64,000 nt of DNA from Candidatus Tenderia electrophaga (lineage in GTDB: Bacteria > Pseudomonadota > Gammaproteobacteria > Tenderiales > Tenderiaceae). The position numbers were made by a program, and so were the translations under genes. The DNA lies in contig CP013099.1 of NCBI GenBank assembly GCA_001447805.1, positions 1,302,001 to 1,366,000 of the forward strand. Reading direction: 5' to 3'. Below, piece after piece: positions 1 to 64,000 of this stretch (the first letter of the stretch is position 1; each line of letters starts with the position of its first letter). The notes beneath the pieces were generated by a model. It was not told the DNA's origin. It saw only the letters and a list, made by a program, of their open reading frames with translations, and made no database searches.

Positions 1-204
1 CGCGGGGGTGTGGCCGACCACTTGCTTACGTTTGCGCCCCAGCAATTGCAACAGGCGTTGATTGCAGTCTACGAAGCGACCATTCTGCAATAACATGATG
101 CCGTCGTTAGAGTGCAGGTACAGCGCGCGATAAAACGAATCTTCCAATTTTATCGGTCCGCTCTGAACAGTTTGTGTCCCCCCCGAATTTTTTGTAGAAC
201 CCAT
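1..204 (-). CDS. PAS-domain protein, N-terminal part (runs off the left edge)
   Basis: Only the first 68 codons are inside the window; the gene continues past position 1. The ATG at 202-204 has a purine-rich stretch (CGGGAATAAAG) just upstream as a plausible ribosome site. After about 24 polar residues the protein enters a stretch with the look of a PAS fold: an N-terminal helix (FYRALYLHSNDGI), the strand IMLLQNGRFVDCN, and the helix QRLLQLLGRKRKQVVGHTP. This pattern (NDGI, then NGRFVDCN, then LLG) is typical of sensory PAS domains in diguanylate cyclases, phosphodiesterases and histidine kinases, so the missing C-terminus probably carries a signalling output domain. Which one cannot be said. 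The next gene upstream on the same strand is the hybrid kinase, which suggests a signalling neighbourhood. Confidence 0.75.
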   Translation of the reverse strand, partial: MGSTKNSGGTQTVQSGPIKLEDSFYRALYLHSNDGIMLLQNGRFVDCNQRLLQLLGRKRKQVVGHTPA

Positions 205-436
205 AGCTTTATTCCCGCAGCGCTATTCTTTAACTGTAATGAGCACTCTGTTTGCATCTTTTTGGCGCGCGCTGATTCAGGATCACGATATCCTAATAAT
301 TCCACTATAGTCCAAAAATACTGAGTAAACTTCTCCGGTTTATAGGGGCATGGATAGGCGCGGCCGGCAACGCCGCCAGGCGGGCGAGGGGGTGGGCCAA
401 TGATCTGTTGGCGTCGGATTCGGCGTGGGCTGGGGC

Positions 437-3400
437 CTACTGCTGCGCGGCGGGATGGATATGGCTGCGAATGGCGTCGAGCAGCTGGCGCGGCGACACC
501 TTGGACTTGGTCAGCACCGCGTCTACCCGCTGGGTGTCCTCGCTTGTTACATCGTAGCCGGACAGGATAACTATCCGGGCACCCGGAAGTTGTCGGCGTA
601 TTTCCGGTAACAGGTCCCAGCCGGAGCCGTCCGGCAGGACCAGATCGAGGATGACCACATCGAAGCGATCCAAGGCCAGTCGTGTGCGGGCCTGCGCCAG
701 TGTCGCCGCCCGGGCGAACTCGAACTCGGGGCCCGCCATGCTGCGCACCACTTGCAGCAGGTTGGTGTCGTCCTCGACGTGCAGCAGCCGCGGACGTTGA
801 CTGCTCGGTGCGACCAGTCCGGCCAAAATTGTCAGTAAGTGGCTTTCGTCGATGGGCTTGGCCAGCCAGGAGAGATTGGTGAAGTCACCGTTGATCGCCA
901 GGCGGCCGTCTTCCATCTTGGCCGATATCACCACGACGGGCAGTTCCGCGGTGTCCGCGTGTTGGCGCAGGCGGCGAATGATTTCCAGGCCGCTGATATC
1001 CGGCAACAGCAAATCCAGGGTGACGGCGGCGTAGCGCTGATTTTTCAGCGCCGCCAGTGCCTCCTTGCCGCTACCTGCAATATCCACCTTGTAGCCGGCG
1101 CGACTCAGTATCAGGCCCAGCATGCGGGCCACATCGGCTTCGTCTTCCACCACCAGAATGCGTGCCGCGTCCAGCGCCTGGGGGGTGTGTGCTTCGAAGA
1201 GGGAGGCGGCCGCGTTCTCGTCCCACAGCGGCAGCTCAAAAAAGAACGTCGCGCCGCGGCCTGGGGTCGAATCAAAGCCGATCCTGCCGCCCATGCGTTC
1301 CACCAGTTCCTTGGTAATGGCCAGGCCCAAACCGGTCCCGCCTTTTTGGCGTGTATCCGAGGAATCCGCCTGAACGAACTTCTCAAAGATGCGATCACGA
1401 AACGCCTCAGGCACACCGGGGCCGTGGTCGCTCACCGTGACGCGGACCGACTTGCCGCACCGTTCCATGGCGATCTCCACCGTGTCTTGCGGGGGTGAAT
1501 ATTTGATGGCGTTGGAGAGCAGGTTGGACATTACCTGCATGAAACGTTGGCCGTCCACGCTCACCTGTACGTCGTCTTGGCTGCTTGTCAAAGTGAGTTT
1601 GACCTGATGTTCCGCACCGTAGCCGCGGTTCGCTTCAAGGGCTTGATCGATCAACGGCATCAGTGTCTGCACTTGCATGTCAAACGGCATTTTGCCGGCC
1701 GCCAGTTTCTCAATGTCGAGCAGGTCATTGATAAGGTGGGTCAGGCGCTCGCCGTTTTTGCGGGCGATATCGACCATGTGCTGCGCTTGGGCGGGAAGTT
1801 CACCGAAGGCGCCGCCCGATACCAGACCCAGCGCCCCACCGATGGCGGTCAGCGGCGTGCGCAGTTCGTGGCTGACGGTGGAGACGAACTCGCTCTTCAT
1901 GCGTTCCGCCCGCTTGCGCTCGGTAATGTCGCGCACCATGCCGACATACATGGGCCGCTCCTGACGCGTGATTTCGGAGACGGCCAGCTCCATGGGAAAC
2001 AGGCTGCCGTCTTTGCGTTGGCCTTCCACTTCGCGGCCGATGCCGATGATGCGCGCCATGCCGGTGGCCTGGTAGTCGCGCAGGTAGCTGTCATGGGCGT
2101 CGCGATGGGGCGCGGGCATGAGCATCTTGATGTTGCGGCCGAGGACTTCGGCGGCCAAGTAGCCGAAAATGCGCTCCGCCGCCGGGTTGAAGGAGTCGAC
2201 CATGCCGTCCTGGTTGATGGTGATAATGCCGTCCACCATGTTGTCGAGCACGGCCTGGGTCTGCTCGGCCTGATCACGCAAGGCGGTTTCCGCCTGCTTG
2301 CGCTGCGTGATGTCGGCATGGGTGCCGGACATGAGCAGTGGTTTGCCGTCCTCGGTCCAGCTCACCACACGGCCGCGATCGTGCACCCAAATCCAGTGGC
2401 CGTCTTTATGGCGCATGCGGCACTGCACGTCGTAATAATCCAGTTCGCCGGCGAAATGCGCTTGCAGCGCGGCGTTGGATTTTTCCAGATCGTCAGGATG
2501 GGCAAGGTCCATCCAGGTCTGAATGCTGATCGGTTCCAGCTCGGCCAGGGAACAGCCGACCATCTCGGCCCAGCGTTCGTTAAACACGGTGGTGCCGGTC
2601 TGCACGTTCCACTCCCAGGTGCCGATGTTGGTGCCTTCGATAATGGCGCGCAGGCGTTGTTCGCCGTCTTGATGTTGTTGTTGCACCCGCGCCGCGACGG
2701 TCAGTTGTCCAAGCGTGGCCAACAGCGGCTGCAGAAAGTCGAGTAGCTGCTGGTCATAGCCCTCGGGCCGATTGGCAATGCCCAACATAGCCACCAGTTC
2801 ACCGCCGTGATGCACCGGTACGCCGAGAAAGGCATTGAGCGGGGGGTGTCCCTCGGGCAGGCCGCCGCGGCGTGGGTCATGCGCCGGATCATTGGCGATA
2901 ACCGGCTCGCCGCTGCTGAGGGCAGCGCCGAACAGGGAATTGAGATTGAAAAACTCCGCGTCCTGCGGGGCGTTGTTCTGGTAAAACGCGCGGGTGTCAT
3001 CGTCCCAGGTGATATTGGAAATGGCGTAGGTCTTGAGGTAAGGATCGCCCGCGGCCGTGTAGCGCACCTCGCCGAGAAATCCGTAGTCACTCTCGGTCAG
3101 ATTCAAAATATCCGAGAGTAAGCCGTCGAAGGCGCGGTGGCGATCTGTCTCACGGATAAACTGCAACTGGGCACGGGCGAGGATTTCAAGCTGCTGGGCC
3201 TGCTTGAGCAGCTGCCGCTCGTGTTCCACTTGAATCCGATTGATTTGCTCTTCTGCGCAATCGGCGAGATCGCGCAAGGCGCGCAACTCCCGGGTCGACA
3301 ATTGGCGTGGCTTATCGTCGATGATGCAGAGGGTGCCGATGCGCAAGCCGCGCGATGTCTTAAGCGGCGCGCCGGCATAGAAACGGATATGCGGTGGCCC

Positions 3401-3715
3401 GGTGACTAACGGATTGTCGGCGAAACGCGGATCAAGACGGGCGTCGGCGACGTGAAAGATATCCGCCCCCAAGATGGCATGGCCGCAAAACGACACATCC
3501 CGTCCCGTTTCGGAGGCCTGCAGACCCTGACAAGACTTGAACCATTGGCGCTTGGCGTCGACCAGGGAAATCAGCGCGAAAGGTACGCCGAACATATGTT
3601 GCGCCAGGCGCGTAATGCGGTCGAAACGTTCCTCAGGCGGCGTGTCGAGCAGGCCGCGTTCCTGCAGCGCCTGCAGTCGTTGAATCTCGTTTTGCGGCAG
3701 TGAAGGGGCTTGCAT
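437..3715 (-). CDS. Hybrid sensor histidine kinase, GAF-GAF-PAS-PAS-HisKA-HATPase-REC-REC
   Basis: A 1092-residue cytoplasmic-looking sensor with no evident membrane segment. Rough domain order from the ATG: GAF (30-165), second GAF (195-345), PAS with PAC (355-480), second PAS (490-610), HisKA with the phospho-acceptor His near residue 616 in SHELRTP, HATPase with N box (NLLSNAIKY), DHGPGVP and GGTGLGLAI, then two receiver domains. The first receiver has VVEDEAD, TLDLLLPD and LAKPID. The second has HVEDDTN, ILDLVLPDGSG and a conserved Lys in LTKSK, so both keep the acidic pocket, acceptor Asp and Lys. The frame is also open to a TTG at 3739 but that has no ribosome site; the ATG at 3715 has GAG about 10 bases upstream. 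No cognate output gene is adjacent, so the partner is unknown. Confidence 0.9.
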   Translation of the reverse strand: MQAPSLPQNEIQRLQALQERGLLDTPPEERFDRITRLAQHMFGVPFALISLVDAKRQWFKSCQGLQASETGRDVSFCGHAILGADIFHVADARLDPRFADNPLVTGPPHIRFYAGAPLKTSRGLRIGTLCIIDDKPRQLSTRELRALRDLADCAEEQINRIQVEHERQLLKQAQQLEILARAQLQFIRETDRHRAFDGLLSDILNLTESDYGFLGEVRYTAAGDPYLKTYAISNITWDDDTRAFYQNNAPQDAEFFNLNSLFGAALSSGEPVIANDPAHDPRRGGLPEGHPPLNAFLGVPVHHGGELVAMLGIANRPEGYDQQLLDFLQPLLATLGQLTVAARVQQQHQDGEQRLRAIIEGTNIGTWEWNVQTGTTVFNERWAEMVGCSLAELEPISIQTWMDLAHPDDLEKSNAALQAHFAGELDYYDVQCRMRHKDGHWIWVHDRGRVVSWTEDGKPLLMSGTHADITQRKQAETALRDQAEQTQAVLDNMVDGIITINQDGMVDSFNPAAERIFGYLAAEVLGRNIKMLMPAPHRDAHDSYLRDYQATGMARIIGIGREVEGQRKDGSLFPMELAVSEITRQERPMYVGMVRDITERKRAERMKSEFVSTVSHELRTPLTAIGGALGLVSGGAFGELPAQAQHMVDIARKNGERLTHLINDLLDIEKLAAGKMPFDMQVQTLMPLIDQALEANRGYGAEHQVKLTLTSSQDDVQVSVDGQRFMQVMSNLLSNAIKYSPPQDTVEIAMERCGKSVRVTVSDHGPGVPEAFRDRIFEKFVQADSSDTRQKGGTGLGLAITKELVERMGGRIGFDSTPGRGATFFFELPLWDENAAASLFEAHTPQALDAARILVVEDEADVARMLGLILSRAGYKVDIAGSGKEALAALKNQRYAAVTLDLLLPDISGLEIIRRLRQHADTAELPVVVISAKMEDGRLAINGDFTNLSWLAKPIDESHLLTILAGLVAPSSQRPRLLHVEDDTNLLQVVRSMAGPEFEFARAATLAQARTRLALDRFDVVILDLVLPDGSGWDLLPEIRRQLPGARIVILSGYDVTSEDTQRVDAVLTKSKVSPRQLLDAIRSHIHPAAQQ

Positions 3716-3749
3716 TGCGGTCAGCTCGCTTGGGCGCAATCGGGGTGGC

Positions 3750-3778
3750 AGCGTCTGCGGCGGTAAGCCACAGACGCT
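3750..3778 (-). promoter_or_regulatory. Leader hairpin upstream of the hybrid kinase
   Basis: AGCGTCTG at 3750-3757 is the exact reverse complement of CAGACGCT at 3771-3778, with further G/C pairing toward the loop. It lies 35 bases upstream of the kinase ATG, in its probable leader. No T-run follows, so it is not a clear terminator. Function unknown. The remaining DNA to 4003 shows only AT-rich direct repeats (TTGTTAAATC twice, on the minus strand near 3940-3960) that could include a promoter. Confidence 0.3.
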
Positions 3779-4003
3779 AGGCGCGGCGACAAGCGTCGAG
3801 TCGAGATGGGCGGGTAATACGAAACAGACTCGGGCACGGTGTGTATTCCCAAAGACCAGGTGTGGAGACTATGCAGGATATCGGCAAGCTTGGGTGACCG
3901 TGCAACAAAGCGGTCGCGTTTTGCGCTGAATATAAGGCAGATTTAACAAGATTTAACAATAAATGGCTGTGCTGCCGATTCCGAAAACGGGAATCGAATC
4001 GAC

Positions 4004-5173
4004 CTACCTGCCCGGCAGTTCCGTGCCGCGACTCATGATTTCGATATAGCCTGCATAGCTGAACAGGCGGTTGCGTTTCTGGGCGGTCAGCTCCTTGACG
4101 ATGCCGAGTTGCTCCAGGTGGCCGAGCGCCTTGTTGACGGTCGCCGGAGTAATGCCGGTCTTCTCCACCAGCGAGCCCGAGGTGGCGATGGGATGCTCCA
4201 TGAGCGCCCGGTGGACCTGCAGGGTGGATGGCGCCGCCCGTCCGAGGCCGCTGATCTTGTCACGGTCCTGGTTCGACAGATCGAGAAGTTGCTGGGCCGT
4301 TTCCACCGCCTGGGTGGCGGTGACAATGACCGCCTCGGTAAAGAAGCCGAGCCAGGCTTCCCAGTCGCCGGTTATGCGCACGTTATTGAGCAGCTCGTAG
4401 TAATACTGACGGTGCGTCTTGAAGTAGAGGCTCAGATAGAGCATCGGCTCCCGCAGCACCTTCTGTTCACACAACAGCAGCGCGATCAGCAGACGCCCCA
4501 GACGGCCGTTACCGTCGAGGAACGGGTGGATCGTCTCGAACTGCACATGCGCCAGCGCCGCCTTGAGCAGCACCGGCGTCGGCTCCGGCTGATCATGCAG
4601 GAAGAGCTCCAGCTGGCTCATGCACGCCAGTACCTCTTCGGCCGGAGGCGGAACAAAGGCCGCGTTGCCCGGCCGGGTGCCGCCGATCCAGTTCTGGCTG
4701 CGCCGGAACTCACCCGGGGTCTGGTTGCTGCCCCGCCCCTTGGTCAGCAGCACGCCGTGAATCTCGCGGAACATGCGCAGCGACAGCGGCAGCCCTTCCT
4801 TCAGCAGGCGCAGACCATGGTCGAGGGCGGCAACATAGTTGCTGACCTCCCGCACATCATCCAGCGGCACGCCGGGTTCCTGATCCAGCTCGAACAGCAG
4901 CAGGTCGGACAGGGACGACTGCGTTCCCTCGATCATGGAGGAGAGCACGGCTTCCTTACGGACGTACATGTAGAGGAACAGCGAGGTGTCCGGCAGCAGA
5001 GTCGAAACGCTATCCAGCCTCCCGAGCGCCAGCAGCGCCTGATCGAACTTGCTGCGCAGTTCCGGCGTCCAGTCGATGGGCGGACGCGGCGGCAGCGGCG
5101 CGGGCACGAAGGCCTGAGCCTTTTCACCCACCGTCGATAGGGTTACGTATCTGCCTTGGCGTTTTCGCTTCAT
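4004..5173 (-). CDS. Fic-family protein (probable AMP-transferase) with C-terminal winged helix
   Basis: 389 residues. The Fic catalytic signature HPFLDGNGRLGR is at residues 216-227, with the catalytic His at 216. An inhibitory motif of the form (S/T)xxxE(G/N) is present upstream as SSMIEG (78-83), which in Fic proteins of class II/III inserts a Glu to block ATP binding; enzyme activity is therefore probably autoinhibited. The C-terminal 80 residues (IATSGSLVEKTGITPATVNKALGHLEQLGIV) read as a winged helix, as in many free-standing Fic proteins. Start: ATG at 5171-5173 with AGGCAGG directly upstream. No separate antitoxin gene lies next to it. The family usually transfers AMP from ATP to a protein hydroxyl; the target here is unknown. 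Confidence 0.9.
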   Translation of the reverse strand: MKRKRQGRYVTLSTVGEKAQAFVPAPLPPRPPIDWTPELRSKFDQALLALGRLDSVSTLLPDTSLFLYMYVRKEAVLSSMIEGTQSSLSDLLLFELDQEPGVPLDDVREVSNYVAALDHGLRLLKEGLPLSLRMFREIHGVLLTKGRGSNQTPGEFRRSQNWIGGTRPGNAAFVPPPAEEVLACMSQLELFLHDQPEPTPVLLKAALAHVQFETIHPFLDGNGRLGRLLIALLLCEQKVLREPMLYLSLYFKTHRQYYYELLNNVRITGDWEAWLGFFTEAVIVTATQAVETAQQLLDLSNQDRDKISGLGRAAPSTLQVHRALMEHPIATSGSLVEKTGITPATVNKALGHLEQLGIVKELTAQKRNRLFSYAGYIEIMSRGTELPGR

Positions 5174-5190
5174 CCTGCCTGCCTCGAACC

Positions 5191-5242
5191 TAAAATAAGA
5201 CGTGTCTTTATTTTATCTTTACTGAATATCCTAAAATAAAGA
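5191..5242 (-). promoter_or_regulatory. Operator-like repeats upstream of the first Fic gene
   Basis: The motif TAAAATAA(A)GA occurs three times within 52 bases: as the two arms of a near-palindrome at 5191-5215 and once more at 5232-5242. The sites sit 18 to 70 bases upstream of the Fic start codon, where a promoter would be expected. Because the Fic protein ends in a winged helix, self-repression is an attractive but untested reading. Confidence 0.4.
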
Positions 5243-5571
5243 GCCGGAAAGGATAAATCAAGCGGATTCCCCGATTGGCCGTTTCGATTTCCTCAGACGG
5301 GCGCTCGACGCTGCAACGCCTCTGCTAAAGCGAAAAACGTAACGACCGCGGCTCCGATTTTTCGGTTGCCGGAAAGTTCCTGTTATCGAAGGGTTTCGTC
5401 ATCTTGCATAACCGCTTCCCGCCAACCCGGCCAGAGAAACGAATTTCTCCCCTGATTTCCCGGGCGAGGGTGACGGGTTCGCAGTAACACCGGATACCAG
5501 GCGTCGAGCCGCAACACCTTCGAATCCGGTTTTCGGACGCCGGTTCGGTTGCCAACGTGGAATTGAATTGG
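5243..5571. other. Intergenic stretch without a supported gene
   Basis: About 330 bases between the first Fic gene and the end of the antiporter gene. A 76-codon minus-strand frame (5325-5555) has no recognisable motif, no convincing ribosome site and an Arg/Cys-rich composition, so I do not call it. I see no clear hairpin with a T-run. Confidence 0.5.
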
Positions 5572-6549
5572 CTATGCCTGCCCGCCGAAAACCGTGCTGA
5601 TCAGGTAGGCCGTGTAGCCCACGTAACAGGCCAGCAGCACCGCGCCCTCGATGCGGTTGATACGTCCCGGTCCCCGGAACCCGTAGCCGATGACGAACAG
5701 CGACAGCGTCAGTGCGGCCATCACCAGCATGTCCCGATTGAAGACCTCCGGCCCAACGGCCAGCGGATGAATCGTACCGGCGATCCCCACCACCGCCAGC
5801 GTGTTGAACAGGTTGGAGCCCAGGATATTGCCGAGAGCGATGTCATGCTCTCCTTTGCGAGCGGCAATCACCGACGAGGCCAATTCCGGCAGCGAGGTAC
5901 CCACCGCGACGACGGTCAGGCCGATGATCAGGTCGCTGACTCCGAACCCATGAGCGATCTCCACGGCGCCCCAGACCAGGATGCAGGAGCTCACAATGAG
6001 CAGCACCAACCCCACCACCAGCCAGAAGACCGCCCGGCGGATGGGTATGGCGCGGACGTCCATTTCCTGCTGCATCTCGCTTCCCAGCGCATCCTCTTTC
6101 TTGCGCAGCCCCTGCCAGATGGTCCAGGTCATCAGCCCGCCGAAAACAGCCAGCAGCACGACGGCATCAAGCCGGGTGATCTCACCATCCCAGAGTTGCC
6201 ATGCCGCCAGCGCAGTCACCGCCGCGAGGATAGGCAGCTCCTTGCGCAGCACCTGCGAATGGACGGCGATGGGGCTGATCAAGGCCGTCACCCCCAGGAT
6301 CAGGGCGATGTTGGTGATGTTCGAGCCGTAGGCGTTCCCCAGCGCAATGCCCGGGTTGCCCTGCGAAGCGGCCAGCGCCGACACCACCATCTCCGGCGCG
6401 GAGGTGCCGAACCCGACAATCACCATGCCGATCAGCAGCGGCGGCATACCGAAATGGCGGGCGGTGGAGGCTGATCCCTCCACAAAACGGTCGGCGCTCC
6501 AGACGAGGAGCGCCAAGCCAAAAATTACAGCGACAAAGGCAAGGGTCAT
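5572..6549 (-). CDS. yrbG: Calcium/sodium antiporter of the CaCA family (YrbG-like)
   Basis: 325 residues, almost wholly hydrophobic, with about ten membrane segments. The two inverted alpha repeats of the Ca2+/cation antiporter family are visible: VGFGTSAPEMVVSAL with GNAYGSNITNIALILG in the first half, and VAVGTSLPELASSVI with GNILGSNLFNTLAVVG in the second. The paired Glu residues in these repeats form the ion-binding site in the family. It would exchange Na+ (or H+) for Ca2+ across the inner membrane. I place the start at ATG 6547-6549 (GGAA upstream) rather than at the in-frame start 33 bases earlier, which would add a non-hydrophobic tail. It lies between two Fic genes on the same strand; no functional tie is evident. 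Confidence 0.9.
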   Translation of the reverse strand: MTLAFVAVIFGLALLVWSADRFVEGSASTARHFGMPPLLIGMVIVGFGTSAPEMVVSALAASQGNPGIALGNAYGSNITNIALILGVTALISPIAVHSQVLRKELPILAAVTALAAWQLWDGEITRLDAVVLLAVFGGLMTWTIWQGLRKKEDALGSEMQQEMDVRAIPIRRAVFWLVVGLVLLIVSSCILVWGAVEIAHGFGVSDLIIGLTVVAVGTSLPELASSVIAARKGEHDIALGNILGSNLFNTLAVVGIAGTIHPLAVGPEVFNRDMLVMAALTLSLFVIGYGFRGPGRINRIEGAVLLACYVGYTAYLISTVFGGQA

Positions 6550-6696
6550 ACAGTTCCAGTTCTCATATACAGTCCGGATCATCCGGATTGCCTAAATTTC
6601 ACCCAATGTGGGGTGTGAACCTACTTGGTCGGTACTTGATCGCTGCGTCAGTTATGCCGCAAGCTGTGTCGCGAGTTTGTCGCAAGTATGCCTCTA

Positions 6697-7713
6697 TTAC
6701 TCGTCGGCATGATATTGCAGCCAACGATGGCCTTTATCGGTCAACCGATAGCGCTGAGTCGGGCTGCGCGGGGAATCGGGTTGTGTGCGTTCGATCCATT
6801 CGTCTTCCATGGCCGGATTGAGGTAGTTGTTCCGGAACGTGGGACGGTGTGACAAACCCAAAGCCTGCATCAAATCGTTGCTGCCCAGTTCGCCGTTCCC
6901 AATCGCCTGAATCAATGCCGCTACTTGGTCGGTTACTTGGTCGCCTACATGGTCGGTCGACACAGCTTCGCGCACGGCATCACGCAACGCACCCAGCATG
7001 AACTCGACAAAAGGAGTGGCATCCGCTTGGCTGTCGGCCGCCGCAAGTACCCGGTAATAATCCTCCTGACGATCACGGATCACTGTCTCCACCGGCAGGT
7101 AAGCCAGCAGCGGCTTCCAGTTTCGGAGAATCAGGGTTTGCCACAACCGACCCATGCGGCCGTTGCCGTCGGCAAAGGGGTGGATGAATTCGAACTCGTA
7201 GTGAAAAATGCAACTGGCCACCAAGGGATGCTCGCGGGTAGTTGCAAGCCAATCCAGCAGATCCGCCATCAGCTTGGGCACGCGTTCAGCGGGGGGAGCC
7301 ATGTGAACCAGTTGTTCTCTCCGGAAGATGCCGACCCCGCCGGATCGATATCGACCCGTTTCATCCACCAGCCCGCGCATTAACAACTCGTGCGCCGCCA
7401 GCAAATCATCCTCGACACTGGCGTCCCAGTGCTCCATGGCCTCGTAGGTCGCAAAGGCGTTTCGCACCTCCTGAATCTCGCGGGGGTGTCCCAACACCCG
7501 TTTGCCCTCAATCACGGCGGTCACCTGTTCAAGGGTGAGCGTGTTGTTCTCGATGGCCAGCGACGCCTGGATGGTACGGATGCGGTTCTCCCGGCGCAGG
7601 CGCGGAGTCAGGTTCTGTTCGGCCAGCACGGTGTAGCGGCCGATGGTTTCGCCAATCTCTGCGACCAGATTCACTATCGCCGGGGTGATGGTGTAGGGTG
7701 GCTGATATTTCAT
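6697..7713 (-). CDS. Second Fic-family protein with C-terminal HTH
   Basis: 338 residues from the ATG at 7711-7713, which has GAGGGA seven bases upstream; an upstream in-frame start at 7749 lacks a site. The catalytic signature HPFADGNGRMGR is at residues 178-189. The inhibitory motif SLAIEN (51-56) fits (S/T)xxxE(G/N), so this enzyme too looks autoinhibited. The last 80 residues (GSNDLMQALGLSHRPTFRNNYL, then YRLTDKGHRW) look like a winged helix. It differs clearly in sequence from the Fic at 4004-5173, so the two are not a recent duplication. It follows hsdR by 220 bases on the same strand and could belong to the defence unit; Fic genes are common riders in restriction-modification loci. Confidence 0.9.
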   Translation of the reverse strand: MKYQPPYTITPAIVNLVAEIGETIGRYTVLAEQNLTPRLRRENRIRTIQASLAIENNTLTLEQVTAVIEGKRVLGHPREIQEVRNAFATYEAMEHWDASVEDDLLAAHELLMRGLVDETGRYRSGGVGIFRREQLVHMAPPAERVPKLMADLLDWLATTREHPLVASCIFHYEFEFIHPFADGNGRMGRLWQTLILRNWKPLLAYLPVETVIRDRQEDYYRVLAAADSQADATPFVEFMLGALRDAVREAVSTDHVGDQVTDQVAALIQAIGNGELGSNDLMQALGLSHRPTFRNNYLNPAMEDEWIERTQPDSPRSPTQRYRLTDKGHRWLQYHADE

Positions 7714-7876
7714 ATTGCATCCCTCGCTGATTGAAATATCCGAAACCATGTCGTGAAGTTGTCGAAACTTTGACCCGGTTCAACACGAAGCCAAACAGAC
7801 CGAGCCCACTCGATGCGGGTGATTGCGGAGGTCTGCCGCCTGGCACTGGTGAACTCGGGCTGAAATATGGGCTTCC

Positions 7877-7932
7877 TCAATAGTTCTTGTAAAACGCTTC
7901 GGCGTTGAACTTGACGAACTCCTCATCCCTTC
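7877..7932 (-). other. Open tail in a shifted frame just after hsdR
   Basis: Directly after the hsdR stop codon, a different reading frame stays open for about 18 codons (RRDEEFVKFNAEAFYKNY) and then stops at 7877-7879. The residues look protein-like. It could be the former HsdR C-terminus lost by a frameshift, or chance. The rest of 7714-7876 holds no gene I can support. Confidence 0.2.
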
Positions 7933-10887
7933 TCAGTAGTACTGCCGGATATATCCGAACGCCTTGTCGAACAGATCCTGGTCTTTAACCTTGTATTTTA
8001 CGTAGATCACCTTCCGAAGATGTTGCTGAATGAGACGCTCGCCTTTGAGAGTATTCTGCCATCCATCGAACCTGACATTTCTAACAATCTCGTCAATATC
8101 ATTGACAATCCGCTCGACTACTACCGGCGTTTCCCCGTTCTTCACCTCGGCGAACAGTTCGGTCAGGGCCGCTTTGGCCTTGGCCTGTTCATCGACCGGG
8201 TCCACCTGCTTCTCGGCCTGGACGACTTCCTTGGCCAGGGTCAGCAACTCCTTGAGGAAGTCGAGGCTGTGGAGCAGGCCCTGTTCGTGCCGTTCCTTGA
8301 GCTTTTCGAGGCGTTCGCCCAGGGCGACAAACTTCGGATTGTCCTTGTGCTTGCGCAGGCGGGCGATGAGCTTGATCTCGATTTCCTTGGATTTCTTGTC
8401 CGCGTCCTTGGCATCGAGCAGCCCTTCGAGGACCTCGGCGTCCATCACCAGGGTGTCCAGATCGTCGCGCACCGTTTCCAGATGCACGTTCTCATGCACC
8501 AGTTCGATGGTCTTGGCCCCCAGGGCGTGCCAAAGCAGCTTGCCGTTACCGCTCGGCGGCTTCACCGACTCATAGACCTGGGTCAGCCACTTGTAGTCCT
8601 TTTCATAAAGGCCGAGACAGGGGTCGGGAGACAGCGCCTCCCACAGACGGGAGAGCACCGAGTATTCCGCCGCGAATTTGTCCCGGGTCTCGTTATCCGG
8701 CAGGCAATCCTGCGCCGCGATCAGCCCCTCGTAGCCGCCAACGGTGCGGTCCACGCCAGGGAAGAACGCCAGGCATCTCGCCACCACGCCGGGCAGCTCC
8801 TTCTTGAGCTCGTCCAGATTGCTGATGACCTTCTGCACCGCCTTTTCATCGAAATCGAGGGCCGTGGCCACGTCATCGAAAATGCCCAGATAATCGACGA
8901 TCAGGCCGTGGGTCTTGCCGGGGTAGACACGGTTGGTGCGGCAGATGGCCTGCAGCAGGTTGTGGTCCTTCATCGGCTTGTCGAGGTACATCACCTGAAG
9001 AATGGGCGCATCGAAACCGGTCAGGAGCTTGGAGGTGACGATCAGGAACTTGAGCGGGTCAATCGGATCGCGGAAACGGTCGAGGAGTTTTTCCTCCTCG
9101 TCCTTGGCCAGCTTCCATTCCGCGTACTGATCGGACTTGCCGCCCTGGGTGTGCATGACGATGGCGCTGGCCTCCGGGCCGACCAACTCGTCCATGGCCT
9201 TCTTGTTAAGCACGCAGCACTCCCGGTCGAAGGTCACCACCTGGGCCTTGAAGCCGTTCGGCTCCACCTTCTCCTGGAAGTGCTTGACAATGTGTTGGCA
9301 GATGGCGTTCACTCGCACCGGGGCCTTGATCAGCACCGCCATCTTGGCGGCCCGCTTGGCCAAATCGTCACGATCCAGCTCGCTCAGCTCATCGGTCATC
9401 TGAGAGTAGGCTTCGTCGATGGCGTCCTTGTTAATGTGCAGCTTCACGTCCACCGCCTCGAAATGGAGCGGCAGCGTGGCCTTGTCCCGGATCGAGTCCT
9501 GGAACGAGTAGCGGCTCATATAGCCTTGCTCATCCTCGTCCGCGCCGAAGGCCCAGAAGGTGTTGCGGTCCCGCTTGTTGATCGGCGTGCCGGTCAGGCC
9601 AAAGAGAAAGGCGTTGGGCAGCGCGTCGCGCATCTTGCGGCCTAAGTCGCCTTCCTGGGTGCGGTGCGCCTCGTCCACCATCACGATAATGTTCGAGCGC
9701 TCGTTCAGGCGGCCATCCGCCTCGCCAAATTTGTGAATGGTGGTGATGATGATCTTGCGGGTATCGGCCGCCAGCAGGCTTTGCAGTTCCTGCCGGGTGG
9801 CCGCTCCGATCATGTTCGGGATATCGGCGGCGTTGAAGGTGGCGGTGATCTGGGTGTCCAGATCGATGCGGTCCACCACGATCATCACCGTGGGGTTGCC
9901 GAGCTTGCGGTGCATCCGCAGCTTCTGCGCCGCGAACACCATTAGCAGCGACTTGCCCGAACCCTGGAAATGCCAGATCAGGCCCTTCTTGGGGTAGCCC
10001 TTGACCACGCGGGCCACCATCAGGTTAGCGCCTTCGTACTGTTGATAGCGGCAAATGATCTTGATGCGCCGGTGTTTCTTGTCGGTGGCGAACAGGGTGA
10101 AGTTCTGCAGGATGTCCAGCACCACATGGGGGCGCAGCATGGAGCGGATGGAACGCTGCACATCCGCAAGCGTCCCCTCGGCCTTGTTCTCGCCTTCGTG
10201 CCACGGCCCCCAGATATCGATGGGCATGCGTACCGAGCCGTAGCGATAGCACTTGCCCTCGGTGGCAAAGGAGAGGACGTTGGGCACGAACATCTGTGGC
10301 ACGCTCTGTTCGTAGCCGTTGTGGATGTCGCTGGCCCCGTCCATCCAGGTCACCGCCGGGCGCACCGGCGTTTTGGCCTCGCCGACCACCAGCGGGATGC
10401 CGTTGACCAGCATGACAATGTCGAAGCGGCGGCCGCCTTCCTTGACCGGGTAAACCCACTGGTTGGTGACCACGTAATCGTTGTTGCTGAGATTCTCGAA
10501 GTCGATCAGGCGCACCGGCGTATGTTCGCCGCGCTCACCGAAGGGCATGGACTTCTCGCCCCGCAGCCATTCGGCGAACAGCTCGTTGGCCCGCACCAGG
10601 CCTTCGCTCTGTACCGACAGCGGAATGGTTCGCAGGCGGTAGAGCACCTCGTCGGCGCGGTCTGGCTGGGCCTTGATTTCCGGGTTCAGGCGGATGAGGG
10701 CGTCGCGCACCATCGACTCCACCACCACGTCGGAGTGCTGGCGGGGCAGCTCCTCGGCGGCCACGAAGCGCCAGCCTTTTATCTCGCCGCCATAACTGGC
10801 AAGCTCTTCGGCAACCATGTTCGAAGTCACGCCGCCGCAGAGCGTGTCGAGAACCATCTGTTCGACCGTATTTTCTTCGTTAAACAC
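7933..10887 (-). CDS. hsdR: Type I restriction endonuclease, R (motor and nuclease) subunit
   Basis: 984 residues. The N-terminal PD-(D/E)xK nuclease is visible as D156 and E170-A-K172 (VVGEAK). The SF2 translocase follows: Walker A GSGKS at 309-313, DEAH at 405-408, a TGTPI motif, and later LLTGFDAP and AICRTNRVYPGK. The coiled C-terminal region is the usual HsdM-docking part. With HsdM and HsdS it would form the R2M2S complex that translocates and cuts unmodified DNA. The start is GTG at 10885-10887, preceded by GAGGAGG at good spacing, and it overlaps the end of hsdS by eight bases. It is the last of the overlapping genes of the unit. The end is followed by an open shifted frame (7877-7932), so slight C-terminal truncation is possible. 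Confidence 0.95.
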   Translation of the reverse strand: MFNEENTVEQMVLDTLCGGVTSNMVAEELASYGGEIKGWRFVAAEELPRQHSDVVVESMVRDALIRLNPEIKAQPDRADEVLYRLRTIPLSVQSEGLVRANELFAEWLRGEKSMPFGERGEHTPVRLIDFENLSNNDYVVTNQWVYPVKEGGRRFDIVMLVNGIPLVVGEAKTPVRPAVTWMDGASDIHNGYEQSVPQMFVPNVLSFATEGKCYRYGSVRMPIDIWGPWHEGENKAEGTLADVQRSIRSMLRPHVVLDILQNFTLFATDKKHRRIKIICRYQQYEGANLMVARVVKGYPKKGLIWHFQGSGKSLLMVFAAQKLRMHRKLGNPTVMIVVDRIDLDTQITATFNAADIPNMIGAATRQELQSLLAADTRKIIITTIHKFGEADGRLNERSNIIVMVDEAHRTQEGDLGRKMRDALPNAFLFGLTGTPINKRDRNTFWAFGADEDEQGYMSRYSFQDSIRDKATLPLHFEAVDVKLHINKDAIDEAYSQMTDELSELDRDDLAKRAAKMAVLIKAPVRVNAICQHIVKHFQEKVEPNGFKAQVVTFDRECCVLNKKAMDELVGPEASAIVMHTQGGKSDQYAEWKLAKDEEEKLLDRFRDPIDPLKFLIVTSKLLTGFDAPILQVMYLDKPMKDHNLLQAICRTNRVYPGKTHGLIVDYLGIFDDVATALDFDEKAVQKVISNLDELKKELPGVVARCLAFFPGVDRTVGGYEGLIAAQDCLPDNETRDKFAAEYSVLSRLWEALSPDPCLGLYEKDYKWLTQVYESVKPPSGNGKLLWHALGAKTIELVHENVHLETVRDDLDTLVMDAEVLEGLLDAKDADKKSKEIEIKLIARLRKHKDNPKFVALGERLEKLKERHEQGLLHSLDFLKELLTLAKEVVQAEKQVDPVDEQAKAKAALTELFAEVKNGETPVVVERIVNDIDEIVRNVRFDGWQNTLKGERLIQQHLRKVIYVKYKVKDQDLFDKAFGYIRQYY

Positions 10888-12037
10888 AGAGTGCCTCCTC
10901 GGAGAGGCCAGTATTGATTATGGATCGCCTCAATTCAGACAGTGCGTCGATATGTACTGCGATAGCTTGCCTGGCCTTATCCCACTGGCAAGCTATTTTC
11001 TCAATATTATTTCTCTCTTCCTCTGGTGGGACGGGAATAAGATGCTCCGTAAGCCACGATTTTCGTATGTGAACTAGCTCCTTCTTAAAGCCATGTGCAT
11101 CCTTTTCTACTTCGGACGTTATGAGCTGCAAAATTTCAAACAGCCATCTTTTGCCGATACTTGAATTTGGCTCAATCTTAAAAATGTGCTGATTGAGACC
11201 ACCGGTAGGCCCATCCCAGATACGAGGACCAAAAGACATTCCTTTAACACCGGCCCAGGCGTATAAAAGCTGGCCGGGTCGTACTAACCATCGTTCTTCC
11301 AGCTCACCATCAAAATGATTAAATTCTCTAGAACCATTCAGGTTCTGGATTCTGATTATCGGGTACCCACTCTGTGACCACTCGGACGACTTAAACCCTC
11401 TACCATTGCTAAAAGAACAGAGTTGGCCAATTGGCTTTTCTTCCCATCCTCGCCCCCCAGCTTTCAGTCTTACAGCAATATCCAAGCGGTAAGCATTCTC
11501 AGCTTCGGCTCTGCATGTTTTCCAGTATTCAAACGCCTCATCCGCCGCCAACAGGATCTCGGCAATGCGCTTCTGTTCATCAAGCGGTGGCAGCGGGAAT
11601 TCAAAGTCCTTCAATGCCGTCCAACTGGTTCTCGGTGACAGCGAACCGGCTGAGGTGCCAAGTGCATGATCAAAAAAGGCATCGCTCTGGCAGATAAATG
11701 GCAGAAGCTCGGGCAGTAGAACCTTTCTGTTTTTCGGCTCGAACGTCAGGATGTCCCCGGAGCAAATGCCTTCAAACTCGGCATAGGCGACCTTGCGTTG
11801 ATAGGCCCGGCGCTTGCCGAAAAGCGTCTGTCCCGGTACGAATTTGCGGGTAAACGAGGTGCCATCCGCAACGGAGTTCCAGCGACGGATATGCAGATTC
11901 TCGGGGTCGATGTGTTCAAGCCCGACGATTCTTTCAACGCCATTGGTCTCGGGATCTCGCTCCACAAGATTGGCGTTCTTCACCACCTCGCCGAACTTGA
12001 CCATCTTCCAGCCGGGCTTGAGTTGGCTGCCTGTCAT
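10880..12037 (-). CDS. hsdS: Type I restriction-modification specificity subunit
   Basis: 385 residues arranged as two target-recognition domains (about 1-145 and 195-335), each followed by a conserved spacer. The first spacer has PLPPLDEQKRIAEIL (149-163), a hallmark of HsdS; the second reads PVPPEEERNNIEKI. This double layout specifies a bipartite DNA target. The gene overlaps the protease stop by ATGA at 12034-12037 and overlaps hsdR by eight bases. Base composition of the second half (about 10900-11500 on the plus strand) is visibly more AT-rich than the flanking genes, consistent with exchange of the second recognition domain. There is only one hsdS for two hsdM genes. Confidence 0.93.
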   Translation of the reverse strand: MTGSQLKPGWKMVKFGEVVKNANLVERDPETNGVERIVGLEHIDPENLHIRRWNSVADGTSFTRKFVPGQTLFGKRRAYQRKVAYAEFEGICSGDILTFEPKNRKVLLPELLPFICQSDAFFDHALGTSAGSLSPRTSWTALKDFEFPLPPLDEQKRIAEILLAADEAFEYWKTCRAEAENAYRLDIAVRLKAGGRGWEEKPIGQLCSFSNGRGFKSSEWSQSGYPIIRIQNLNGSREFNHFDGELEERWLVRPGQLLYAWAGVKGMSFGPRIWDGPTGGLNQHIFKIEPNSSIGKRWLFEILQLITSEVEKDAHGFKKELVHIRKSWLTEHLIPVPPEEERNNIEKIACQWDKARQAIAVHIDALSELRRSIINTGLSEEALCV

Positions 12038-14382
12038 ACCTTGACCCTCACAGGCAGTCTCGCCTCTAGTTGCATCTTGACTCTTGAATAGAGTCGCGCC
12101 TCCTCATTTTCCTGGTCACGCAGGCTGACCACCAGAGAATACGCTTCTTCGGTGTCGCACAAATTGTCACCCCAGGGAAAGTCATTCCGGGTCACGACGA
12201 CAAAGAGCTTCTGGTTGCGCAGTTTGGATTTGGCGTTGAATTGTCGGAAGCGCCAGAAATCGGCCTGGACCGTGCCCTTGCTGCGTGCCTGCTGGCCAAT
12301 GGTGGCGGTCTTCAGTTCGGGGATGTTCTCGTAGTCATCCTTCTCGGTTGCCTTGTTGAACATGGTGGTGACGTGCTCCAGATCAGGCGCAGTGACCAGG
12401 CGGAAATCAATGCGAGTTGCACGGTATTTGACCCGGGTTGATCGAACCGGCGGCGTGTAGGCGAGCGCAACGGCAATTTCTCTCAGACGGCGTTTGCCAC
12501 CACTGACGAACTCATCGGGAATGGGAATTTCATAGAAGTGGTGGCGTTTGTTCCCGATGGGACCGCGCGCAATCAGCGTCACGGCATTTTCCAGTGAGCG
12601 ATGAAGAGATTCCTCATTCACTTGTCCATAGCCGCAGACGCTCCTGAACGACTTGTCCTGTTTGATCAGCTTCTGGCTGGCCTCTGGCATAAAGGCGTTC
12701 AGACAGAGCAACGCCCGGATGAAATTGGCGTCGGCATCGGGATGTTCAAGAAGAATGGAGGCGGCCAGATGCGCGACCTGTGGCGCGGCCATGCTGGTGC
12801 CAATATCAACGGCGAAGGGATGACCTTTTGCGAATTGATGGTTCGTTGAAACGACGCCCAGTCCAGCGACACGCTCCATAAGCGAATGGCTGGCCCGCGT
12901 ATTGATGGCCCAGTTGCCGCCGTGTGCCAGAAGCTCTGGCTTGATGGCACCGTCAACGGAATATCCGCCTCGGGTGAAAGGCGATGGTTGCTCAGGTTGA
13001 GCAATCGGCACCTCTGACGGATCGTGGGTGTGGGTCTGACTGTTCCAGCTTTGGTTATGCCGCGCCAAGCTGCCCACGGTGAGAGCATTTAATGCGGGAG
13101 CAGGATCAACGATTCGCCAGGCATCGTCCAGCAAGTAATTCGGGTAGTTGTCCCGCCACTCCAACCCATCAGGAGACTCCTCACCAATGCGATGGTTGCC
13201 CGCAGACACCACGAACAGGACGTTCAGTTCCCGAGAGAGGGTATCCAAGGTTACGGAAAGTCCTTTCAGATGGCTGCCGTTATAAGGTTTGTTCGCATCA
13301 CCCAATGAGAGATTGAAGATTCGGCAGCCGTGTTGTTCTACAAAGTGACGTACTGCCTTTTCAATGTGGTTCTCAACAAAACCGGTTGCATTGTTGTCTT
13401 TGTCGAGGACTCTGCCGCTGAACAGGCGCAGAGTTGGGACGAAAGCACCGGCGCGCAAGTGGCGCTCGAAGTCCCCATAGAGAGCCAGACCTGCGACATG
13501 GGTGCCATGGCCATTCTCGTCATGGGCTCCTTCTCCTGGCAGGAAGCTCTGTGCATCCCCGATGGCAGAACCCAACAGAGGATGACCGGTCGCAAGCCCG
13601 CTATCCAGGACAACGATGCCTGGTGCTTCCTCACCCGGATCGGGAATCTCTGAGAAATTCTGTATATCCTGAAAAACAACTGATCGTTCCAGACCAAAGC
13701 TGGGAGGCAGGTCAACCGTACGTACATCGCGGTGGCGGAGGAGCTGTTCTGCCTGATCGGGGTTGCAGAGAACGCGGCAAAGGGTCAATCCTGGCTGCTT
13801 GACCTGATCCTTTTTCTCAATGCCTTGCCGCTTCAGCCATTCTTCGAACTTGGCCCACTCCTGATCGCGTCCCTGGTGGTTATCTTCAAGGGGCCAGAGT
13901 TCGACATCAATCAGGAACTCATCGGATTCCGGGAATCCCTGCTTTCTGAGAGCCCACCCTCTGCGATCCTCGGCGCTCCAACCATCGATACTTTGCAGGG
14001 CATAAATAACCTGCTTATTCGTGACATCGCCACCACTAGCCATAGTGGAAAGTCGCGCTTCAAATTGGGCAAGAGCGGCATTGCTGGCAAAACCAATAAC
14101 AACCGTTTCATCCTCTTGGCTGACAAATTCGATCTCGGTTGAAATCTTTCGAAGATCCTCGGGGTTGAATCCCTTATGTACCGTAAACCGGAATAATTTA
14201 CGGTCATCGAAACCGCCCACATCACTGGCAGACTGCTCTTTGGCGTTGGCGAGCTTCTGCAACAGCCCTCGCCCGTGTCCACGGACATCGCTTGGAGGCG
14301 GCGGTGGCCTATACTCGCGAGATCGCTTCTCGTTGACCGGCGCTTCCCGCTGGATGGTGAGGTGGGGAAAGGTCTCTTCCAT
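12034..14382 (-). CDS. ietS: Subtilisin-like (S8) serine protease, IetS-like
   Basis: 782 residues, no signal peptide and no membrane segment, so cytoplasmic. The S8 triad is complete: D260 in VVLDSG, H292 in GHGTHVAG, S530 in GTSMAAP, with the oxyanion Asn at 396 (SAGNH). A 255-residue N-terminal part and a 240-residue C-terminal part have no motif I know. An AAA+ ATPase gene precedes it by six bases, and an AAA ATPase plus S8 protease pair is the make-up of the IetAS anti-phage system, so I use that name by architecture. Start ATG 14380-14382 with GAGGAG upstream. It ends in an ATGA overlap with hsdS, which places it physically inside the type I restriction operon. Substrate unknown: phage protein, host protein, or HsdR itself are all possible. 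Confidence 0.85.
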   Translation of the reverse strand: MEETFPHLTIQREAPVNEKRSREYRPPPPPSDVRGHGRGLLQKLANAKEQSASDVGGFDDRKLFRFTVHKGFNPEDLRKISTEIEFVSQEDETVVIGFASNAALAQFEARLSTMASGGDVTNKQVIYALQSIDGWSAEDRRGWALRKQGFPESDEFLIDVELWPLEDNHQGRDQEWAKFEEWLKRQGIEKKDQVKQPGLTLCRVLCNPDQAEQLLRHRDVRTVDLPPSFGLERSVVFQDIQNFSEIPDPGEEAPGIVVLDSGLATGHPLLGSAIGDAQSFLPGEGAHDENGHGTHVAGLALYGDFERHLRAGAFVPTLRLFSGRVLDKDNNATGFVENHIEKAVRHFVEQHGCRIFNLSLGDANKPYNGSHLKGLSVTLDTLSRELNVLFVVSAGNHRIGEESPDGLEWRDNYPNYLLDDAWRIVDPAPALNALTVGSLARHNQSWNSQTHTHDPSEVPIAQPEQPSPFTRGGYSVDGAIKPELLAHGGNWAINTRASHSLMERVAGLGVVSTNHQFAKGHPFAVDIGTSMAAPQVAHLAASILLEHPDADANFIRALLCLNAFMPEASQKLIKQDKSFRSVCGYGQVNEESLHRSLENAVTLIARGPIGNKRHHFYEIPIPDEFVSGGKRRLREIAVALAYTPPVRSTRVKYRATRIDFRLVTAPDLEHVTTMFNKATEKDDYENIPELKTATIGQQARSKGTVQADFWRFRQFNAKSKLRNQKLFVVVTRNDFPWGDNLCDTEEAYSLVVSLRDQENEEARLYSRVKMQLEARLPVRVKV

Positions 14383-14388
14383 GATCGA

Positions 14389-15384
14389 TTAGCTCCTCTT
14401 GGTACGTGCTCTACGAGCATCCTCGCGTTTGATGGCCGATTGCAGGTGACGCTCACTGAGGAACTCTTTCCCCGCCAGAACCATATCTTTCGCGGCACGG
14501 CGCAAAACGCGTTCCACGTCGGCGTGACTCATGCCTTTGAACAACGTTGCTATACGGGCATCGTCAATTTCGAATTCCCTACGAAGCCCGCGGAGCTTGA
14601 CTGACAATAAGCGACGCAACTGTTCAAGGTTTGGCGATTCAAAAACCAGCACCTCATCAAATCGCCGCCAAACGGCGGAATCGAGAATACGTTCATGGTT
14701 GGTTGCCGCCACCAGAATGCTCTTACCCTCATACGCATCGAGCATCTGGAGGAAAGCATTCACTACGCGCTTCAGTTCGCCGTGTTCCGCCTCATCTGAA
14801 CGTTCCTTGGCCATTGCATCAAATTCATCGAACAAAACCACCATTGGCACGGTAGAGACGAAATCGAAAACTTGCCGCAGATTGGCCGCTGTTTCGCCAA
14901 GGAGTGACGAAATCACGCTGTCAATGCGCACGATGGCGAGGGGTAAGCCAAGCTCACTAGCGAGGACTTCAGCAGTCAGGGTTTTTCCGCATCCCGGAGG
15001 ACCGCAAAACAGTATTTTGTCTGCTGGGTGCAAGCCATAACTCTGCAATGTCTCGACCCGGTGATGCTCCTGCAGTAGTTCATCCAGGAGTGAGGCGTTT
15101 TCATCTGAAAGCACAACGTCTTCCAGACGCCTTACCGGCTCCTTGATCTGCAACAGTGGAAGGTTCCGGTCTTTATCTTTAGGCAAACGGTCGTTTAACA
15201 CAGAATGCAGTGGCGCGGAGGTGCTACGACGCCCATAAAGAATTTTTTCCAGATCATTCGCCAGCAGGTGATGGTTCTTGGCTCGCTCTTCCAGGATCAG
15301 TTGCTCGGATACGCGCTTGAACGCTTCATGGTTACCTTCCGATCCTGTTTTAACTAGCTGCCTCAGTAGCTTAGCTGTTGCCAT
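14389..15384 (-). CDS. ietA: AAA+ ATPase, IetA-like partner of the S8 protease
   Basis: 331 residues. A single AAA+ module: Walker A GPPGCGKT (128-135), Walker B VVLFDEFDA (182-190), sensor 1 AATNH (226-230), then the Arg pair at 240-241 where the arginine finger is expected, and a C-terminal lid helix bundle. The first 110 residues are helical and presumably bind the substrate or partner. Start ATG 15382-15384 with AGGAG eight bases upstream. It follows the second hsdM by 45 bases and precedes the protease by six. By analogy to known ATPase-protease couples it probably recognises or unfolds what the S8 protease cuts. The IetA name rests on architecture and pairing, not on a computed match. 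Confidence 0.85.
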   Translation of the reverse strand: MATAKLLRQLVKTGSEGNHEAFKRVSEQLILEERAKNHHLLANDLEKILYGRRSTSAPLHSVLNDRLPKDKDRNLPLLQIKEPVRRLEDVVLSDENASLLDELLQEHHRVETLQSYGLHPADKILFCGPPGCGKTLTAEVLASELGLPLAIVRIDSVISSLLGETAANLRQVFDFVSTVPMVVLFDEFDAMAKERSDEAEHGELKRVVNAFLQMLDAYEGKSILVAATNHERILDSAVWRRFDEVLVFESPNLEQLRRLLSVKLRGLRREFEIDDARIATLFKGMSHADVERVLRRAAKDMVLAGKEFLSERHLQSAIKREDARRARTKRS

Positions 15385-15429
15385 ATTTGTTCTCCTGTTT
15401 CACCTATTCTCCCATGTCACGCTATTGTC

Positions 15430-16968
15430 TTACTGGATCATTTTCGTGGCATCACGAAAATGATCCGTTTGTTGTTCAAGCACCTCAAAAAGATCATCCA
15501 TCGACTCCCGCAAGGCCATCGAGCTTTGCTGCCAGTTTGCTATGGCCTGTTTGAGGCTGACGGTTTCGGTCGCGCCGTTGCCATTGCCATTTCCGTTGTC
15601 CGCCCGCACGTAGAGCGGGATGCTGAGGTTGCTGGCTTTCTCCCGGATCTCGTCATTGCTGACCACCCGGGCAAAGCCGTCCTCGTCGTCAAAGGCCTGA
15701 TAGGCGGAGACAATGCGCTGGAGGTGGTCGTCGGTGAGGAAGCTCTGTGCCCTCTCGCGGGTCACCTCGTTCACCGCGTTGATGAAGAGCACCTTGTTTC
15801 TGCGCTCCTTGGGCTTATTCATGCGGCAGATGACGACGCAGGCTTCCATGGGTGAGTTATAAAAGAGGTTAGGACCGAGGCCCAGCACACACTCCACCAC
15901 GTCGTGGGCGACCAGTTTCTCGCGCATGGCCGACTCTTCGTTGCGGAAGAGGACGCCATGCGGAAACAGGATGGCGCAGCGGCCACTCTTGGCCTTCATG
16001 CTCTTGATGATGTGCTGCCAGAAGGCGTAGTCGGCGCGGCCCTGGGGCGGGGTGCCGTAGATGTTTCGGCCCCACGGATCGGCGGACCAGGCATCGCGGT
16101 CCCACTGTTTGATGGAGTACGGCGGATTGGCCAGGACCACATCGAACTGCATGAGCCGGTCGCCTTCGACAAAGGCGGGATTGGCCAGGGTGTCGCCACG
16201 GACGATACGGAAGTCCTCAATGCCGTGCAGGAACAGGTTCATCCGGCCGATGGCGGAGGTGAGCAGGTTGCGCTCCTGGCCGAACAGCCGCAGATTCCGC
16301 CACTCCTTGTGCTGCCGTTTCAGATGGGCGACGGCGGACAGCAGCATGCCTGCCGAACCACAGGTGGGATCATAGATCGACTCACCCGGTTTGGGTTCGA
16401 GCATCTCGGTCATCAGATGAACCACGGTGCGGTTGGTATAGAACTCCGCAGCGGTGTGGCCGGAATCGTCGGCGAACTTTTTGATCAGAAACTCGTAGCC
16501 CACGCCCAGCTCATCCTCCGGGCAGTTGGAGAGCGAAAGCGTCTGCGAGCTGAAATGCTCGATGAGCTCGCGCAGCATGTGATCCGGCAGGCGGTCCTTG
16601 TTGGTCCACTGAGCATCGCCAAAGACCCCATACAGGGTGTCGGGGTTGGCTGTTTCAATCGCCCGCAGAGAGTCCTGGATAGCCTTGCCCACGTTCTTGA
16701 CCTTGGTGCGGGTAACCTTCCAGTGGGCGTCCTCCGGGATCTGGAATCGATGCTGCTCGGGAAGCGCGGCGTATTCCTGATCGCCGCCGGACTCCTCCAG
16801 CGCATCGGCCAGCTCCTCGTCATAGACGTCGCACAGGCGCTTGTAGAACAGCAGCGGGAAGATGAACTGCTTGTAGTCCCCGGCGTCAATGTATCCGCGC
16901 AGCAAGGTGGCCGCGCCCCAGAGGTAGGATTCCAGCTCCGATTGGGAAATGTGTTTGCTTTTCTTCAT
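15430..16968 (-). CDS. hsdM: Second type I N6-adenine DNA methyltransferase subunit
   Basis: 512 residues from the ATG at 16966-16968, chosen because it gives the same ATGA overlap with the preceding gene as at the other junctions; another ATG lies six codons upstream. HsdM_N helical domain (10-150), then the methylase fold with SAM motif I DPTCGSAGM (200-208) and catalytic motif IV NPPY (281-284). Motif I departs from the usual DPxxGTGG by Ser-Ala. The C-terminal 40 residues form a helical tail after a GNGNGNG linker. It is clearly homologous over its whole length to the upstream HsdM (both share FGDAQWTNKDRL and RMNLFLHG) but well diverged. With a single hsdS, it may form a mixed M1-M2-S enzyme or one of the two may be regulatory. 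Confidence 0.92.
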   Translation of the reverse strand: MKKSKHISQSELESYLWGAATLLRGYIDAGDYKQFIFPLLFYKRLCDVYDEELADALEESGGDQEYAALPEQHRFQIPEDAHWKVTRTKVKNVGKAIQDSLRAIETANPDTLYGVFGDAQWTNKDRLPDHMLRELIEHFSSQTLSLSNCPEDELGVGYEFLIKKFADDSGHTAAEFYTNRTVVHLMTEMLEPKPGESIYDPTCGSAGMLLSAVAHLKRQHKEWRNLRLFGQERNLLTSAIGRMNLFLHGIEDFRIVRGDTLANPAFVEGDRLMQFDVVLANPPYSIKQWDRDAWSADPWGRNIYGTPPQGRADYAFWQHIIKSMKAKSGRCAILFPHGVLFRNEESAMREKLVAHDVVECVLGLGPNLFYNSPMEACVVICRMNKPKERRNKVLFINAVNEVTRERAQSFLTDDHLQRIVSAYQAFDDEDGFARVVSNDEIREKASNLSIPLYVRADNGNGNGNGATETVSLKQAIANWQQSSMALRESMDDLFEVLEQQTDHFRDATKMIQ

Positions 16969-17192
16969 CGCGCTACTACTTCCCATTCAGAAATGTCCGT
17001 TGGAATATCGACGCCATCCAGGGAGTCCCAGTCGTAATCGCCGGTCGCCTGCATGTAGACGTCATCGGCGGCCGCCATGGCCGAGTGATAAGAGCCGAGC
17101 AGGTCATCCTTGAACCACAGCCCCCAGCGACCGTTGGCTTGCGGTTTAATGAGGAAAAGACCGATGGGCGACCTGTACTGATACACCTTCAT
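16965..17192 (-). CDS. Small protein of unknown function between the two hsdM genes
   Basis: 75 residues, acidic at the C-terminus, with aromatic-rich core (SPIGLFLIKPQANGRWGLWF, then LGSYHSAMAAADDVYMQATG, then DWDSL). No family name is known to me. It overlaps hsdM1 by ATGA at its start and hsdM2 by ATGA at its end, so it is translationally coupled to both methylases and almost surely real. I infer a role tied to the methylase or restriction complex, such as an assembly factor or a controller, but nothing in the sequence shows it. Confidence 0.75.
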   Translation of the reverse strand: MKVYQYRSPIGLFLIKPQANGRWGLWFKDDLLGSYHSAMAAADDVYMQATGDYDWDSLDGVDIPTDISEWEVVAR

Positions 17193-18706
17193 AGCAGGCC
17201 CTCCCGGATCAGCAGTCCTTTCAGGCGATCTTCAGCCGCATACGCCGCCTGCAACGATTCCTTGAGGTTGACGATGGCCTGATCGATGGTCATGGATTCT
17301 TCCTCGATCACCGGCTCCACGTAGCGGGGGATGTTCAGGTTGAAATCGTTCTCGCGGATCTCGTCGAGCGTGACCACCCGGCAGATCCCTTCCACATCCT
17401 GATAGCCCTCGTACCAGCGATGGATGTTGTCCACGTGTTCCGGCAGTAGCTCGTTCTGGGCGCGACCGGTCTTGAACTCCTTGGAGGCGTCGATGAACAG
17501 CACCTTCTGGCGGTGGGCCTTGGGCTTGCTGTCGCGGAAGACCAGAACACAGGGCGCGAGACCGGTGCCGTAGAAAATGTTCTGACCGAGGCCGATCACC
17601 GCTTCGAGCATGTCCATCTCCAGCAGCTTGCGCCGAATCTCGCCCTCCTTGGACATGCGGAACAGCACGCCATGGGGAAGCACCACAGCCATGCGGCCGG
17701 TCTTGCGGGCCATGGACTTGATCATGTGCTGGACCCAGGCGAAGTCACCGGACTTGGCTGGCGGCAGCCCGGCAAAGTTGCGGCCGTAGGGGTCGTTGAT
17801 CCAGACATCATCTCCCCACTTTTCCAGGGAAAATGGAGGATTGGCGATGACGCAGTCAAAGGTGGCGAGGCTGTCGCCTGAATAAAAGGCGGGCAATCGC
17901 AGGGTGTCGCCGCGTTCGATATGGAAATCTTCCGCGCCGTGGAGAAAAAGGTTCATCCGGGCGATGGAGGATGTGGTCAGGTTCTTTTCCTGGCCGTAGA
18001 GCTTGCCCAGCATGAGGTTCTCGTCGCCGCCATGCTCTTTGACATGATGTAGAGCTTCGAGGAGCATGCCGCCGGTCCCGCAGGCCGGGTCATAAATGGT
18101 TTCTCCGGCCTTGGGCGCAAGGATGCGAACCATCAGCGCGACCACAGAACGCGGGGTATAGAATTCACCGGCCTTCTTGTTGGTCAGGTCGGCAAATTTC
18201 TTGATCAGGTATTCATAGGCCTGGCCGAGAATGTCCGCCTTGCAGTGCTCATTGCCCAGGTTGAGCGACGAGAAGTGTTCGATCAGGTCCTTGAGCAGTG
18301 CGTCCGAAAGGCGGTCCTTGTTGGTCCACTGGGCATCGCCGAAAATGCCGTGCAGGGTGTCCGGGTTGGCCTGCTCGATGCAGCGCATGGCCTTCTGGAG
18401 AGCATGGCCGATATTGGCGCTCTTGGCCCGGACATCTTTCCAGTGGCAGCCCTCCGGAACCTGGAACCGGTGGTTCTCGGGGAACTGGGCAAATTCCACA
18501 TCGCCGTCGGACTCTTCCAGTGCCACGGCATACTCCTCGTCGTAGACATCGGAGAGCCGCTTGAAGAACAAGAGCGGGAAGATGTAGGTCTTGAAGTCGG
18601 CCGCGTCGACAGGGCCGCGCAGGATATTGGCCGCCTCCCAGAGATGCCCGGAGAGGGTCCCGATATCCAGATCGACTGAATTATTATTTCCGTTCTTCCT
18701 GCTCAT
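17189..18706 (-). CDS. hsdM: Type I N6-adenine DNA methyltransferase subunit (first copy)
   Basis: 505 residues. N-terminal HsdM_N helical domain (15-155), SAM-binding motif I DPACGTGGM (206-214) in its canonical form, and motif IV NPPF (289-292), the active site for N6-adenine transfer. Typical HsdM length. The start overlaps the HTH gene by ATGA at 18703-18706 and the stop overlaps the 75-residue gene by ATGA. Motif I is a better match to the family than in the second copy, so this is the safer candidate for the catalytic modification subunit. It would methylate the bipartite site chosen by the HsdS encoded 5 kb downstream. Confidence 0.95.
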   Translation of the reverse strand: MSRKNGNNNSVDLDIGTLSGHLWEAANILRGPVDAADFKTYIFPLLFFKRLSDVYDEEYAVALEESDGDVEFAQFPENHRFQVPEGCHWKDVRAKSANIGHALQKAMRCIEQANPDTLHGIFGDAQWTNKDRLSDALLKDLIEHFSSLNLGNEHCKADILGQAYEYLIKKFADLTNKKAGEFYTPRSVVALMVRILAPKAGETIYDPACGTGGMLLEALHHVKEHGGDENLMLGKLYGQEKNLTTSSIARMNLFLHGAEDFHIERGDTLRLPAFYSGDSLATFDCVIANPPFSLEKWGDDVWINDPYGRNFAGLPPAKSGDFAWVQHMIKSMARKTGRMAVVLPHGVLFRMSKEGEIRRKLLEMDMLEAVIGLGQNIFYGTGLAPCVLVFRDSKPKAHRQKVLFIDASKEFKTGRAQNELLPEHVDNIHRWYEGYQDVEGICRVVTLDEIRENDFNLNIPRYVEPVIEEESMTIDQAIVNLKESLQAAYAAEDRLKGLLIREGLL

Positions 18707-18912
18707 TCAGCTTGATCCTGTCTGCTCTTGTCCGCCGCACCGCCAGCCTTCACCCACTCGTCAACCTCGTCTTTCTTGAACTTCCAAAGACGGCCCATGC
18801 GATGGGCGGGCATCGCATGCTTGTCGATCCAGCGGTAGACGGTGTCACTGCTGACACCGAGGTACTTGCCTATCTCGTCTACTGATAACCAGCGGTCTTC
18901 TATCTCGGCCAT
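18703..18912 (-). CDS. Excisionase-type helix-turn-helix DNA-binding protein
   Basis: 69 residues from the ATG at 18910-18912, which has GAGGA at good spacing; the longer frame to 19020 lacks a ribosome site. The sequence WLSVDEIGKYLGVSSDTVYR followed by HRMGRLWKFKKDEVDEWVKA is the MerR-like excisionase fold: HTH then a short wing ending in the KFKKDEVDEW motif. It is the first gene of the defence operon and overlaps hsdM1 by ATGA. Proteins of this type occur at the head of type I restriction loci and are probable transcription regulators; a palindrome sits at the predicted transcription start. Confidence 0.85.
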   Translation of the reverse strand: MAEIEDRWLSVDEIGKYLGVSSDTVYRWIDKHAMPAHRMGRLWKFKKDEVDEWVKAGGAADKSRQDQAE

Positions 18913-18994
18913 ATCTCTATCCTCATGGGCGATTGGTTTTCTTGCCACGCCAGAGGCGGTAACGGGGGATGCTGAGCGCAACTTCCCCAACTTA

Positions 18995-19005
18995 AAACGT
19001 CGTTT
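18995..19005 (-). promoter_or_regulatory. Palindrome at the transcription start of the defence operon
   Basis: AAACGTCGTTT is an exact odd palindrome immediately downstream of the -10 box, covering the expected transcription start. This is a classic operator position for a repressor; the HTH protein encoded as the first gene is the obvious candidate, by inference. Confidence 0.4.
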
Positions 19006-19034
19006 AATATATTTAGGCAATGGCCGATTGTAAA
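19006..19034 (-). promoter_or_regulatory. Sigma70-type promoter of the defence operon
   Basis: Reading the minus strand, a -35 box TTTACA (19034-19029) and a -10 box TATATT (19011-19006) are separated by exactly 17 bases; each matches the consensus in five of six positions. The start would be near 18999, leaving a leader of about 87 bases before the HTH gene. I see no other promoter of similar quality inside the operon. Confidence 0.6.
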
Positions 19035-19123
19035 ACGATTTCGTCCGGATAAGACCGCAAAAGTCGGCTCACGGGTGTAACCAATGGCGGCTGATTTCCC
19101 GTTCAGCGGGATGAAATCCCACT

Positions 19124-19435
19124 TCACCTATCTCGGCGTAGTGCGATGACGATCCCGGCGCGGATGGGATGGTTGTTGCAGTTATTGACCTCGTTGCCCC
19201 GGGTGCGCCTGCGGATATGCATCATGAAGATGGTGGTCTCATTGGCGATCTGCCCGAGCAGCTCCTGGAACGGCTTCTCGCACACCAGCTCGTGCGCCCG
19301 CATCGGCCGCTTGAGATCCGGGCCAGAGTAAAGAATGGCTGGAGAATAGGGAGGATTGATGGTGCGGCGAGGTGCTAGGGAAAGATGTAAAACGGGCGCA
19401 ACCCCCTTTGGAAAAAAGGAGAAAAAGAAAACCCG
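19124..19435 (-). pseudogene. Open-frame remnant with a methylase-like NPPY stretch
   Basis: A minus-strand frame is open from 19435 to a TGA at 19124-19126. The nearest ATG (19303) gives 59 residues (MRAHELVCEKPFQELLGQ and so on). Codons from about 19360 on are strongly GC3-biased like real genes here, and the residues upstream of the ATG include INPPYSPAILYSG, which resembles the catalytic NPPY motif of adenine methylases. No complete domain is present, and there is no good start. I read it as the tail of a gene cut off by recombination near the ssrA attachment site. Coincidence is possible. Confidence 0.3.
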
Positions 19436-19485
19436 TTACCCCGGCGAATGGCCCCGGAGAGACGGATTTGTCTTTTTTTTAAATA

Positions 19486-19504
19486 GTGGAGGCGGCGGGG
19501 ATCG
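19486..19504 (-). repeat. Exact copy of the ssrA 3' end (attachment-site scar)
   Basis: GTGGAGGCGGCGGGGATCG, 19 bases, is identical to 19646-19664 inside ssrA and in the same orientation. The tmRNA 3' end is a favoured target for phage and island integrases, and integration leaves a direct repeat of this region. Only 160 bases separate the two copies. See the findings for what this may mean. Confidence 0.6.
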
Positions 19505-19538
19505 GCACTTAGAATCCCTTCGGGCTTCATCAAGTGTA

Positions 19539-19637
19539 CCTCAACCACTTCCAGTGGTTCGAGGCAACCCGGAACGCGGGCTCTCACCCGGCACCACCGC
19601 CACCAAATAAAAAAGGGCTGCCTGTCGGCAACCCTTG
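19539..19637 (-). other. Hairpin-rich spacer between the att copy and ssrA
   Basis: The spacer contains a perfect AACCACT-TCC-AGTGGTT hairpin (extended by CCTC/GAGG, about 19539-19564) and further GC-rich repeats, then the ssrA terminator. No gene is supported between 19436 and 19643. Confidence 0.4.
19607..19637 (-). terminator. Intrinsic terminator of ssrA
   Basis: On the minus strand AAGGGTTGCC, loop GACA, GGCAGCCC, then TTTTTT: an 8-pair stem (one G-T) followed by a T-run, directly after the CCA end of tmRNA. The inverted repeat actually extends outward to the CCACC sequence at 19599 and the tmRNA 3' end, giving about 23 nearly paired bases. Confidence 0.8.
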
Positions 19638-19643
19638 TTTATT

Positions 19644-20006
19644 TGGTGGAGGCGGCGGGGATCGAACCCGCGTCCGCAAATCCTCTGCCTTCGGCTCTAC
19701 ATGCTTATCCCGGTCTATTCATTTAACCGCATGCTACCCGACGGGCAGGGAAAACATACGGCGAGTTTGGTTTAGGTTTTAACCAATCCACCCCAAACGA
19801 GCTTCATGGCGAGCTTGTATGAGTCGACCCCGGTTGACCAAGCGTACAAGCACACATTGGGCCGAGGGCACCCTACCGGGTTTTAAGCGGCGAGTGCGTA
19901 GTTGTCTTCGTTGGCAACTATGAATTTGCGAATGGTTTTACGAGGTTATCCGCACCTCGGCATGCACCTTGGGTTTCGCGATCCACGTCGAAGCCAAATC
20001 GCCCCC
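19644..20006 (-). ncRNA. ssrA: tmRNA
   Basis: 363 nt. The 5' end GGGGGCG (20006-20000) pairs with CGCCTCC before the encoded ACCA (ending at 19644), forming the tRNA-like acceptor. The conserved 5' block GCGAAACCCAAGGTGCATGCCGAG-type sequence follows. The tag reading frame runs from 19915 down to 19883: GCC AAC GAA GAC AAC TAC GCA CTC GCC GCT TAA, encoding ANEDNYALAA. The T-arm near the 3' end reads GGGTTCGATCCC. tmRNA rescues stalled ribosomes with SmpB, encoded 1.6 kb upstream. A -10-like TACAAT is at about 20027-20032 on the minus strand. The 3' end is duplicated at 19486-19504. Confidence 0.97.
19646..19664 (-). repeat. Attachment-site copy inside the ssrA 3' end
   Basis: The 19 bases identical to 19486-19504; they cover the 3' strand of the acceptor stem and part of the T-arm, the segment normally used as attB by ssrA-specific integrases. 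Confidence 0.6.
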
Positions 20007-20066
20007 TTGGTTACGAAGATAAGACATTGTACGCGAGGAAATAGTTCCCGGCCAGGGTATTGCAGG

Positions 20067-21548
20067 CTACCAGTGCAGGGCGCGCATGTGGGAGCGCTTC
20101 TTTTGCTGATGATCCTGCATGCGCACCAGGATGGAATTGAGGGTGCCGGCGGCGCTGAGGATGTATGGGCCCTTGTTGAGCATGACGCATTCGGCGCGGC
20201 CGGACATGGCGGCGTCGGTGAGTTCGGGGCGGCTGGAGATGCCTTTTTTGGCCAGGGTCTCCAGCACCTGGGTGGCCCAGATGACGGGCACGTGGGCGGC
20301 CTCGCAGAGCCATAGCAGTTCTTCCTGGATTTCGGCCATGCGCACGCCGCCGAGTTCCACGGCCAGATCGCCGCGGGCGATCATGACACCGAGACGGAAA
20401 CGGGGCAGGGCGCTGAGGATGATTTCGGGCAGGTTTTTGACCGCCATACGGGTCTCGATCTTGGCGACGATGCCCAGGTGGGCGGCGTGACGTTGGTCCA
20501 ATTCGGCGATCAGGGTCTGCATGTCGGCGCGGCTTTGGACGAAGGAGAAGCCGACCAGGTCGGCATGGCGGCAGACGAAGTCCAGGTCGTCCAGGTCCTT
20601 GGCGGTGAGACAGGGTAGCTGGATGTGGGTGTCGGGGAGGTTGATGCCTTTGTCCGCGCGCAGTTTGACGCCTTTGGGACGGCAGTGCACCACGTGCAGC
20701 CAGGCGCCGTGTTCGTCGATGCTGTCGACGATGGTGCCCAGTTTGCCGTCGTCAAACCAGGCCCACTGGTCCGCGTGCAGGCTGTCGATGAGCTGCGCAT
20801 GGGAACAGCCTACGGCGGCGACGCCGCCGGGTGCGGTGGTGAGGTCGCGCGCCAGCAACAGGCGGTCGTCCAGGTGCAGGTGCAATTTGGCGGCGGCGGG
20901 GTCGAGGCGGGTGCGGATCTTTTGCCCGGCCAGGTCCATCAGCACGGCGCAGTCGGCACCGGTCTCGGCGCGCGCCTTGACGATGTTGTCCACCATGCAC
21001 TGCCAGCTGGCATGGTCGTCGTGGGCGCAGTTGATGCGGGCGCAGTTCATGCCGCGCAGCATCAGATCGCGCACCAGGCGGGGGTCGTCGGCGGCCTCGC
21101 TGGGCAGGGTGACCATGATGCGCGTGCTGCGGTGTGCATCCGGCGGGCCGAACAGGCGGGCGGTGTTGTCGCTCAGCAAGCGCCGGCCCTCGCGGTAATC
21201 GGGGCCGCCGTAGAGGTCGGCTGGGTCGATGGGGGCGGCGACGTCACGCTGCAGCATATTGATGACCCGGTTCAGGGTGTACATGACGTGGGCCTCGCAG
21301 CGACCCAGGGAGGAGAGGCCGGCTTCCGCCAGCTGGTCTTGTAGCTGTCGCAGATCGTGGCGCCGGAGTGCTAAATAATGCCCCAAGTTCCTGGCGCTCT
21401 TGCTGTGCTGCAGGCAGGCCTCATTGGCACAGTACTGGGTCAGGATCTGGTGGGATTCCTGCTCGATTTGGCTGCGCAGGGCAATGAGCGGGTCGCTGAG
21501 AGAAGTTTGCAGGCGTTGCACGGGGGAACAGGGCATGATGAAGGTCAC
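20067..21548 (-). CDS. Pyruvate-kinase-like barrel protein with unusual N-terminal extension
   Basis: 493 residues. From about residue 140 the pyruvate kinase barrel is recognisable: ARINCAHDD (for RxNFSHG), DLAGQKIRT (for DLKGPKIR), VAKIET with the catalytic Lys, MIARGDLAVELG with the metal-binding Asp, WATQVLETL with the conserved Thr, and a degenerate SRPELTDAAMSGRAECVML. It stops right after the barrel, so the C-terminal allosteric domain of true pyruvate kinase is missing, while 135 helical residues with no known motif are added in front. Key catalytic residues remain, so activity is possible, but the physiological substrate is uncertain. GTG start at 21546-21548; ATG at 21536 is an alternative. 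It sits between ssrA and smpB on their strand. Confidence 0.8.
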   Translation of the reverse strand: MTFIMPCSPVQRLQTSLSDPLIALRSQIEQESHQILTQYCANEACLQHSKSARNLGHYLALRRHDLRQLQDQLAEAGLSSLGRCEAHVMYTLNRVINMLQRDVAAPIDPADLYGGPDYREGRRLLSDNTARLFGPPDAHRSTRIMVTLPSEAADDPRLVRDLMLRGMNCARINCAHDDHASWQCMVDNIVKARAETGADCAVLMDLAGQKIRTRLDPAAAKLHLHLDDRLLLARDLTTAPGGVAAVGCSHAQLIDSLHADQWAWFDDGKLGTIVDSIDEHGAWLHVVHCRPKGVKLRADKGINLPDTHIQLPCLTAKDLDDLDFVCRHADLVGFSFVQSRADMQTLIAELDQRHAAHLGIVAKIETRMAVKNLPEIILSALPRFRLGVMIARGDLAVELGGVRMAEIQEELLWLCEAAHVPVIWATQVLETLAKKGISSRPELTDAAMSGRAECVMLNKGPYILSAAGTLNSILVRMQDHQQKKRSHMRALHW

Positions 21549-21625
21549 GGGTCACTCGGTGTTCCCGAGTGTAGGGGACGTGTATGACAATTGGATGACG
21601 GGGGTGTGCGCCCGCCCGTTTGCCC

Positions 21626-22108
21626 TCAGCCGCGTTTGAGAATGCGCTGTTTCTCGCGCGCCCAGTCGCGTTCCTTGAGGGTGGCGCGCTTGTCATGGCT
21701 TTGTTTGCCCTTGGCCAGGCCGATTTCGACCTTGACCCGGTTGTTTTTCCAGTAGAGGGCGATGGGCACGATGGTGTAGCCCTGGCGCTCCACCGCGCCG
21801 ACGAGGCGATCTATCTCGCGCCGGTTGAGTAGCAGCTTGCGGGTACGGTTTTGGGTCGGCGTGACATGGGTGGAAACGGTCTGCAGGGGGGTGATCAGCA
21901 CATTCACCATGAAGGCCTCGCCGTTTTTGACGAAGACGTGGCTGTCACGCATCTGCACCCGCCCGGCGCGCAGGCTCTTGACTTCCCAACCCTCCAACGC
22001 GATGCCGGCCTCGAATTTATCTTCGATGAAAAACTCGTGCTTGGCCTTTTTATTGAGGGCGATGGTGGAAGAGGGTTTTTTATCCTGTTTTTTAGGTTTT
22101 TTTGCCAT
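21626..22108 (-). CDS. smpB: SsrA-binding protein SmpB
   Basis: 160 residues, the normal size. The N-terminus ([21 protein letters not shown]), [32 protein letters not shown] and the basic C-terminal tail [20 protein letters not shown] are all diagnostic. It binds the tRNA-like part of tmRNA and mimics the missing codon-anticodon helix in the ribosome. Divergent from the transporter gene at 22252. A perfect -10 box TATAAT (minus strand, 22121-22116) lies only seven bases before the ATG, so transcription may begin at or next to the start codon. Confidence 0.97.
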
Positions 22109-22251
22109 GGCGGCAATTATAAAGCCTGACTGGCGTTAAATGTAAGTTTTCGGGGGTGATTTCAGCCCCGGCGAGTTGAGCATTAAGGATATTTTGCGGA
22201 CAATACCGCGTTAGGGTCGCCGGCGCATAATTAGAGACAAGGGGAGCATCA

Positions 22252-23640
22252 ATGGCACAACGGCGTAGCAGCATGCACGGGCAGTGGTCATCGCGCTGGG
22301 TGTTTGTCCTGGCGGCCACCGGCTCGGCCGTGGGGCTGGGGAATATCTGGAAATTTCCTTATATCACCGGTGAGAACGGCGGGGGTGCCTTCGTCTTGGT
22401 GTATCTGGTGTGCATCGCCGGCATCGGCATTCCCATCATGATGGCCGAAGTGCTGCTGGGACGGCGCGGTCGCCAGAGTCCGATCAATACCATGGCCACT
22501 CTGGCGCGGGAGGCCAAACACAGTCCGCACTGGAAATACCTGGGTTGGTCCGGTGTGCTGGCGGGGTTTTTGATTCTCTCGTATTACAGCGTGATCGCCG
22601 GGTGGGCGCTGTCTTATGTGTTTCGTGCGGCTTCCGGTCGATTCACTGACGCCTCGGCCGACGAGGTGGGCGCCATTTTCAATAATCTGTTGGCCTCGCC
22701 CGAAAGTCTGTTGGCCTGGCACACCATATTCATGGTGATGACCATGGTGGTGGTGGCGCGGGGGGTGCGCCACGGCCTGGAAAAGGCGATTCGTTTTCTC
22801 ATGCCGGCCCTGTTCATGTTGTTGCTCATCATGGTGGGCTATGCCCTCAACACCGGTTATTTCGACGAGGGGCTGGCATTTCTGTTTGATGCCGATTTCT
22901 CCAGCCTCAGCGGCGATAGCGTTCTCATCGCCATGGGGCATGCCTTTTTCACCCTCAGCCTGGGCATGGGCGCGATTATGATTTACGGGTCCTATGTGCC
23001 GGAAAAGGCCTCCATTGCCGGGACCACTTTCATGATCGCCGGGGCCGATACCCTGGTGGCGCTGGTGGCGGGCATGGCCATCTTCCCCATCGTCTTCGCC
23101 AACGGCCTGGAGCCGGGGCAGGGGCCGGGACTGATCTTCGTCACCCTGCCCATCGCCTTCGGCCAGATGCCCGGCGGTCTGTTCTTCGGCACCCTGTTTT
23201 TTGTGTTGGTGGTGTTCGCCGCGTGGAGCTCGGCGATTTCACTGATCGAGCCCGCCATCACCTGGCTGGTGGAAAACAAGGGCATGAAGCGCGCCACAGC
23301 CAGTATCGGCGCCGGCATCGTGACCTGGTTCGTGGGGCTGGGGACGGTGTTGTCGTTCAACCTCTGGTCCGGCTACACCTTGTTCGACAAGACCTTTTTC
23401 GACTTGCTCGACTACCTCACCGCCAATATCATGTTGCCCCTGGGGGGCTTGTTCATCGCGGTTTTCGCCGGTTGGATCATGACCCGGGAAGCGACGCAGG
23501 ATGAACTGCGCATGCGTGATCACGTCGGTTATCGGCTGTGGCGCTTTCTGGTACGTTATGTGACCCCTGCGGCGGTGATAGTTGTGTTTCTCGAAGCCAC
23601 CGGTTTGCTGGGTTGGCTGATGACAGTATTGGAACGTTGA
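22252..23640 (+). CDS. Sodium-dependent transporter of the SNF/NSS family
   Basis: 462 residues with about 11-12 membrane segments. The first segments carry the family signature GSAVGLGNIWKFPYITGENG (unwound TM1 that binds Na+ and substrate), GGAFVLVYLV and GIPIMMAEVLLGR. Later stretches FFTLSLGMGAIMIYGSY and AAWSSAISLIEP match TM6 and TM8 of LeuT-type proteins. It would import an amino acid or similar solute with Na+. The substrate cannot be told. ATG at 22252 follows AAGGGGAG. It ends one base before the ratA start, so the two are probably co-transcribed. Confidence 0.93.
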   Translation: MAQRRSSMHGQWSSRWVFVLAATGSAVGLGNIWKFPYITGENGGGAFVLVYLVCIAGIGIPIMMAEVLLGRRGRQSPINTMATLAREAKHSPHWKYLGWSGVLAGFLILSYYSVIAGWALSYVFRAASGRFTDASADEVGAIFNNLLASPESLLAWHTIFMVMTMVVVARGVRHGLEKAIRFLMPALFMLLLIMVGYALNTGYFDEGLAFLFDADFSSLSGDSVLIAMGHAFFTLSLGMGAIMIYGSYVPEKASIAGTTFMIAGADTLVALVAGMAIFPIVFANGLEPGQGPGLIFVTLPIAFGQMPGGLFFGTLFFVLVVFAAWSSAISLIEPAITWLVENKGMKRATASIGAGIVTWFVGLGTVLSFNLWSGYTLFDKTFFDLLDYLTANIMLPLGGLFIAVFAGWIMTREATQDELRMRDHVGYRLWRFLVRYVTPAAVIVVFLEATGLLGWLMTVLER

Positions 23641-23641
23641 T

Positions 23642-24079
23642 ATGAAGACCATTAACCGTAACGCCCTTGTGCCCTATTCCGCGGCGGAGATGTTCGCCCT
23701 GGTGGACGATATCGAGTCCTATCAGGATTTTCTGCCCTGGTGCAGCTCCAGCAAGGTGCTGAGCCGGGACGAGGACCTGGTGCGCGGCGCCATCCGGCTG
23801 AGTAAGGGCGGCATCGAGAAGTCATTCACCACGGCGAATCGCATCCAAAAAAATAAAATGATCGAAATGCGTCTGGAGGAGGGACCGTTTCATCATCTGG
23901 AAGGCTTCTGGCACTTCGATGCCTTGGATGAGCAGGCCTGCAAGATCTCGCTGCTGATGGAGTTTGAGTTTTCCAGCAAATTACTGGGTCTGACCATCGG
24001 TCCCGTCTTTAATCAAATCGCCAACAGCATGGTGGATGCCTTTGTCAAACGAGCGGCCGATGTCTATGGAAAACGATAA
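23642..24079 (+). CDS. ratA: RatA/Coq10-type START-domain protein
   Basis: 145 residues, a single SRPBCC (START-like) domain: ALVPYSAAEMFALVDDIESY, FLPWCSSSKV, then GPFHHLEGFWHF and the long C-terminal helix NSMVDAFVKRAADVYG. In Escherichia coli the homologue RatA was described as inhibiting 70S ribosome assembly; related proteins (Coq10) bind ubiquinone, so the role is disputed. Its usual neighbours smpB and rnfH (ratB) are here too, as in other gammaproteobacteria. It overlaps rnfH by about 20 bases. Confidence 0.9.
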   Translation: MKTINRNALVPYSAAEMFALVDDIESYQDFLPWCSSSKVLSRDEDLVRGAIRLSKGGIEKSFTTANRIQKNKMIEMRLEEGPFHHLEGFWHFDALDEQACKISLLMEFEFSSKLLGLTIGPVFNQIANSMVDAFVKRAADVYGKR

Positions 24080-24386
24080 CAAGATACGCGTGGAGGTCGC
24101 CTTCGCCCGCCCGGATAATCAATTGATCATTCCTCTGGAAGTCGCGCCCGAGGCCACGGTGGAAGAGGTGATCAAACTCTCCGGCATTCTCGATAAGTTT
24201 CCCGAGATCGATCTGGAGGAGAACAAGGTCGGTATCTTCGGCAAGCTGACCAAGCCCAGCAATACCCTGCGCGAGGGCGATCGCATTGAGATCTATCGCA
24301 AGCTCTTGGCCGATCCCAAAGAGGTGCGCCGGCGCCGCGCCGCCGAGGGCAAAAAGACCAAAAAGGGCGGTGGCGATGATGCCTGA
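24060..24386 (+). CDS. rnfH: RnfH-family ubiquitin-like protein
   Basis: 108 residues from ATG 24060; a second ATG two codons on (24066) is equally possible, and a longer frame from 24036 would overlap ratA too far. The beta-grasp pattern VEVAFARPDNQLIIPLEV, EATVEEVIKLSGI, VGIFGKLTKPSNTLREGDRIE and IYRKLLADPKEVRRRRA is typical of RnfH (DUF2674/ratB). Function is not well established; it is linked by gene order to RatA. The C-terminus is Lys/Gly rich. Confidence 0.9.
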   Translation: MSMENDNKIRVEVAFARPDNQLIIPLEVAPEATVEEVIKLSGILDKFPEIDLEENKVGIFGKLTKPSNTLREGDRIEIYRKLLADPKEVRRRRAAEGKKTKKGGGDDA

Positions 24387-24398
24387 GCGGCGTCGCGC

Positions 24399-24710
24399 TT
24401 AGTCGTCGCCCTTCTCGTGTTCGATGCGGCTCAGCGTGTCACCGTCGAAGTAGAGAATCAGATGTTTGTAGGCGACGCGCTCGCCATCCTGCCTCAGGCT
24501 GTAAATATAGTCCCAGCGCTCTGGGTGAAACGGATCGTTGAGCTGCGGCGACCCCATTAGAAACCGCACCTGGCGGGTGCTCATGCCGGGCTTGAGCTGG
24601 GCCAGCATTTCATCGGTAATGATGTTGCCTTGCTGAATTTCCAGCTGGTGCGGACTGCAACCCAAAACAAAGGTTGCGCAAAACATGATAGAAATGAGAA
24701 GCTTTTGCAT
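24399..24710 (-). CDS. bamE: Outer-membrane assembly lipoprotein BamE
   Basis: 103 residues. A short signal peptide ends in the lipobox FVLGC, so the mature lipoprotein begins at Cys18. The BamE (SmpA/OmlA) fold is seen in GNIITDEMLAQLKPGMSTRQ, VRFLMGSPQLNDPFHPERWD and YIYSLRQDG. It is part of the BAM complex that inserts beta-barrel proteins in the outer membrane. Divergently arranged with fur, the common order in gammaproteobacteria, and convergent with rnfH (12-base gap). Confidence 0.95.
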   Translation of the reverse strand: MQKLLISIMFCATFVLGCSPHQLEIQQGNIITDEMLAQLKPGMSTRQVRFLMGSPQLNDPFHPERWDYIYSLRQDGERVAYKHLILYFDGDTLSRIEHEKGDD

Positions 24711-24887
24711 TGCTAAAATAATTATCTATTATTGAGGTTTCCGGGACGCCGCCACTATTTGGGGCGGAAATACGGGCGGCCTGATGCGGCAAGCAGGGCT
24801 TGCCCACAGCAACCGTTCGGCAGCCGGAAGCTTACACCAATCCCGGCCGTACTGTCATGGTGGCCGATTGTGGAGGAGTTGAACTTG

Positions 24888-25316
24888 GTGCAGACACAAG
24901 AATTAAAAAAGGCGGGGCTGAAGGCGACCGTGCCCCGGCTCAAGATTCTGGAAATCCTGGAGGCGCACAAGGATCAACACATGCGCGCCGAGGATGTCTA
25001 CAAGGCCCTGCTGGACAGTAACGAAGACATCGGCCTGGCCACCGTCTACCGGGTATTGACCCAGTTCGAAGCCGCCGGCCTGGTGGAGCGTCATCACTTC
25101 GAGGGCGGCCATTCGGTGTTCGAGCTGGACCAGGGCGAGCATCACGATCATATGCTGTGCATCTCCTGCGGCCGGGTGGATGAGTTTGTCGATGACACCA
25201 TCGAGGAGCGCCAAAAGGCGATCGCCAAGAAGGCCGGCTACAAGATCACCAATCACAGCCTGCATATCTATGGCGTGTGTCCCGAGTGCCAGAAGAAGGA
25301 AGCCGAGGGTAACTAG
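24888..25316 (+). CDS. fur: Ferric uptake regulator
   Basis: 142 residues. The start is taken as GTG 24888, nine bases after the strong site GGAGGAG (24872-24878); TTG 24885 is an alternative. The N-terminal winged helix (KATVPRLKILEIL, AEDVYKALL, IGLATVYRVLTQFEAAGLV) and the metal-binding part (HHFEGGHSVFELD, GEHHDHMLCISCGRVDEF, and C-terminal GVCPEC) are all present, giving the usual Zn and Fe sites. It represses iron uptake genes when Fe2+ is plentiful. The 24711-24740 gap to bamE is AT-rich with an AATAAT/ATTATT inverted repeat that could include a Fur site, but the match is weak. Its TAG stop lies within the left arm of the repeat at 25313. Confidence 0.96.
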   Translation: MQTQELKKAGLKATVPRLKILEILEAHKDQHMRAEDVYKALLDSNEDIGLATVYRVLTQFEAAGLVERHHFEGGHSVFELDQGEHHDHMLCISCGRVDEFVDDTIEERQKAIAKKAGYKITNHSLHIYGVCPECQKKEAEGN

Positions 25317-25496
25317 CCCGCATTTCTCACCACTGTTCGTTGCGAGAGCGCCAAGGCGCTGATTTGACGGGGTGCTCGGAGCGGAAGACGGTGCAGGCGT
25401 AGTCGACACTACGTCAAGCTGGCTGGAGTGAGAACGCCCCGTCAAATCAGATGGGTTGGCGTTCGCAGTAGGAGAGTGGTGAGAAATGCGGGCTAG
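25313..25496. repeat. 184-bp palindromic element (MITE-like) after fur
   Basis: The arms 25313-25334 and 25475-25496 are a perfect 22-bp inverted repeat beginning CTAGCCCGC. Nested inside is a second perfect 14-bp pair (CTGATTTGACGGGG at 25359-25372 and its complement at 25437-25450), and a third imperfect pair between them, so the whole element can fold into one long hairpin. No coding frame. The outer arm shares its end (TAGCCCG...TTTCTCACC) with the element after dnaJ. The fur stop codon (25314-25316) is inside the left arm. Confidence 0.8.
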
Positions 25497-25567
25497 CCTG
25501 CATTCCCCGCCGGCCTAGTCTTCGCGGCCGATTCAGTCCCCCCAACCAGCCACGCAGGCATCAGGCG

Positions 25568-27244
25568 TCATGCCGTGGCGGCACGGTTGATCATTTCCTC
25601 GGCATGGGCGCGGGTCTGATGGGTGATCTCCACCCCACCCAGCATGCGCGCGATTTCGTCCTGGCGCGCCCGCTCGTCAAGCCGTGCGATGCCGGTGCGG
25701 GTGCTGCCCTTGTCGATCTGCTTGCTGACCTGAAAGTGATGATGGCCGAGCGCCGCCACCTGCGGCAGGTGGGTGACGCACAGCACCTGGTGGCTCTTGC
25801 CCAGGGTGCGCAGCTGGCGGCCGACGGTTTCCGCCACGGCGCCGCCGATGCCGGTGTCCACCTCGTCGAAGATCAGGGTGGGGATGCGTTGGCTGTTGCT
25901 GAGCAATACCTGGATGGCCAGGGCGATGCGCGACAGCTCGCCGCCCGAGGCGACTTTCGCCAGCGCCTTGGCCGGCTGGCCGGGATTGGCGCTGACTTCG
26001 AAGCAGACCGTCTCCAGGCCGTGGCGATGCGGCGTGGTGGTGTCGCGCGGCGTCAGGGCGATGCTGAATTTGCCCGCCGGCATGCCCAGCGCCTGAATGA
26101 TGGTCGTGGCCTGTTTGGCCAGCTTGGCGGCCGCCTTGCGGCGCTTCTGGCCCAGTTGGGCAGCGCTGTCGCTATAGTCGCGGCGTAACTGTTCGATTTC
26201 GCGTTCCAAGGTTTCCAGTTCGATGTCCACATTTTCCAGCTGCTGCAGTTCGGCGCTGAATTGGCTCAGCAGTTCGGGCAGGGCCTCGGGGTCGACATGG
26301 TGTTTGCGGGCCAGGTCGTGGATGCTGCCCAGGCGCTGCTCCACCCAGGTCAGGCGCTCCGGGTCCAGCTCCAGGCGGTCGACGTAGTGGCGCAGTTCGC
26401 CGCAGCCTTCCTGAATCTGGATGGCGGCCTCGCTGAGCAGGTCGCACACCGCTGCCAATTGCGGATCGAGCCGGCGCAGCGCCTCCAGTTCGGCGAGGTG
26501 CTGGTTGATCAGCTGCAGGGCATTGCCTTCGTCGCGCTCGTAGAGGGCCTCCAGGGCCGCGCCGCATTGCTCCAGTAGTTTGCCGCCGTTAGCCAGGCGG
26601 CGTTGTTCTTCATCGAGTTGTTCCAGTTCACCCTCATCCAGGTCGAGGGCCTCCAGTTCCTTTACGTGATAGCGCAGCAGTTCCAGGCGGGCGTCTTTTG
26701 CGCGTGCGTTGTCGCGCAGCGCCTCCAGCTTTTCGCTGGCCTCTTGCCAGCGCCGCTGCAGTGTGCGGACCTGCTCCACCAGCGCCTTGTGATCCGCGTA
26801 ATCGTCCAGTAGCAGGCGTTGGACGCCGGGTTTGAGCAGGGATTGGTGCTGATGCTGGCCGTGGATATCCACCAGCATTTCGCCCAACTCCTTCATCAGT
26901 TGCAGCGGGGCCGGGCTGCCGTTGATATAGCCGCGTGAACGGCCTGCGGCGGAAATGACCCGGCGCAGCACGCATTCTTCGCTGGCGTCCAGGTCATGGC
27001 GGGCGAGCCAATCGCGCACCGTGCTGAGATGGGCGAGGTCGAAATAGGCGCAGATTTCGGCGCGCTCGGCGCCGTGGCGAACCACGTCACTCTCGGCGCG
27101 GTCGCCCAGCACCAGGCCCAGGGCGTCCACCAGGATGGATTTGCCGGCCCCGGTTTCGCCGGTCATGACGCTCATGCCCGACTCCAACTCGAGTTCGAGT
27201 TGGTCGATAATGGCGAAGTTGCGGATATAGATCTGGGTCAGCAT
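25568..27244 (-). CDS. recN: DNA repair protein RecN
   Basis: 558 residues, an SMC-like ATPase. N-terminal half-ATPase with Walker A GETGAGKS near residue 30, long coiled coils (about 155-350), and the C-terminal half with the ABC signature ASGGELSRIALA, Walker B TLIFDEVDTGIGG and the D-loop/H-loop CVTHLPQVAA. It acts in repair of double-strand breaks. Usual RecN length. It follows nadK by 12 bases on the same strand, the common gammaproteobacterial arrangement, so the two form an operon. ATG at 27242-27244. Confidence 0.97.
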   Translation of the reverse strand: MLTQIYIRNFAIIDQLELELESGMSVMTGETGAGKSILVDALGLVLGDRAESDVVRHGAERAEICAYFDLAHLSTVRDWLARHDLDASEECVLRRVISAAGRSRGYINGSPAPLQLMKELGEMLVDIHGQHQHQSLLKPGVQRLLLDDYADHKALVEQVRTLQRRWQEASEKLEALRDNARAKDARLELLRYHVKELEALDLDEGELEQLDEEQRRLANGGKLLEQCGAALEALYERDEGNALQLINQHLAELEALRRLDPQLAAVCDLLSEAAIQIQEGCGELRHYVDRLELDPERLTWVEQRLGSIHDLARKHHVDPEALPELLSQFSAELQQLENVDIELETLEREIEQLRRDYSDSAAQLGQKRRKAAAKLAKQATTIIQALGMPAGKFSIALTPRDTTTPHRHGLETVCFEVSANPGQPAKALAKVASGGELSRIALAIQVLLSNSQRIPTLIFDEVDTGIGGAVAETVGRQLRTLGKSHQVLCVTHLPQVAALGHHHFQVSKQIDKGSTRTGIARLDERARQDEIARMLGGVEITHQTRAHAEEMINRAATA

Positions 27245-27256
27245 CGCGACGCTGTG

Positions 27257-28126
27257 TCAGCCCCAGTTCAACTTGGCGCGCAGCAATTGAAAATGATCGT
27301 GGCCGGCCGGATGAATCAGGCGAATCGGCGCGTCTTTTCTGCGGATTACGATGCGGTCGTCATCGTTGACCTCGAAGTTGTCCTGGCCGTCCAGGGTGAT
27401 GCGCACATGGGGCTGGCTGCCGGTGTTCACAATCAGTTCCACCACGCTGCCGCCGTCGATCACCAGCGGCCGGTTACTGAGAGTATGGGGGCAGATGGGC
27501 ACCAGGGCGATGGCGTTCATGCTGGGATGCAGGATCGGGCCGCCACCGGACAGGGCATACGCGGTTGAGCCGGTGGGGGTAGACACAATGATGCCGTCGG
27601 AGCGCTGGCAGTTGACCAGCTGGCCGTCGACGCGGGTCTCGAACTCGATCATGCGCACTGAGTTCCATTTGTGCAGCACCGCATCGTTGAAGGCATAGCC
27701 CTCGATAACGCAGGCGCCGGCGCGTTCCACGTGGGTGGTGAGCAGAAAACGCCGTTCCTCGAAATAGTGGCCGTCCAGGATCTCGCCCAGCTTCTCGATC
27801 ATCTCGTCGGGCAGGATGTCGGCCAGAAAACCCAGGCGGCCCAGGTTGACGCCCACCAGCGGGATGTCGGCGTCCGCCAGGGCCCGGGCGGAATGAAGAA
27901 TGGTGCCATCGCCGCCGACGACAACGGCCAGATCGCAACGCCGGCCCAGGCGAGCCAGGTCGACCGTATCCAGTTCGGAGGGCGGCAGGGTCTTGGCGGC
28001 GCTTTCATCCAGCACCACGTTACAGCCCCGTTCGAGCAGAAAGTTGATCAGGGTGGTGACGCTGGCGCCGACGCTCAGGTCGCTGAACTTACTGATAATT
28101 CCGATGGTTTTAAATTCTGCCTTCAT
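27257..28126 (-). CDS. nadK: NAD kinase
   Basis: 289 residues. The diagnostic GGDGTILHSAR motif and the NE/D-type motif FNDAVLHK, plus SDGIIVSTPTGSTAYALSGGGP, are clear. It phosphorylates NAD to NADP using ATP. I take the ATG at 28126; the frame is open three codons further to a TTG without merit. It is divergent from hrcA, and is followed by recN after 12 bases. Confidence 0.96.
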   Translation of the reverse strand: MKAEFKTIGIISKFSDLSVGASVTTLINFLLERGCNVVLDESAAKTLPPSELDTVDLARLGRRCDLAVVVGGDGTILHSARALADADIPLVGVNLGRLGFLADILPDEMIEKLGEILDGHYFEERRFLLTTHVERAGACVIEGYAFNDAVLHKWNSVRMIEFETRVDGQLVNCQRSDGIIVSTPTGSTAYALSGGGPILHPSMNAIALVPICPHTLSNRPLVIDGGSVVELIVNTGSQPHVRITLDGQDNFEVNDDDRIVIRRKDAPIRLIHPAGHDHFQLLRAKLNWG

Positions 28127-28186
28127 AACCCCCAACTCTATGATAACCGGGCTGGATTTTCCATCTTCTTTTTATATAGGCTCGGC

Positions 28187-28215
28187 TTGACACTCTCCAG
28201 GGCAGTTGATAGGTT
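28187..28215 (+). promoter_or_regulatory. Possible hrcA promoter
   Basis: A perfect -35 box TTGACA (28187-28192) is followed after 17 bases by TAGGTT, a poor -10. Closer to the gene, CTTGAAA near 28262 resembles a sigma32 -35 but has no CCCCAT partner at the right distance. No CIRCE (TTAGCACTC and its inverted partner) is seen. Weak call. Confidence 0.25.
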
Positions 28216-28300
28216 TTTTGCAGGCTTGGCGTGTGGCGACCGCTTTCTGTCAAGCGCGATCCCTTGAAAGCGAATCTCAGCCCGGAAGAAGCGTTTCAAC

Positions 28301-29347
28301 ATGGCGATAGAAGGTCTCAATGAGCGTTCCCAGCACCTGCTTCGCACGCTGATCGAGACCTATATCCAGCAGGGTCAGCCGGTGGGTTCGCGCAGCCTGG
28401 CGCATGACTCAGGACTCGACATCAGTGCGGCCACGGTGCGCAATGTGATGGCTGACCTGGAAGCACTGGGCCTGATCGTCTCGCCCCATACCTCCGCCGG
28501 TCGCATTCCCACCGCCAAGGGCTATCGTCTGTTCGTTGACAGCCTGCTCCAGGTCAAACCGCTGCAGTCCGCCGAGGTGAAACGTATCGAGCACGAGTTG
28601 CAGGGCGCGTCGCTGCACAATACCGAGATGTTGATCAGCCGCGCCTCTGGCCTGCTGTCCGATGTCACCCGCCTGGCCGGGGTGGTGATGGTGCCCAACC
28701 AGGGCGGCATGTCGCTGCAGCACATCGAGTTTATGCCCTTGTCGGGCAAGCGGGTGCTGGCCATCCTGGTGATCAGCTCCACCGATGTGCGCAATGTGAT
28801 CATCGATGCCGGGCGCGACTATGCCAAGTCCGAGCTGGAGCAGATCGCCAACTACCTGAATGCCGCCTTCGCCGGCAAGGGGTTGCGCGCGGTGCGCGAG
28901 ACCCTGCTCAGGGAAATGCGCGAAACCAAGGCCGACATGGACGCGGTGATGCAGTCGGCCATCGAGATGGCGGACAAGGTGTTTTCCGGCTCCGAAGGCG
29001 GGGACGGCGATTACGTCATGGCCGGGCAGACCAATCTGATGGAAGTTTCCGAGCTGTCTCAGGTGGAGCGGTTGCGCCGGTTGTTCGAGGCCTTCAATGA
29101 AAAACGCGACATACTTTATCTGCTCGACAACTCGATGCAGGCCAAGGGCGTCAAGATCTTCATCGGCGAGGAATCCGGCTACCAGGTGCTGGACGAGTGC
29201 AGCGTGGTGACCGCCCCCTATGAGGTCGACGGCCAGTGCCTCGGCGTGCTCGGCGTCATCGGCCCCACACGCATGGCCTATGAGCGTGTCATTCCTATCG
29301 TGGACGTGACCGCAAAATTGTTGGGTTATGCCTTGAATCGGCGCTAA
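28301..29347 (+). CDS. hrcA: Heat-inducible transcription repressor HrcA
   Basis: 348 residues. N-terminal winged helix (LNERSQHLLRTLIETYIQQG, then VGSRSLAHDSGLDISAATVR and MADLEALGLIVSPHTSAGRI), GAF-like dimer domain, and the C-terminal GEESGYQVLDECSVVTAPYE. HrcA represses chaperone genes through the CIRCE element and needs GroEL to fold. It heads the hrcA-grpE-dnaK-dnaJ cluster. Its final codons contain the -35 of the grpE promoter. Confidence 0.96.
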   Translation: MAIEGLNERSQHLLRTLIETYIQQGQPVGSRSLAHDSGLDISAATVRNVMADLEALGLIVSPHTSAGRIPTAKGYRLFVDSLLQVKPLQSAEVKRIEHELQGASLHNTEMLISRASGLLSDVTRLAGVVMVPNQGGMSLQHIEFMPLSGKRVLAILVISSTDVRNVIIDAGRDYAKSELEQIANYLNAAFAGKGLRAVRETLLREMRETKADMDAVMQSAIEMADKVFSGSEGGDGDYVMAGQTNLMEVSELSQVERLRRLFEAFNEKRDILYLLDNSMQAKGVKIFIGEESGYQVLDECSVVTAPYEVDGQCLGVLGVIGPTRMAYERVIPIVDVTAKLLGYALNRR

Positions 29348-29357
29348 GCACCCCCAT
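29332..29357 (+). promoter_or_regulatory. Sigma32 (RpoH)-type promoter of grpE
   Basis: CTTGAA (29332-29337), 14 bases, CCCCAT (29352-29357), followed by AT. This matches the heat-shock consensus exactly at both boxes. It straddles the hrcA stop codon, about 80 bases upstream of grpE. Confidence 0.75.
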
Positions 29358-29438
29358 ATCCCATAGTCAGTTTTGGACTAAGTGTTATCATGGCCGCCGC
29401 TATGACGGGGTTCAGTTTGGAGGAAAAGGCCGAAAGTC

Positions 29439-30107
29439 ATGACTAAAAAGCATCAGGAAAACAACCAAGCAGAGGCACACGAGCAGCCTGAAGCCGAGGT
29501 TTTGCCGCCGCAGGAGGCGCAGACCGAGGCCCCGCCCGAGGGCGAGCAGGCGGCCCAGGAAGCAGCCGCCAGCGAGGCGCTGACGCAGCAGTTGCAGGAG
29601 GCCCAGCTCAAGGCGACGGAACACTGGGAACATGTGCTGCGCCTGCAGGCCGAGCTTGAGAATGTCCGCCGCCGCGCCGAGCGCGATGTGCAGGGCGCCC
29701 ACAAATACGCGCTGGAAAAATTCGTCAACGAGCTGCTGCCGGTCAAGGACAGCCTGGAGCTGGGCGAGGCCGCGGCCCAGGTGGAAGAGACCGATCTGAA
29801 CAAGGTGCGCGAGGGCATCGAGCTGACCTTGAAGATGATGGGCGATGTGATGGGCAAATTCGGCGTCACCGAAATCAATCCGGCGGGTCAGCCTTTCAAT
29901 CCCGACCTGCACCAGGCCATGTCCATGCAAGATGTGCCGGACGCCAAGCCCAACACCGTAGTGACCGTCTACCAGAAGGGTTACCAGCTCAACGATCGCC
30001 TGGTGCGCCCCGCCATGGTGGTGGTGGCGAGCTCCAATTCCGGTTCGGACACGCCGCCCGGCGGCGGCAACGGCAACAACGGCAACAACATCGACGAAAT
30101 GGCTTGA
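29439..30107 (+). CDS. grpE: Nucleotide exchange factor GrpE
   Basis: 222 residues. An acidic, Gln/Glu-rich N-terminus (about 1-50) leads into the long dimer helix (HWEHVLRLQAELENVRRRAE) and the beta domain with FGVTEINPAGQPFNPDLHQAMS and GYQLNDRLVRPAMVVV. It speeds ADP release from DnaK and acts as the thermosensor of the system. The Gly/Asn-rich tail (GGGNGNNGNN) is longer than in E. coli. ATG at 29439 after a purine-rich leader. The promoter is at 29332. Confidence 0.96.
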   Translation: MTKKHQENNQAEAHEQPEAEVLPPQEAQTEAPPEGEQAAQEAAASEALTQQLQEAQLKATEHWEHVLRLQAELENVRRRAERDVQGAHKYALEKFVNELLPVKDSLELGEAAAQVEETDLNKVREGIELTLKMMGDVMGKFGVTEINPAGQPFNPDLHQAMSMQDVPDAKPNTVVTVYQKGYQLNDRLVRPAMVVVASSNSGSDTPPGGGNGNNGNNIDEMA

Positions 30108-30129
30108 ATTCCCGCGGCGCTGTCCCCAT
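30103..30129 (+). promoter_or_regulatory. Sigma32 (RpoH)-type promoter of dnaK
   Basis: CTTGAA (30103-30108), 15 bases, CCCCAT (30124-30129) followed by AT: a second perfect pair of heat-shock boxes, this time overlapping the grpE stop codon and 69 bases upstream of dnaK. Confidence 0.75.
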
Positions 30130-30197
30130 ATGAGGGATAAGCAGCTGATACAGCCAAGAAAATTTGCACTACGAGATTAACAACGGAGATTTTTTCA

Positions 30198-32129
30198 ATG
30201 GGTAAAATCATCGGTATAGACCTAGGTACCACTAATTCATGTGTGGCCATCATGGAAGGCGGCAAGCCGCGCGTCATTGAAAACAGTGAAGGCGGTCGCA
30301 CCACCCCGTCCATCGTCGCCTATGCCGACGACGGTGAGGTGCTGGTGGGGCAGTCGGCCAAGCGCCAGGCGGTCACCAATCCGCAGAATACCCTGTTCGC
30401 CATCAAACGCCTGATCGGCCGCAAGTTCAAGGACGCCGAGGTGCAGAAGGACATCAAGATGGTGCCCTACAAGATCATCGCGGCGGACAACGGCGACGCC
30501 TGGGTCGAAGTCAACGGCAAAAAGATGGCAGCGCAGGAAATTTCCGCGCGCATTCTTATGAAGATGAAGAAGACCGCCGAAGACTATCTGGGCGAGCCGG
30601 TCACCGAAGCGGTGATCACCGTGCCGGCCTACTTCAACGACTCACAGCGCCAGGCCACCAAGGATGCCGGCAAGATCGCCGGGCTGGAGGTCAAGCGCAT
30701 TATCAATGAGCCCACCGCCGCGGCCCTGGCCTACGGCATGGACAAGAAGGGCGGCGATCGCAAGATTGCGGTCTACGACTTGGGCGGTGGTACCTTTGAT
30801 ATCTCCATTATCGAGATCGCCGAGATCGAAGGCGAGCATCAGATCGAGGTGTTGTCCACCAACGGTGACACCTTCCTGGGTGGTGAGGATTTCGACCTGC
30901 GCCTGATTGATTATCTGGCCGACGAATTCAAGAAAGAGAACGGCATTGATCTGCACAATGATCCGCTGGCCCTGCAACGCCTCAAAGAGGCCGCTGAGAA
31001 GGCCAAGATCGAGCTGTCCTCGGCGCAGCAGACCGATGTCAATCTGCCCTATATCACCGCCGATGCCTCCGGGCCCAAGCATCTCAACATCAAGGTGACC
31101 CGCGCCAAGCTGGAGTCGCTGGTGGATGAGCTGGTGACGCGCACCATCGGACCCTGCCGCACCGCCCTCAAGGACGCCGGTCTGTCGGCTTCCGACGTGG
31201 ACGAGGTCATCCTGGTAGGTGGCCAGACCCGCATGCCCAAGGTGCAGGACGCGGTGAAGGAATTCTTCGGCAAGGAGGCACGTAAGGACGTCAATCCCGA
31301 CGAGGCCGTGGCCGTGGGCGCAGCGATCCAAGGCGGTGTCCTGGGCGGCGACGTCAAGGACGTGCTGCTGCTGGACGTTACCCCGCTGAGCCTGGGTATC
31401 GAGACCCTGGGCGGCGTCATGACCAAGCTGATCGACAAGAACACCACCATCCCGACCAAGGCATCGCAGGTGTTTTCCACCGCCGACGACAACCAGAACG
31501 CGGTGACCGTGCACGTGTTGCAGGGGGAGCGCGAGCAGGCCACGGCCAATAAATCCCTGGGCCGTTTCGACCTGGCCGATATCCCGCCGGCGCCGCGCGG
31601 CGTGCCCCAGATCGAGGTCACCTTCGACATCGACGCCAACGGTATCCTCAATGTCTCGGCCAAGGACAAGGCCACCGGCAAGGAGCAGTCCATCGTCATC
31701 AAGGCCTCTAGCGGTCTGAATGACGAGGAGATCGAAAAGATGGTCAAGGACGCCGAGGCCCACGCTGAGGAGGATAAGAAGTTCCATGAACTGGTGGCGG
31801 CGCGCAACGCGGCGGACAACATGATTCACGCGACCACCAAGTCCATGGAAGAGCTGGGTGACCAGGTCGAGGCCGACGAAAAGTCGCGTATCGAAACTGC
31901 CATCGAGGCCTTGCAGACCGCCATGAAGGGTGAGGACAAGGACGAGATCGAGGCCAAGACCAAGGACCTGGCTGAGGCCTCCGGCAAGCTGGCCGAGCGC
32001 GTTTATGCCCAGAAGGGCGGTGAGCAGGGCGCCGGCGAGGCCCAAGCCGAGGCCGAGAGTGGCGGTTCGTCATCCAAGGAGGATGTGGTGGATGCCGAGT
32101 TCGAGGAAGTCAACGACGACAAGAAGTAG
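30198..32129 (+). CDS. dnaK: Chaperone DnaK (Hsp70)
   Basis: 643 residues. The ATPase domain (1-385) has the phosphate loops [17 protein letters not shown] and [13 protein letters not shown] and the [11 protein letters not shown] motif. The linker [18 protein letters not shown], substrate-binding domain and helical lid follow, ending with the conserved [10 protein letters not shown] tail that binds HtpG and other partners. Start ATG 30198 with GGAG upstream. Length is typical. Confidence 0.99.
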
Positions 32130-32146
32130 TTTGACTCAGGTGTCCG

Positions 32147-32185
32147 GCGATGACAGGCGCGGCTGCCAGCCGCGCCTGTCATCGC
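32147..32185 (+). other. Perfect 18-bp hairpin between dnaK and dnaJ
   Basis: GCGATGACAGGCGCGGCT (32147-32164), loop GCC, and its exact complement (32168-32185). It begins 18 bases after the dnaK stop. No T-run follows (ACGTTAAAAAG), so it is not a classical terminator. It may stabilise the dnaK end of the mRNA or reduce read-through into dnaJ. A smaller GCCCTC/GAGGGC hairpin lies just before the dnaJ ribosome site. Confidence 0.7.
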
Positions 32186-32248
32186 ACGTTAAAAAGAATG
32201 GAAAAGTTTACGCCCTCGGAGGGCTATAAAACCAGAAGTAGGCGATAA

Positions 32249-33391
32249 ATGGCCAAACGAGATTATTACGAAGTACTAGGGGTGGCGCGCAACGCCAGCG
32301 AGGCGGATGTTAAAAAGGCCTACCGCCGCGCGGCGCAGAAGTACCATCCCGACCGCAATCCCGACGATGCCGACGCCTTGGCGAAATTCAAGGAGGCCAA
32401 GGAGGCCTACGAAATCCTGTCCGATGCCCAGAAGCGTGCCGCCTACGACCAGTTCGGTCATGCCGGGGTGGACGCCTCTATGGGCGGCGCCGGTCCGGGC
32501 GCAGGCGGCTTCGGCGGCGGCAGTTTCAGCGATATTTTCGGCGATGTCTTCGGTGACATCTTCGGCGCTGGCCGCGCCGGTGGCGGCGCCAATGTCTATC
32601 GCGGCGCCGATCTACGCTACAACCTGGAGCTGAGCCTGGAGGAGGCGGTGGCCGGCACCACGGTCAAGATTCGCGTGCCGACCCATGTGACTTGCAAGAC
32701 CTGTCACGGCTCCGGTGCCAAGAAGGGCACCAGCCCGGTGACTTGTACCACCTGCGGCGGACGCGGTCAGGTGCGCATCCAGCAGGGCTTTTTCTCGCTG
32801 CAGCAGACCTGCCCCCAATGCCACGGTAAGGGCAATGTCATCAAGGATCCTTGCGGCACGTGTCACGGCCAAGGCCGGGTCAAGGAGCAGAAGACCCTGT
32901 CGGTGAAGATCCCGGCCGGCGTCGACAGCGGCGATCGTATCCGCTTGGCGGGCGAGGGCGAGGCCGGCGAGAACGGCGGTCCGCCCGGTGATCTCTATGT
33001 CCAGATCAAGGTGCGTCCGCATGCCATTTTTACCCGCGAGGACAGCGACCTGTATTGCGAAGTCCCCATCAGTTTCACCACCGCGGTGCTGGGCGGCGAG
33101 CTGGATGTGCCGACCTTGGAGGGCCGGGTCAAACTGAAGATCCCGCCCGAGACCCAGACCGGCAAGCTGTTTCGTCTGCGCGGCAAGGGGGTTAAATCGG
33201 TGCATGGCGGGGCGGTGGGTGATCTGCTGTGCCGTATCGAGGTGGAGACTCCGGTCAATCTGAACCGCAAGCAAAAAGAGCTGCTGGAAGAATTTGAGCG
33301 CTCCATGGAAGAAGGTAAGGGCAAGCATAGCCCGCGTACCAGCAACTGGTTCGATGGGGTAAAGAAGTTTTTCGAAGACATGAAGTTTTAG
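32249..33391 (+). CDS. dnaJ: Chaperone DnaJ (Hsp40)
   Basis: 380 residues. J domain (1-70) with the HPD motif in KYHPDRNPD, Gly/Phe-rich linker (75-115), the zinc-binding domain with four CxxCxGxG repeats ([32 protein letters not shown]), and the C-terminal peptide-binding domains. It delivers substrates to DnaK and stimulates its ATPase. Its TAG stop is the first codon-sized part of the palindromic element at 33389. Confidence 0.98.
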
Positions 33392-33518
33392 CCCGCCTTT
33401 CTCACCGGCGGGCCAACGGCTGTGGTATAGGTGATTTAAGCCGATGCAGGACGATCAACAATGTTGATCAACCCGGCGCTGTTCACGCCGCGCCTATGCC
33501 GGTGGGAGATACGGGCTA
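33389..33518. repeat. 130-bp palindromic element after dnaJ
   Basis: The arms 33389-33409 and 33498-33518 are a 21-bp inverted repeat with four mismatches, starting TAGCCCG and ending CGGGCTA. These ends match those of the element after fur (25313-25496), so the two belong to one family. As there, the upstream stop codon (dnaJ TAG, 33389-33391) is the outermost part of the arm. No gene inside. Confidence 0.7.
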
Positions 33519-33519
33519 G

Positions 33520-34365
<846 letters not shown>

Positions 34366-34397
34366 ATTTGAAAACGCCTGAGACGGCGGGCTCCGCG

Positions 34398-34426
34398 TGG
34401 ACAGGCAGAGCCCAATTTAGTAGAAT
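34398..34426 (+). promoter_or_regulatory. Sigma70-type promoter of carAB
   Basis: TGGACA (34398-34403), 17 bases, TAGAAT (34421-34426); each box matches five of six consensus positions. The start would be near 34433, about 78 bases before carA, and upstream of the terminator at 34457. Confidence 0.55.
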
Positions 34427-34456
34427 TTGCGTAATTAAATTTGTCAGACGCAGGGG

Positions 34457-34487
34457 CGGGGTGAGTCGTAAGGGTCACCCCGTTTTT
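34457..34487 (+). terminator. Intrinsic terminator or attenuator in the carA leader
   Basis: CGGGGTGA (34457-34464), 10-base loop, TCACCCCG (34475-34482), then TTTTT (34483-34487). It lies between the promoter at 34398 and the carA ribosome site (GGAGGA at 34501). It could simply end dapB transcripts, but any transcript from the promoter at 34398 must also pass it, so attenuation of carA is likely. Confidence 0.7.
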
Positions 34488-34510
34488 GCAGCTAGCGCTC
34501 GGAGGATCAA

Positions 34511-35656
34511 TTGGATAAGTCGGCCCTGTTAGTCTTGGAAGACGGTACTGTGTTTCACGGGAGAGCCATCGGCGCGGAAGGGCAGACGGTGGGCGAGGTG
34601 GTGTTCAACACGTCCATGACCGGGTATCAAGAGATCCTCACCGATCCGTCCTATTGCAGTCAGCTCGTCACGTTGACCTACCCCCACATCGGTAATGTCG
34701 GCGTCAATCCCGAAGACGATGAATCGTCCAAGGTGTTTGCCAGCGGCCTGATCATTCGCGACCTGCCGCTGCTGGCCAGCAGCTGGCGCAAGCGTGAAGG
34801 CTTGGATATTTATTTAAAACGCAACGACGTGGTCGCCATCGCCGACATCGATACCCGCAAGCTGACTCGTATTCTGCGTGAAAAGGGCGCCCAGAACGGC
34901 TGCATTATTGCCGGCGACAGTGCGGATGAAGCGACCGCCCTGGCGGCGGCCAAGGCCTTTGGCGGCTTGCAGGGTCTGGATCTGGCCAAGGATGTCAGCA
35001 CCCACGCACCTTATGAATGGGCCCAGGGGAGCTGGACCATCGAGAAAGGCTTGCCGGCGGCGCTGCACCCGGTCGATGAAATGCTGCCCTATCACGTGGT
35101 GGCCTATGACTATGGCTGTAAGCGCAATATTCTGCGCATGCTGGTAGACCGCGGCTGTCGCCTGACCGTCGTGCCGGCCCAGACCCCCGCCGGCGACGTG
35201 TTGGCCATGCAGCCCGATGGGGTGTTTCTCTCCAACGGTCCGGGTGATCCCGAGCCCTGTGACTATGCCATCACAGCGATCAAGGAGATCCTGGAGACCA
35301 ATATCCCGGTATTCGGGATTTGCCTCGGGCACCAATTGTTGGCCCTGGCCAGCGGTGCCAAGAGCGTGAAGATGAAGTTCGGCCATCACGGCGCCAACCA
35401 TCCGGTGTTTGACGAAGACGCCCGGCGCGTCATGATTACCAGCCAGAACCATGGCTTCGCCGTGGACGAAAAGACATTGCCCGACACCTTGCGCGTCACT
35501 CACCGTTCGCTATTCGACGGCACCCTGCAGGGCATCCATCGCACCGATGCGCCGGCGTTTAGTTTTCAGGGGCATCCCGAGGCAAGCCCGGGGCCGCATG
35601 ATGCGGCGCCGCTGTTTGACCATTTTATTGAATTAATGCGATCAGTCCGCGAATGA
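34511..35656 (+). CDS. carA: Carbamoyl-phosphate synthase, small (glutaminase) subunit
   Basis: 381 residues. N-terminal CPSase_sm_N domain (1-150) and C-terminal class I glutamine amidotransferase with the nucleophile in [14 protein letters not shown] and the His-Glu in [11 protein letters not shown]. It hydrolyses glutamine and passes ammonia to CarB for arginine and pyrimidine synthesis. The start is TTG at 34511, directly preceded by GGAGGATCAA; no in-frame ATG fits better. The TGA stop lies in the left arm of the element at 35644. Confidence 0.97.
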
Positions 35657-35820
35657 ACGCGGATGGACGCATATAAGGCTCCCCTCTTTTCTAAAGAGGG
35701 GCTGGGGGAGATTTATGGCTAACAGCTCCAAACCTTTAAATCCCCCTCAATCCCCCCTTTAAAAAAGGGGGAAGCTGGGAGTGTTTTTAATTTGAGTCCA
35801 TCCGCGTTCATGCGCGGACT
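35644..35820. repeat. 177-bp composite inverted-repeat element between carA and carB
   Basis: Outer arms 35644-35668 and 35796-35820 form a 25-bp inverted repeat with one mismatch; the carA TGA (35654-35656) is inside the left arm. Inside are two C/G-rich hairpins: CCCCTCTTT-TCT-AAAGAGGGG (35681-35701) and a CCCCCTTT/AAAGGGGG stem near 35754-35771, plus related GGGGGAGATTTA and TAAATCCCCCTC stretches. This nested design resembles a small non-autonomous mobile repeat. No gene is present between carA and carB. Confidence 0.75.
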
Positions 35821-35842
35821 AAATTTTATTCAGAGTTAAAAA

Positions 35843-39069
<3,227 letters not shown>

Positions 39070-39073
<4 letters not shown>

Positions 39074-39546
39074 GTACCGTACCAATGACTGCCAAGGGCG
39101 CTGAACGCCTGCGTGAAGAATTGTCGCGTCTAAAAGCTGTGGACCGTCCGCGCATCATCCAGGCCATTGCCGAGGCACGCGCGCACGGTGATTTGAAAGA
39201 GAATGCCGAATACCACGCCGCCAAGGAGCAGCAGGGGTTTTGCGAAGGACGCATCGCCGAGTTGGAATCCCAGCTTTCCGCGGCGCAGATCATCGATGTC
39301 ACCAAACTCAATGCCGGCGGCAAGGTAGTGTTCGGCACCACCGTCGATCTGTTGGAGTTGGAGACGGAAAAGCAGGTGACCTATCAGATTGTCGGCGATC
39401 TGGAAGCGGACATCAGCCAGCATCGTATCTCCATCAGTTCACCCATCGCCCGCGCTCTGATCGGCAAGGAGGCGGGTGACGAGGTCATCGTCAAGGCGCC
39501 GGGCGGCGACAAAGAATACGAAATCGTCGCTGTTCACTACGTTTAG
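39070..39546 (+). CDS. greA: Transcription elongation factor GreA
   Basis: 158 residues. N-terminal coiled coil ([20 protein letters not shown] through [18 protein letters not shown], containing the acidic tip residues D and E) and C-terminal FKBP-like domain ending in [18 protein letters not shown]. It reactivates backtracked RNA polymerase by stimulating transcript cleavage. The ATGA overlap with carB shows translational coupling; a car-greA operon is known in pseudomonads. Confidence 0.98.
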
Positions 39547-39564
39547 ATAGAAAATGAGTCCTTG

Positions 39565-39669
39565 GATAATGAATGCTTATCTCCTGAAACACGGCGTCCA
39601 TACCTCCCTGCGCGCGCGGTGGCTGCGGCCATGCGGCCAACGGTTTCGGGAGACGAACATTCATTATTC
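39565..39669. repeat. 105-bp inverted-repeat element after greA
   Basis: The arms 39565-39590 and 39643-39669 are a roughly 26-bp imperfect inverted repeat (ATAATGAATG and TCTCC.GAAAC shared; about five differences, two tolerated as G-U in RNA). The ends differ from the fur/dnaJ element family. It has no T-run and no gene, and fills the gap before the next gene. Confidence 0.55.
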
Positions 39670-39690
39670 CCGCGCCAGTGGTAAGTCTCG

Positions 39691-40155
39691 TTGACCCGTA
39701 AATTTTTAGTTGGTTTAGAAAGCGTCCTGCAAACCCTTTGGGTCGGTGGCCTGTGGGTGATCGGTTACCTGGTCGCCCCGATTCTGTTTGCCAGTCTTGA
39801 TGAGCGCCGCCTGGCCGGCGAATTGGCCGGGCACATGTTTACCGCGATGAATTATGTCGGTCTGGTATGTGGGGGCCTGTTGCTGATATTTGCCCTCTTG
39901 CGCGCGGGTAGAGCATGGTTGAAAGAGCTCAGAGTGATTGCTCTGGTATCGATGCTGGCGCTGGTTCTGATTTCACTGTTCGTACTGCAGCCCATGATGC
40001 AGGAATTGAAACTGGCCGGACTGACGCCGGGCAGTGAAGCCGCTGGACGTTTCGGCATGTTGCACGGTGTTTCCTCGATCTTGTATCTGATCACCAGCTT
40101 GCTGGGCCTGCTGCTGGTGGTTCGCCGCGAGACGGGAGATTATCGTTCCAGATGA
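39691..40155 (+). CDS. DUF4149-type inner-membrane protein
   Basis: 154 residues with four membrane segments (LQTLWVGGLWVIGYLVAPIL, VGLVCGGLLLIFALL, VIALVSMLALVLISLFVL, SSILYLITSLLGLLLVV). The pattern of TLWVGGLW and VAPILFA in the first segment and FGMLHGVS before the last fits the DUF4149 family of small membrane proteins found next to yhbY-rlmE-ftsH. The start is TTG at 39691. No function is known. It converges on yhbY with a 16-base overlap at the 3' ends. Confidence 0.8.
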   Translation: MTRKFLVGLESVLQTLWVGGLWVIGYLVAPILFASLDERRLAGELAGHMFTAMNYVGLVCGGLLLIFALLRAGRAWLKELRVIALVSMLALVLISLFVLQPMMQELKLAGLTPGSEAAGRFGMLHGVSSILYLITSLLGLLLVVRRETGDYRSR

Positions 40156-40436
40156 ATTTTTGGGTTTTCCGGATTGCGGCGGTAAACTAAGGCCACATGA
40201 CCGACGCGCTGTACGAGTTCGGCGGCGCAGCGCTCACAGAGTGATGCGATGATGGCATCGCGCTCGTCCCGGTCCGCGGCATTGACCTTGACTTTGAGTA
40301 GCTCGTGATGGGCCAGTGAGAGGTCGGCCTCATTGCACACAGCCTCGGTCAGGCCGTTGGCGCCGATCATGACCACGGGTTTGAGATGATGGCCGAGTTT
40401 GCGTAACTGGCGTTTTTGATGTTCCGATAATGACAT
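40140..40436 (-). CDS. yhbY: Ribosome assembly RNA-binding protein YhbY
   Basis: 98 residues, a single CRM domain: LSEHQKRQLRKLGHHLKPVV, MIGANGLTEAVCNEADLSLA with the GxNG loop, HELLKVKVNAADRDERD, and VQRVGHVALVYRRNPENPKI. It associates with pre-50S ribosomes in E. coli. The ATG at 40434-40436 gives the normal length; the frame is open nine codons upstream. Divergent from the small membrane protein gene and then rlmE-ftsH, the conserved order. Confidence 0.95.
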   Translation of the reverse strand: MSLSEHQKRQLRKLGHHLKPVVMIGANGLTEAVCNEADLSLAHHELLKVKVNAADRDERDAIIASLCERCAAELVQRVGHVALVYRRNPENPKIHLER

Positions 40437-40454
40437 TTCTGAAGTAACTCCGAT

Positions 40455-40775
40455 ATGGCCCAAGCGAAAGGCGACGAGAGTCTATCACGGCAAGGCAAAG
40501 GATTCACCGTCCCGGCCAGTCCGTTCAATGCGGTCAAGCTCGATCTGGCGCTGATCATTATCATCGCCGTGGTGCTGTGGTTGATCCATGATCGCCTGAT
40601 TGCAAATCAGTTGGGGCAGTTTCTGCTGTTGTCGGGCTACGGCCTGGCGGCCATGGGCTGGATCGTATTCAGAACCCGGCGTGTGGCCCGGCGCTTGGCC
40701 GCGGCCGATAGTGCAACAGCTGTGGCCGCCGGCGCTGCCGCGCAAGCGCATGGATGGGAACGTGGCGAAGAGTAA
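40455..40775 (+). CDS. Small hypothetical membrane protein
   Basis: 106 residues with a polar N-terminus, two membrane segments ([20 protein letters not shown] and [19 protein letters not shown]) and a basic RTRRVARRL stretch after the second, so both ends are probably cytoplasmic. The tail is Ala-rich. I do not recognise the family. ATG 40455 is 18 bases from the divergent yhbY start, and the end overlaps the rlmE start by 14 bases, implying coupling. Confidence 0.65.
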
Positions 40776-41382
40776 GAGTAGTCGGCGCTGGTTGAAGGAG
40801 CACGAAAATGATCCCTTTGTGCAGCGTGCCCGTCAGGCAGGGTATCGTTCACGCGCGGTGTACAAGTTTCTCGAAATCAATGACAAGGACCGCCTGGTCA
40901 AACCCGGCATGACCGTGGTGGACCTGGGCGCCGCTCCCGGTGGTTGGTCCCAGGTGGTCGCCGGCATGGTCGGCCCCAAGGGGCGCGTCATCGCTATGGA
41001 TATTCTGCCGATGGAGCCGTTAGCTAACGTAGCCTTCCTGCAAGGGGATTTTCGCGAGCAGGAGGTGTTGGACCAGTTGCTGGCGATGATCGGCGACCAC
41101 GGGGTTGACCTTGTAATCTCGGATATGGCCCCCAATGTTAGTGGCATGGAGGCGGTGGATCAGCCGCGCGCCATGTATCTGGCGGAACTGGCATTGGATA
41201 TGGCGCGGCAGGTGTTGAACCCCGGCGGCGATATTTTGGTCAAAGTGTTTCAGGGCGTTGGCTTTGATGAATATTTGCGTGATATGCGCGCTTGTTTCGC
41301 CACGGTGATCACGCGCAAGCCGAAGGCCTCCAGACCCCGCAGCAAGGAGGTCTACCTGCTGGCCAGAGGCTTTCAGATGTAG
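40762..41382 (+). CDS. rlmE: 23S rRNA 2'-O-methyltransferase RlmE
   Basis: 206 residues. SAM motif [14 protein letters not shown], then [21 protein letters not shown] and the catalytic-type K-D-K-E residues (Lys in YKFLEI, Asp in SDMAPN, Lys in ILVKVFQG, Glu in SKEVYLLA). It methylates U2552 of 23S rRNA. GTG 40762 is chosen because it begins the family-typical (M)[10 protein letters not shown] with GGATGGGA upstream; ATG 40750 is possible. ftsH follows, the standard pair. Confidence 0.96.
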
Positions 41383-41469
41383 TATTTTGGGTTTCTTAAT
41401 TGGCATATGTTGTTCCGGCTATCCCTGTCTGGACAGCAATACAAAAACCTTCCACTGGAGGGAAAATCG

Positions 41470-43428
41470 TTGAGTGATATGGCAAAAAATCTGATTCTAT
41501 GGGTGGTCATCGCCGTTGTGCTGATGTCGGTATTCAGCAGCTTCGGTCCGACGCAGATCGGGCAGCAATCCACACCTTATTCGCAGTTTATCAACGACGT
41601 GCAAAACAACGTCGTGGATAAAGTGGTTGTCGAAGGGCGCACCATCCACGGTGTCACCCGTACCGGCGAGCGCTTCACCACCTACAGCCCCGGCGACCCC
41701 GGCCTGGTGGGCGATTTGCTCGACCACGGTGTTCAGATCACCGCCCGGCCACAGGAACAGCAGGGGCTGCTGACGCAGATCTTCATTTCCTGGTTCCCCA
41801 TGCTGTTGTTGATCGGTGTGTGGATCTTCTTCATGCGCCAGATGCAGGGCGGCGGCGGTGGCCGTGGCGCCATGTCGTTTGGTAAGAGCAAGGCCAAGCT
41901 GCTGAGTGAAGACCAGGTCAAAGTGACCTTCGGTGACGTGGCGGGTGTGGAAGAGGCCAAGGACGAAGTCAGCGAGTTGGTCGAGTTCCTGCGCGATCCC
42001 AGCAAGTTCCAGAAGCTGGGCGGCAAGATCCCCCGCGGCGTGCTGATGGTCGGATCACCGGGTACCGGTAAGACCTTGCTGGCCAAGGCCATCGCCGGTG
42101 AAGCGAAAGTGCCGTTCTTCTCCATTTCCGGTTCTGATTTCGTGGAAATGTTCGTCGGTGTCGGCGCCTCCCGTGTGCGCGACATGTTCGAACAGGCCAA
42201 GAAGCACGCGCCCTGCATTATCTTTATCGATGAGATCGATGCGGTGGGGCGTCATCGTGGTGCCGGTCTGGGTGGCGGCCATGACGAACGTGAGCAGACC
42301 CTCAACCAATTGCTGGTGGAGATGGACGGCTTTGAAGGTAACGAAGGCGTCATCGTCATCGCTGCCACCAACCGCCCCGACGTATTGGACCCGGCCTTGC
42401 TGCGCCCCGGTCGGTTCGACCGTCAGGTGGTCGTGCCACTGCCCGATCTGCGCGGCCGTGAACAAATCCTGCGGGTGCACATGCGCAAGGTGCCGTTGGG
42501 CGATGATGTACAGCCCAGCCTGATCGCGCGCGGTACGCCCGGTTTCTCCGGTGCCGACCTGGCCAACCTGGTGAACGAGGCGGCGCTGTTCGCTGCGCGC
42601 GCCAATCGGCGCCTGGTGAGCATGGAGGAATTCGAGAAGGCCAAAGACAAGATCATGATGGGTGCCGAGCGCAAGTCCATGGTCATGAACGACGATGAGA
42701 AGAAGCTCACCGCCTATCATGAGGCCGGGCATGCCATTGTCGGTCGTCTGATGCCCTCACACGATCCGGTCTATAAGGTGAGCATCATTCCGCGCGGCCG
42801 TGCCCTGGGTGTGACCATGTTCCTGCCCGAGGAGGACCGCTACAGCTATAGCAAGGAGCGCCTGGAAAGCCAGATCAGCAGTATGTTCGGCGGTCGTATC
42901 GCCGAGGAGCTGATCTTCGGGCCGGAAAAGGTGACCACCGGCGCCTCCAATGATATCCAGCGCACCACCGAGCTCGCGCGTAACATGGTGACCAAGTGGG
43001 GGCTGTCCGAACGTCTCGGTCCGCTGACCTACAGTGAAGAAGAGGGCGAAGTATTCCTCGGTCACTCGGTGGCGCAACACAAGAATGTCTCGGATGAAAC
43101 TACGCATATTATTGATGAAGAGGTGCGCGCGATTGTCGACCGCAACTATGAGCGGGCGCGCAACATTCTGACTGAGAAGTTGGATATCCTTCATCTGATG
43201 GCCAATGCCCTGATCAAATATGAAACCATCGATGCCAAGCAGATCGACGACATCATGGAGGGCAAGGAACCACGCCCGCCGCAAGGCTGGGTGGATCAGG
43301 AGCCGCGCGGCGGTTCCGGCTCCGGGTCTGATGCCGTGGCATCCGCGGATCAGGATCAGGACAAGGATACCGGCAAGGCCGACAAGCCGGGTGATGACAA
43401 GCTCGGGGATCCGGCCGGTTCGCACTGA
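41470..43428 (+). CDS. ftsH: ATP-dependent zinc metalloprotease FtsH
   Basis: 652 residues from TTG 41470, which has CTGGAGGG eight bases upstream and gives the usual short N-terminus before the first membrane segment ([19 protein letters not shown]). A periplasmic loop, second segment ([14 protein letters not shown]), AAA+ domain (Walker A GSPGTGKT, Walker [35 protein letters not shown]) and the zinc site HEAGH follow. It degrades misfolded membrane proteins and regulators such as sigma32. The frame is open 21 codons upstream but that start has no merit. The tail is Asp/Gly rich. Confidence 0.97.
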
Positions 43429-43451
43429 TCAGATATCCAAATGTCACCTGC

Positions 43452-43480
43452 AACGCCCTGCCTCTGGCAGGGCGTTTTGC
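43452..43480 (+). terminator. Intrinsic terminator after ftsH
   Basis: AACGCCCTGCC (43452-43462), loop TCT, GGCAGGGCGTT (43466-43476), then TTTT-type run. Eleven perfect pairs. It separates the rlmE-ftsH unit from folP-glmM. Confidence 0.85.
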
Positions 43481-43542
43481 TTACGGGTCTACTCACCCGC
43501 TGAGAAATACGAGCTAAAAGCAAAAGCGAGCGAGGCATACTG

Positions 43543-44355
43543 ATGAAGCTGGTATTTGACCGCCCTAAAATTATGGGTATTCTCAATGTGACGCCCGATT
43601 CCTTTTCCGACGGGGGGCGATTTAATGCCCCTGATCGGGCCTTGCAGCGTGTCGAACAGATGGTGAGCGAGGGTGCGGATATTATCGACATCGGCGGTGA
43701 GTCGACGCGACCCGGTGCCCAGCCGGTCAGCGAGGCGGAGGAGATCGAGCGTGTCGCGCCCCTGATCGAGGCCGTGCGCAGCCGTTTCGAAATCCCGATT
43801 TCGGTCGATAGCAGTAAAGCGGGGGTGATGCGCGCTGCCGTGGCTGTCGGTGCCGATATGTTGAATGATGTGCGTGCCTTGCGCGACGAGGGCGCGCTGG
43901 CGGCGGCGGCCGAACTGGATGTGCCGGTTTGTTTGATGCACATGCAGGGGGAGCCGCGCACCATGCAGGCCGATCCGGTTTATGGCGATGTGGTGGGCGA
44001 TGTGACGGCGTTTCTCTCCGGCCGGGTCCAGGCCTGCGTGGCGGCCGGCATCGCCAAAGACAGGCTGTTGATCGATCCCGGCTTTGGCTTTGGTAAAAAA
44101 TTGTCACATAATCTGCTTTTGCTAAAGGAGTTGCATCGTTTCAAGGCTCTGGGGGTGCCGCTGTTGGTCGGTATTTCGCGCAAAAGCATGATCGGCGCGA
44201 TCGTCGATAAGCCGGTGGAGCAGCGCCTTTGTGGAAGTCTGGCGGCGGCGTCCCTGGCGTTGTGGCAGGGGGCGGACATTGTGCGGGTGCATGATGTGGC
44301 GGCGACGGTGGACGTATTGAAGATTTGTCAGGCGGTCAGGCAGGCCTCTGCGTAG
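43543..44355 (+). CDS. folP: Dihydropteroate synthase
   Basis: 270 residues. Both family signatures are present: IMGILNVTPDSFSDGGRF and DIIDIGGESTRPGAQPV, plus LIDPGFGFGKKLSHN and the KSMIGAI loop. It joins p-aminobenzoate to the pterin pyrophosphate in folate synthesis and is the sulfonamide target. ATG 43543 follows GAGCGAGG. Eleven bases separate it from glmM. Just upstream (43499-43516) lies a fragment like the right end of the fur/dnaJ palindromic element. Confidence 0.97.
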   Translation: MKLVFDRPKIMGILNVTPDSFSDGGRFNAPDRALQRVEQMVSEGADIIDIGGESTRPGAQPVSEAEEIERVAPLIEAVRSRFEIPISVDSSKAGVMRAAVAVGADMLNDVRALRDEGALAAAAELDVPVCLMHMQGEPRTMQADPVYGDVVGDVTAFLSGRVQACVAAGIAKDRLLIDPGFGFGKKLSHNLLLLKELHRFKALGVPLLVGISRKSMIGAIVDKPVEQRLCGSLAAASLALWQGADIVRVHDVAATVDVLKICQAVRQASA

Positions 44356-44374
44356 AACATAACAGGTGATTGGA

Positions 44375-45736
44375 ATGGCGGGCGAGCGTAAATATTTCGG
44401 TACCGACGGGGTGCGCGGCGAGGTGGGACAATTCCCCATTACGCCCGAATTTATTATGAAGTTGGGCTGGGCCGCCGGTCGCGTGCTGGCTCAGTGTGAG
44501 GGCGACCAGAGCAAGGTGGTGATCGGCAAGGATACGCGCATTTCCGGCTACATGTTTGAGTCGGCGCTGGAGGCGGGATTGTCCGCGGCCGGCGTGGATA
44601 TCATGCTGCTCGGGCCCATGCCGACACCGGGGATCGCTTATCTCACCCGTACCCTGCGTGCTGAGGCCGGGATCGTGATCAGCGCGTCCCATAACCCTCA
44701 TTATGACAACGGTATCAAATTCTTTTCCGCCCAGGGTCTGAAGCTTGCCGATGAGGTGGAGTTGGCTATCGAGGCCGAGTTGGACAAGCCCATGGAAACG
44801 GTGGCGTCCAGCCGGCTGGGCAAGGCGGCGCGGGTAATCGACGCGGCCGGGCGTTACATCGAATTCTGCAAGAGTACCATCCCGTCGCGTATCTCATTGA
44901 ACGGTCTAAAGATCGTCGTGGATTGCGCCCACGGCGCCACCTATGATATCGCACCTAAGGTGTTCGACGAGCTTGAAGCACAGGTGATCGAGATCGGGAC
45001 GGAGCCCAACGGGCTCAATATCAACCAGGCGTGTGGCTCGACTCATCCTGCTGAATTGCAGCAGAGGGTGTTGGACGAGGAGGCCGATTTGGGGATCGCC
45101 CTGGACGGTGACGGTGATCGTGTCATCATGGTCGATCACAAGGGCGAAATCGTCGACGGGGATGAGATTCTTTACATCATCGCCTGCGCCAGTATCGATA
45201 AACCCGATTTTCGCGCCGGGGTGGTCGGCACCCTGATGAGTAATCTCGGCCTGGAACATGCCCTGACCGAGAAGGGTATCTGCTTGCATCGCGCCCAGGT
45301 CGGTGATCGTTATGTCATGGAAATGCTGCAGCGCCACAATCTGCTGCTGGGCGGCGAGTCCTCCGGTCACATCATTTGTCTGGAGCGCACCACCACGGGC
45401 GACGGTATCGTCTCGGCCCTGCAAGTGTTGGCGGCCATGGTGGAGCGGGACGTGTCCCTGCATGAGCTCAAATCAGGGATGACCAAGTACCCGCAGACCA
45501 TGATCAATGTGCGCACCGCACAGCGCTTCGATTTTTCCGGCTCCGCCGAGGTGGCCGCTACGCAGCGCGAGATTGAATCCCAACTCAATGGCCGCGGGCG
45601 GGTGTTGTTGCGGGCCTCCGGCACCGAGCCGGTGATCCGGGTGATGGTCGAAGGGCAGGACGCCGACGAGGTCGATGAATGCGCCCGCCATCTGGCGCAA
45701 AAGGTTGAAGCCGCCTATCAAAGTTCACATTCCTGA
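44375..45736 (+). CDS. glmM: Phosphoglucosamine mutase
   Basis: 453 residues. The N-terminal [14 protein letters not shown], the phosphoserine loop [16 protein letters not shown], the metal-binding DGDGDRV and the sugar-binding GGESSGHI are all present. It converts glucosamine-6-phosphate to glucosamine-1-phosphate for peptidoglycan and LPS. ATG 44375 fits family starts; a GTG nine bases earlier is also in frame. folP-glmM-tpiA-secG is the usual order. Confidence 0.97.
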
Positions 45737-45847
45737 GCAAGCCCCGGGGCTCCCGACGGCATTTCCAAGTGACTCAAAATATTTGATTTATCCCGTCCGG
45801 ATCGGTAAGCTTGGCCTTCTTTTTTCAAAGCCCGGAAGAGGAATGTA

Positions 45848-46603
45848 ATGCGTAAGCCGTTAGTAGCCGGAAACTGGAAAATGAATGGTTCCAGGGATGC
45901 CGCCCAGGACCTGATCGCAGGGATCAGGCGCGGGTTTGAGGCGGGTGTGTCCGCCGATGTGGCGATCTGTCCGCCGTTCGTTTATCTCACGCAAGTGGGC
46001 GGCCTGCTCGACGGTAGCGATATCGCGCTGGGCGGACAGAATGTGTCCCAGCACGAAAGCGGTGCCTATACCGGCGAGGTTGCACCGGCCATGCTCGCGG
46101 ACGTGGGCTGCGAATACGTCATCCTGGGCCATTCCGAACGCCGTTCGTATTACGGTGAAGACGACGCGCTGGTGGCAGACAAGGTGGTCGCCGCTCATGC
46201 CGCGGGCCTCAAGCCTATTCTCTGTGTCGGTGAGACATTGGACCAGCGCGAAGCCGACCGCACCGAGGCGGTGGTGGCGAGCCAATTGGATGCACTGCTG
46301 AATTCAGCCGAGGGGCTGGCCGCCTTGAAGACCGGCGTAATCGCCTACGAACCGGTGTGGGCCATCGGTACCGGTAAGACGGCTAGCCCGCAACAGGCGC
46401 AGGATATGCACGCCTTTATCCGCCAGCGGGTGGCCGCGAAGGACGCCGAGCTGGGGGCCAAAATCCGTATCCTCTACGGCGGTAGTGTCAAAGGCAATAA
46501 TGCGGCTGAGCTGTTCGCCATGGCCGATATCGACGGCGGCTTGATCGGCGGCGCTTCGCTGCAAGTGGACGAGTTTTTGACGATTTGTCAGGCGGCACAA
46601 TAG
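45848..46603 (+). CDS. tpiA: Triosephosphate isomerase
   Basis: 251 residues. N-terminal PLVAGNWKMNGS, the catalytic His in LGHSERRSYYGE, the catalytic Glu in AYEPVWAIGTGKTAS (which includes flexible loop 6), and the phosphate loop YGGSVKGNN and GGLIGGASL. It interconverts dihydroxyacetone phosphate and glyceraldehyde-3-phosphate. ATG 45848 with GAGGA upstream. Confidence 0.98.
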   Translation: MRKPLVAGNWKMNGSRDAAQDLIAGIRRGFEAGVSADVAICPPFVYLTQVGGLLDGSDIALGGQNVSQHESGAYTGEVAPAMLADVGCEYVILGHSERRSYYGEDDALVADKVVAAHAAGLKPILCVGETLDQREADRTEAVVASQLDALLNSAEGLAALKTGVIAYEPVWAIGTGKTASPQQAQDMHAFIRQRVAAKDAELGAKIRILYGGSVKGNNAAELFAMADIDGGLIGGASLQVDEFLTICQAAQ

Positions 46604-46633
46604 CCCCGACAGTCGCAACGAGGTAATGCTTTA

Positions 46634-46987
46634 ATGTTGAAGGTACTCACTGTATTTCATGTGCTGCTGACCATCTCCCTGATCGGGTTGGTACTGATTC
46701 AGCGCGGCAAGGGGGCGGATGTGGGCGCCGCCTTTGGCAGCGGCGCGTCCAATACCATGTTTGGCAGTCAGGGCTCGGCGTCTTTTCTGACGCGCACCAC
46801 TGCCGCGGTCGCCACGCTGTTTTTTGTCACCAGCCTGACACTGGCCTATATGAGTGGCCAGCGGGTGGAGCGCAAGAGCGTGACCGAGATGGAGCAGTCG
46901 ATCGCACCGGCGCCCGCCGAGGAAACGCAAACGGATGTGCCGACGGTACCGTCCGATAAGCCAGATTTACCCGCGTCGGGTAACTAG
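46634..46987 (+). CDS. secG: Preprotein translocase subunit SecG
   Basis: 117 residues. Two membrane segments (VLTVFHVLLTISLIGLVLIQ and AAVATLFFVTSLTLAYM) flank the conserved cytoplasmic loop RGKGADVGAAFGSGASNTMF GSQG. The C-terminal tail is Pro/Glu rich and variable, as in the family. It assists SecYEG translocation. The tRNA-Leu follows 31 bases downstream and nuoA 385 bases downstream, the typical gammaproteobacterial context. Confidence 0.95.
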   Translation: MLKVLTVFHVLLTISLIGLVLIQRGKGADVGAAFGSGASNTMFGSQGSASFLTRTTAAVATLFFVTSLTLAYMSGQRVERKSVTEMEQSIAPAPAEETQTDVPTVPSDKPDLPASGN

Positions 46988-47017
46988 GCTTCATATCAAC
47001 AGAGTTCACAATTTGTT

Positions 47018-47102
47018 GCCGATGTGGTGGAATTGGTAGACACGCTGTCTTGAGGGGGCAGTGGCGCAAGCCGTGCCGGTTCGACTCCGGCCATCGGCAC
47101 CA
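47018..47102 (+). tRNA. tRNA-Leu (anticodon GAG)
   Basis: 85 nt with encoded CCA. Acceptor GCCGATG pairs with CATCGGC; D-arm GGTGGAATTGGTAGACAC; anticodon arm CTGTC-TTGAGGG-GGCAG with GAG at 34-36; a long variable arm (TGGCGCAAGCC), as expected for the class II Leu tRNAs; T-arm CCGGTTCGACTCCGG. A tRNA-Leu between secG and nuoA is a conserved arrangement. Confidence 0.97.
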
Positions 47103-47230
47103 ACATTAGTAAGTAAAAGTAAAATAATTAAATTTTAGAAACTTAATCGAGGCTGTTGTTTTTTGTTAAGTTTTGCGCAAGGGGAAGCAATCTAACCTCA
47201 TGAAATTAGCGGGTATTTGATGGGTTTCTT

Positions 47231-47265
47231 TTGGGTTGACACCCAAGAAAAGATAGGCCTAGACT
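47231..47265 (+). promoter_or_regulatory. Possible nuo operon promoter with hairpin
   Basis: A perfect -35 box TTGACA (47236-47241) is followed after 18 bases by TAGACT (47260-47265, four of six). The -35 sits in the loop of an inverted repeat TTGGGT/ACCCAA (47231-47246). The leader to nuoA is about 100 bases and contains GGAGAG near 47308. The rest of 47103-47230 is AT-rich and holds no gene. Confidence 0.35.
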
Positions 47266-47372
47266 GGCCGACCAATCCCGCTAAAAATAACAATAATATG
47301 TACCTTGGAGAGAAATGAGGGGTAAACCTTTCATTTTAGGATAAAGGGCTGATTAGGGGCGGCATCCGCACT

Positions 47373-47729
47373 ATGCTAGAAAATTATCTACCGATTCTGG
47401 TTTTCATCATTCTAGGCGTTTTGTTTGGTCTTGGTCCCATCATCGTCGGCTTCGTTTTGGGGCCGCAGCGTCCGGACAGCGAAAAGCTCTCGCCCTATGA
47501 ATGCGGCTTCGAAGCCTTTGAGGACTCGCGCATGAAGTTTGATGTGCGCTATTACCTGGTCGCCATTCTATTCATTATTTTCGACCTTGAGATTGCATTC
47601 CTGTTTCCCTGGGCGGTGGTGTTGGAAGACATCGGAATGTTCGGTTTTCTGGCCATGGTGTTGTTCCTCGGTATCCTGGTCATCGGTTTCATCTACGAAT
47701 GGAAGAAGGGGGCGCTGGAATGGGAATAG
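47373..47729 (+). CDS. nuoA: NADH-quinone oxidoreductase subunit A
   Basis: 118 residues, three membrane segments, with the conserved [20 protein letters not shown] loop, which is part of the quinone-entry region of complex I. First gene of the operon. It is followed by a 105-base gap with a CCCCAC/GTGGGG hairpin, an unusually long spacer for this operon. Confidence 0.97.
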
Positions 47730-47834
47730 CCGCACGAGTAGGGAGCAGGGGCCCCACCCAGTGGGGATGTGAGCGGCCACGCGTGCTGCCGGTCTATGCC
47801 CGTGCCGGCGCCGAAATGTTGAGAGGCGTGCGTT

Positions 47835-48311
47835 ATGGGTATTGAAGGCATCCTTGAAAAGGGCGTGGTAACCACCACGGCCGACAAACTCATCAACTGG
47901 GCGCGTACCGGTTCACTCTGGCCCATGACGTTCGGCTTGGCCTGTTGCGCCGTCGAGATGATGCATGCGGGCGCGGCCCGTTATGACCTGGATCGCTTCG
48001 GTGTCGTATTTCGTCCCAGCCCGCGTCAGTCCGATGTGATGATTGTGGCGGGCACCTTGGTGAACAAAATGGCGCCCGCCCTGCGCAAGGTTTACGATCA
48101 GATGTCCGAGCCGCGCTGGGTGATCTCCATGGGATCCTGTGCCAACGGCGGCGGTTATTATCACTATTCTTATGCCGTCGTACGCGGCTGTGACCGCATC
48201 GTGCCGGTGGATATCTACGTGCCGGGCTGTCCGCCGACCGCCGAGGCATTGCTGTACGGTGTGATTCAACTGCAGAACAAAATCAAGCGCACTAACACCA
48301 TCGCGCGCTGA
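47835..48311 (+). CDS. nuoB: NADH-quinone oxidoreductase subunit B
   Basis: 158 residues. Binds the terminal cluster N2: the tandem cysteines in [12 protein letters not shown], and later CANGGGYY and [12 protein letters not shown] supply the ligands. It forms the quinone site with NuoD. ATG 47835; nuoC follows after 11 bases. Confidence 0.98.
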
Positions 48312-48322
48312 GGGTAGGGACG

Positions 48323-48943
48323 ATGTCAACTTCGAATGAGAAATTGGTCGAGCGCCTGGAAAATCGTTTTGGCGACAGTATTAAGAATTGTCGTGTGGCG
48401 GCTGACGAGGTCACTATTGAGATCAATCGCAACGAGCTGCTCGAGGTTTGCGCCGCCTTGCGTGATGATGCCGGGCTCCATTTTGAGCTGCTGATCGATC
48501 TTTGTGGCGTGGACTATTCCGAGTATGGCGAGGGCGCCTGGCAGGGGTTGCGCTTTGCCGTGGTGTATCACCTGCTGTCGATCAAGAATAACTGTCGCCT
48601 GCGTCTGCGCGTGTTCACCGACGATGACGAACCGCGGGTGGACTCGGTGGTCGGTATCTGGAGCGGCGCCAATTGGTTCGAGCGCGAGTGCTTCGATCTG
48701 TTCGGTATTCTGTTCGACGGCCATCCTGACCTGCGCCGTCTGTTGACCGACTACGGCTTTATCGGCCATCCCTTCCGTAAGGACTTCCCGCTGCTGGGGC
48801 ATGTGGAGATGCGCTACGATCCGGAGCGCCGGCGTGTGGTGTATGAGCCCGTGGAGACCGAGATGCGCATGATCGTACCGCGCGTGATTCGCGACGACAA
48901 TCGCTACGAAGCAGACTCAAAAGGGATTCCGGACCGTGGCTGA
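48323..48943 (+). CDS. nuoC: NADH-quinone oxidoreductase subunit C
   Basis: 206 residues. The diagnostic stretch [20 protein letters not shown] and the following [18 protein letters not shown] are clear. Peripheral-arm subunit. It is separate from NuoD, unlike the NuoCD fusion of E. coli. It overlaps nuoD by eight bases. Confidence 0.97.
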
Positions 48944-50189
48944 GATTCGCAACTACACCATGAACTTCGGGCCCCAGCATCCCTCCGCCCATGGGGTGCT
49001 GCGGTTGGTGCTGGAACTGGACGGCGAGGTCATCGAACGTGCCGATCCGCATATCGGTCTGTTGCACCGCGCCACCGAGAAGCTGGCCGAAGGCAAGCCC
49101 TATCATCACAATATCGGCTATATGGATCGGCTCGACTATGTTTCCATGATGTGTAACGAGCACGGTTACGTGCTGGCCATGGAAAAACTGCTCGATCTCG
49201 AAATCCCGATGCGGGCGCAATATATCCGTGTCATGTTCGACGAGGTCACCCGCATCCTGAACCACCTGCTGTGGCTGGGTGCCCATGCCCTTGATATCGG
49301 GGCCATGACGGTATTCCTCTACGCCTTTCGCGAACGCGAAGACCTGCTCGATGCTTACGAGGCCGTCTCCGGCGCTCGCATGCATGCGACCTATTATCGC
49401 CCCGGCGGTGTGGCGCGTGATCTGCCCGACACCATGCCCGCCTACCAGACCTCCAAGTGGCATAACGCCAAAGAGGTCGAGCGCATGAACCACAATCGCG
49501 GGGGTTCATTGCTGGACTTTCTGGAAGACTTTACCCGGCGCTTCCCGACCTATGTGGACGAATATGAGACCCTGCTGACCGATAATCGGATCTGGAAACA
49601 ACGTACCGTCGGCATCGGCGTGGTCTCCCCCGAGCGTGCCATGCAGCTTGGGTTCACCGGCGCCATGCTGCGCGGTTCCGGTATTGAATGGGACTTGCGC
49701 AAGAAGCAACCCTATGAAGTTTACGATCGCCTGGATTTTGATATACCGGTCGGTGTGAACGGTGACTGTTATGACCGTTATCTGGTACGGGTCGAGGAGA
49801 TGCGCCAGTCGAACCGTATTGTGCGCCAATGTATCGAATGGTTGCGCAAGAACCCCGGTCCGGTCCGGGTCGACAATTACAAGGTCACGCCGCCCAAGCG
49901 CGAATTGATGAAGGGCGACATGGAGGCGTTGATCCATCATTTCAAACTGTATACCGAAGGCTTTTGCCTGCCGGAAGGCGAGGCCTATGCGGCGGTGGAA
50001 CACCCCAAGGGTGAATTCGGCATCTATCTGGTTTCCGACGGCGCCAACAAACCCTATCGCATGAAGATCCGGGCGCCGGGCTTTGCCCACATCTCGGCCC
50101 TGGATGAAATGTCCCGCGGCCACATGATCGCCGACGTCGTCGCCATCCTCGGCACGCAGGATATTGTATTTGGAGAGGTTGACCGCTGA
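48936..50189 (+). CDS. nuoD: NADH-quinone oxidoreductase subunit D
   Basis: 417 residues. [20 protein letters not shown] at the start, [19 protein letters not shown], and the C-terminal DPVFGEVDR-type ending (DIVFGEVDR). It forms the quinone-binding cavity with NuoB and is related to [NiFe]-hydrogenase large subunits without the metal Cys. Start GTG 48936 within the end of nuoC; its stop shares a base with the nuoE ATG. Confidence 0.98.
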
Positions 50190-50695
50190 TGTCCCAAGCT
50201 AAGTCCCAGAGTAAATTAGATTTGATTAGCGACGCAGCACGCGCCGAAATCGATCAGTGGGTCGCCAAGTACCCGGAGGACCGCAAGGATTCCGCCTGTA
50301 TGCCCGCGTTGCGGATTCTGCAGGATCAAAACGGTGGTTGGTTGACCACCGAACTGATGGACGCGGTGGCCGAATATCTCGACATGCCGCCCATCGCCGT
50401 CTATGAAGTGGCGACCTTTTATTCAATGTACGAGCATGAGCCCGTCGGTCGCCACAAGATTTGTGTCTGTACCAACATTTCGTGCATGTTGTGCGGCTCC
50501 GACGATGTCGTCAAACACCTCAACGAGAAGCTGGGCATCAAGTTCGGCGAGACCACCGAGGACGGTAGGTACAGCCTCAAGGAAGTGGAGTGCCTGGGTG
50601 CCTGCGGCGGTGCACCGATGATGCAAGTCGGTCGCAGCTATTACGAGAACCTGACCCCGGAAAAGATAGACGCTATCCTGGATAGCCTCGAGTAA
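50189..50695 (+). CDS. nuoE: NADH-quinone oxidoreductase subunit E
   Basis: 168 residues, thioredoxin-like, with the four ligands of the 2Fe-2S cluster N1a in [14 protein letters not shown] and [13 protein letters not shown]-terminal helical part [14 protein letters not shown] typical. Part of the NADH dehydrogenase module with NuoF and NuoG. Five bases separate it from nuoF. Confidence 0.97.
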
Positions 50696-50700
50696 AGACC

Positions 50701-51966
50701 ATGGCTAACGAAGTCTGTTTTCGCAACAATCATCTGGACAAGCCCTGGACGCTGGATACCTATCAGAGTACCGGCGGCTATGAGGTGTGGAAAAAGATCC
50801 TCAAGGAGAAGACCTCGCCGGAGGAGATCATCGAGCAGGTCAAGCTCTCGGCCCTGCGCGGTCGCGGCGGCGCCGGTTTCCCCACCGGTCTCAAGTGGAG
50901 CTTTATGCCGCGCAATTCCGCCGGCCAGAAATATATCGTCTGCAACTCGGACGAGGGCGAGCCGGGGACCTTCAAGGATCGGGACATCCTGCGCTATAAC
51001 CCGCACCAATTGGTGGAGGGCATGGCCATTGCCGGTTACACCATCGGCGCCACCATGGGTTACAACTATATTCGTGGTGAATTCTGGGAGCCCTATGAGC
51101 GTTTTCAGGCTGCCATTGAAGAGGCGCGCGCCGCCGGTCTGCTGGGCAAGAACATCATGGGCTCGGGCATCGATTTTGATCTTGAGACCCATCTGGGCGC
51201 CGGCGCCTATATCTGTGGTGAAGAAACCGCGCTGCTGGAGTCCCTGGAAGGCAAGAAGGGTCAGCCGCGTTTCAAGCCGCCGTTTCCCGCCAGTTACGGG
51301 CTCTACGGTCGGCCGACCACGATCAACAACACGGAGACCCTGGCCTCCGTGCCCATGATATTGAAGAACGGGGGGCAGTGGTTCCTGGATCTGGGCAAGC
51401 CCAACAACGGCGGCACCAAGATCTTTTCCGTTTCCGGTCACGTCAACAAGCCGGGCAATTATGAAGTCGCCATGGGTATGCCCTTCGCCGAATTGTTGGA
51501 GATGGCGGGCGGTATCCGCCACGGCCATACGCTGAAGGCGGTTATCCCGGGTGGCTCTTCGGTACCGGTGCTGCCGGGCGAGGTGATGATGGAAACCGAT
51601 ATGGATTACGATTCCATCGGCAAGGCCGGCTCCATGCTCGGCGCCGGCTCGGTCATCATCATGGACGAGACCACTTGTATGGTCAGGGCCTTGGGACGCT
51701 TGTCGCATTTTTATTATGAAGAGTCCTGCGGCCAATGCACCCCGTGCCGTGAAGGCACCGGCTGGCTGGCGCGCGTGGTGCATCGCATTGAACACGGTGA
51801 GGGGCGTCAGCAGGACTTGGACATGCTCGACGACGTGGCCGGCAAGATCATGGGGCGCACGATTTGCGCCTTGGGCGACGCCGCCGCCATGCCGGTGGCC
51901 AGCTTCCTGAAACATTTCCGCGATGAGTTCCAATACCACATCGACCATGGCAAGTGCATGGTGTGA
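50701..51966 (+). CDS. nuoF: NADH-quinone oxidoreductase subunit F
   Basis: 421 residues. FMN and NADH site: [16 protein letters not shown]-type stretch ([18 protein letters not shown]), [31 protein letters not shown]; cluster N3 ligands in [15 protein letters not shown]. It accepts electrons from NADH. Typical length. The gap to nuoG is 54 bases. Confidence 0.98.
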
Positions 51967-52020
51967 ATGTCGGATTGCATCGGATTGAGTGGATATAGCA
52001 GAACCTAACGGGGCCGATTG

Positions 52021-54384
52021 ATGGTTAAGATAGAGATCGATGGAAAGAGGATCGAGGCGCAAGACGGGGCCATGATTATTGAGGCCGCCGACGAGGCCGG
52101 TATTCCGATTCCCCGTTTTTGTTATCACAAAAAGCTGTCCGTCGCGGCCAACTGCCGCATGTGTCTGGTGGAAGTGGAGAAGGCCGCCAAGCCGCTGCCG
52201 GCCTGCGCGACCCCCATCACCGAGGGCATGAAGGTCTTCACCCGCTCAACCAAGGCCGTTGACGCGCAGAAGAGCGTGATGGAATTCCTGCTCATCAATC
52301 ATCCCTTGGACTGCCCCATTTGCGACCAGGGCGGTGAGTGCGATCTGCAGGACCTGGCTATGGGCTACGGCGGTGATCATTCTCAATACACCGAAGAGAA
52401 GCGTGTCGTTTTCGACAAGAACATCGGTCCCCTGGTGGCCACCGACATGACCCGCTGCATCCATTGCACCCGCTGCGTGCGTTTCGGTCAGGAGATTGCC
52501 GGTATTCGTGAGCTGGGCGCCACCGGTCGCGGGGAACACATGCAGATCGGCACCTATGTGGAAAAGGCCGTCGATTCCGAATTGTCGGGCAATATCATCG
52601 ATCTGTGCCCGGTAGGCGCCCTGACCAACAAGCCCTTCCGCTTCGACGCCCGCAGCTGGGAGATGAATCTGCGCGAATCCATTAGCGCCCATGATTGTGT
52701 CGGTTCCAATCTGCAGCTGGAATCCCTGCGCGGTGAAGTGCGGCGTGTGACGCCCAAGGAGAACGAGGCGATTAACGAGACCTGGATCTCCGATCGCGAT
52801 CGTTACAGCTGCGAGGGCCTGAATAGCGCTGATCGTCTGCGCGTGCCCATGATCAAGCAAGACGGCGAATGGCGCGAGGTGGATTGGCAGACGGCCCTGG
52901 AGACAACCGTGGCCGGTTTGAAAAAGGTCTTGGAACAGCATGGTGCGGGTCAGTTGGGCGCGCTGACTTCGCCTAGCGCCACGCTTGAGGAAATGTACCT
53001 GCTGCAAAAACTGGTGCGCGGCCTGGGGGGGTCCAATATCGACCACCGTGTCGGCCAGCTCGATTTTAGTGACCAGGACGCGATGCCTCTGTATCCGTCG
53101 CTGGGTCAATCCATCGCCGACTTGGAGCAGCTCGATGCTGCCCTGTTGCTCGGCGCCAACATCCGCATGGATCAGCCCTTGCTGGGCCATCGCATTCGCA
53201 AGGCGGCCTTGGCCGGCGGCAAGATCATGTGCGTCAACCCGGTGGATTACGAATTCAAGTTTCCCGTCAGCGAAAAGATTATCGCCGCCGGTGCGGCCCT
53301 GGAACAGGCCCTGGCGGGTGTCGCCAAGGCCCTGATCGACGGCGGCGCCAGCGCGCCGGAGGGGTTGGCCGAACTGGTGGGCGGCGTCCAGGTGGACGAC
53401 GCGCATCGCCGTATGGCCGATACCCTGAAATCCTCCGGCAAGGCCACCGTGCTGGTCGGCAGCTATGCGATGGCCACCCCGGTCGCGGCCAATCTGCGCG
53501 CCCTGGCCCAGGCCGTCGCCATGATGAGCGGCGCCACCCTGGGCTACCTGACTAGCGGTGCCAACAGCGCCGGCGGCTACCTCGCCGGCGCCCTGCCGCA
53601 CCGCGCGCCTGCCGGCAAGGGCGCCACCTTCGGTCTCAATGTCCAAGGTATGTGGGAGAAAAGGCTGGCCGGCTATGTACTGTTGGGTATCGAGCCTGAA
53701 TATGACTGTGCTGATGGCGGCGCCGCCCTGGCGGCCTTGCGCAACGCGGATTTCGTCGTGGCCATGACACCTTATAAGAACGACGCCATGCTGGATTACG
53801 CCGCGGTGCTGCTGCCGGTGGCGCCGTTCAGCGAGACCTCCGGCACCTTCGTCAACGTCGAAGGCAAGTGGCAGAGCTTCGGCGGCGGCGTCAAACCCCT
53901 GGCCGAGACCCGCCCTGGCTGGAAAGTGATGCGTGTACTGGGCAATCTGTTCAGCCTGGACGGCTTTGATTACGTCACCTCGGAAGAGGTGCGCGACGAG
54001 CTGCACGCTCAGGCGGCCGGTTTGGAGAACAGCGCCGCGCAGTGGCGCTGTCCCAAGGCGCTGCATGTCCCCGGCAAGACCCTGGTGCGCGTGGCCGACA
54101 AAGCCGCGTATGCCGTCGACGCCGTGGTACGCCGTTCCGTGCCGCTGCAGCAAACCGCCCATGCCCAAGCGGCGCGCGCGGCGAGGATCAACTCATCCGT
54201 CGCCCAGGCCCTGGGCTTGAGTGACGCGGTGCGGGTGGAGGCGCGTCAGGGTGACGCCAGCTGTACGGTCGCCCTGGAGATCGACGACCGCGTCGCCGAC
54301 GGCGCGGTGTGGCTGGCTGCCGGCATCGACGCATGCGCCGGTGTTGGCTGTGACGGGGCCGAGATCGGCCTCAAACCGGTATAG
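52021..54384 (+). CDS. nuoG: NADH-quinone oxidoreductase subunit G
   Basis: 787 residues. N-terminal 2Fe-2S ferredoxin domain (IPRFCYHKKLSVAANCRMC), then CPICDQGGECDLQD with its His/Cys ligands, CIHCTRCVRFGQE for further 4Fe-4S clusters, and a molybdopterin-oxidoreductase-like C-terminal domain without cofactor. ATG 52021 is chosen over the TTG one codon upstream. Electrons pass through it from NuoF toward NuoI. Confidence 0.97.
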   Translation: MVKIEIDGKRIEAQDGAMIIEAADEAGIPIPRFCYHKKLSVAANCRMCLVEVEKAAKPLPACATPITEGMKVFTRSTKAVDAQKSVMEFLLINHPLDCPICDQGGECDLQDLAMGYGGDHSQYTEEKRVVFDKNIGPLVATDMTRCIHCTRCVRFGQEIAGIRELGATGRGEHMQIGTYVEKAVDSELSGNIIDLCPVGALTNKPFRFDARSWEMNLRESISAHDCVGSNLQLESLRGEVRRVTPKENEAINETWISDRDRYSCEGLNSADRLRVPMIKQDGEWREVDWQTALETTVAGLKKVLEQHGAGQLGALTSPSATLEEMYLLQKLVRGLGGSNIDHRVGQLDFSDQDAMPLYPSLGQSIADLEQLDAALLLGANIRMDQPLLGHRIRKAALAGGKIMCVNPVDYEFKFPVSEKIIAAGAALEQALAGVAKALIDGGASAPEGLAELVGGVQVDDAHRRMADTLKSSGKATVLVGSYAMATPVAANLRALAQAVAMMSGATLGYLTSGANSAGGYLAGALPHRAPAGKGATFGLNVQGMWEKRLAGYVLLGIEPEYDCADGGAALAALRNADFVVAMTPYKNDAMLDYAAVLLPVAPFSETSGTFVNVEGKWQSFGGGVKPLAETRPGWKVMRVLGNLFSLDGFDYVTSEEVRDELHAQAAGLENSAAQWRCPKALHVPGKTLVRVADKAAYAVDAVVRRSVPLQQTAHAQAARAARINSSVAQALGLSDAVRVEARQGDASCTVALEIDDRVADGAVWLAAGIDACAGVGCDGAEIGLKPV

Positions 54385-54405
54385 GAATGAATCGGGATAA
54401 TAATA

Positions 54406-55458
54406 ATGACTGACGCTGTCCTGAGTTTTTGGAACGACTTGCCTGAACTGGTCCAGATCAATTTCAAGATCATGGCCATTGTCATTCCGATCATGCTTTC
54501 GGTGGCCTACCTGACCCTGGCCGAACGCAAGGTGATCGGCTATATCCAGGTGCGTATCGGACCCAATCGCGTCGGTCCGCGCGGCCTGCTGCAACCCATC
54601 GCCGACGGACTCAAACTGGCGTTAAAAGAGATCATCGTTCCCAGCAACGCCAACCGGTTTCTGTTTTTATTGGGACCGATCGTCACCCTGGCGCCGGCGC
54701 TGGTGGCATGGGCGGTGATTCCTTTTGATGAAGACATGGTGCTGGCCAACGTGGACGCCGGTCTGCTCTATATTCTGGCCATGACCTCGGTGGGCGTTTA
54801 CGGCGTCATCATCGCCGGTTGGGCCTCCAACTCGAAATACGCCTTTCTCGGCGCGCTGCGCTCCTCGGCGCAGGTGGTGTCCTACGAAATCGCCATGGGG
54901 TTTGCCCTTGTGGTGGTGTTGATGGCGGCCGGCAGTCTGAATCTGCAGGAGATCGTGTTGGCGCAGAAGGGTGGCTTGGGACTGCTCGACTGGTTCTGGT
55001 TGCCCTTGTTGCCCATGTTTGTCGTCTATTTCATCTCCGGCGTGGCCGAGACCAACCGCGCCCCGTTCGACGTTGCCGAGGGTGAATCGGAAATCGTTGC
55101 CGGTTTCCATGTCGAATATTCAGGCATGACCTTCGCGGTGTTCTTCCTGGCCGAGTACGCCAATATGATTCTTATCTCGGCCCTTGCGGCCGTGATGTTC
55201 CTGGGCGGCTGGCTGTCACCCTTCGAAGGCATCCCCGGATTGGCTGCGCTGTTCGCCTGGGTGCCGGGTATCGTCTGGCTGTTGGCCAAGATCGCGTTGT
55301 TGTTATTTTTGTTCCTGTGGTTCCGCGCCACATTTCCCCGTTACCGCTATGATCAGATCATGCGCTTGGGCTGGAAGGTGTTCATTCCGGTGACCATTGT
55401 CTGGATCCTGGTCGTGGGTGGTTTGGTAATGGGCAATGTGCCTCCGTGGTTCGATTAA
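54406..55458 (+). CDS. nuoH: NADH-quinone oxidoreductase subunit H
   Basis: 350 residues, eight membrane segments. [20 protein letters not shown] and [12 protein letters not shown] lie in the quinone-chamber loop; [20 protein letters not shown] and [19 protein letters not shown] are family hallmarks. It anchors the peripheral arm to the membrane. ATG 54406. Confidence 0.98.
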
Positions 55459-55472
55459 TAGGAGGAACTGCT

Positions 55473-55961
55473 ATGAAGACCATGAATTATTACATCAAGA
55501 GCTTTATCCTCTGGGAATTGCTGAAGGGCTTGGCCCTGACCGGGAAATACCTGTTTGCCAGGAAGATCACGGTCCAGTATCCCGAGGAAAAGACACCGCA
55601 GTCGCCCCGTTTCCGCGGCCTGCACGCGCTGCGCCGCTATGCCAACGGCGAAGAACGCTGCATCGCCTGTAAGCTGTGCGAGGCCACCTGTCCGGCGCTG
55701 GCGATCACCATCGAGTCGGATCAGCGCGAGGATGGCAGCCGGCGCACCACCCGCTATGATATCGACCTGTTCAAGTGTGTTTATTGCGGTTTGTGCGAAG
55801 AGGCCTGCCCGGTGGATGCCATTGTCGAAACGCGCGAGTTCGAGTATCACTTTGAGAAGCGCGGTGAGAATGTCATGACCAAGGATATGCTGATGGCCGT
55901 AGGGGATCGCTTGGAGACACAGATTGCCGCCGACCGCGCCGCCGATGCACCCTATCGCTAA
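55473..55961 (+). CDS. nuoI: NADH-quinone oxidoreductase subunit I
   Basis: 162 residues. Two 4Fe-4S ferredoxin motifs, [16 protein letters not shown] and [16 protein letters not shown], carry clusters N6a and N6b. The ATG at 55473 has AGGAGG seven bases upstream; the frame is open into nuoH but that start is not supported. N-terminal amphipathic helix ([19 protein letters not shown]) docks on NuoH. Confidence 0.98.
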
Positions 55962-55982
55962 TCACAATAAATCGACAATAAT

Positions 55983-56594
55983 ATGGAATCTCTGATTTTT
56001 TACGCTTTTGCCGCCATTCTGATCGCCTCCGCCTTGGCGGTGATCACTGTGCGCAATCCGGTGCACGCCGTGCTGTTCCTGGTGCTGACATTCTTTACCA
56101 GTGCCGCCATCTGGCTGCTGTTGGAGGCGGAATTCCTCGCCATCACCTTGGTATTGGTTTACGTCGGCGCGGTGATGGTGTTGTTCCTGTTTGTAGTTAT
56201 GATGCTGGATATCAATATCTCGGTGCTGCGCGAGGGCTTTGTCAAAAATGCCTATATCGGCGTGCCCGTGGCACTGATCGTGGTCTTCGAACTGATTGCG
56301 GTGGTGGGCAGTGAGCGTTTTGGTCTAGAGGAAATGGCGGCCCCGGCGCGCCACGCCGCCGATTACAGTAATACCAAGGAACTGGGCCGGGTTCTGTATA
56401 CCGACTATGTCTATGCATTCGAGCTGGCTGCGGTGGTGCTGGTGGTGGCGATCATCGCCGCCATCGCCCTGACCATGCGGCGTCGGCCGGATACCAAATA
56501 CCAAGATCCTGCGCAACAGGTCAGCGTGCGCCGCAACGATCGCGTTCGTATCGTGAAAATGGCGGCTGAGAAAAAGAATAAGGCAAACCAGTAA
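55983..56594 (+). CDS. nuoJ: NADH-quinone oxidoreductase subunit J
   Basis: 203 residues, five membrane segments. [20 protein letters not shown] and [20 protein letters not shown] with [12 protein letters not shown] are the conserved part, including the pi-bulge helix. The tail is basic. Membrane-arm subunit. ATG 55983. Confidence 0.96.
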
Positions 56595-56625
56595 CAAGCC
56601 TTATCAAATAAAACTAGGGGACACA

Positions 56626-56931
56626 ATGATCGCACTGTCAGATTTTCTGGTTCTGGGCGCCATCCTGTTTTGTATCAGCGTGGCGGGGATCTTCCTTAAC
56701 AGGAAGAACGTCATCGTGTTGCTGATGGCCATCGAATTGATGTTGCTGGCGGTCAACATGAACTTCATCGCCTTCTCTTATTTCATGGGCGACCTGGCGG
56801 GCCAGGTCTTCGTCTTCTTTATTCTGACCGTGGCGGCTGCGGAAGCCGCCATCGGCCTGGCGATACTGGTGGTGTGGTTCCGTAATCGTCGCACCATCAA
56901 TGTAGAAAACCTCGACACTCTGAAGGGATAG
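56626..56931 (+). CDS. nuoK: NADH-quinone oxidoreductase subunit K
   Basis: 101 residues, three membrane segments. [20 protein letters not shown] contains the conserved membrane Glu in MAIELM, and [17 protein letters not shown] holds the second. This is a proton-channel-related subunit of the Mrp type. ATG 56626 with AGGGGA upstream. Confidence 0.97.
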
Positions 56932-56943
56932 GGCAGAATAATT

Positions 56944-58899
56944 ATGGAAAACGTCTATCTCGCCATCGTTCTCGCGCCCCTGGTCGGCGCCATAGTCGCC
57001 GGTCTGTTCGGCAGACAAATCGGTCGCAGCGGTGCTCACTGGGTCACTATCGCCGGTGTGGCGATCGCCTGTCTGCTATCGGCCGTTGTCTTTAATGAGA
57101 TCGTTCTGAATGACGCCGCGACCTACAACCAATCTCTCTACACCTGGTTGGTGAGCGACGGTATTCGCTTCGAAATCGGTTTCCTGATCGACGAACTCAC
57201 CGCCACCATGATGCTGGTGGTCACCTTCGTGTCGCTGATGGTGCACATCTACACCATCGGTTATATGCGTGACGATCCCGGTTATCAGCGTTTCTTCAGT
57301 TATATTTCGCTGTTCACCTTTTCCATGCTGATGCTGGTGATGGCCAATAACTTCATGCAGCTGTTCTTCGGCTGGGAGGCGGTGGGCTTGGTCTCCTACC
57401 TGTTGATCGGCTTCTGGTATAAGCGCGAGTCGGCCATTTACGCCAATCTAAAGGCCTTCCTGGTCAATCGGGTGGGCGACTTCGGTTTTCTGCTGGGCAT
57501 CGCCGCGGTGGTGATGTATTTCAACAGCCTGGACTATGCCGATGTCTTCAACGCCGCGCCGCATCTGGCCGACCTCACCATCCAGGTCATCCCGGGTGTG
57601 GATTGGTCCCTGATGACCGTGATCTGCATTCTGCTGTTCATCGGCGCCATGGGTAAATCGGCCCAGGTGCCGCTGCATGTGTGGCTGCCCGATTCCATGG
57701 AAGGCCCGACGCCGATCTCGGCCCTGATCCACGCCGCGACTATGGTCACCGCCGGTATCTTCATGGTGGCGCGCATGTCGCCGCTGTACGAACTCTCCAC
57801 CACCGCACTGAGCGTGGTGTTGATCATCGGCGCCATCACGGCATTGTTCATGGGGTTCCTCGGCATTGTGCAGAACGACATCAAGCGCGTCATCGCTTAT
57901 TCCACGCTGTCCCAGCTCGGTTACATGACCGTGGCCCTGGGCGCCTCAGCCTATGCCGCCGGTATCTTTCATCTCATGACCCATGCCTTCTTCAAGGCGC
58001 TGCTGTTTCTGGCCGCCGGCTCCGTCATCGTGGCCATGCATCATGAGCAGGATATCCGCAAAATGGGCGGCTTGAAGAAATACTTGCCCATCACCTACTG
58101 GTGTATGTTGATCGGTTCGTTGGCCTTGATCGGCACGCCGGGCTTTTCCGGGTTCTTCTCCAAGGACGCCATCATCGAGGCGGTGCATGCCTCTGATATC
58201 GCGGGATCGGGCTTCGCCTATCTCTGTGTGCTGTTGGGGGTGTTTGTCACCGCCCTGTACAGTTTCCGCATGTTCTTTCTTGTGTTTCACGGCGAGGAGC
58301 GTATCGACCCCCATGCCAAGGAGCATTTGCATGAGTCGCCGGCGGTGATTACCCTGCCCTTAATCCTGCTGGCGATCCCCTCGGTTGTGATCGGCGCCAT
58401 CGCCGTCGGTCCATGGCTGTTCGGCGATTATTTTGGTGATGCCATTACCGTGCTGGAAGAGCATGACGTGCTCGGGCAATTGGGCGAGCATTATACGGGT
58501 GTGATGGGCTTCATCCTGCACGGCGTCATGGCCCTGCCGTTCTGGTTGGCGCTGGCCGGTGTCGGCACCGCTTACTACCTCTATATGAAGCGTCCCGATT
58601 TGCCGGCGCAGATCAAGCAGCGCTTTGCCGGCATCTACAACATATTGGATAAAGCATATGGTGCGGACGCCTTCAACGAGAAGTTTTTCGCCGGCGGTAG
58701 TCGCAAGGCGGGTAACTTCTTCTGGCAGCTCGGCGATGTCAAAAGTATCGACGGCGTTATGGTGAACGGTACGGCAAAATTGGTCGGTTGGGTCGCAGGG
58801 GCGATGCGCCACATGCAGACCGGTTACCTGTACCATTATGCCTTCGCGATGATTATTGGATTGCTTGTTCTGGTGAGCTGGATGCTGGCTCACGCATAA
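56944..58899 (+). CDS. nuoL: NADH-quinone oxidoreductase subunit L
   Basis: 651 residues, about 16 membrane segments, antiporter-like. FFGWEAVGLVSYLLIGFWY carries the key Glu; MGKSAQVPLHVWLPDSMEGP and ISALIHAATMVTAGIFM hold the channel Lys and His residues; the long C-terminal lateral helix is the last 150 residues. Most distal proton-pumping subunit. ATG 56944. Confidence 0.98.
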   Translation: MENVYLAIVLAPLVGAIVAGLFGRQIGRSGAHWVTIAGVAIACLLSAVVFNEIVLNDAATYNQSLYTWLVSDGIRFEIGFLIDELTATMMLVVTFVSLMVHIYTIGYMRDDPGYQRFFSYISLFTFSMLMLVMANNFMQLFFGWEAVGLVSYLLIGFWYKRESAIYANLKAFLVNRVGDFGFLLGIAAVVMYFNSLDYADVFNAAPHLADLTIQVIPGVDWSLMTVICILLFIGAMGKSAQVPLHVWLPDSMEGPTPISALIHAATMVTAGIFMVARMSPLYELSTTALSVVLIIGAITALFMGFLGIVQNDIKRVIAYSTLSQLGYMTVALGASAYAAGIFHLMTHAFFKALLFLAAGSVIVAMHHEQDIRKMGGLKKYLPITYWCMLIGSLALIGTPGFSGFFSKDAIIEAVHASDIAGSGFAYLCVLLGVFVTALYSFRMFFLVFHGEERIDPHAKEHLHESPAVITLPLILLAIPSVVIGAIAVGPWLFGDYFGDAITVLEEHDVLGQLGEHYTGVMGFILHGVMALPFWLALAGVGTAYYLYMKRPDLPAQIKQRFAGIYNILDKAYGADAFNEKFFAGGSRKAGNFFWQLGDVKSIDGVMVNGTAKLVGWVAGAMRHMQTGYLYHYAFAMIIGLLVLVSWMLAHA

Positions 58900-58920
58900 G
58901 AATAAAAAGGATTGCACGGA

Positions 58921-60435
58921 ATGTCGGATTTACCGCTCCTCAGTTTGGTTATATGGCTGCCGATTATCGGAGGCTTGCTCGTGTTGGCCGTCGGTGCCGG
59001 CGGCAATAATAATGCCGTGCGCTGGTCGGCTCTGGCGGTTTCCGTGGTTACCTTTTTAGTCTCCCTGCCGCTTTGGACGGGGTTTGACACCACCACGGCG
59101 CAGATGCAATTCGTCGAGCAGGCGGCCTGGATTCCGGCCTTTAATATCGTCTATCACCTGGGCGTGGACGGTATCTCCATGCCCTTGATCCTGTTGACCA
59201 CCTTCACCACCATCCTGGTGGTAATCGCCGGTTGGGAGGTGATCCAGTACAAAGTCGCCCAGTACATGGCCGCCTTTCTGATCATGGAAGGGATGATGAA
59301 CGGCGTCTTCGCCGCGCTCGATGCGGTGTTGTTCTATGTCTTTTGGGAGGGCATGCTCATCCCCATGTTCCTGGTTATAGGTATCTGGGGCGGGGTGCGC
59401 CGTATCTACGCCACCATCAAGTTCTTCCTGTACACCTTCCTCGGTTCCGTGTTGTTGTTGGTCTCGCTGATCTATCTCTATTTTCAGACCGGTAACTTCC
59501 AGATCCTGGATTTCCATACCGTACAGATCGGTATGACGGCGCAGATCCTGATGTTCCTGGGGATGCTTATCGCCTTCGCCGTCAAGGTGCCCATGTGGCC
59601 GGTGCATACCTGGCTGCCCGATGCCCACGTCGAAGCGCCCACCGGTGGCTCGGTGATCCTGGCGGCTATTATGCTGAAGCTGGGCGCCTATGGTTTTGTC
59701 CGTTTCATGTTGCCCATGTTGCCCGACGCCAGCGCCGAACTGGACTGGCTGGTGATCACCTTGTCGCTGATCGCGGTGGTCTACATCGCCTTGGTGGCTC
59801 TGGTGCAGGAGGATATGAAGAAACTGGTGGCCTACTCATCCATCTCGCACATGGGTTTCGTCACCCTGGGCTTCTTCCTGGTCTTTTCCATCTACGAGCA
59901 GACCGGCAGTGTCTCGGGTGCCGCCATGGGCATGGAAGGTGCCCTGGTGCAGATGATTTCGCATGGTTTTGTTTCGGGCGCCATGTTCCTTTGTATTGGC
60001 GTCATGTATGACCGTATGCACTCGCGCAAGATCAGCGACTACGGCGGCGTGGTGAACACCATGCCCTGGTTCGCCACCTTGCTGGTATTTTTCGCCATGG
60101 CCAACGCCGGCTTGCCGGGCACGTCCGGTTTTGTCGGCGAGTTTATGGTGGTGCTGAGCGCCTTCCAGGCCAATTTCTGGTACGCCTTTCTGGCGGCCAC
60201 CACCTTGATCCTGGGCGCCGCCTACACCCTGTGGATGGTGAAGCGCGTGGTGTTCGGCGATATTAAGAACGACAACGTGGCATCGCTGAAGGATATCAAC
60301 GCGCGAGAGGCGCTGGTGTTGGGTTCCCTGGCTGTAATGGTTTTGCTGCTCGGTATTTATCCGGCGCCGCTGCTGGAGGTGATGCACGCCACGGTGGATA
60401 ACCTGTTGCAGCAGGCCGTGACCTCTAAAATTTGA
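58921..60435 (+). CDS. nuoM: NADH-quinone oxidoreductase subunit M
   Basis: 504 residues, 14 membrane segments. YVFWEGMLIPMFLVIGIWGG (channel Glu), AFAVKVPMWPVHTWLPDAHV and EAPTGGSVILAAIMLKLGAY are diagnostic. Antiporter-like proton channel. ATG 58921 is taken; the frame is open three codons earlier to a TTG. Confidence 0.98.
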   Translation: MSDLPLLSLVIWLPIIGGLLVLAVGAGGNNNAVRWSALAVSVVTFLVSLPLWTGFDTTTAQMQFVEQAAWIPAFNIVYHLGVDGISMPLILLTTFTTILVVIAGWEVIQYKVAQYMAAFLIMEGMMNGVFAALDAVLFYVFWEGMLIPMFLVIGIWGGVRRIYATIKFFLYTFLGSVLLLVSLIYLYFQTGNFQILDFHTVQIGMTAQILMFLGMLIAFAVKVPMWPVHTWLPDAHVEAPTGGSVILAAIMLKLGAYGFVRFMLPMLPDASAELDWLVITLSLIAVVYIALVALVQEDMKKLVAYSSISHMGFVTLGFFLVFSIYEQTGSVSGAAMGMEGALVQMISHGFVSGAMFLCIGVMYDRMHSRKISDYGGVVNTMPWFATLLVFFAMANAGLPGTSGFVGEFMVVLSAFQANFWYAFLAATTLILGAAYTLWMVKRVVFGDIKNDNVASLKDINAREALVLGSLAVMVLLLGIYPAPLLEVMHATVDNLLQQAVTSKI

Positions 60436-60489
60436 TTATTGACTGAATTGATCGCCGGCTGGTGATAAAGGCAGAAGGCTGAGAGACGG

Positions 60490-61929
60490 ATGGCTATGGT
60501 GAATTTTGAAGTGCCGAATTTTGTACCCGCATTGCCCGAGATATTTGTCTTGGCCATGGCGTGTTTTATTTTGATCCTCGATCTGTTCATCAAGCAGAGT
60601 GACCGGGTCTTGACCTACCTGTTGTCGATAGCGACCTTGGCCGGTGCCGCCATCCTGACCATCAGCCTGTCGGACGGTACCCGCCAGTTGACCTTCAACG
60701 GCAGCTTCGTGTCCGATCCCATGGGCGACGTGCTCAAGGTCTTTATATATCTGGTGACGGCGGTGGCGTTTCTGTATTCGCGTCAGTATCTGCAAAAGCG
60801 TGATCTGTTTAAGGGCGAGTATTATGTCCTGGGCCTGTTTGCCGTGCTGGGTATGATGGTCATGGTCTCCGCCCACAGCATGTTGACGGTGTATCTCGGT
60901 CTCGAACTGCTGTCCCTATGCCTTTATGCCATGGTGGCCTTTCAGCGTGACTCGGTGACTTCCACCGAGGCGGCTATGAAATACTTCATTCTCGGCGCCC
61001 TGGCCTCGGGCATGCTGCTCTACGGCATGTCGATGATCTACGGCGCCTCGGGCAGTCTCGATTTGGGTGAGATCGGCGCCTACGTGGCTCTCAACAGCGA
61101 TAGCACCGTGCTGCTGTTCGGTCTGACCTTCGTTATCGTCGGTCTGGCCTTCAAGCTGGGTGCCGTGCCGTTCCATATGTGGCTGCCCGATGTCTATCAC
61201 GGCGCGCCGACGACGGTAACGGTATTCATCGGTACCGCGCCCAAGATCGCCGCCTTCGCCATGGTCATGCGCCTGCTGGTGGAAGGCTTGGGGGGGCTGC
61301 ACACCGAATGGCTGACCTTGCTGGTGGTGTTGGCGGTGCTCTCCATCACCATCGGTAACATCATCGCCATCGCCCAGACCAATATCAAGCGCATGCTGGC
61401 GTACTCGACCATTTCCCATGTCGGTTTTATCCTGCTGGGTATCCTGGCGGGCACCGAAAATGGCTACTCTTCGGCCATGTTTTATGTGGTGGTGTATTCG
61501 CTCATGACGCTGGGTGGCTTCGGTATGGTTATATTGCTCAGCCGCGCCGGTTTCGAGGCCGATAAGCTGGACGATTTCAAGGGTCTGAACGAACGCAGCC
61601 CGTGGATGGCTTTCATGATGTTGATCCTCATGTTCTCCATGGCCGGGGTGCCGCCCACCGTCGGTTTCTACGCCAAGCTGTCGGTGTTGCAGGCCGTTGT
61701 TGAGATCGACCTGGTTTGGCTTGCCGTATATGCAGTCATCTTCTCCGTCATCGGCGCCTTCTACTATTTGCGTATCATCAAGTTGATGTATTTCGATAAG
61801 CCGGAGGACACGGCCCAGATCGAGGCGGGTATGGACATGCGCATCGTGCTCTCCGCCAATAGCTTGGGGATGCTGTTGCTGGGTATCTATCCGGCCGCCC
61901 TGATGCAATGGTGTATGGCGGTAATGTGA
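60490..61929 (+). CDS. nuoN: NADH-quinone oxidoreductase subunit N
   Basis: 479 residues, 14 membrane segments. [20 protein letters not shown] (channel Glu), [20 protein letters not shown] with [20 protein letters not shown], and [17 protein letters not shown] are family hallmarks. Last gene of the nuo operon; no intrinsic terminator is visible between it and surE. Confidence 0.98.
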
Positions 61930-62027
61930 TCCAGGCGGGACGCGGCGGCAGGAAGCACGGCGCGATCCCGGTACTCCGAGGCCTTTAAATGAACACTTTC
62001 CGGCTTGGCAATAAGGTAGACTGAGCC

Positions 62028-62777
62028 ATGCGCATTTTGGTTAGTAATGATGATGGTTTCCAGGCCCCGGGCATCCAGGTCTTGGCCCAGATCTTGCGCA
62101 GCATGGCGGAGGTCACCGTCGTGGCCCCGGATCGCAATCGCAGCGGTGCCAGCAACTCCCTCACTCTGGAACGTCCCCTCAGGCCGCGCACTATCGAAGA
62201 GAATCTGATTTCCGTGGACGGCACGCCGACCGATTGCGTGCACCTGGCCATTACCGGATTGTTGCAGCATGAGCCGGACATGGTGATTGCCGGCATCAAC
62301 GCCGGGGCCAATCTGGGCGATGATGTGCTGTACTCCGGTACCGTGGCGGCGGCGACGGAAGGACGATTTCTCGGTCTGCCCGCCATCGCCGTATCGCTGG
62401 TGGGTGAGCAGCTGATCCATTACGATACCGCGGCGCGGGCCGCCATCACCTTGATCAAGCGCTTGCACAATAACCCGCTGCCGGTCGATACCATCCTCAA
62501 TATCAATGTGCCCGACGTGCCGTGGGACAAGCTGGAAGGCTTCGAGGCCACGCGCCTGGGACGACGCCACAAATCGGAGCCGGTGATCCGCAGTCACGAT
62601 CCGCGCGGCCGCGAAATCTTCTGGGTTGGTCCCGCCGGCGCCGAGCAGGACGCCGGCCCCGGCACGGATTTTCACGCCATCCGTTATAACCGCGTTTCGG
62701 TAACCCCTATCCAAATCGATTTGACCCGCTACACGGCTCTGGATCAGGTGGCGAGCTGGCTGCATGGAGTGAAGTAA
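62028..62777 (+). CDS. surE: 5'/3'-nucleotidase SurE
   Basis: 249 residues. The metal site [13 protein letters not shown] at the N-terminus, then [46 protein letters not shown], and the C-terminal [14 protein letters not shown] with TDFHAI. It dephosphorylates nucleoside monophosphates and exopolyphosphate. ATG 62028. pcm follows after one base, the usual stress-survival pair. Confidence 0.97.
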
Positions 62778-62778
62778 A

Positions 62779-63441
62779 GTGGCTGTGGGTATTCATAACG
62801 GCATCGGCATGACGTCGCAGCGCACCCGTGAACGCCTGGTGAGCCGGTTGCGCGAGTCGGGCATCCGCAACAAGAAGGTGCTGGAGGTGATGCTGAAGAC
62901 ACCACGCCACGTCTTCGTCGACGAAGCCTTGGGCAGCCGCGCCTATGATGATACCGCCCTGCCTATCGGCTTTGGTCAGACCATTTCCCAGCCCTACATC
63001 GTCGCCCGTATGACTGAGATCCTGCTCGAGACCGGTCTCTGCGACAAGGTGCTTGAGATCGGCACCGGCTCCGGTTATCAGGCCGCGGTGCTGTCCCAGC
63101 TCGTGGGGCAAGTGTATAGCGTGGAACGTATCGGCGCATTGTTGACCCGGGCGCGCAAACGTATTCGCGCACTCAATCTCTACAACGTGCGCATGAAGAC
63201 CTTCGACGGCCACCTGGGCTGGCGCGAAAACGCGCCTTACGACGCGATCATTCTCACCGCCGCGCCGGAGGAGATACCGCCGGAATTGCTGGCGCAATTG
63301 AAGCACGGCGGGCGCCTGATCGCGCCGGTGGGGGTTGCCGGGCAGCAGCAGCTCCATTTGATTATGCACACGCCCAGCGGTTACGAATGTTCGATTATTG
63401 AGGATGTGAGTTTCGTCCCCTTGTTGCCGGGGAATCGGTAA
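62779..63441 (+). CDS. pcm: Protein-L-isoaspartate O-methyltransferase
   Basis: 220 residues. MLKTPRHVFVDEALGSRAYD, the substrate loop LPIGFGQTISQPYIVARMTE, and the SAM motif VLEIGTGSGYQAAVLSQL are all diagnostic. It repairs isoaspartyl damage in proteins. Start GTG 62779 with GGAG ten bases upstream; the ATG at residue 11 is also possible. Confidence 0.97.
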   Translation: MAVGIHNGIGMTSQRTRERLVSRLRESGIRNKKVLEVMLKTPRHVFVDEALGSRAYDDTALPIGFGQTISQPYIVARMTEILLETGLCDKVLEIGTGSGYQAAVLSQLVGQVYSVERIGALLTRARKRIRALNLYNVRMKTFDGHLGWRENAPYDAIILTAAPEEIPPELLAQLKHGGRLIAPVGVAGQQQLHLIMHTPSGYECSIIEDVSFVPLLPGNR

Positions 63442-63447
63442 GCGTCC

Positions 63448-64000
63448 ATGGGTTTCTTCTCCCGCCTCTATGACAAGGTGCTGATCTGGGCCGCGCATCG
63501 TCATGCCGCCTGGTACCTGGGCGGGCTGAGTTTCGCCGAGTCGTCGTTCTTTCCCATTCCGCCCGATGTGATGCTGGCCCCCATGGCCCTGGCGCGACCC
63601 GAGCGCGCCTGGCACTACGCCCTGATCACCACCGTCACCTCGGCGCTGGGCGGTGTGTTCGGCTATTTGATCGGCGTGTTCGCCTTTGAGCTGATCGAAC
63701 CCTTGTTGCATGAGTTCGGGTATTGGGAGAACTTTCAGTCGGCGGTGGAATGGTTTAAGGAGTGGGGCTTCTGGGTGGTGTTTCTGGCCGGTTTCTCGCC
63801 CATTCCCTATAAGGTCTTCACCATCTCCGCCGGCACCGTCGGCATGGCGTTTTTGCCCTTCCTGGTGGCGTCGTTGATCGGACGCGGCGCGCGCTTCTTT
63901 TTAGTGGCCGGTTTAATTCGCTGGGGTGGGGTGCGCATGGACCGCATGTTGCGTAGCTATATCGACCGTCTCGGCTGGATTTTTGTTGTGGCGGCGATCG
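63448..64000 (+). CDS. yqaA: DedA/YqaA-family membrane protein (runs off the right edge)
   Basis: 184 codons are visible from ATG 63448; the 3' end lies beyond the window. SFAESSFFPIPPDVMLAPMA is the first re-entrant-loop motif of the SNARE-associated/DedA fold and FLAGFSPIPYKVFTISAG the second, separated by membrane segments. Such proteins are thought to move lipids or metabolites across the inner membrane. In gammaproteobacteria it commonly stands between pcm and nlpD-rpoS, so rpoS may follow just outside the window. Confidence 0.9.
   Translation, partial: MGFFSRLYDKVLIWAAHRHAAWYLGGLSFAESSFFPIPPDVMLAPMALARPERAWHYALITTVTSALGGVFGYLIGVFAFELIEPLLHEFGYWENFQSAVEWFKEWGFWVVFLAGFSPIPYKVFTISAGTVGMAFLPFLVASLIGRGARFFLVAGLIRWGGVRMDRMLRSYIDRLGWIFVVAAI

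Follow-up and report, generated by a model that had tools for sequence, protein, structure and literature searches.

The window, the whole 64,000-nt stretch of DNA analyzed here, carries on its reverse strand an operon of seven genes (HTH gene, hsdM1, hsdM2, ietA, ietS, hsdS, and hsdR, in this order), in which the genes for an AAA ATPase and a subtilisin-like protease lie between those for subunits of a type I restriction-modification (RM) system. A sequence-only reading of this DNA had described the protease and the ATPase as partners; the pair is real, and both open reading frames lie exactly where they had been placed (12034-14382 and 14389-15384, both on the reverse strand), but the type I restriction operon around them had been overlooked. 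The genes are as follows:

18703..19020, reverse strand: HTH gene (HTH_17/excisionase-like), the operon's first gene and a possible regulator (Pfam HTH_17, E 6.7e-16)
17189..18706, reverse strand: hsdM1, type I methyltransferase subunit with NPPF, predicted m6A (best solved relative 7vru_A, E 1.6e-183)
15430..16986, reverse strand: hsdM2, type I methyltransferase subunit with NPPY, predicted m4C (PADLOC MTase_I; best solved relative 7vru_B, E 2.1e-198)
14389..15384, reverse strand: ietA, classical AAA ATPase of 331 aa, predicted antitoxin/regulator (PADLOC; invariant Walker motifs and arginine fingers)
12034..14382, reverse strand: ietS, S8 (subtilisin-like) serine protease of 782 aa, predicted toxin/effector (PADLOC, Pfam; invariant triad)
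10880..12037, reverse strand: hsdS, specificity subunit (Methylase_S, E 1.4e-20)
7933..10887, reverse strand: hsdR, restriction/translocase subunit of 984 aa with a GTG start (NCBIfam TIGR00348, E 1.2e-152, above cut-off)

The HTH gene and hsdM1 overlap by 4 nt, ietS and hsdS by 4 nt (the ATG of hsdS sits on the stop codon of ietS, as ATGA), and hsdS and hsdR by 8 nt. The spacers measure 202 nt between hsdM1 and hsdM2, 45 nt between hsdM2 and ietA, and 6 nt between ietA and ietS.

The restriction operon and its surroundings

A non-canonical m6A/m4C subtype of type I RM systems has been defined by a pair of M subunits carrying NPPF and NPPY (PMC9613975). Because HsdM1 of the window carries NPPF and HsdM2 carries NPPY, motifs present in 13 of 13 orthologues of each, we assign the operon to this known subtype, represented by PacII (7VRU), and predict m6A on one strand and m4C on the other; both distinct M subunits, as well as hsdS and hsdR, are encoded in the operon. 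The window operon resembles the PacII system in combining NPPF and NPPY subunits with one S and one R subunit, and differs from it in holding ietAS between hsdM2 and hsdS. In an HsdM tree that covered Pseudomonadota together with plasmids from Streptomyces and Exiguobacterium, the M1 and M2 subunits are paralogues forming 2 reciprocally monophyletic clades (support 100/100). This monophyly had raised the possibility of a new paired-HsdM system, which was dropped given the published subtype and the 7VRU structure. MADS was also considered: NCBIfam and PADLOC models matched mad1 (HTH), mad2 (MTase), mad5 (HsdS), and, marginally, mad8 (IetA) in the operon, and mad3, mad4, mad6, and mad7 had no match among the seven operon proteins. 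This assignment was rejected because the mad1-mad8 set is incomplete and type I RM models far outscore the mad models for the methyltransferases and HsdS.

Near the operon, 2 Fic/DOC-family genes (4004-5173 and 6697-7749), one of them with a Fic-like C-terminal domain, flank a sodium/calcium exchanger gene. The tmRNA 3′ end is repeated exactly over 18 bp (19486-19503 and 19646-19663); the repeat lies 160 bp downstream of the gene and forms an attachment-site-like footprint adjoining the restriction operon. A mobile island with an integrase at the tmRNA was rejected, since the repeat pattern is found nowhere else in the genome and the 64,000-nt window has no Pfam phage-integrase match.

The IetAS pair and its family

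IetS matches the PADLOC IetS profile PDLC02198 over its full length (residues 4-780, E 1.6e-259), and IetA, encoded directly upstream, matches PDLC02196 (E 1.1e-101). Within the proteins, IetS residues 256-586 correspond to Peptidase_S8 (E 4.9e-38) and IetA residues 124-249 to AAA (E 2.3e-30) in Pfam. The catalytic residues of IetS, D260 in VVLDSG, H292 in NGHGTH, N396 in SAGNH, and S530 in GTSMAAP, are invariant in an alignment of 15 sequences (IetS and 14 homologues, 51-93% identity). Likewise, the Walker A (GPPGCGKT, 128-135) and Walker B (LFDEFD, 184-189) motifs of IetA, its sensor-1 region ATNHE, and its double arginine (RRF, 240-242) are invariant among 16 IetA sequences, the alignment of which has a mean column identity of 82%. 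The full-length profile match, the upstream ATPase gene, and the intact triad and AAA motifs place the pair in the IetAS family; we accordingly identify it as the known IetAS toxin–antitoxin/anti-phage system and not as a novel pairing. The NCBIfam IteA and IteS equivalog models, which are narrower than IetAS, hit below their curated cut-offs (261.6/510 and 130.7/900 bits), so that the window pair is a diverged branch of the family, outside the equivalog group of characterized members. The ietA–ietS pairing is kept in every IetS locus fetched and is thus not due to chance.

No hydrophobic stretch was seen on inspection of the IetS N terminus (MEETFPHLTIQREAPVNEKRS...), which makes a cytoplasmic location reasonable. 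The structure model of IetS, of moderate confidence in this region, resolves the N-terminal 255 residues into 2 beta-alpha-beta-beta-alpha-beta units (63-134 and 156-222); the catalytic domain comes next, and a beta-rich domain makes up the C-terminal part. As a lead only, the modeled N-terminal units would share the topology of a subtilisin prodomain and would provide a built-in restraint besides IetA. By sequence, the Pfam I9 prodomain gave no match in the IetS N terminus even at E 5; such a domain is suggested by the modeled topology alone. The mean pLDDT of the IetS model is 63, and its catalytic site is poor, with many residues below 50. The best solved Foldseek match is ProN-Tk-SP, a subtilase with a propeptide (E 9.6e-15), at an rmsd of 25, so the domain arrangement is not interpretable; a viral fold search with the model returned mainly generic subtilases. 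The IetA model is too poor for use (mean pLDDT 64, pTM 0.43). Several claims of the sequence-only reading can be set against these results. The intact S8 triad with its asparagine, the intact Walker A, Walker B, and arginine-finger region of the ATPase, and the lack of an export signal on the protease all agree with the alignments and the N-terminal inspection. The description of IetS as lacking an obvious propeptide cleavage site may be incomplete, as the modeled N terminus, at moderate confidence, is prodomain-like.

IetAS appears in defense catalogues as an anti-phage system and was reportedly presented as such by Gao et al. in 2020. A 2025 paper tied IetAS to phage resistance in Pseudomonas and called the mechanism unknown (PMC11878078). 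For IetAS of pTiC58, toxicity lies with the protease and the ATPase serves as its antitoxin, according to Yamamoto 2009 as cited in PMC8562856. The same roles were found for the SgiAT pair of SGI1 in Escherichia coli, in which the subtilisin homologue SgiT acts as toxin and SgiA, the AAA homologue, as antitoxin (PMC5006074). With the Mycoplasma pair T133/A132, induction of the protease in E. coli led to a 3-log loss of viability, and co-expression of A132 with T133 fully neutralized the killing (PMC8562856). The pattern proposed from the sequence, an internal protease restrained by its ATPase partner, is therefore one established in the relatives pTiC58 IetAS, SgiAT, and T133/A132. That proposal was right for the family, although it had not recognized the known system; by analogy, the same control model would be essentially right here. 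The toxin–antitoxin and anti-phage readings may not both hold for every IetAS member. Like IetAS as known from pTiC58 and PADLOC, the window pair consists of the same 2 proteins, ATPase first and protease second, with intact active sites; it differs in having 29% identity to an Agrobacterium tumefaciens plasmid copy and in its position within a type I restriction operon. SgiAT and TA132/133 share with it the combination of an AAA antitoxin and an S8 toxin, which in those 2 cases has been tested genetically. As far as their available descriptions extend, neither the Salmonella island pair nor the chromosomal Mycoplasma pair is embedded in a restriction operon, unlike the pair in the window.

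Recurrence of ietAS between hsdM2 and hsdS

A natural empty site is provided by locus L069 (genome G377, of the same class but a different family), which has the same operon without ietAS. Its HsdM1, HsdM2, and HsdR are 96.6%, 97.2%, and 95.7% identical in amino acid sequence to those of the window, and the DNA is 92% identical. In blastn comparisons, homology to the window ends at 15476 and restarts at 12019, and the segment absent from L069 is:

12034..15475, reverse strand: ietAS, with the last hsdM2 codons and the 45-nt ietA leader (blastn)

At the empty junction, hsdM2 and hsdS overlap by ATGA. The window has retained this junction, but between ietS and hsdS, and the last codons of hsdM2 differ from those of L069. 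The third-position GC content (GC3) of ietA (0.55) and ietS (0.60) is low compared with that of hsdM1, hsdM2, and hsdR (0.79-0.83); because hsdS (0.54) and the HTH gene (0.60) are likewise low, ietAS would not stand out by composition alone. A separate difference concerns hsdS itself (10880-12037), in which 93% DNA identity to L069 is limited to the first approximately 486 nt; the remainder is dissimilar, which would fit a swap of the second target-recognition half.

We sampled 299 genomes of the phylum, 12 of which had a close IetS; under the thresholds used, 9 had an hsdM1–hsdM2 operon. Both were present in 4 genomes, each of which had ietAS between hsdM2 and hsdS (the window, L051, L053, and L054, which is the same locus as L008), a count biased by inclusion of the window genome as the source of the case; the other 3 belong to a single class, are not fully independent, and represent lineages other than that of the window. 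All 4 embedded copies are coupled to hsdS by ATGA. The IetAS tree rejected a single clade of embedded copies (p-AU 9.5e-63), the window pair grouping instead with free copies (94% over IetA and IetS jointly for L003). In the HsdM tree, the window operon grouped with the empty L069, apart from the other embedded operons (p-AU 1.4e-82). Two separate insertions into the hsdM2–hsdS gap are the simplest reading of these sequence comparisons, with one ancient insertion followed by several losses as a possible alternative. The trees, together with the empty site, show that the ietAS module moves between loci as a unit and entered this gap at least twice, a count that assumes gains over repeated losses.

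Other operon relatives carry different cargo in the gap. L062 encodes there an HTH-ImmA/IrrE-like protein related to PD-Lambda-2_B, and L063 and L064 encode Pfam-similar proteins. The gap in L062 (11423-12860) and L063 (4665-6102) consists of a 116-aa ORF and the gene for the HTH-ImmA/IrrE protease-like protein; in L064 (11934-13082), a similar HTH-ImmA/IrrE gene follows hsdM2. These proteins could be another regulatory protease at the same place. In L061, the gap holds the gene for a 423-aa protein without a recognized family. This operon relative is heavily loaded (4465-20000), with a DUF4062-ATPase gene between hsdM1 and hsdM2 and PDC-M11A and SIR2-HerA genes between hsdS and hsdR. The gap is without cargo in L065 and in the plasmids L072 and L073.

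Two free copies of ietAS bear footprints of restriction operons. The copy in L003 is 91% identical to the window ietAS at the DNA level and is followed by a scrap of hsdS:

12009..12037, reverse strand: first 29 nt of the window-type hsdS, also found 3′ of the free ietAS of L003 (DNA comparison)

Direct repeats of 62 bp, 97% alike, flank the L003 cassette (8894-8955 and 12364-12425). Because the hsdS scrap and the 62-bp repeat share AAGCCCGGCTG, the sequence suggests that this cassette left a restriction operon by short-homology recombination. Upstream of the free copy in L011, a stretch aligns to the 3′ region of hsdM2 in L008, and a 28-nt hsdS scrap lies downstream; both alignments outscore 200 of 200 shuffles. 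The hsd remnants in L003 and L011 therefore indicate that ietAS moves between embedded and free states. In L010, L011, and L057, free ietS seems interrupted by a stop codon or frame break beside an intact ietA (assembly errors are possible), which would fit a toxin that is the first to decay after leaving the operon. Methylation-based defense systems near free copies include Hma (L003), type III RM (L006 and L007), and BREX genes (L017).

Proposed role and known systems

We consider it probable that the window holds a complete IetAS module as defense cargo in an m6A/m4C type I operon, acting as a suicidal second layer and as a stabilizer of the operon. IetS would be a cytoplasmic subtilisin-like protease, toxic when free, and IetA an AAA ATPase that restrains it, as is the case in the relatives. 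This balance would be upset when a phage infects the cell or the locus is lost, and proteolysis by IetS would then halt the cell through growth arrest or death. The embedded pair would be co-expressed with the restriction enzyme, ietS probably being translationally coupled to hsdS through the ATGA overlap, and would both add the second, suicidal layer of defense and make loss of the operon costly.

It is somewhat less than even in our estimation that the pair is a mere passenger, with ietAS and the restriction operon adjoining through the clustering of defense genes and the embedding having no functional consequence. The differing cargo in the gap across operon relatives, the free copies near many other defense systems, and the frequency of embedded defense genes, such as DarTG2 in a type I system and TgvAB, all fit this account; against it, the co-directional insertion and the retained ATGA overlap imply at least shared expression, and the same pair has used one gap repeatedly, in 2 lineages. 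We think it unlikely that the HsdM/S complex silences IetAS, so that phage anti-restriction proteins attacking the enzyme release IetS and cause cell death, and equally doubt the specific form in which IetA reads the state of HsdM/HsdS and Ocr, ArdA, or other proteins free IetS to kill or stall the infected cell. PrrC, encoded in the type IC locus EcoPrrI, offers a precedent by sensing the inhibition of its enzyme (PMC12707154), and the reuse of one slot in 2 operon lineages, the ATGA coupling to hsdS in 4 of 4 embedded copies, and the occurrence of family members beside methylation-based systems (Hma, type III RM, and BREX) point the same way. However, IetAS also occurs free of restriction operons and its relatives work alone as toxin–antitoxin pairs, making a restriction partner dispensable for the module, and the slot also takes unrelated cargo (the ImmA-type HTH proteins of L062-L064), which better fits a general cargo site. 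Dedicated control of restriction, in which IetAS would degrade HsdR to counter self-restriction as ClpXP does for EcoKI, is highly improbable: a protease with an AAA partner does lie within the operon, and alleviation of restriction through ClpXP has been described for type IA/IB enzymes, but this operon also occurs without ietAS (L069 and the plasmids L072 and L073), ietAS occurs without the operon, and the relatives are toxic if unrestrained.

As defense cargo, IetAS in the window joins toxin–antitoxin and defense modules already known from type I operons, to which it adds a case with a proteolytic effector. In the literature searched, the coverage of which leaves out preprints and most subscription papers, we found no description of IetAS embedded in a type I operon of the m6A/m4C subtype. 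The parts are known; the value lies in an arrangement that makes the roles of cargo, stabilizer, and guard testable, through a natural experiment in which 2 versions of the operon, one carrying ietAS and one lacking it, are available (92% nucleotide identity) and one gap has been filled repeatedly. The DarTG2 toxin is an ADP-ribosyltransferase. In a type I island of EPEC, DarTG2 lies between hsdS and hsdR and is controlled by RptR, a small regulator (PMC12255303), and TgvAB is an embedded defense module in a Vibrio type I operon (PMC12409362). The EPEC locus resembles the window in that its toxin–antitoxin pair is embedded in a type I operon whose first gene encodes a small DNA-binding protein, and differs in its toxin and in the site of the pair. 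EcoPrrI-PrrC likewise encodes a suicide effector within a type I operon, as predicted here; PrrC is a tRNA nuclease that senses enzyme inhibition, whereas the predicted effector in the window is a protease. If IetS were indeed released upon inhibition of the restriction complex, it would be the proteolytic counterpart of PrrC.
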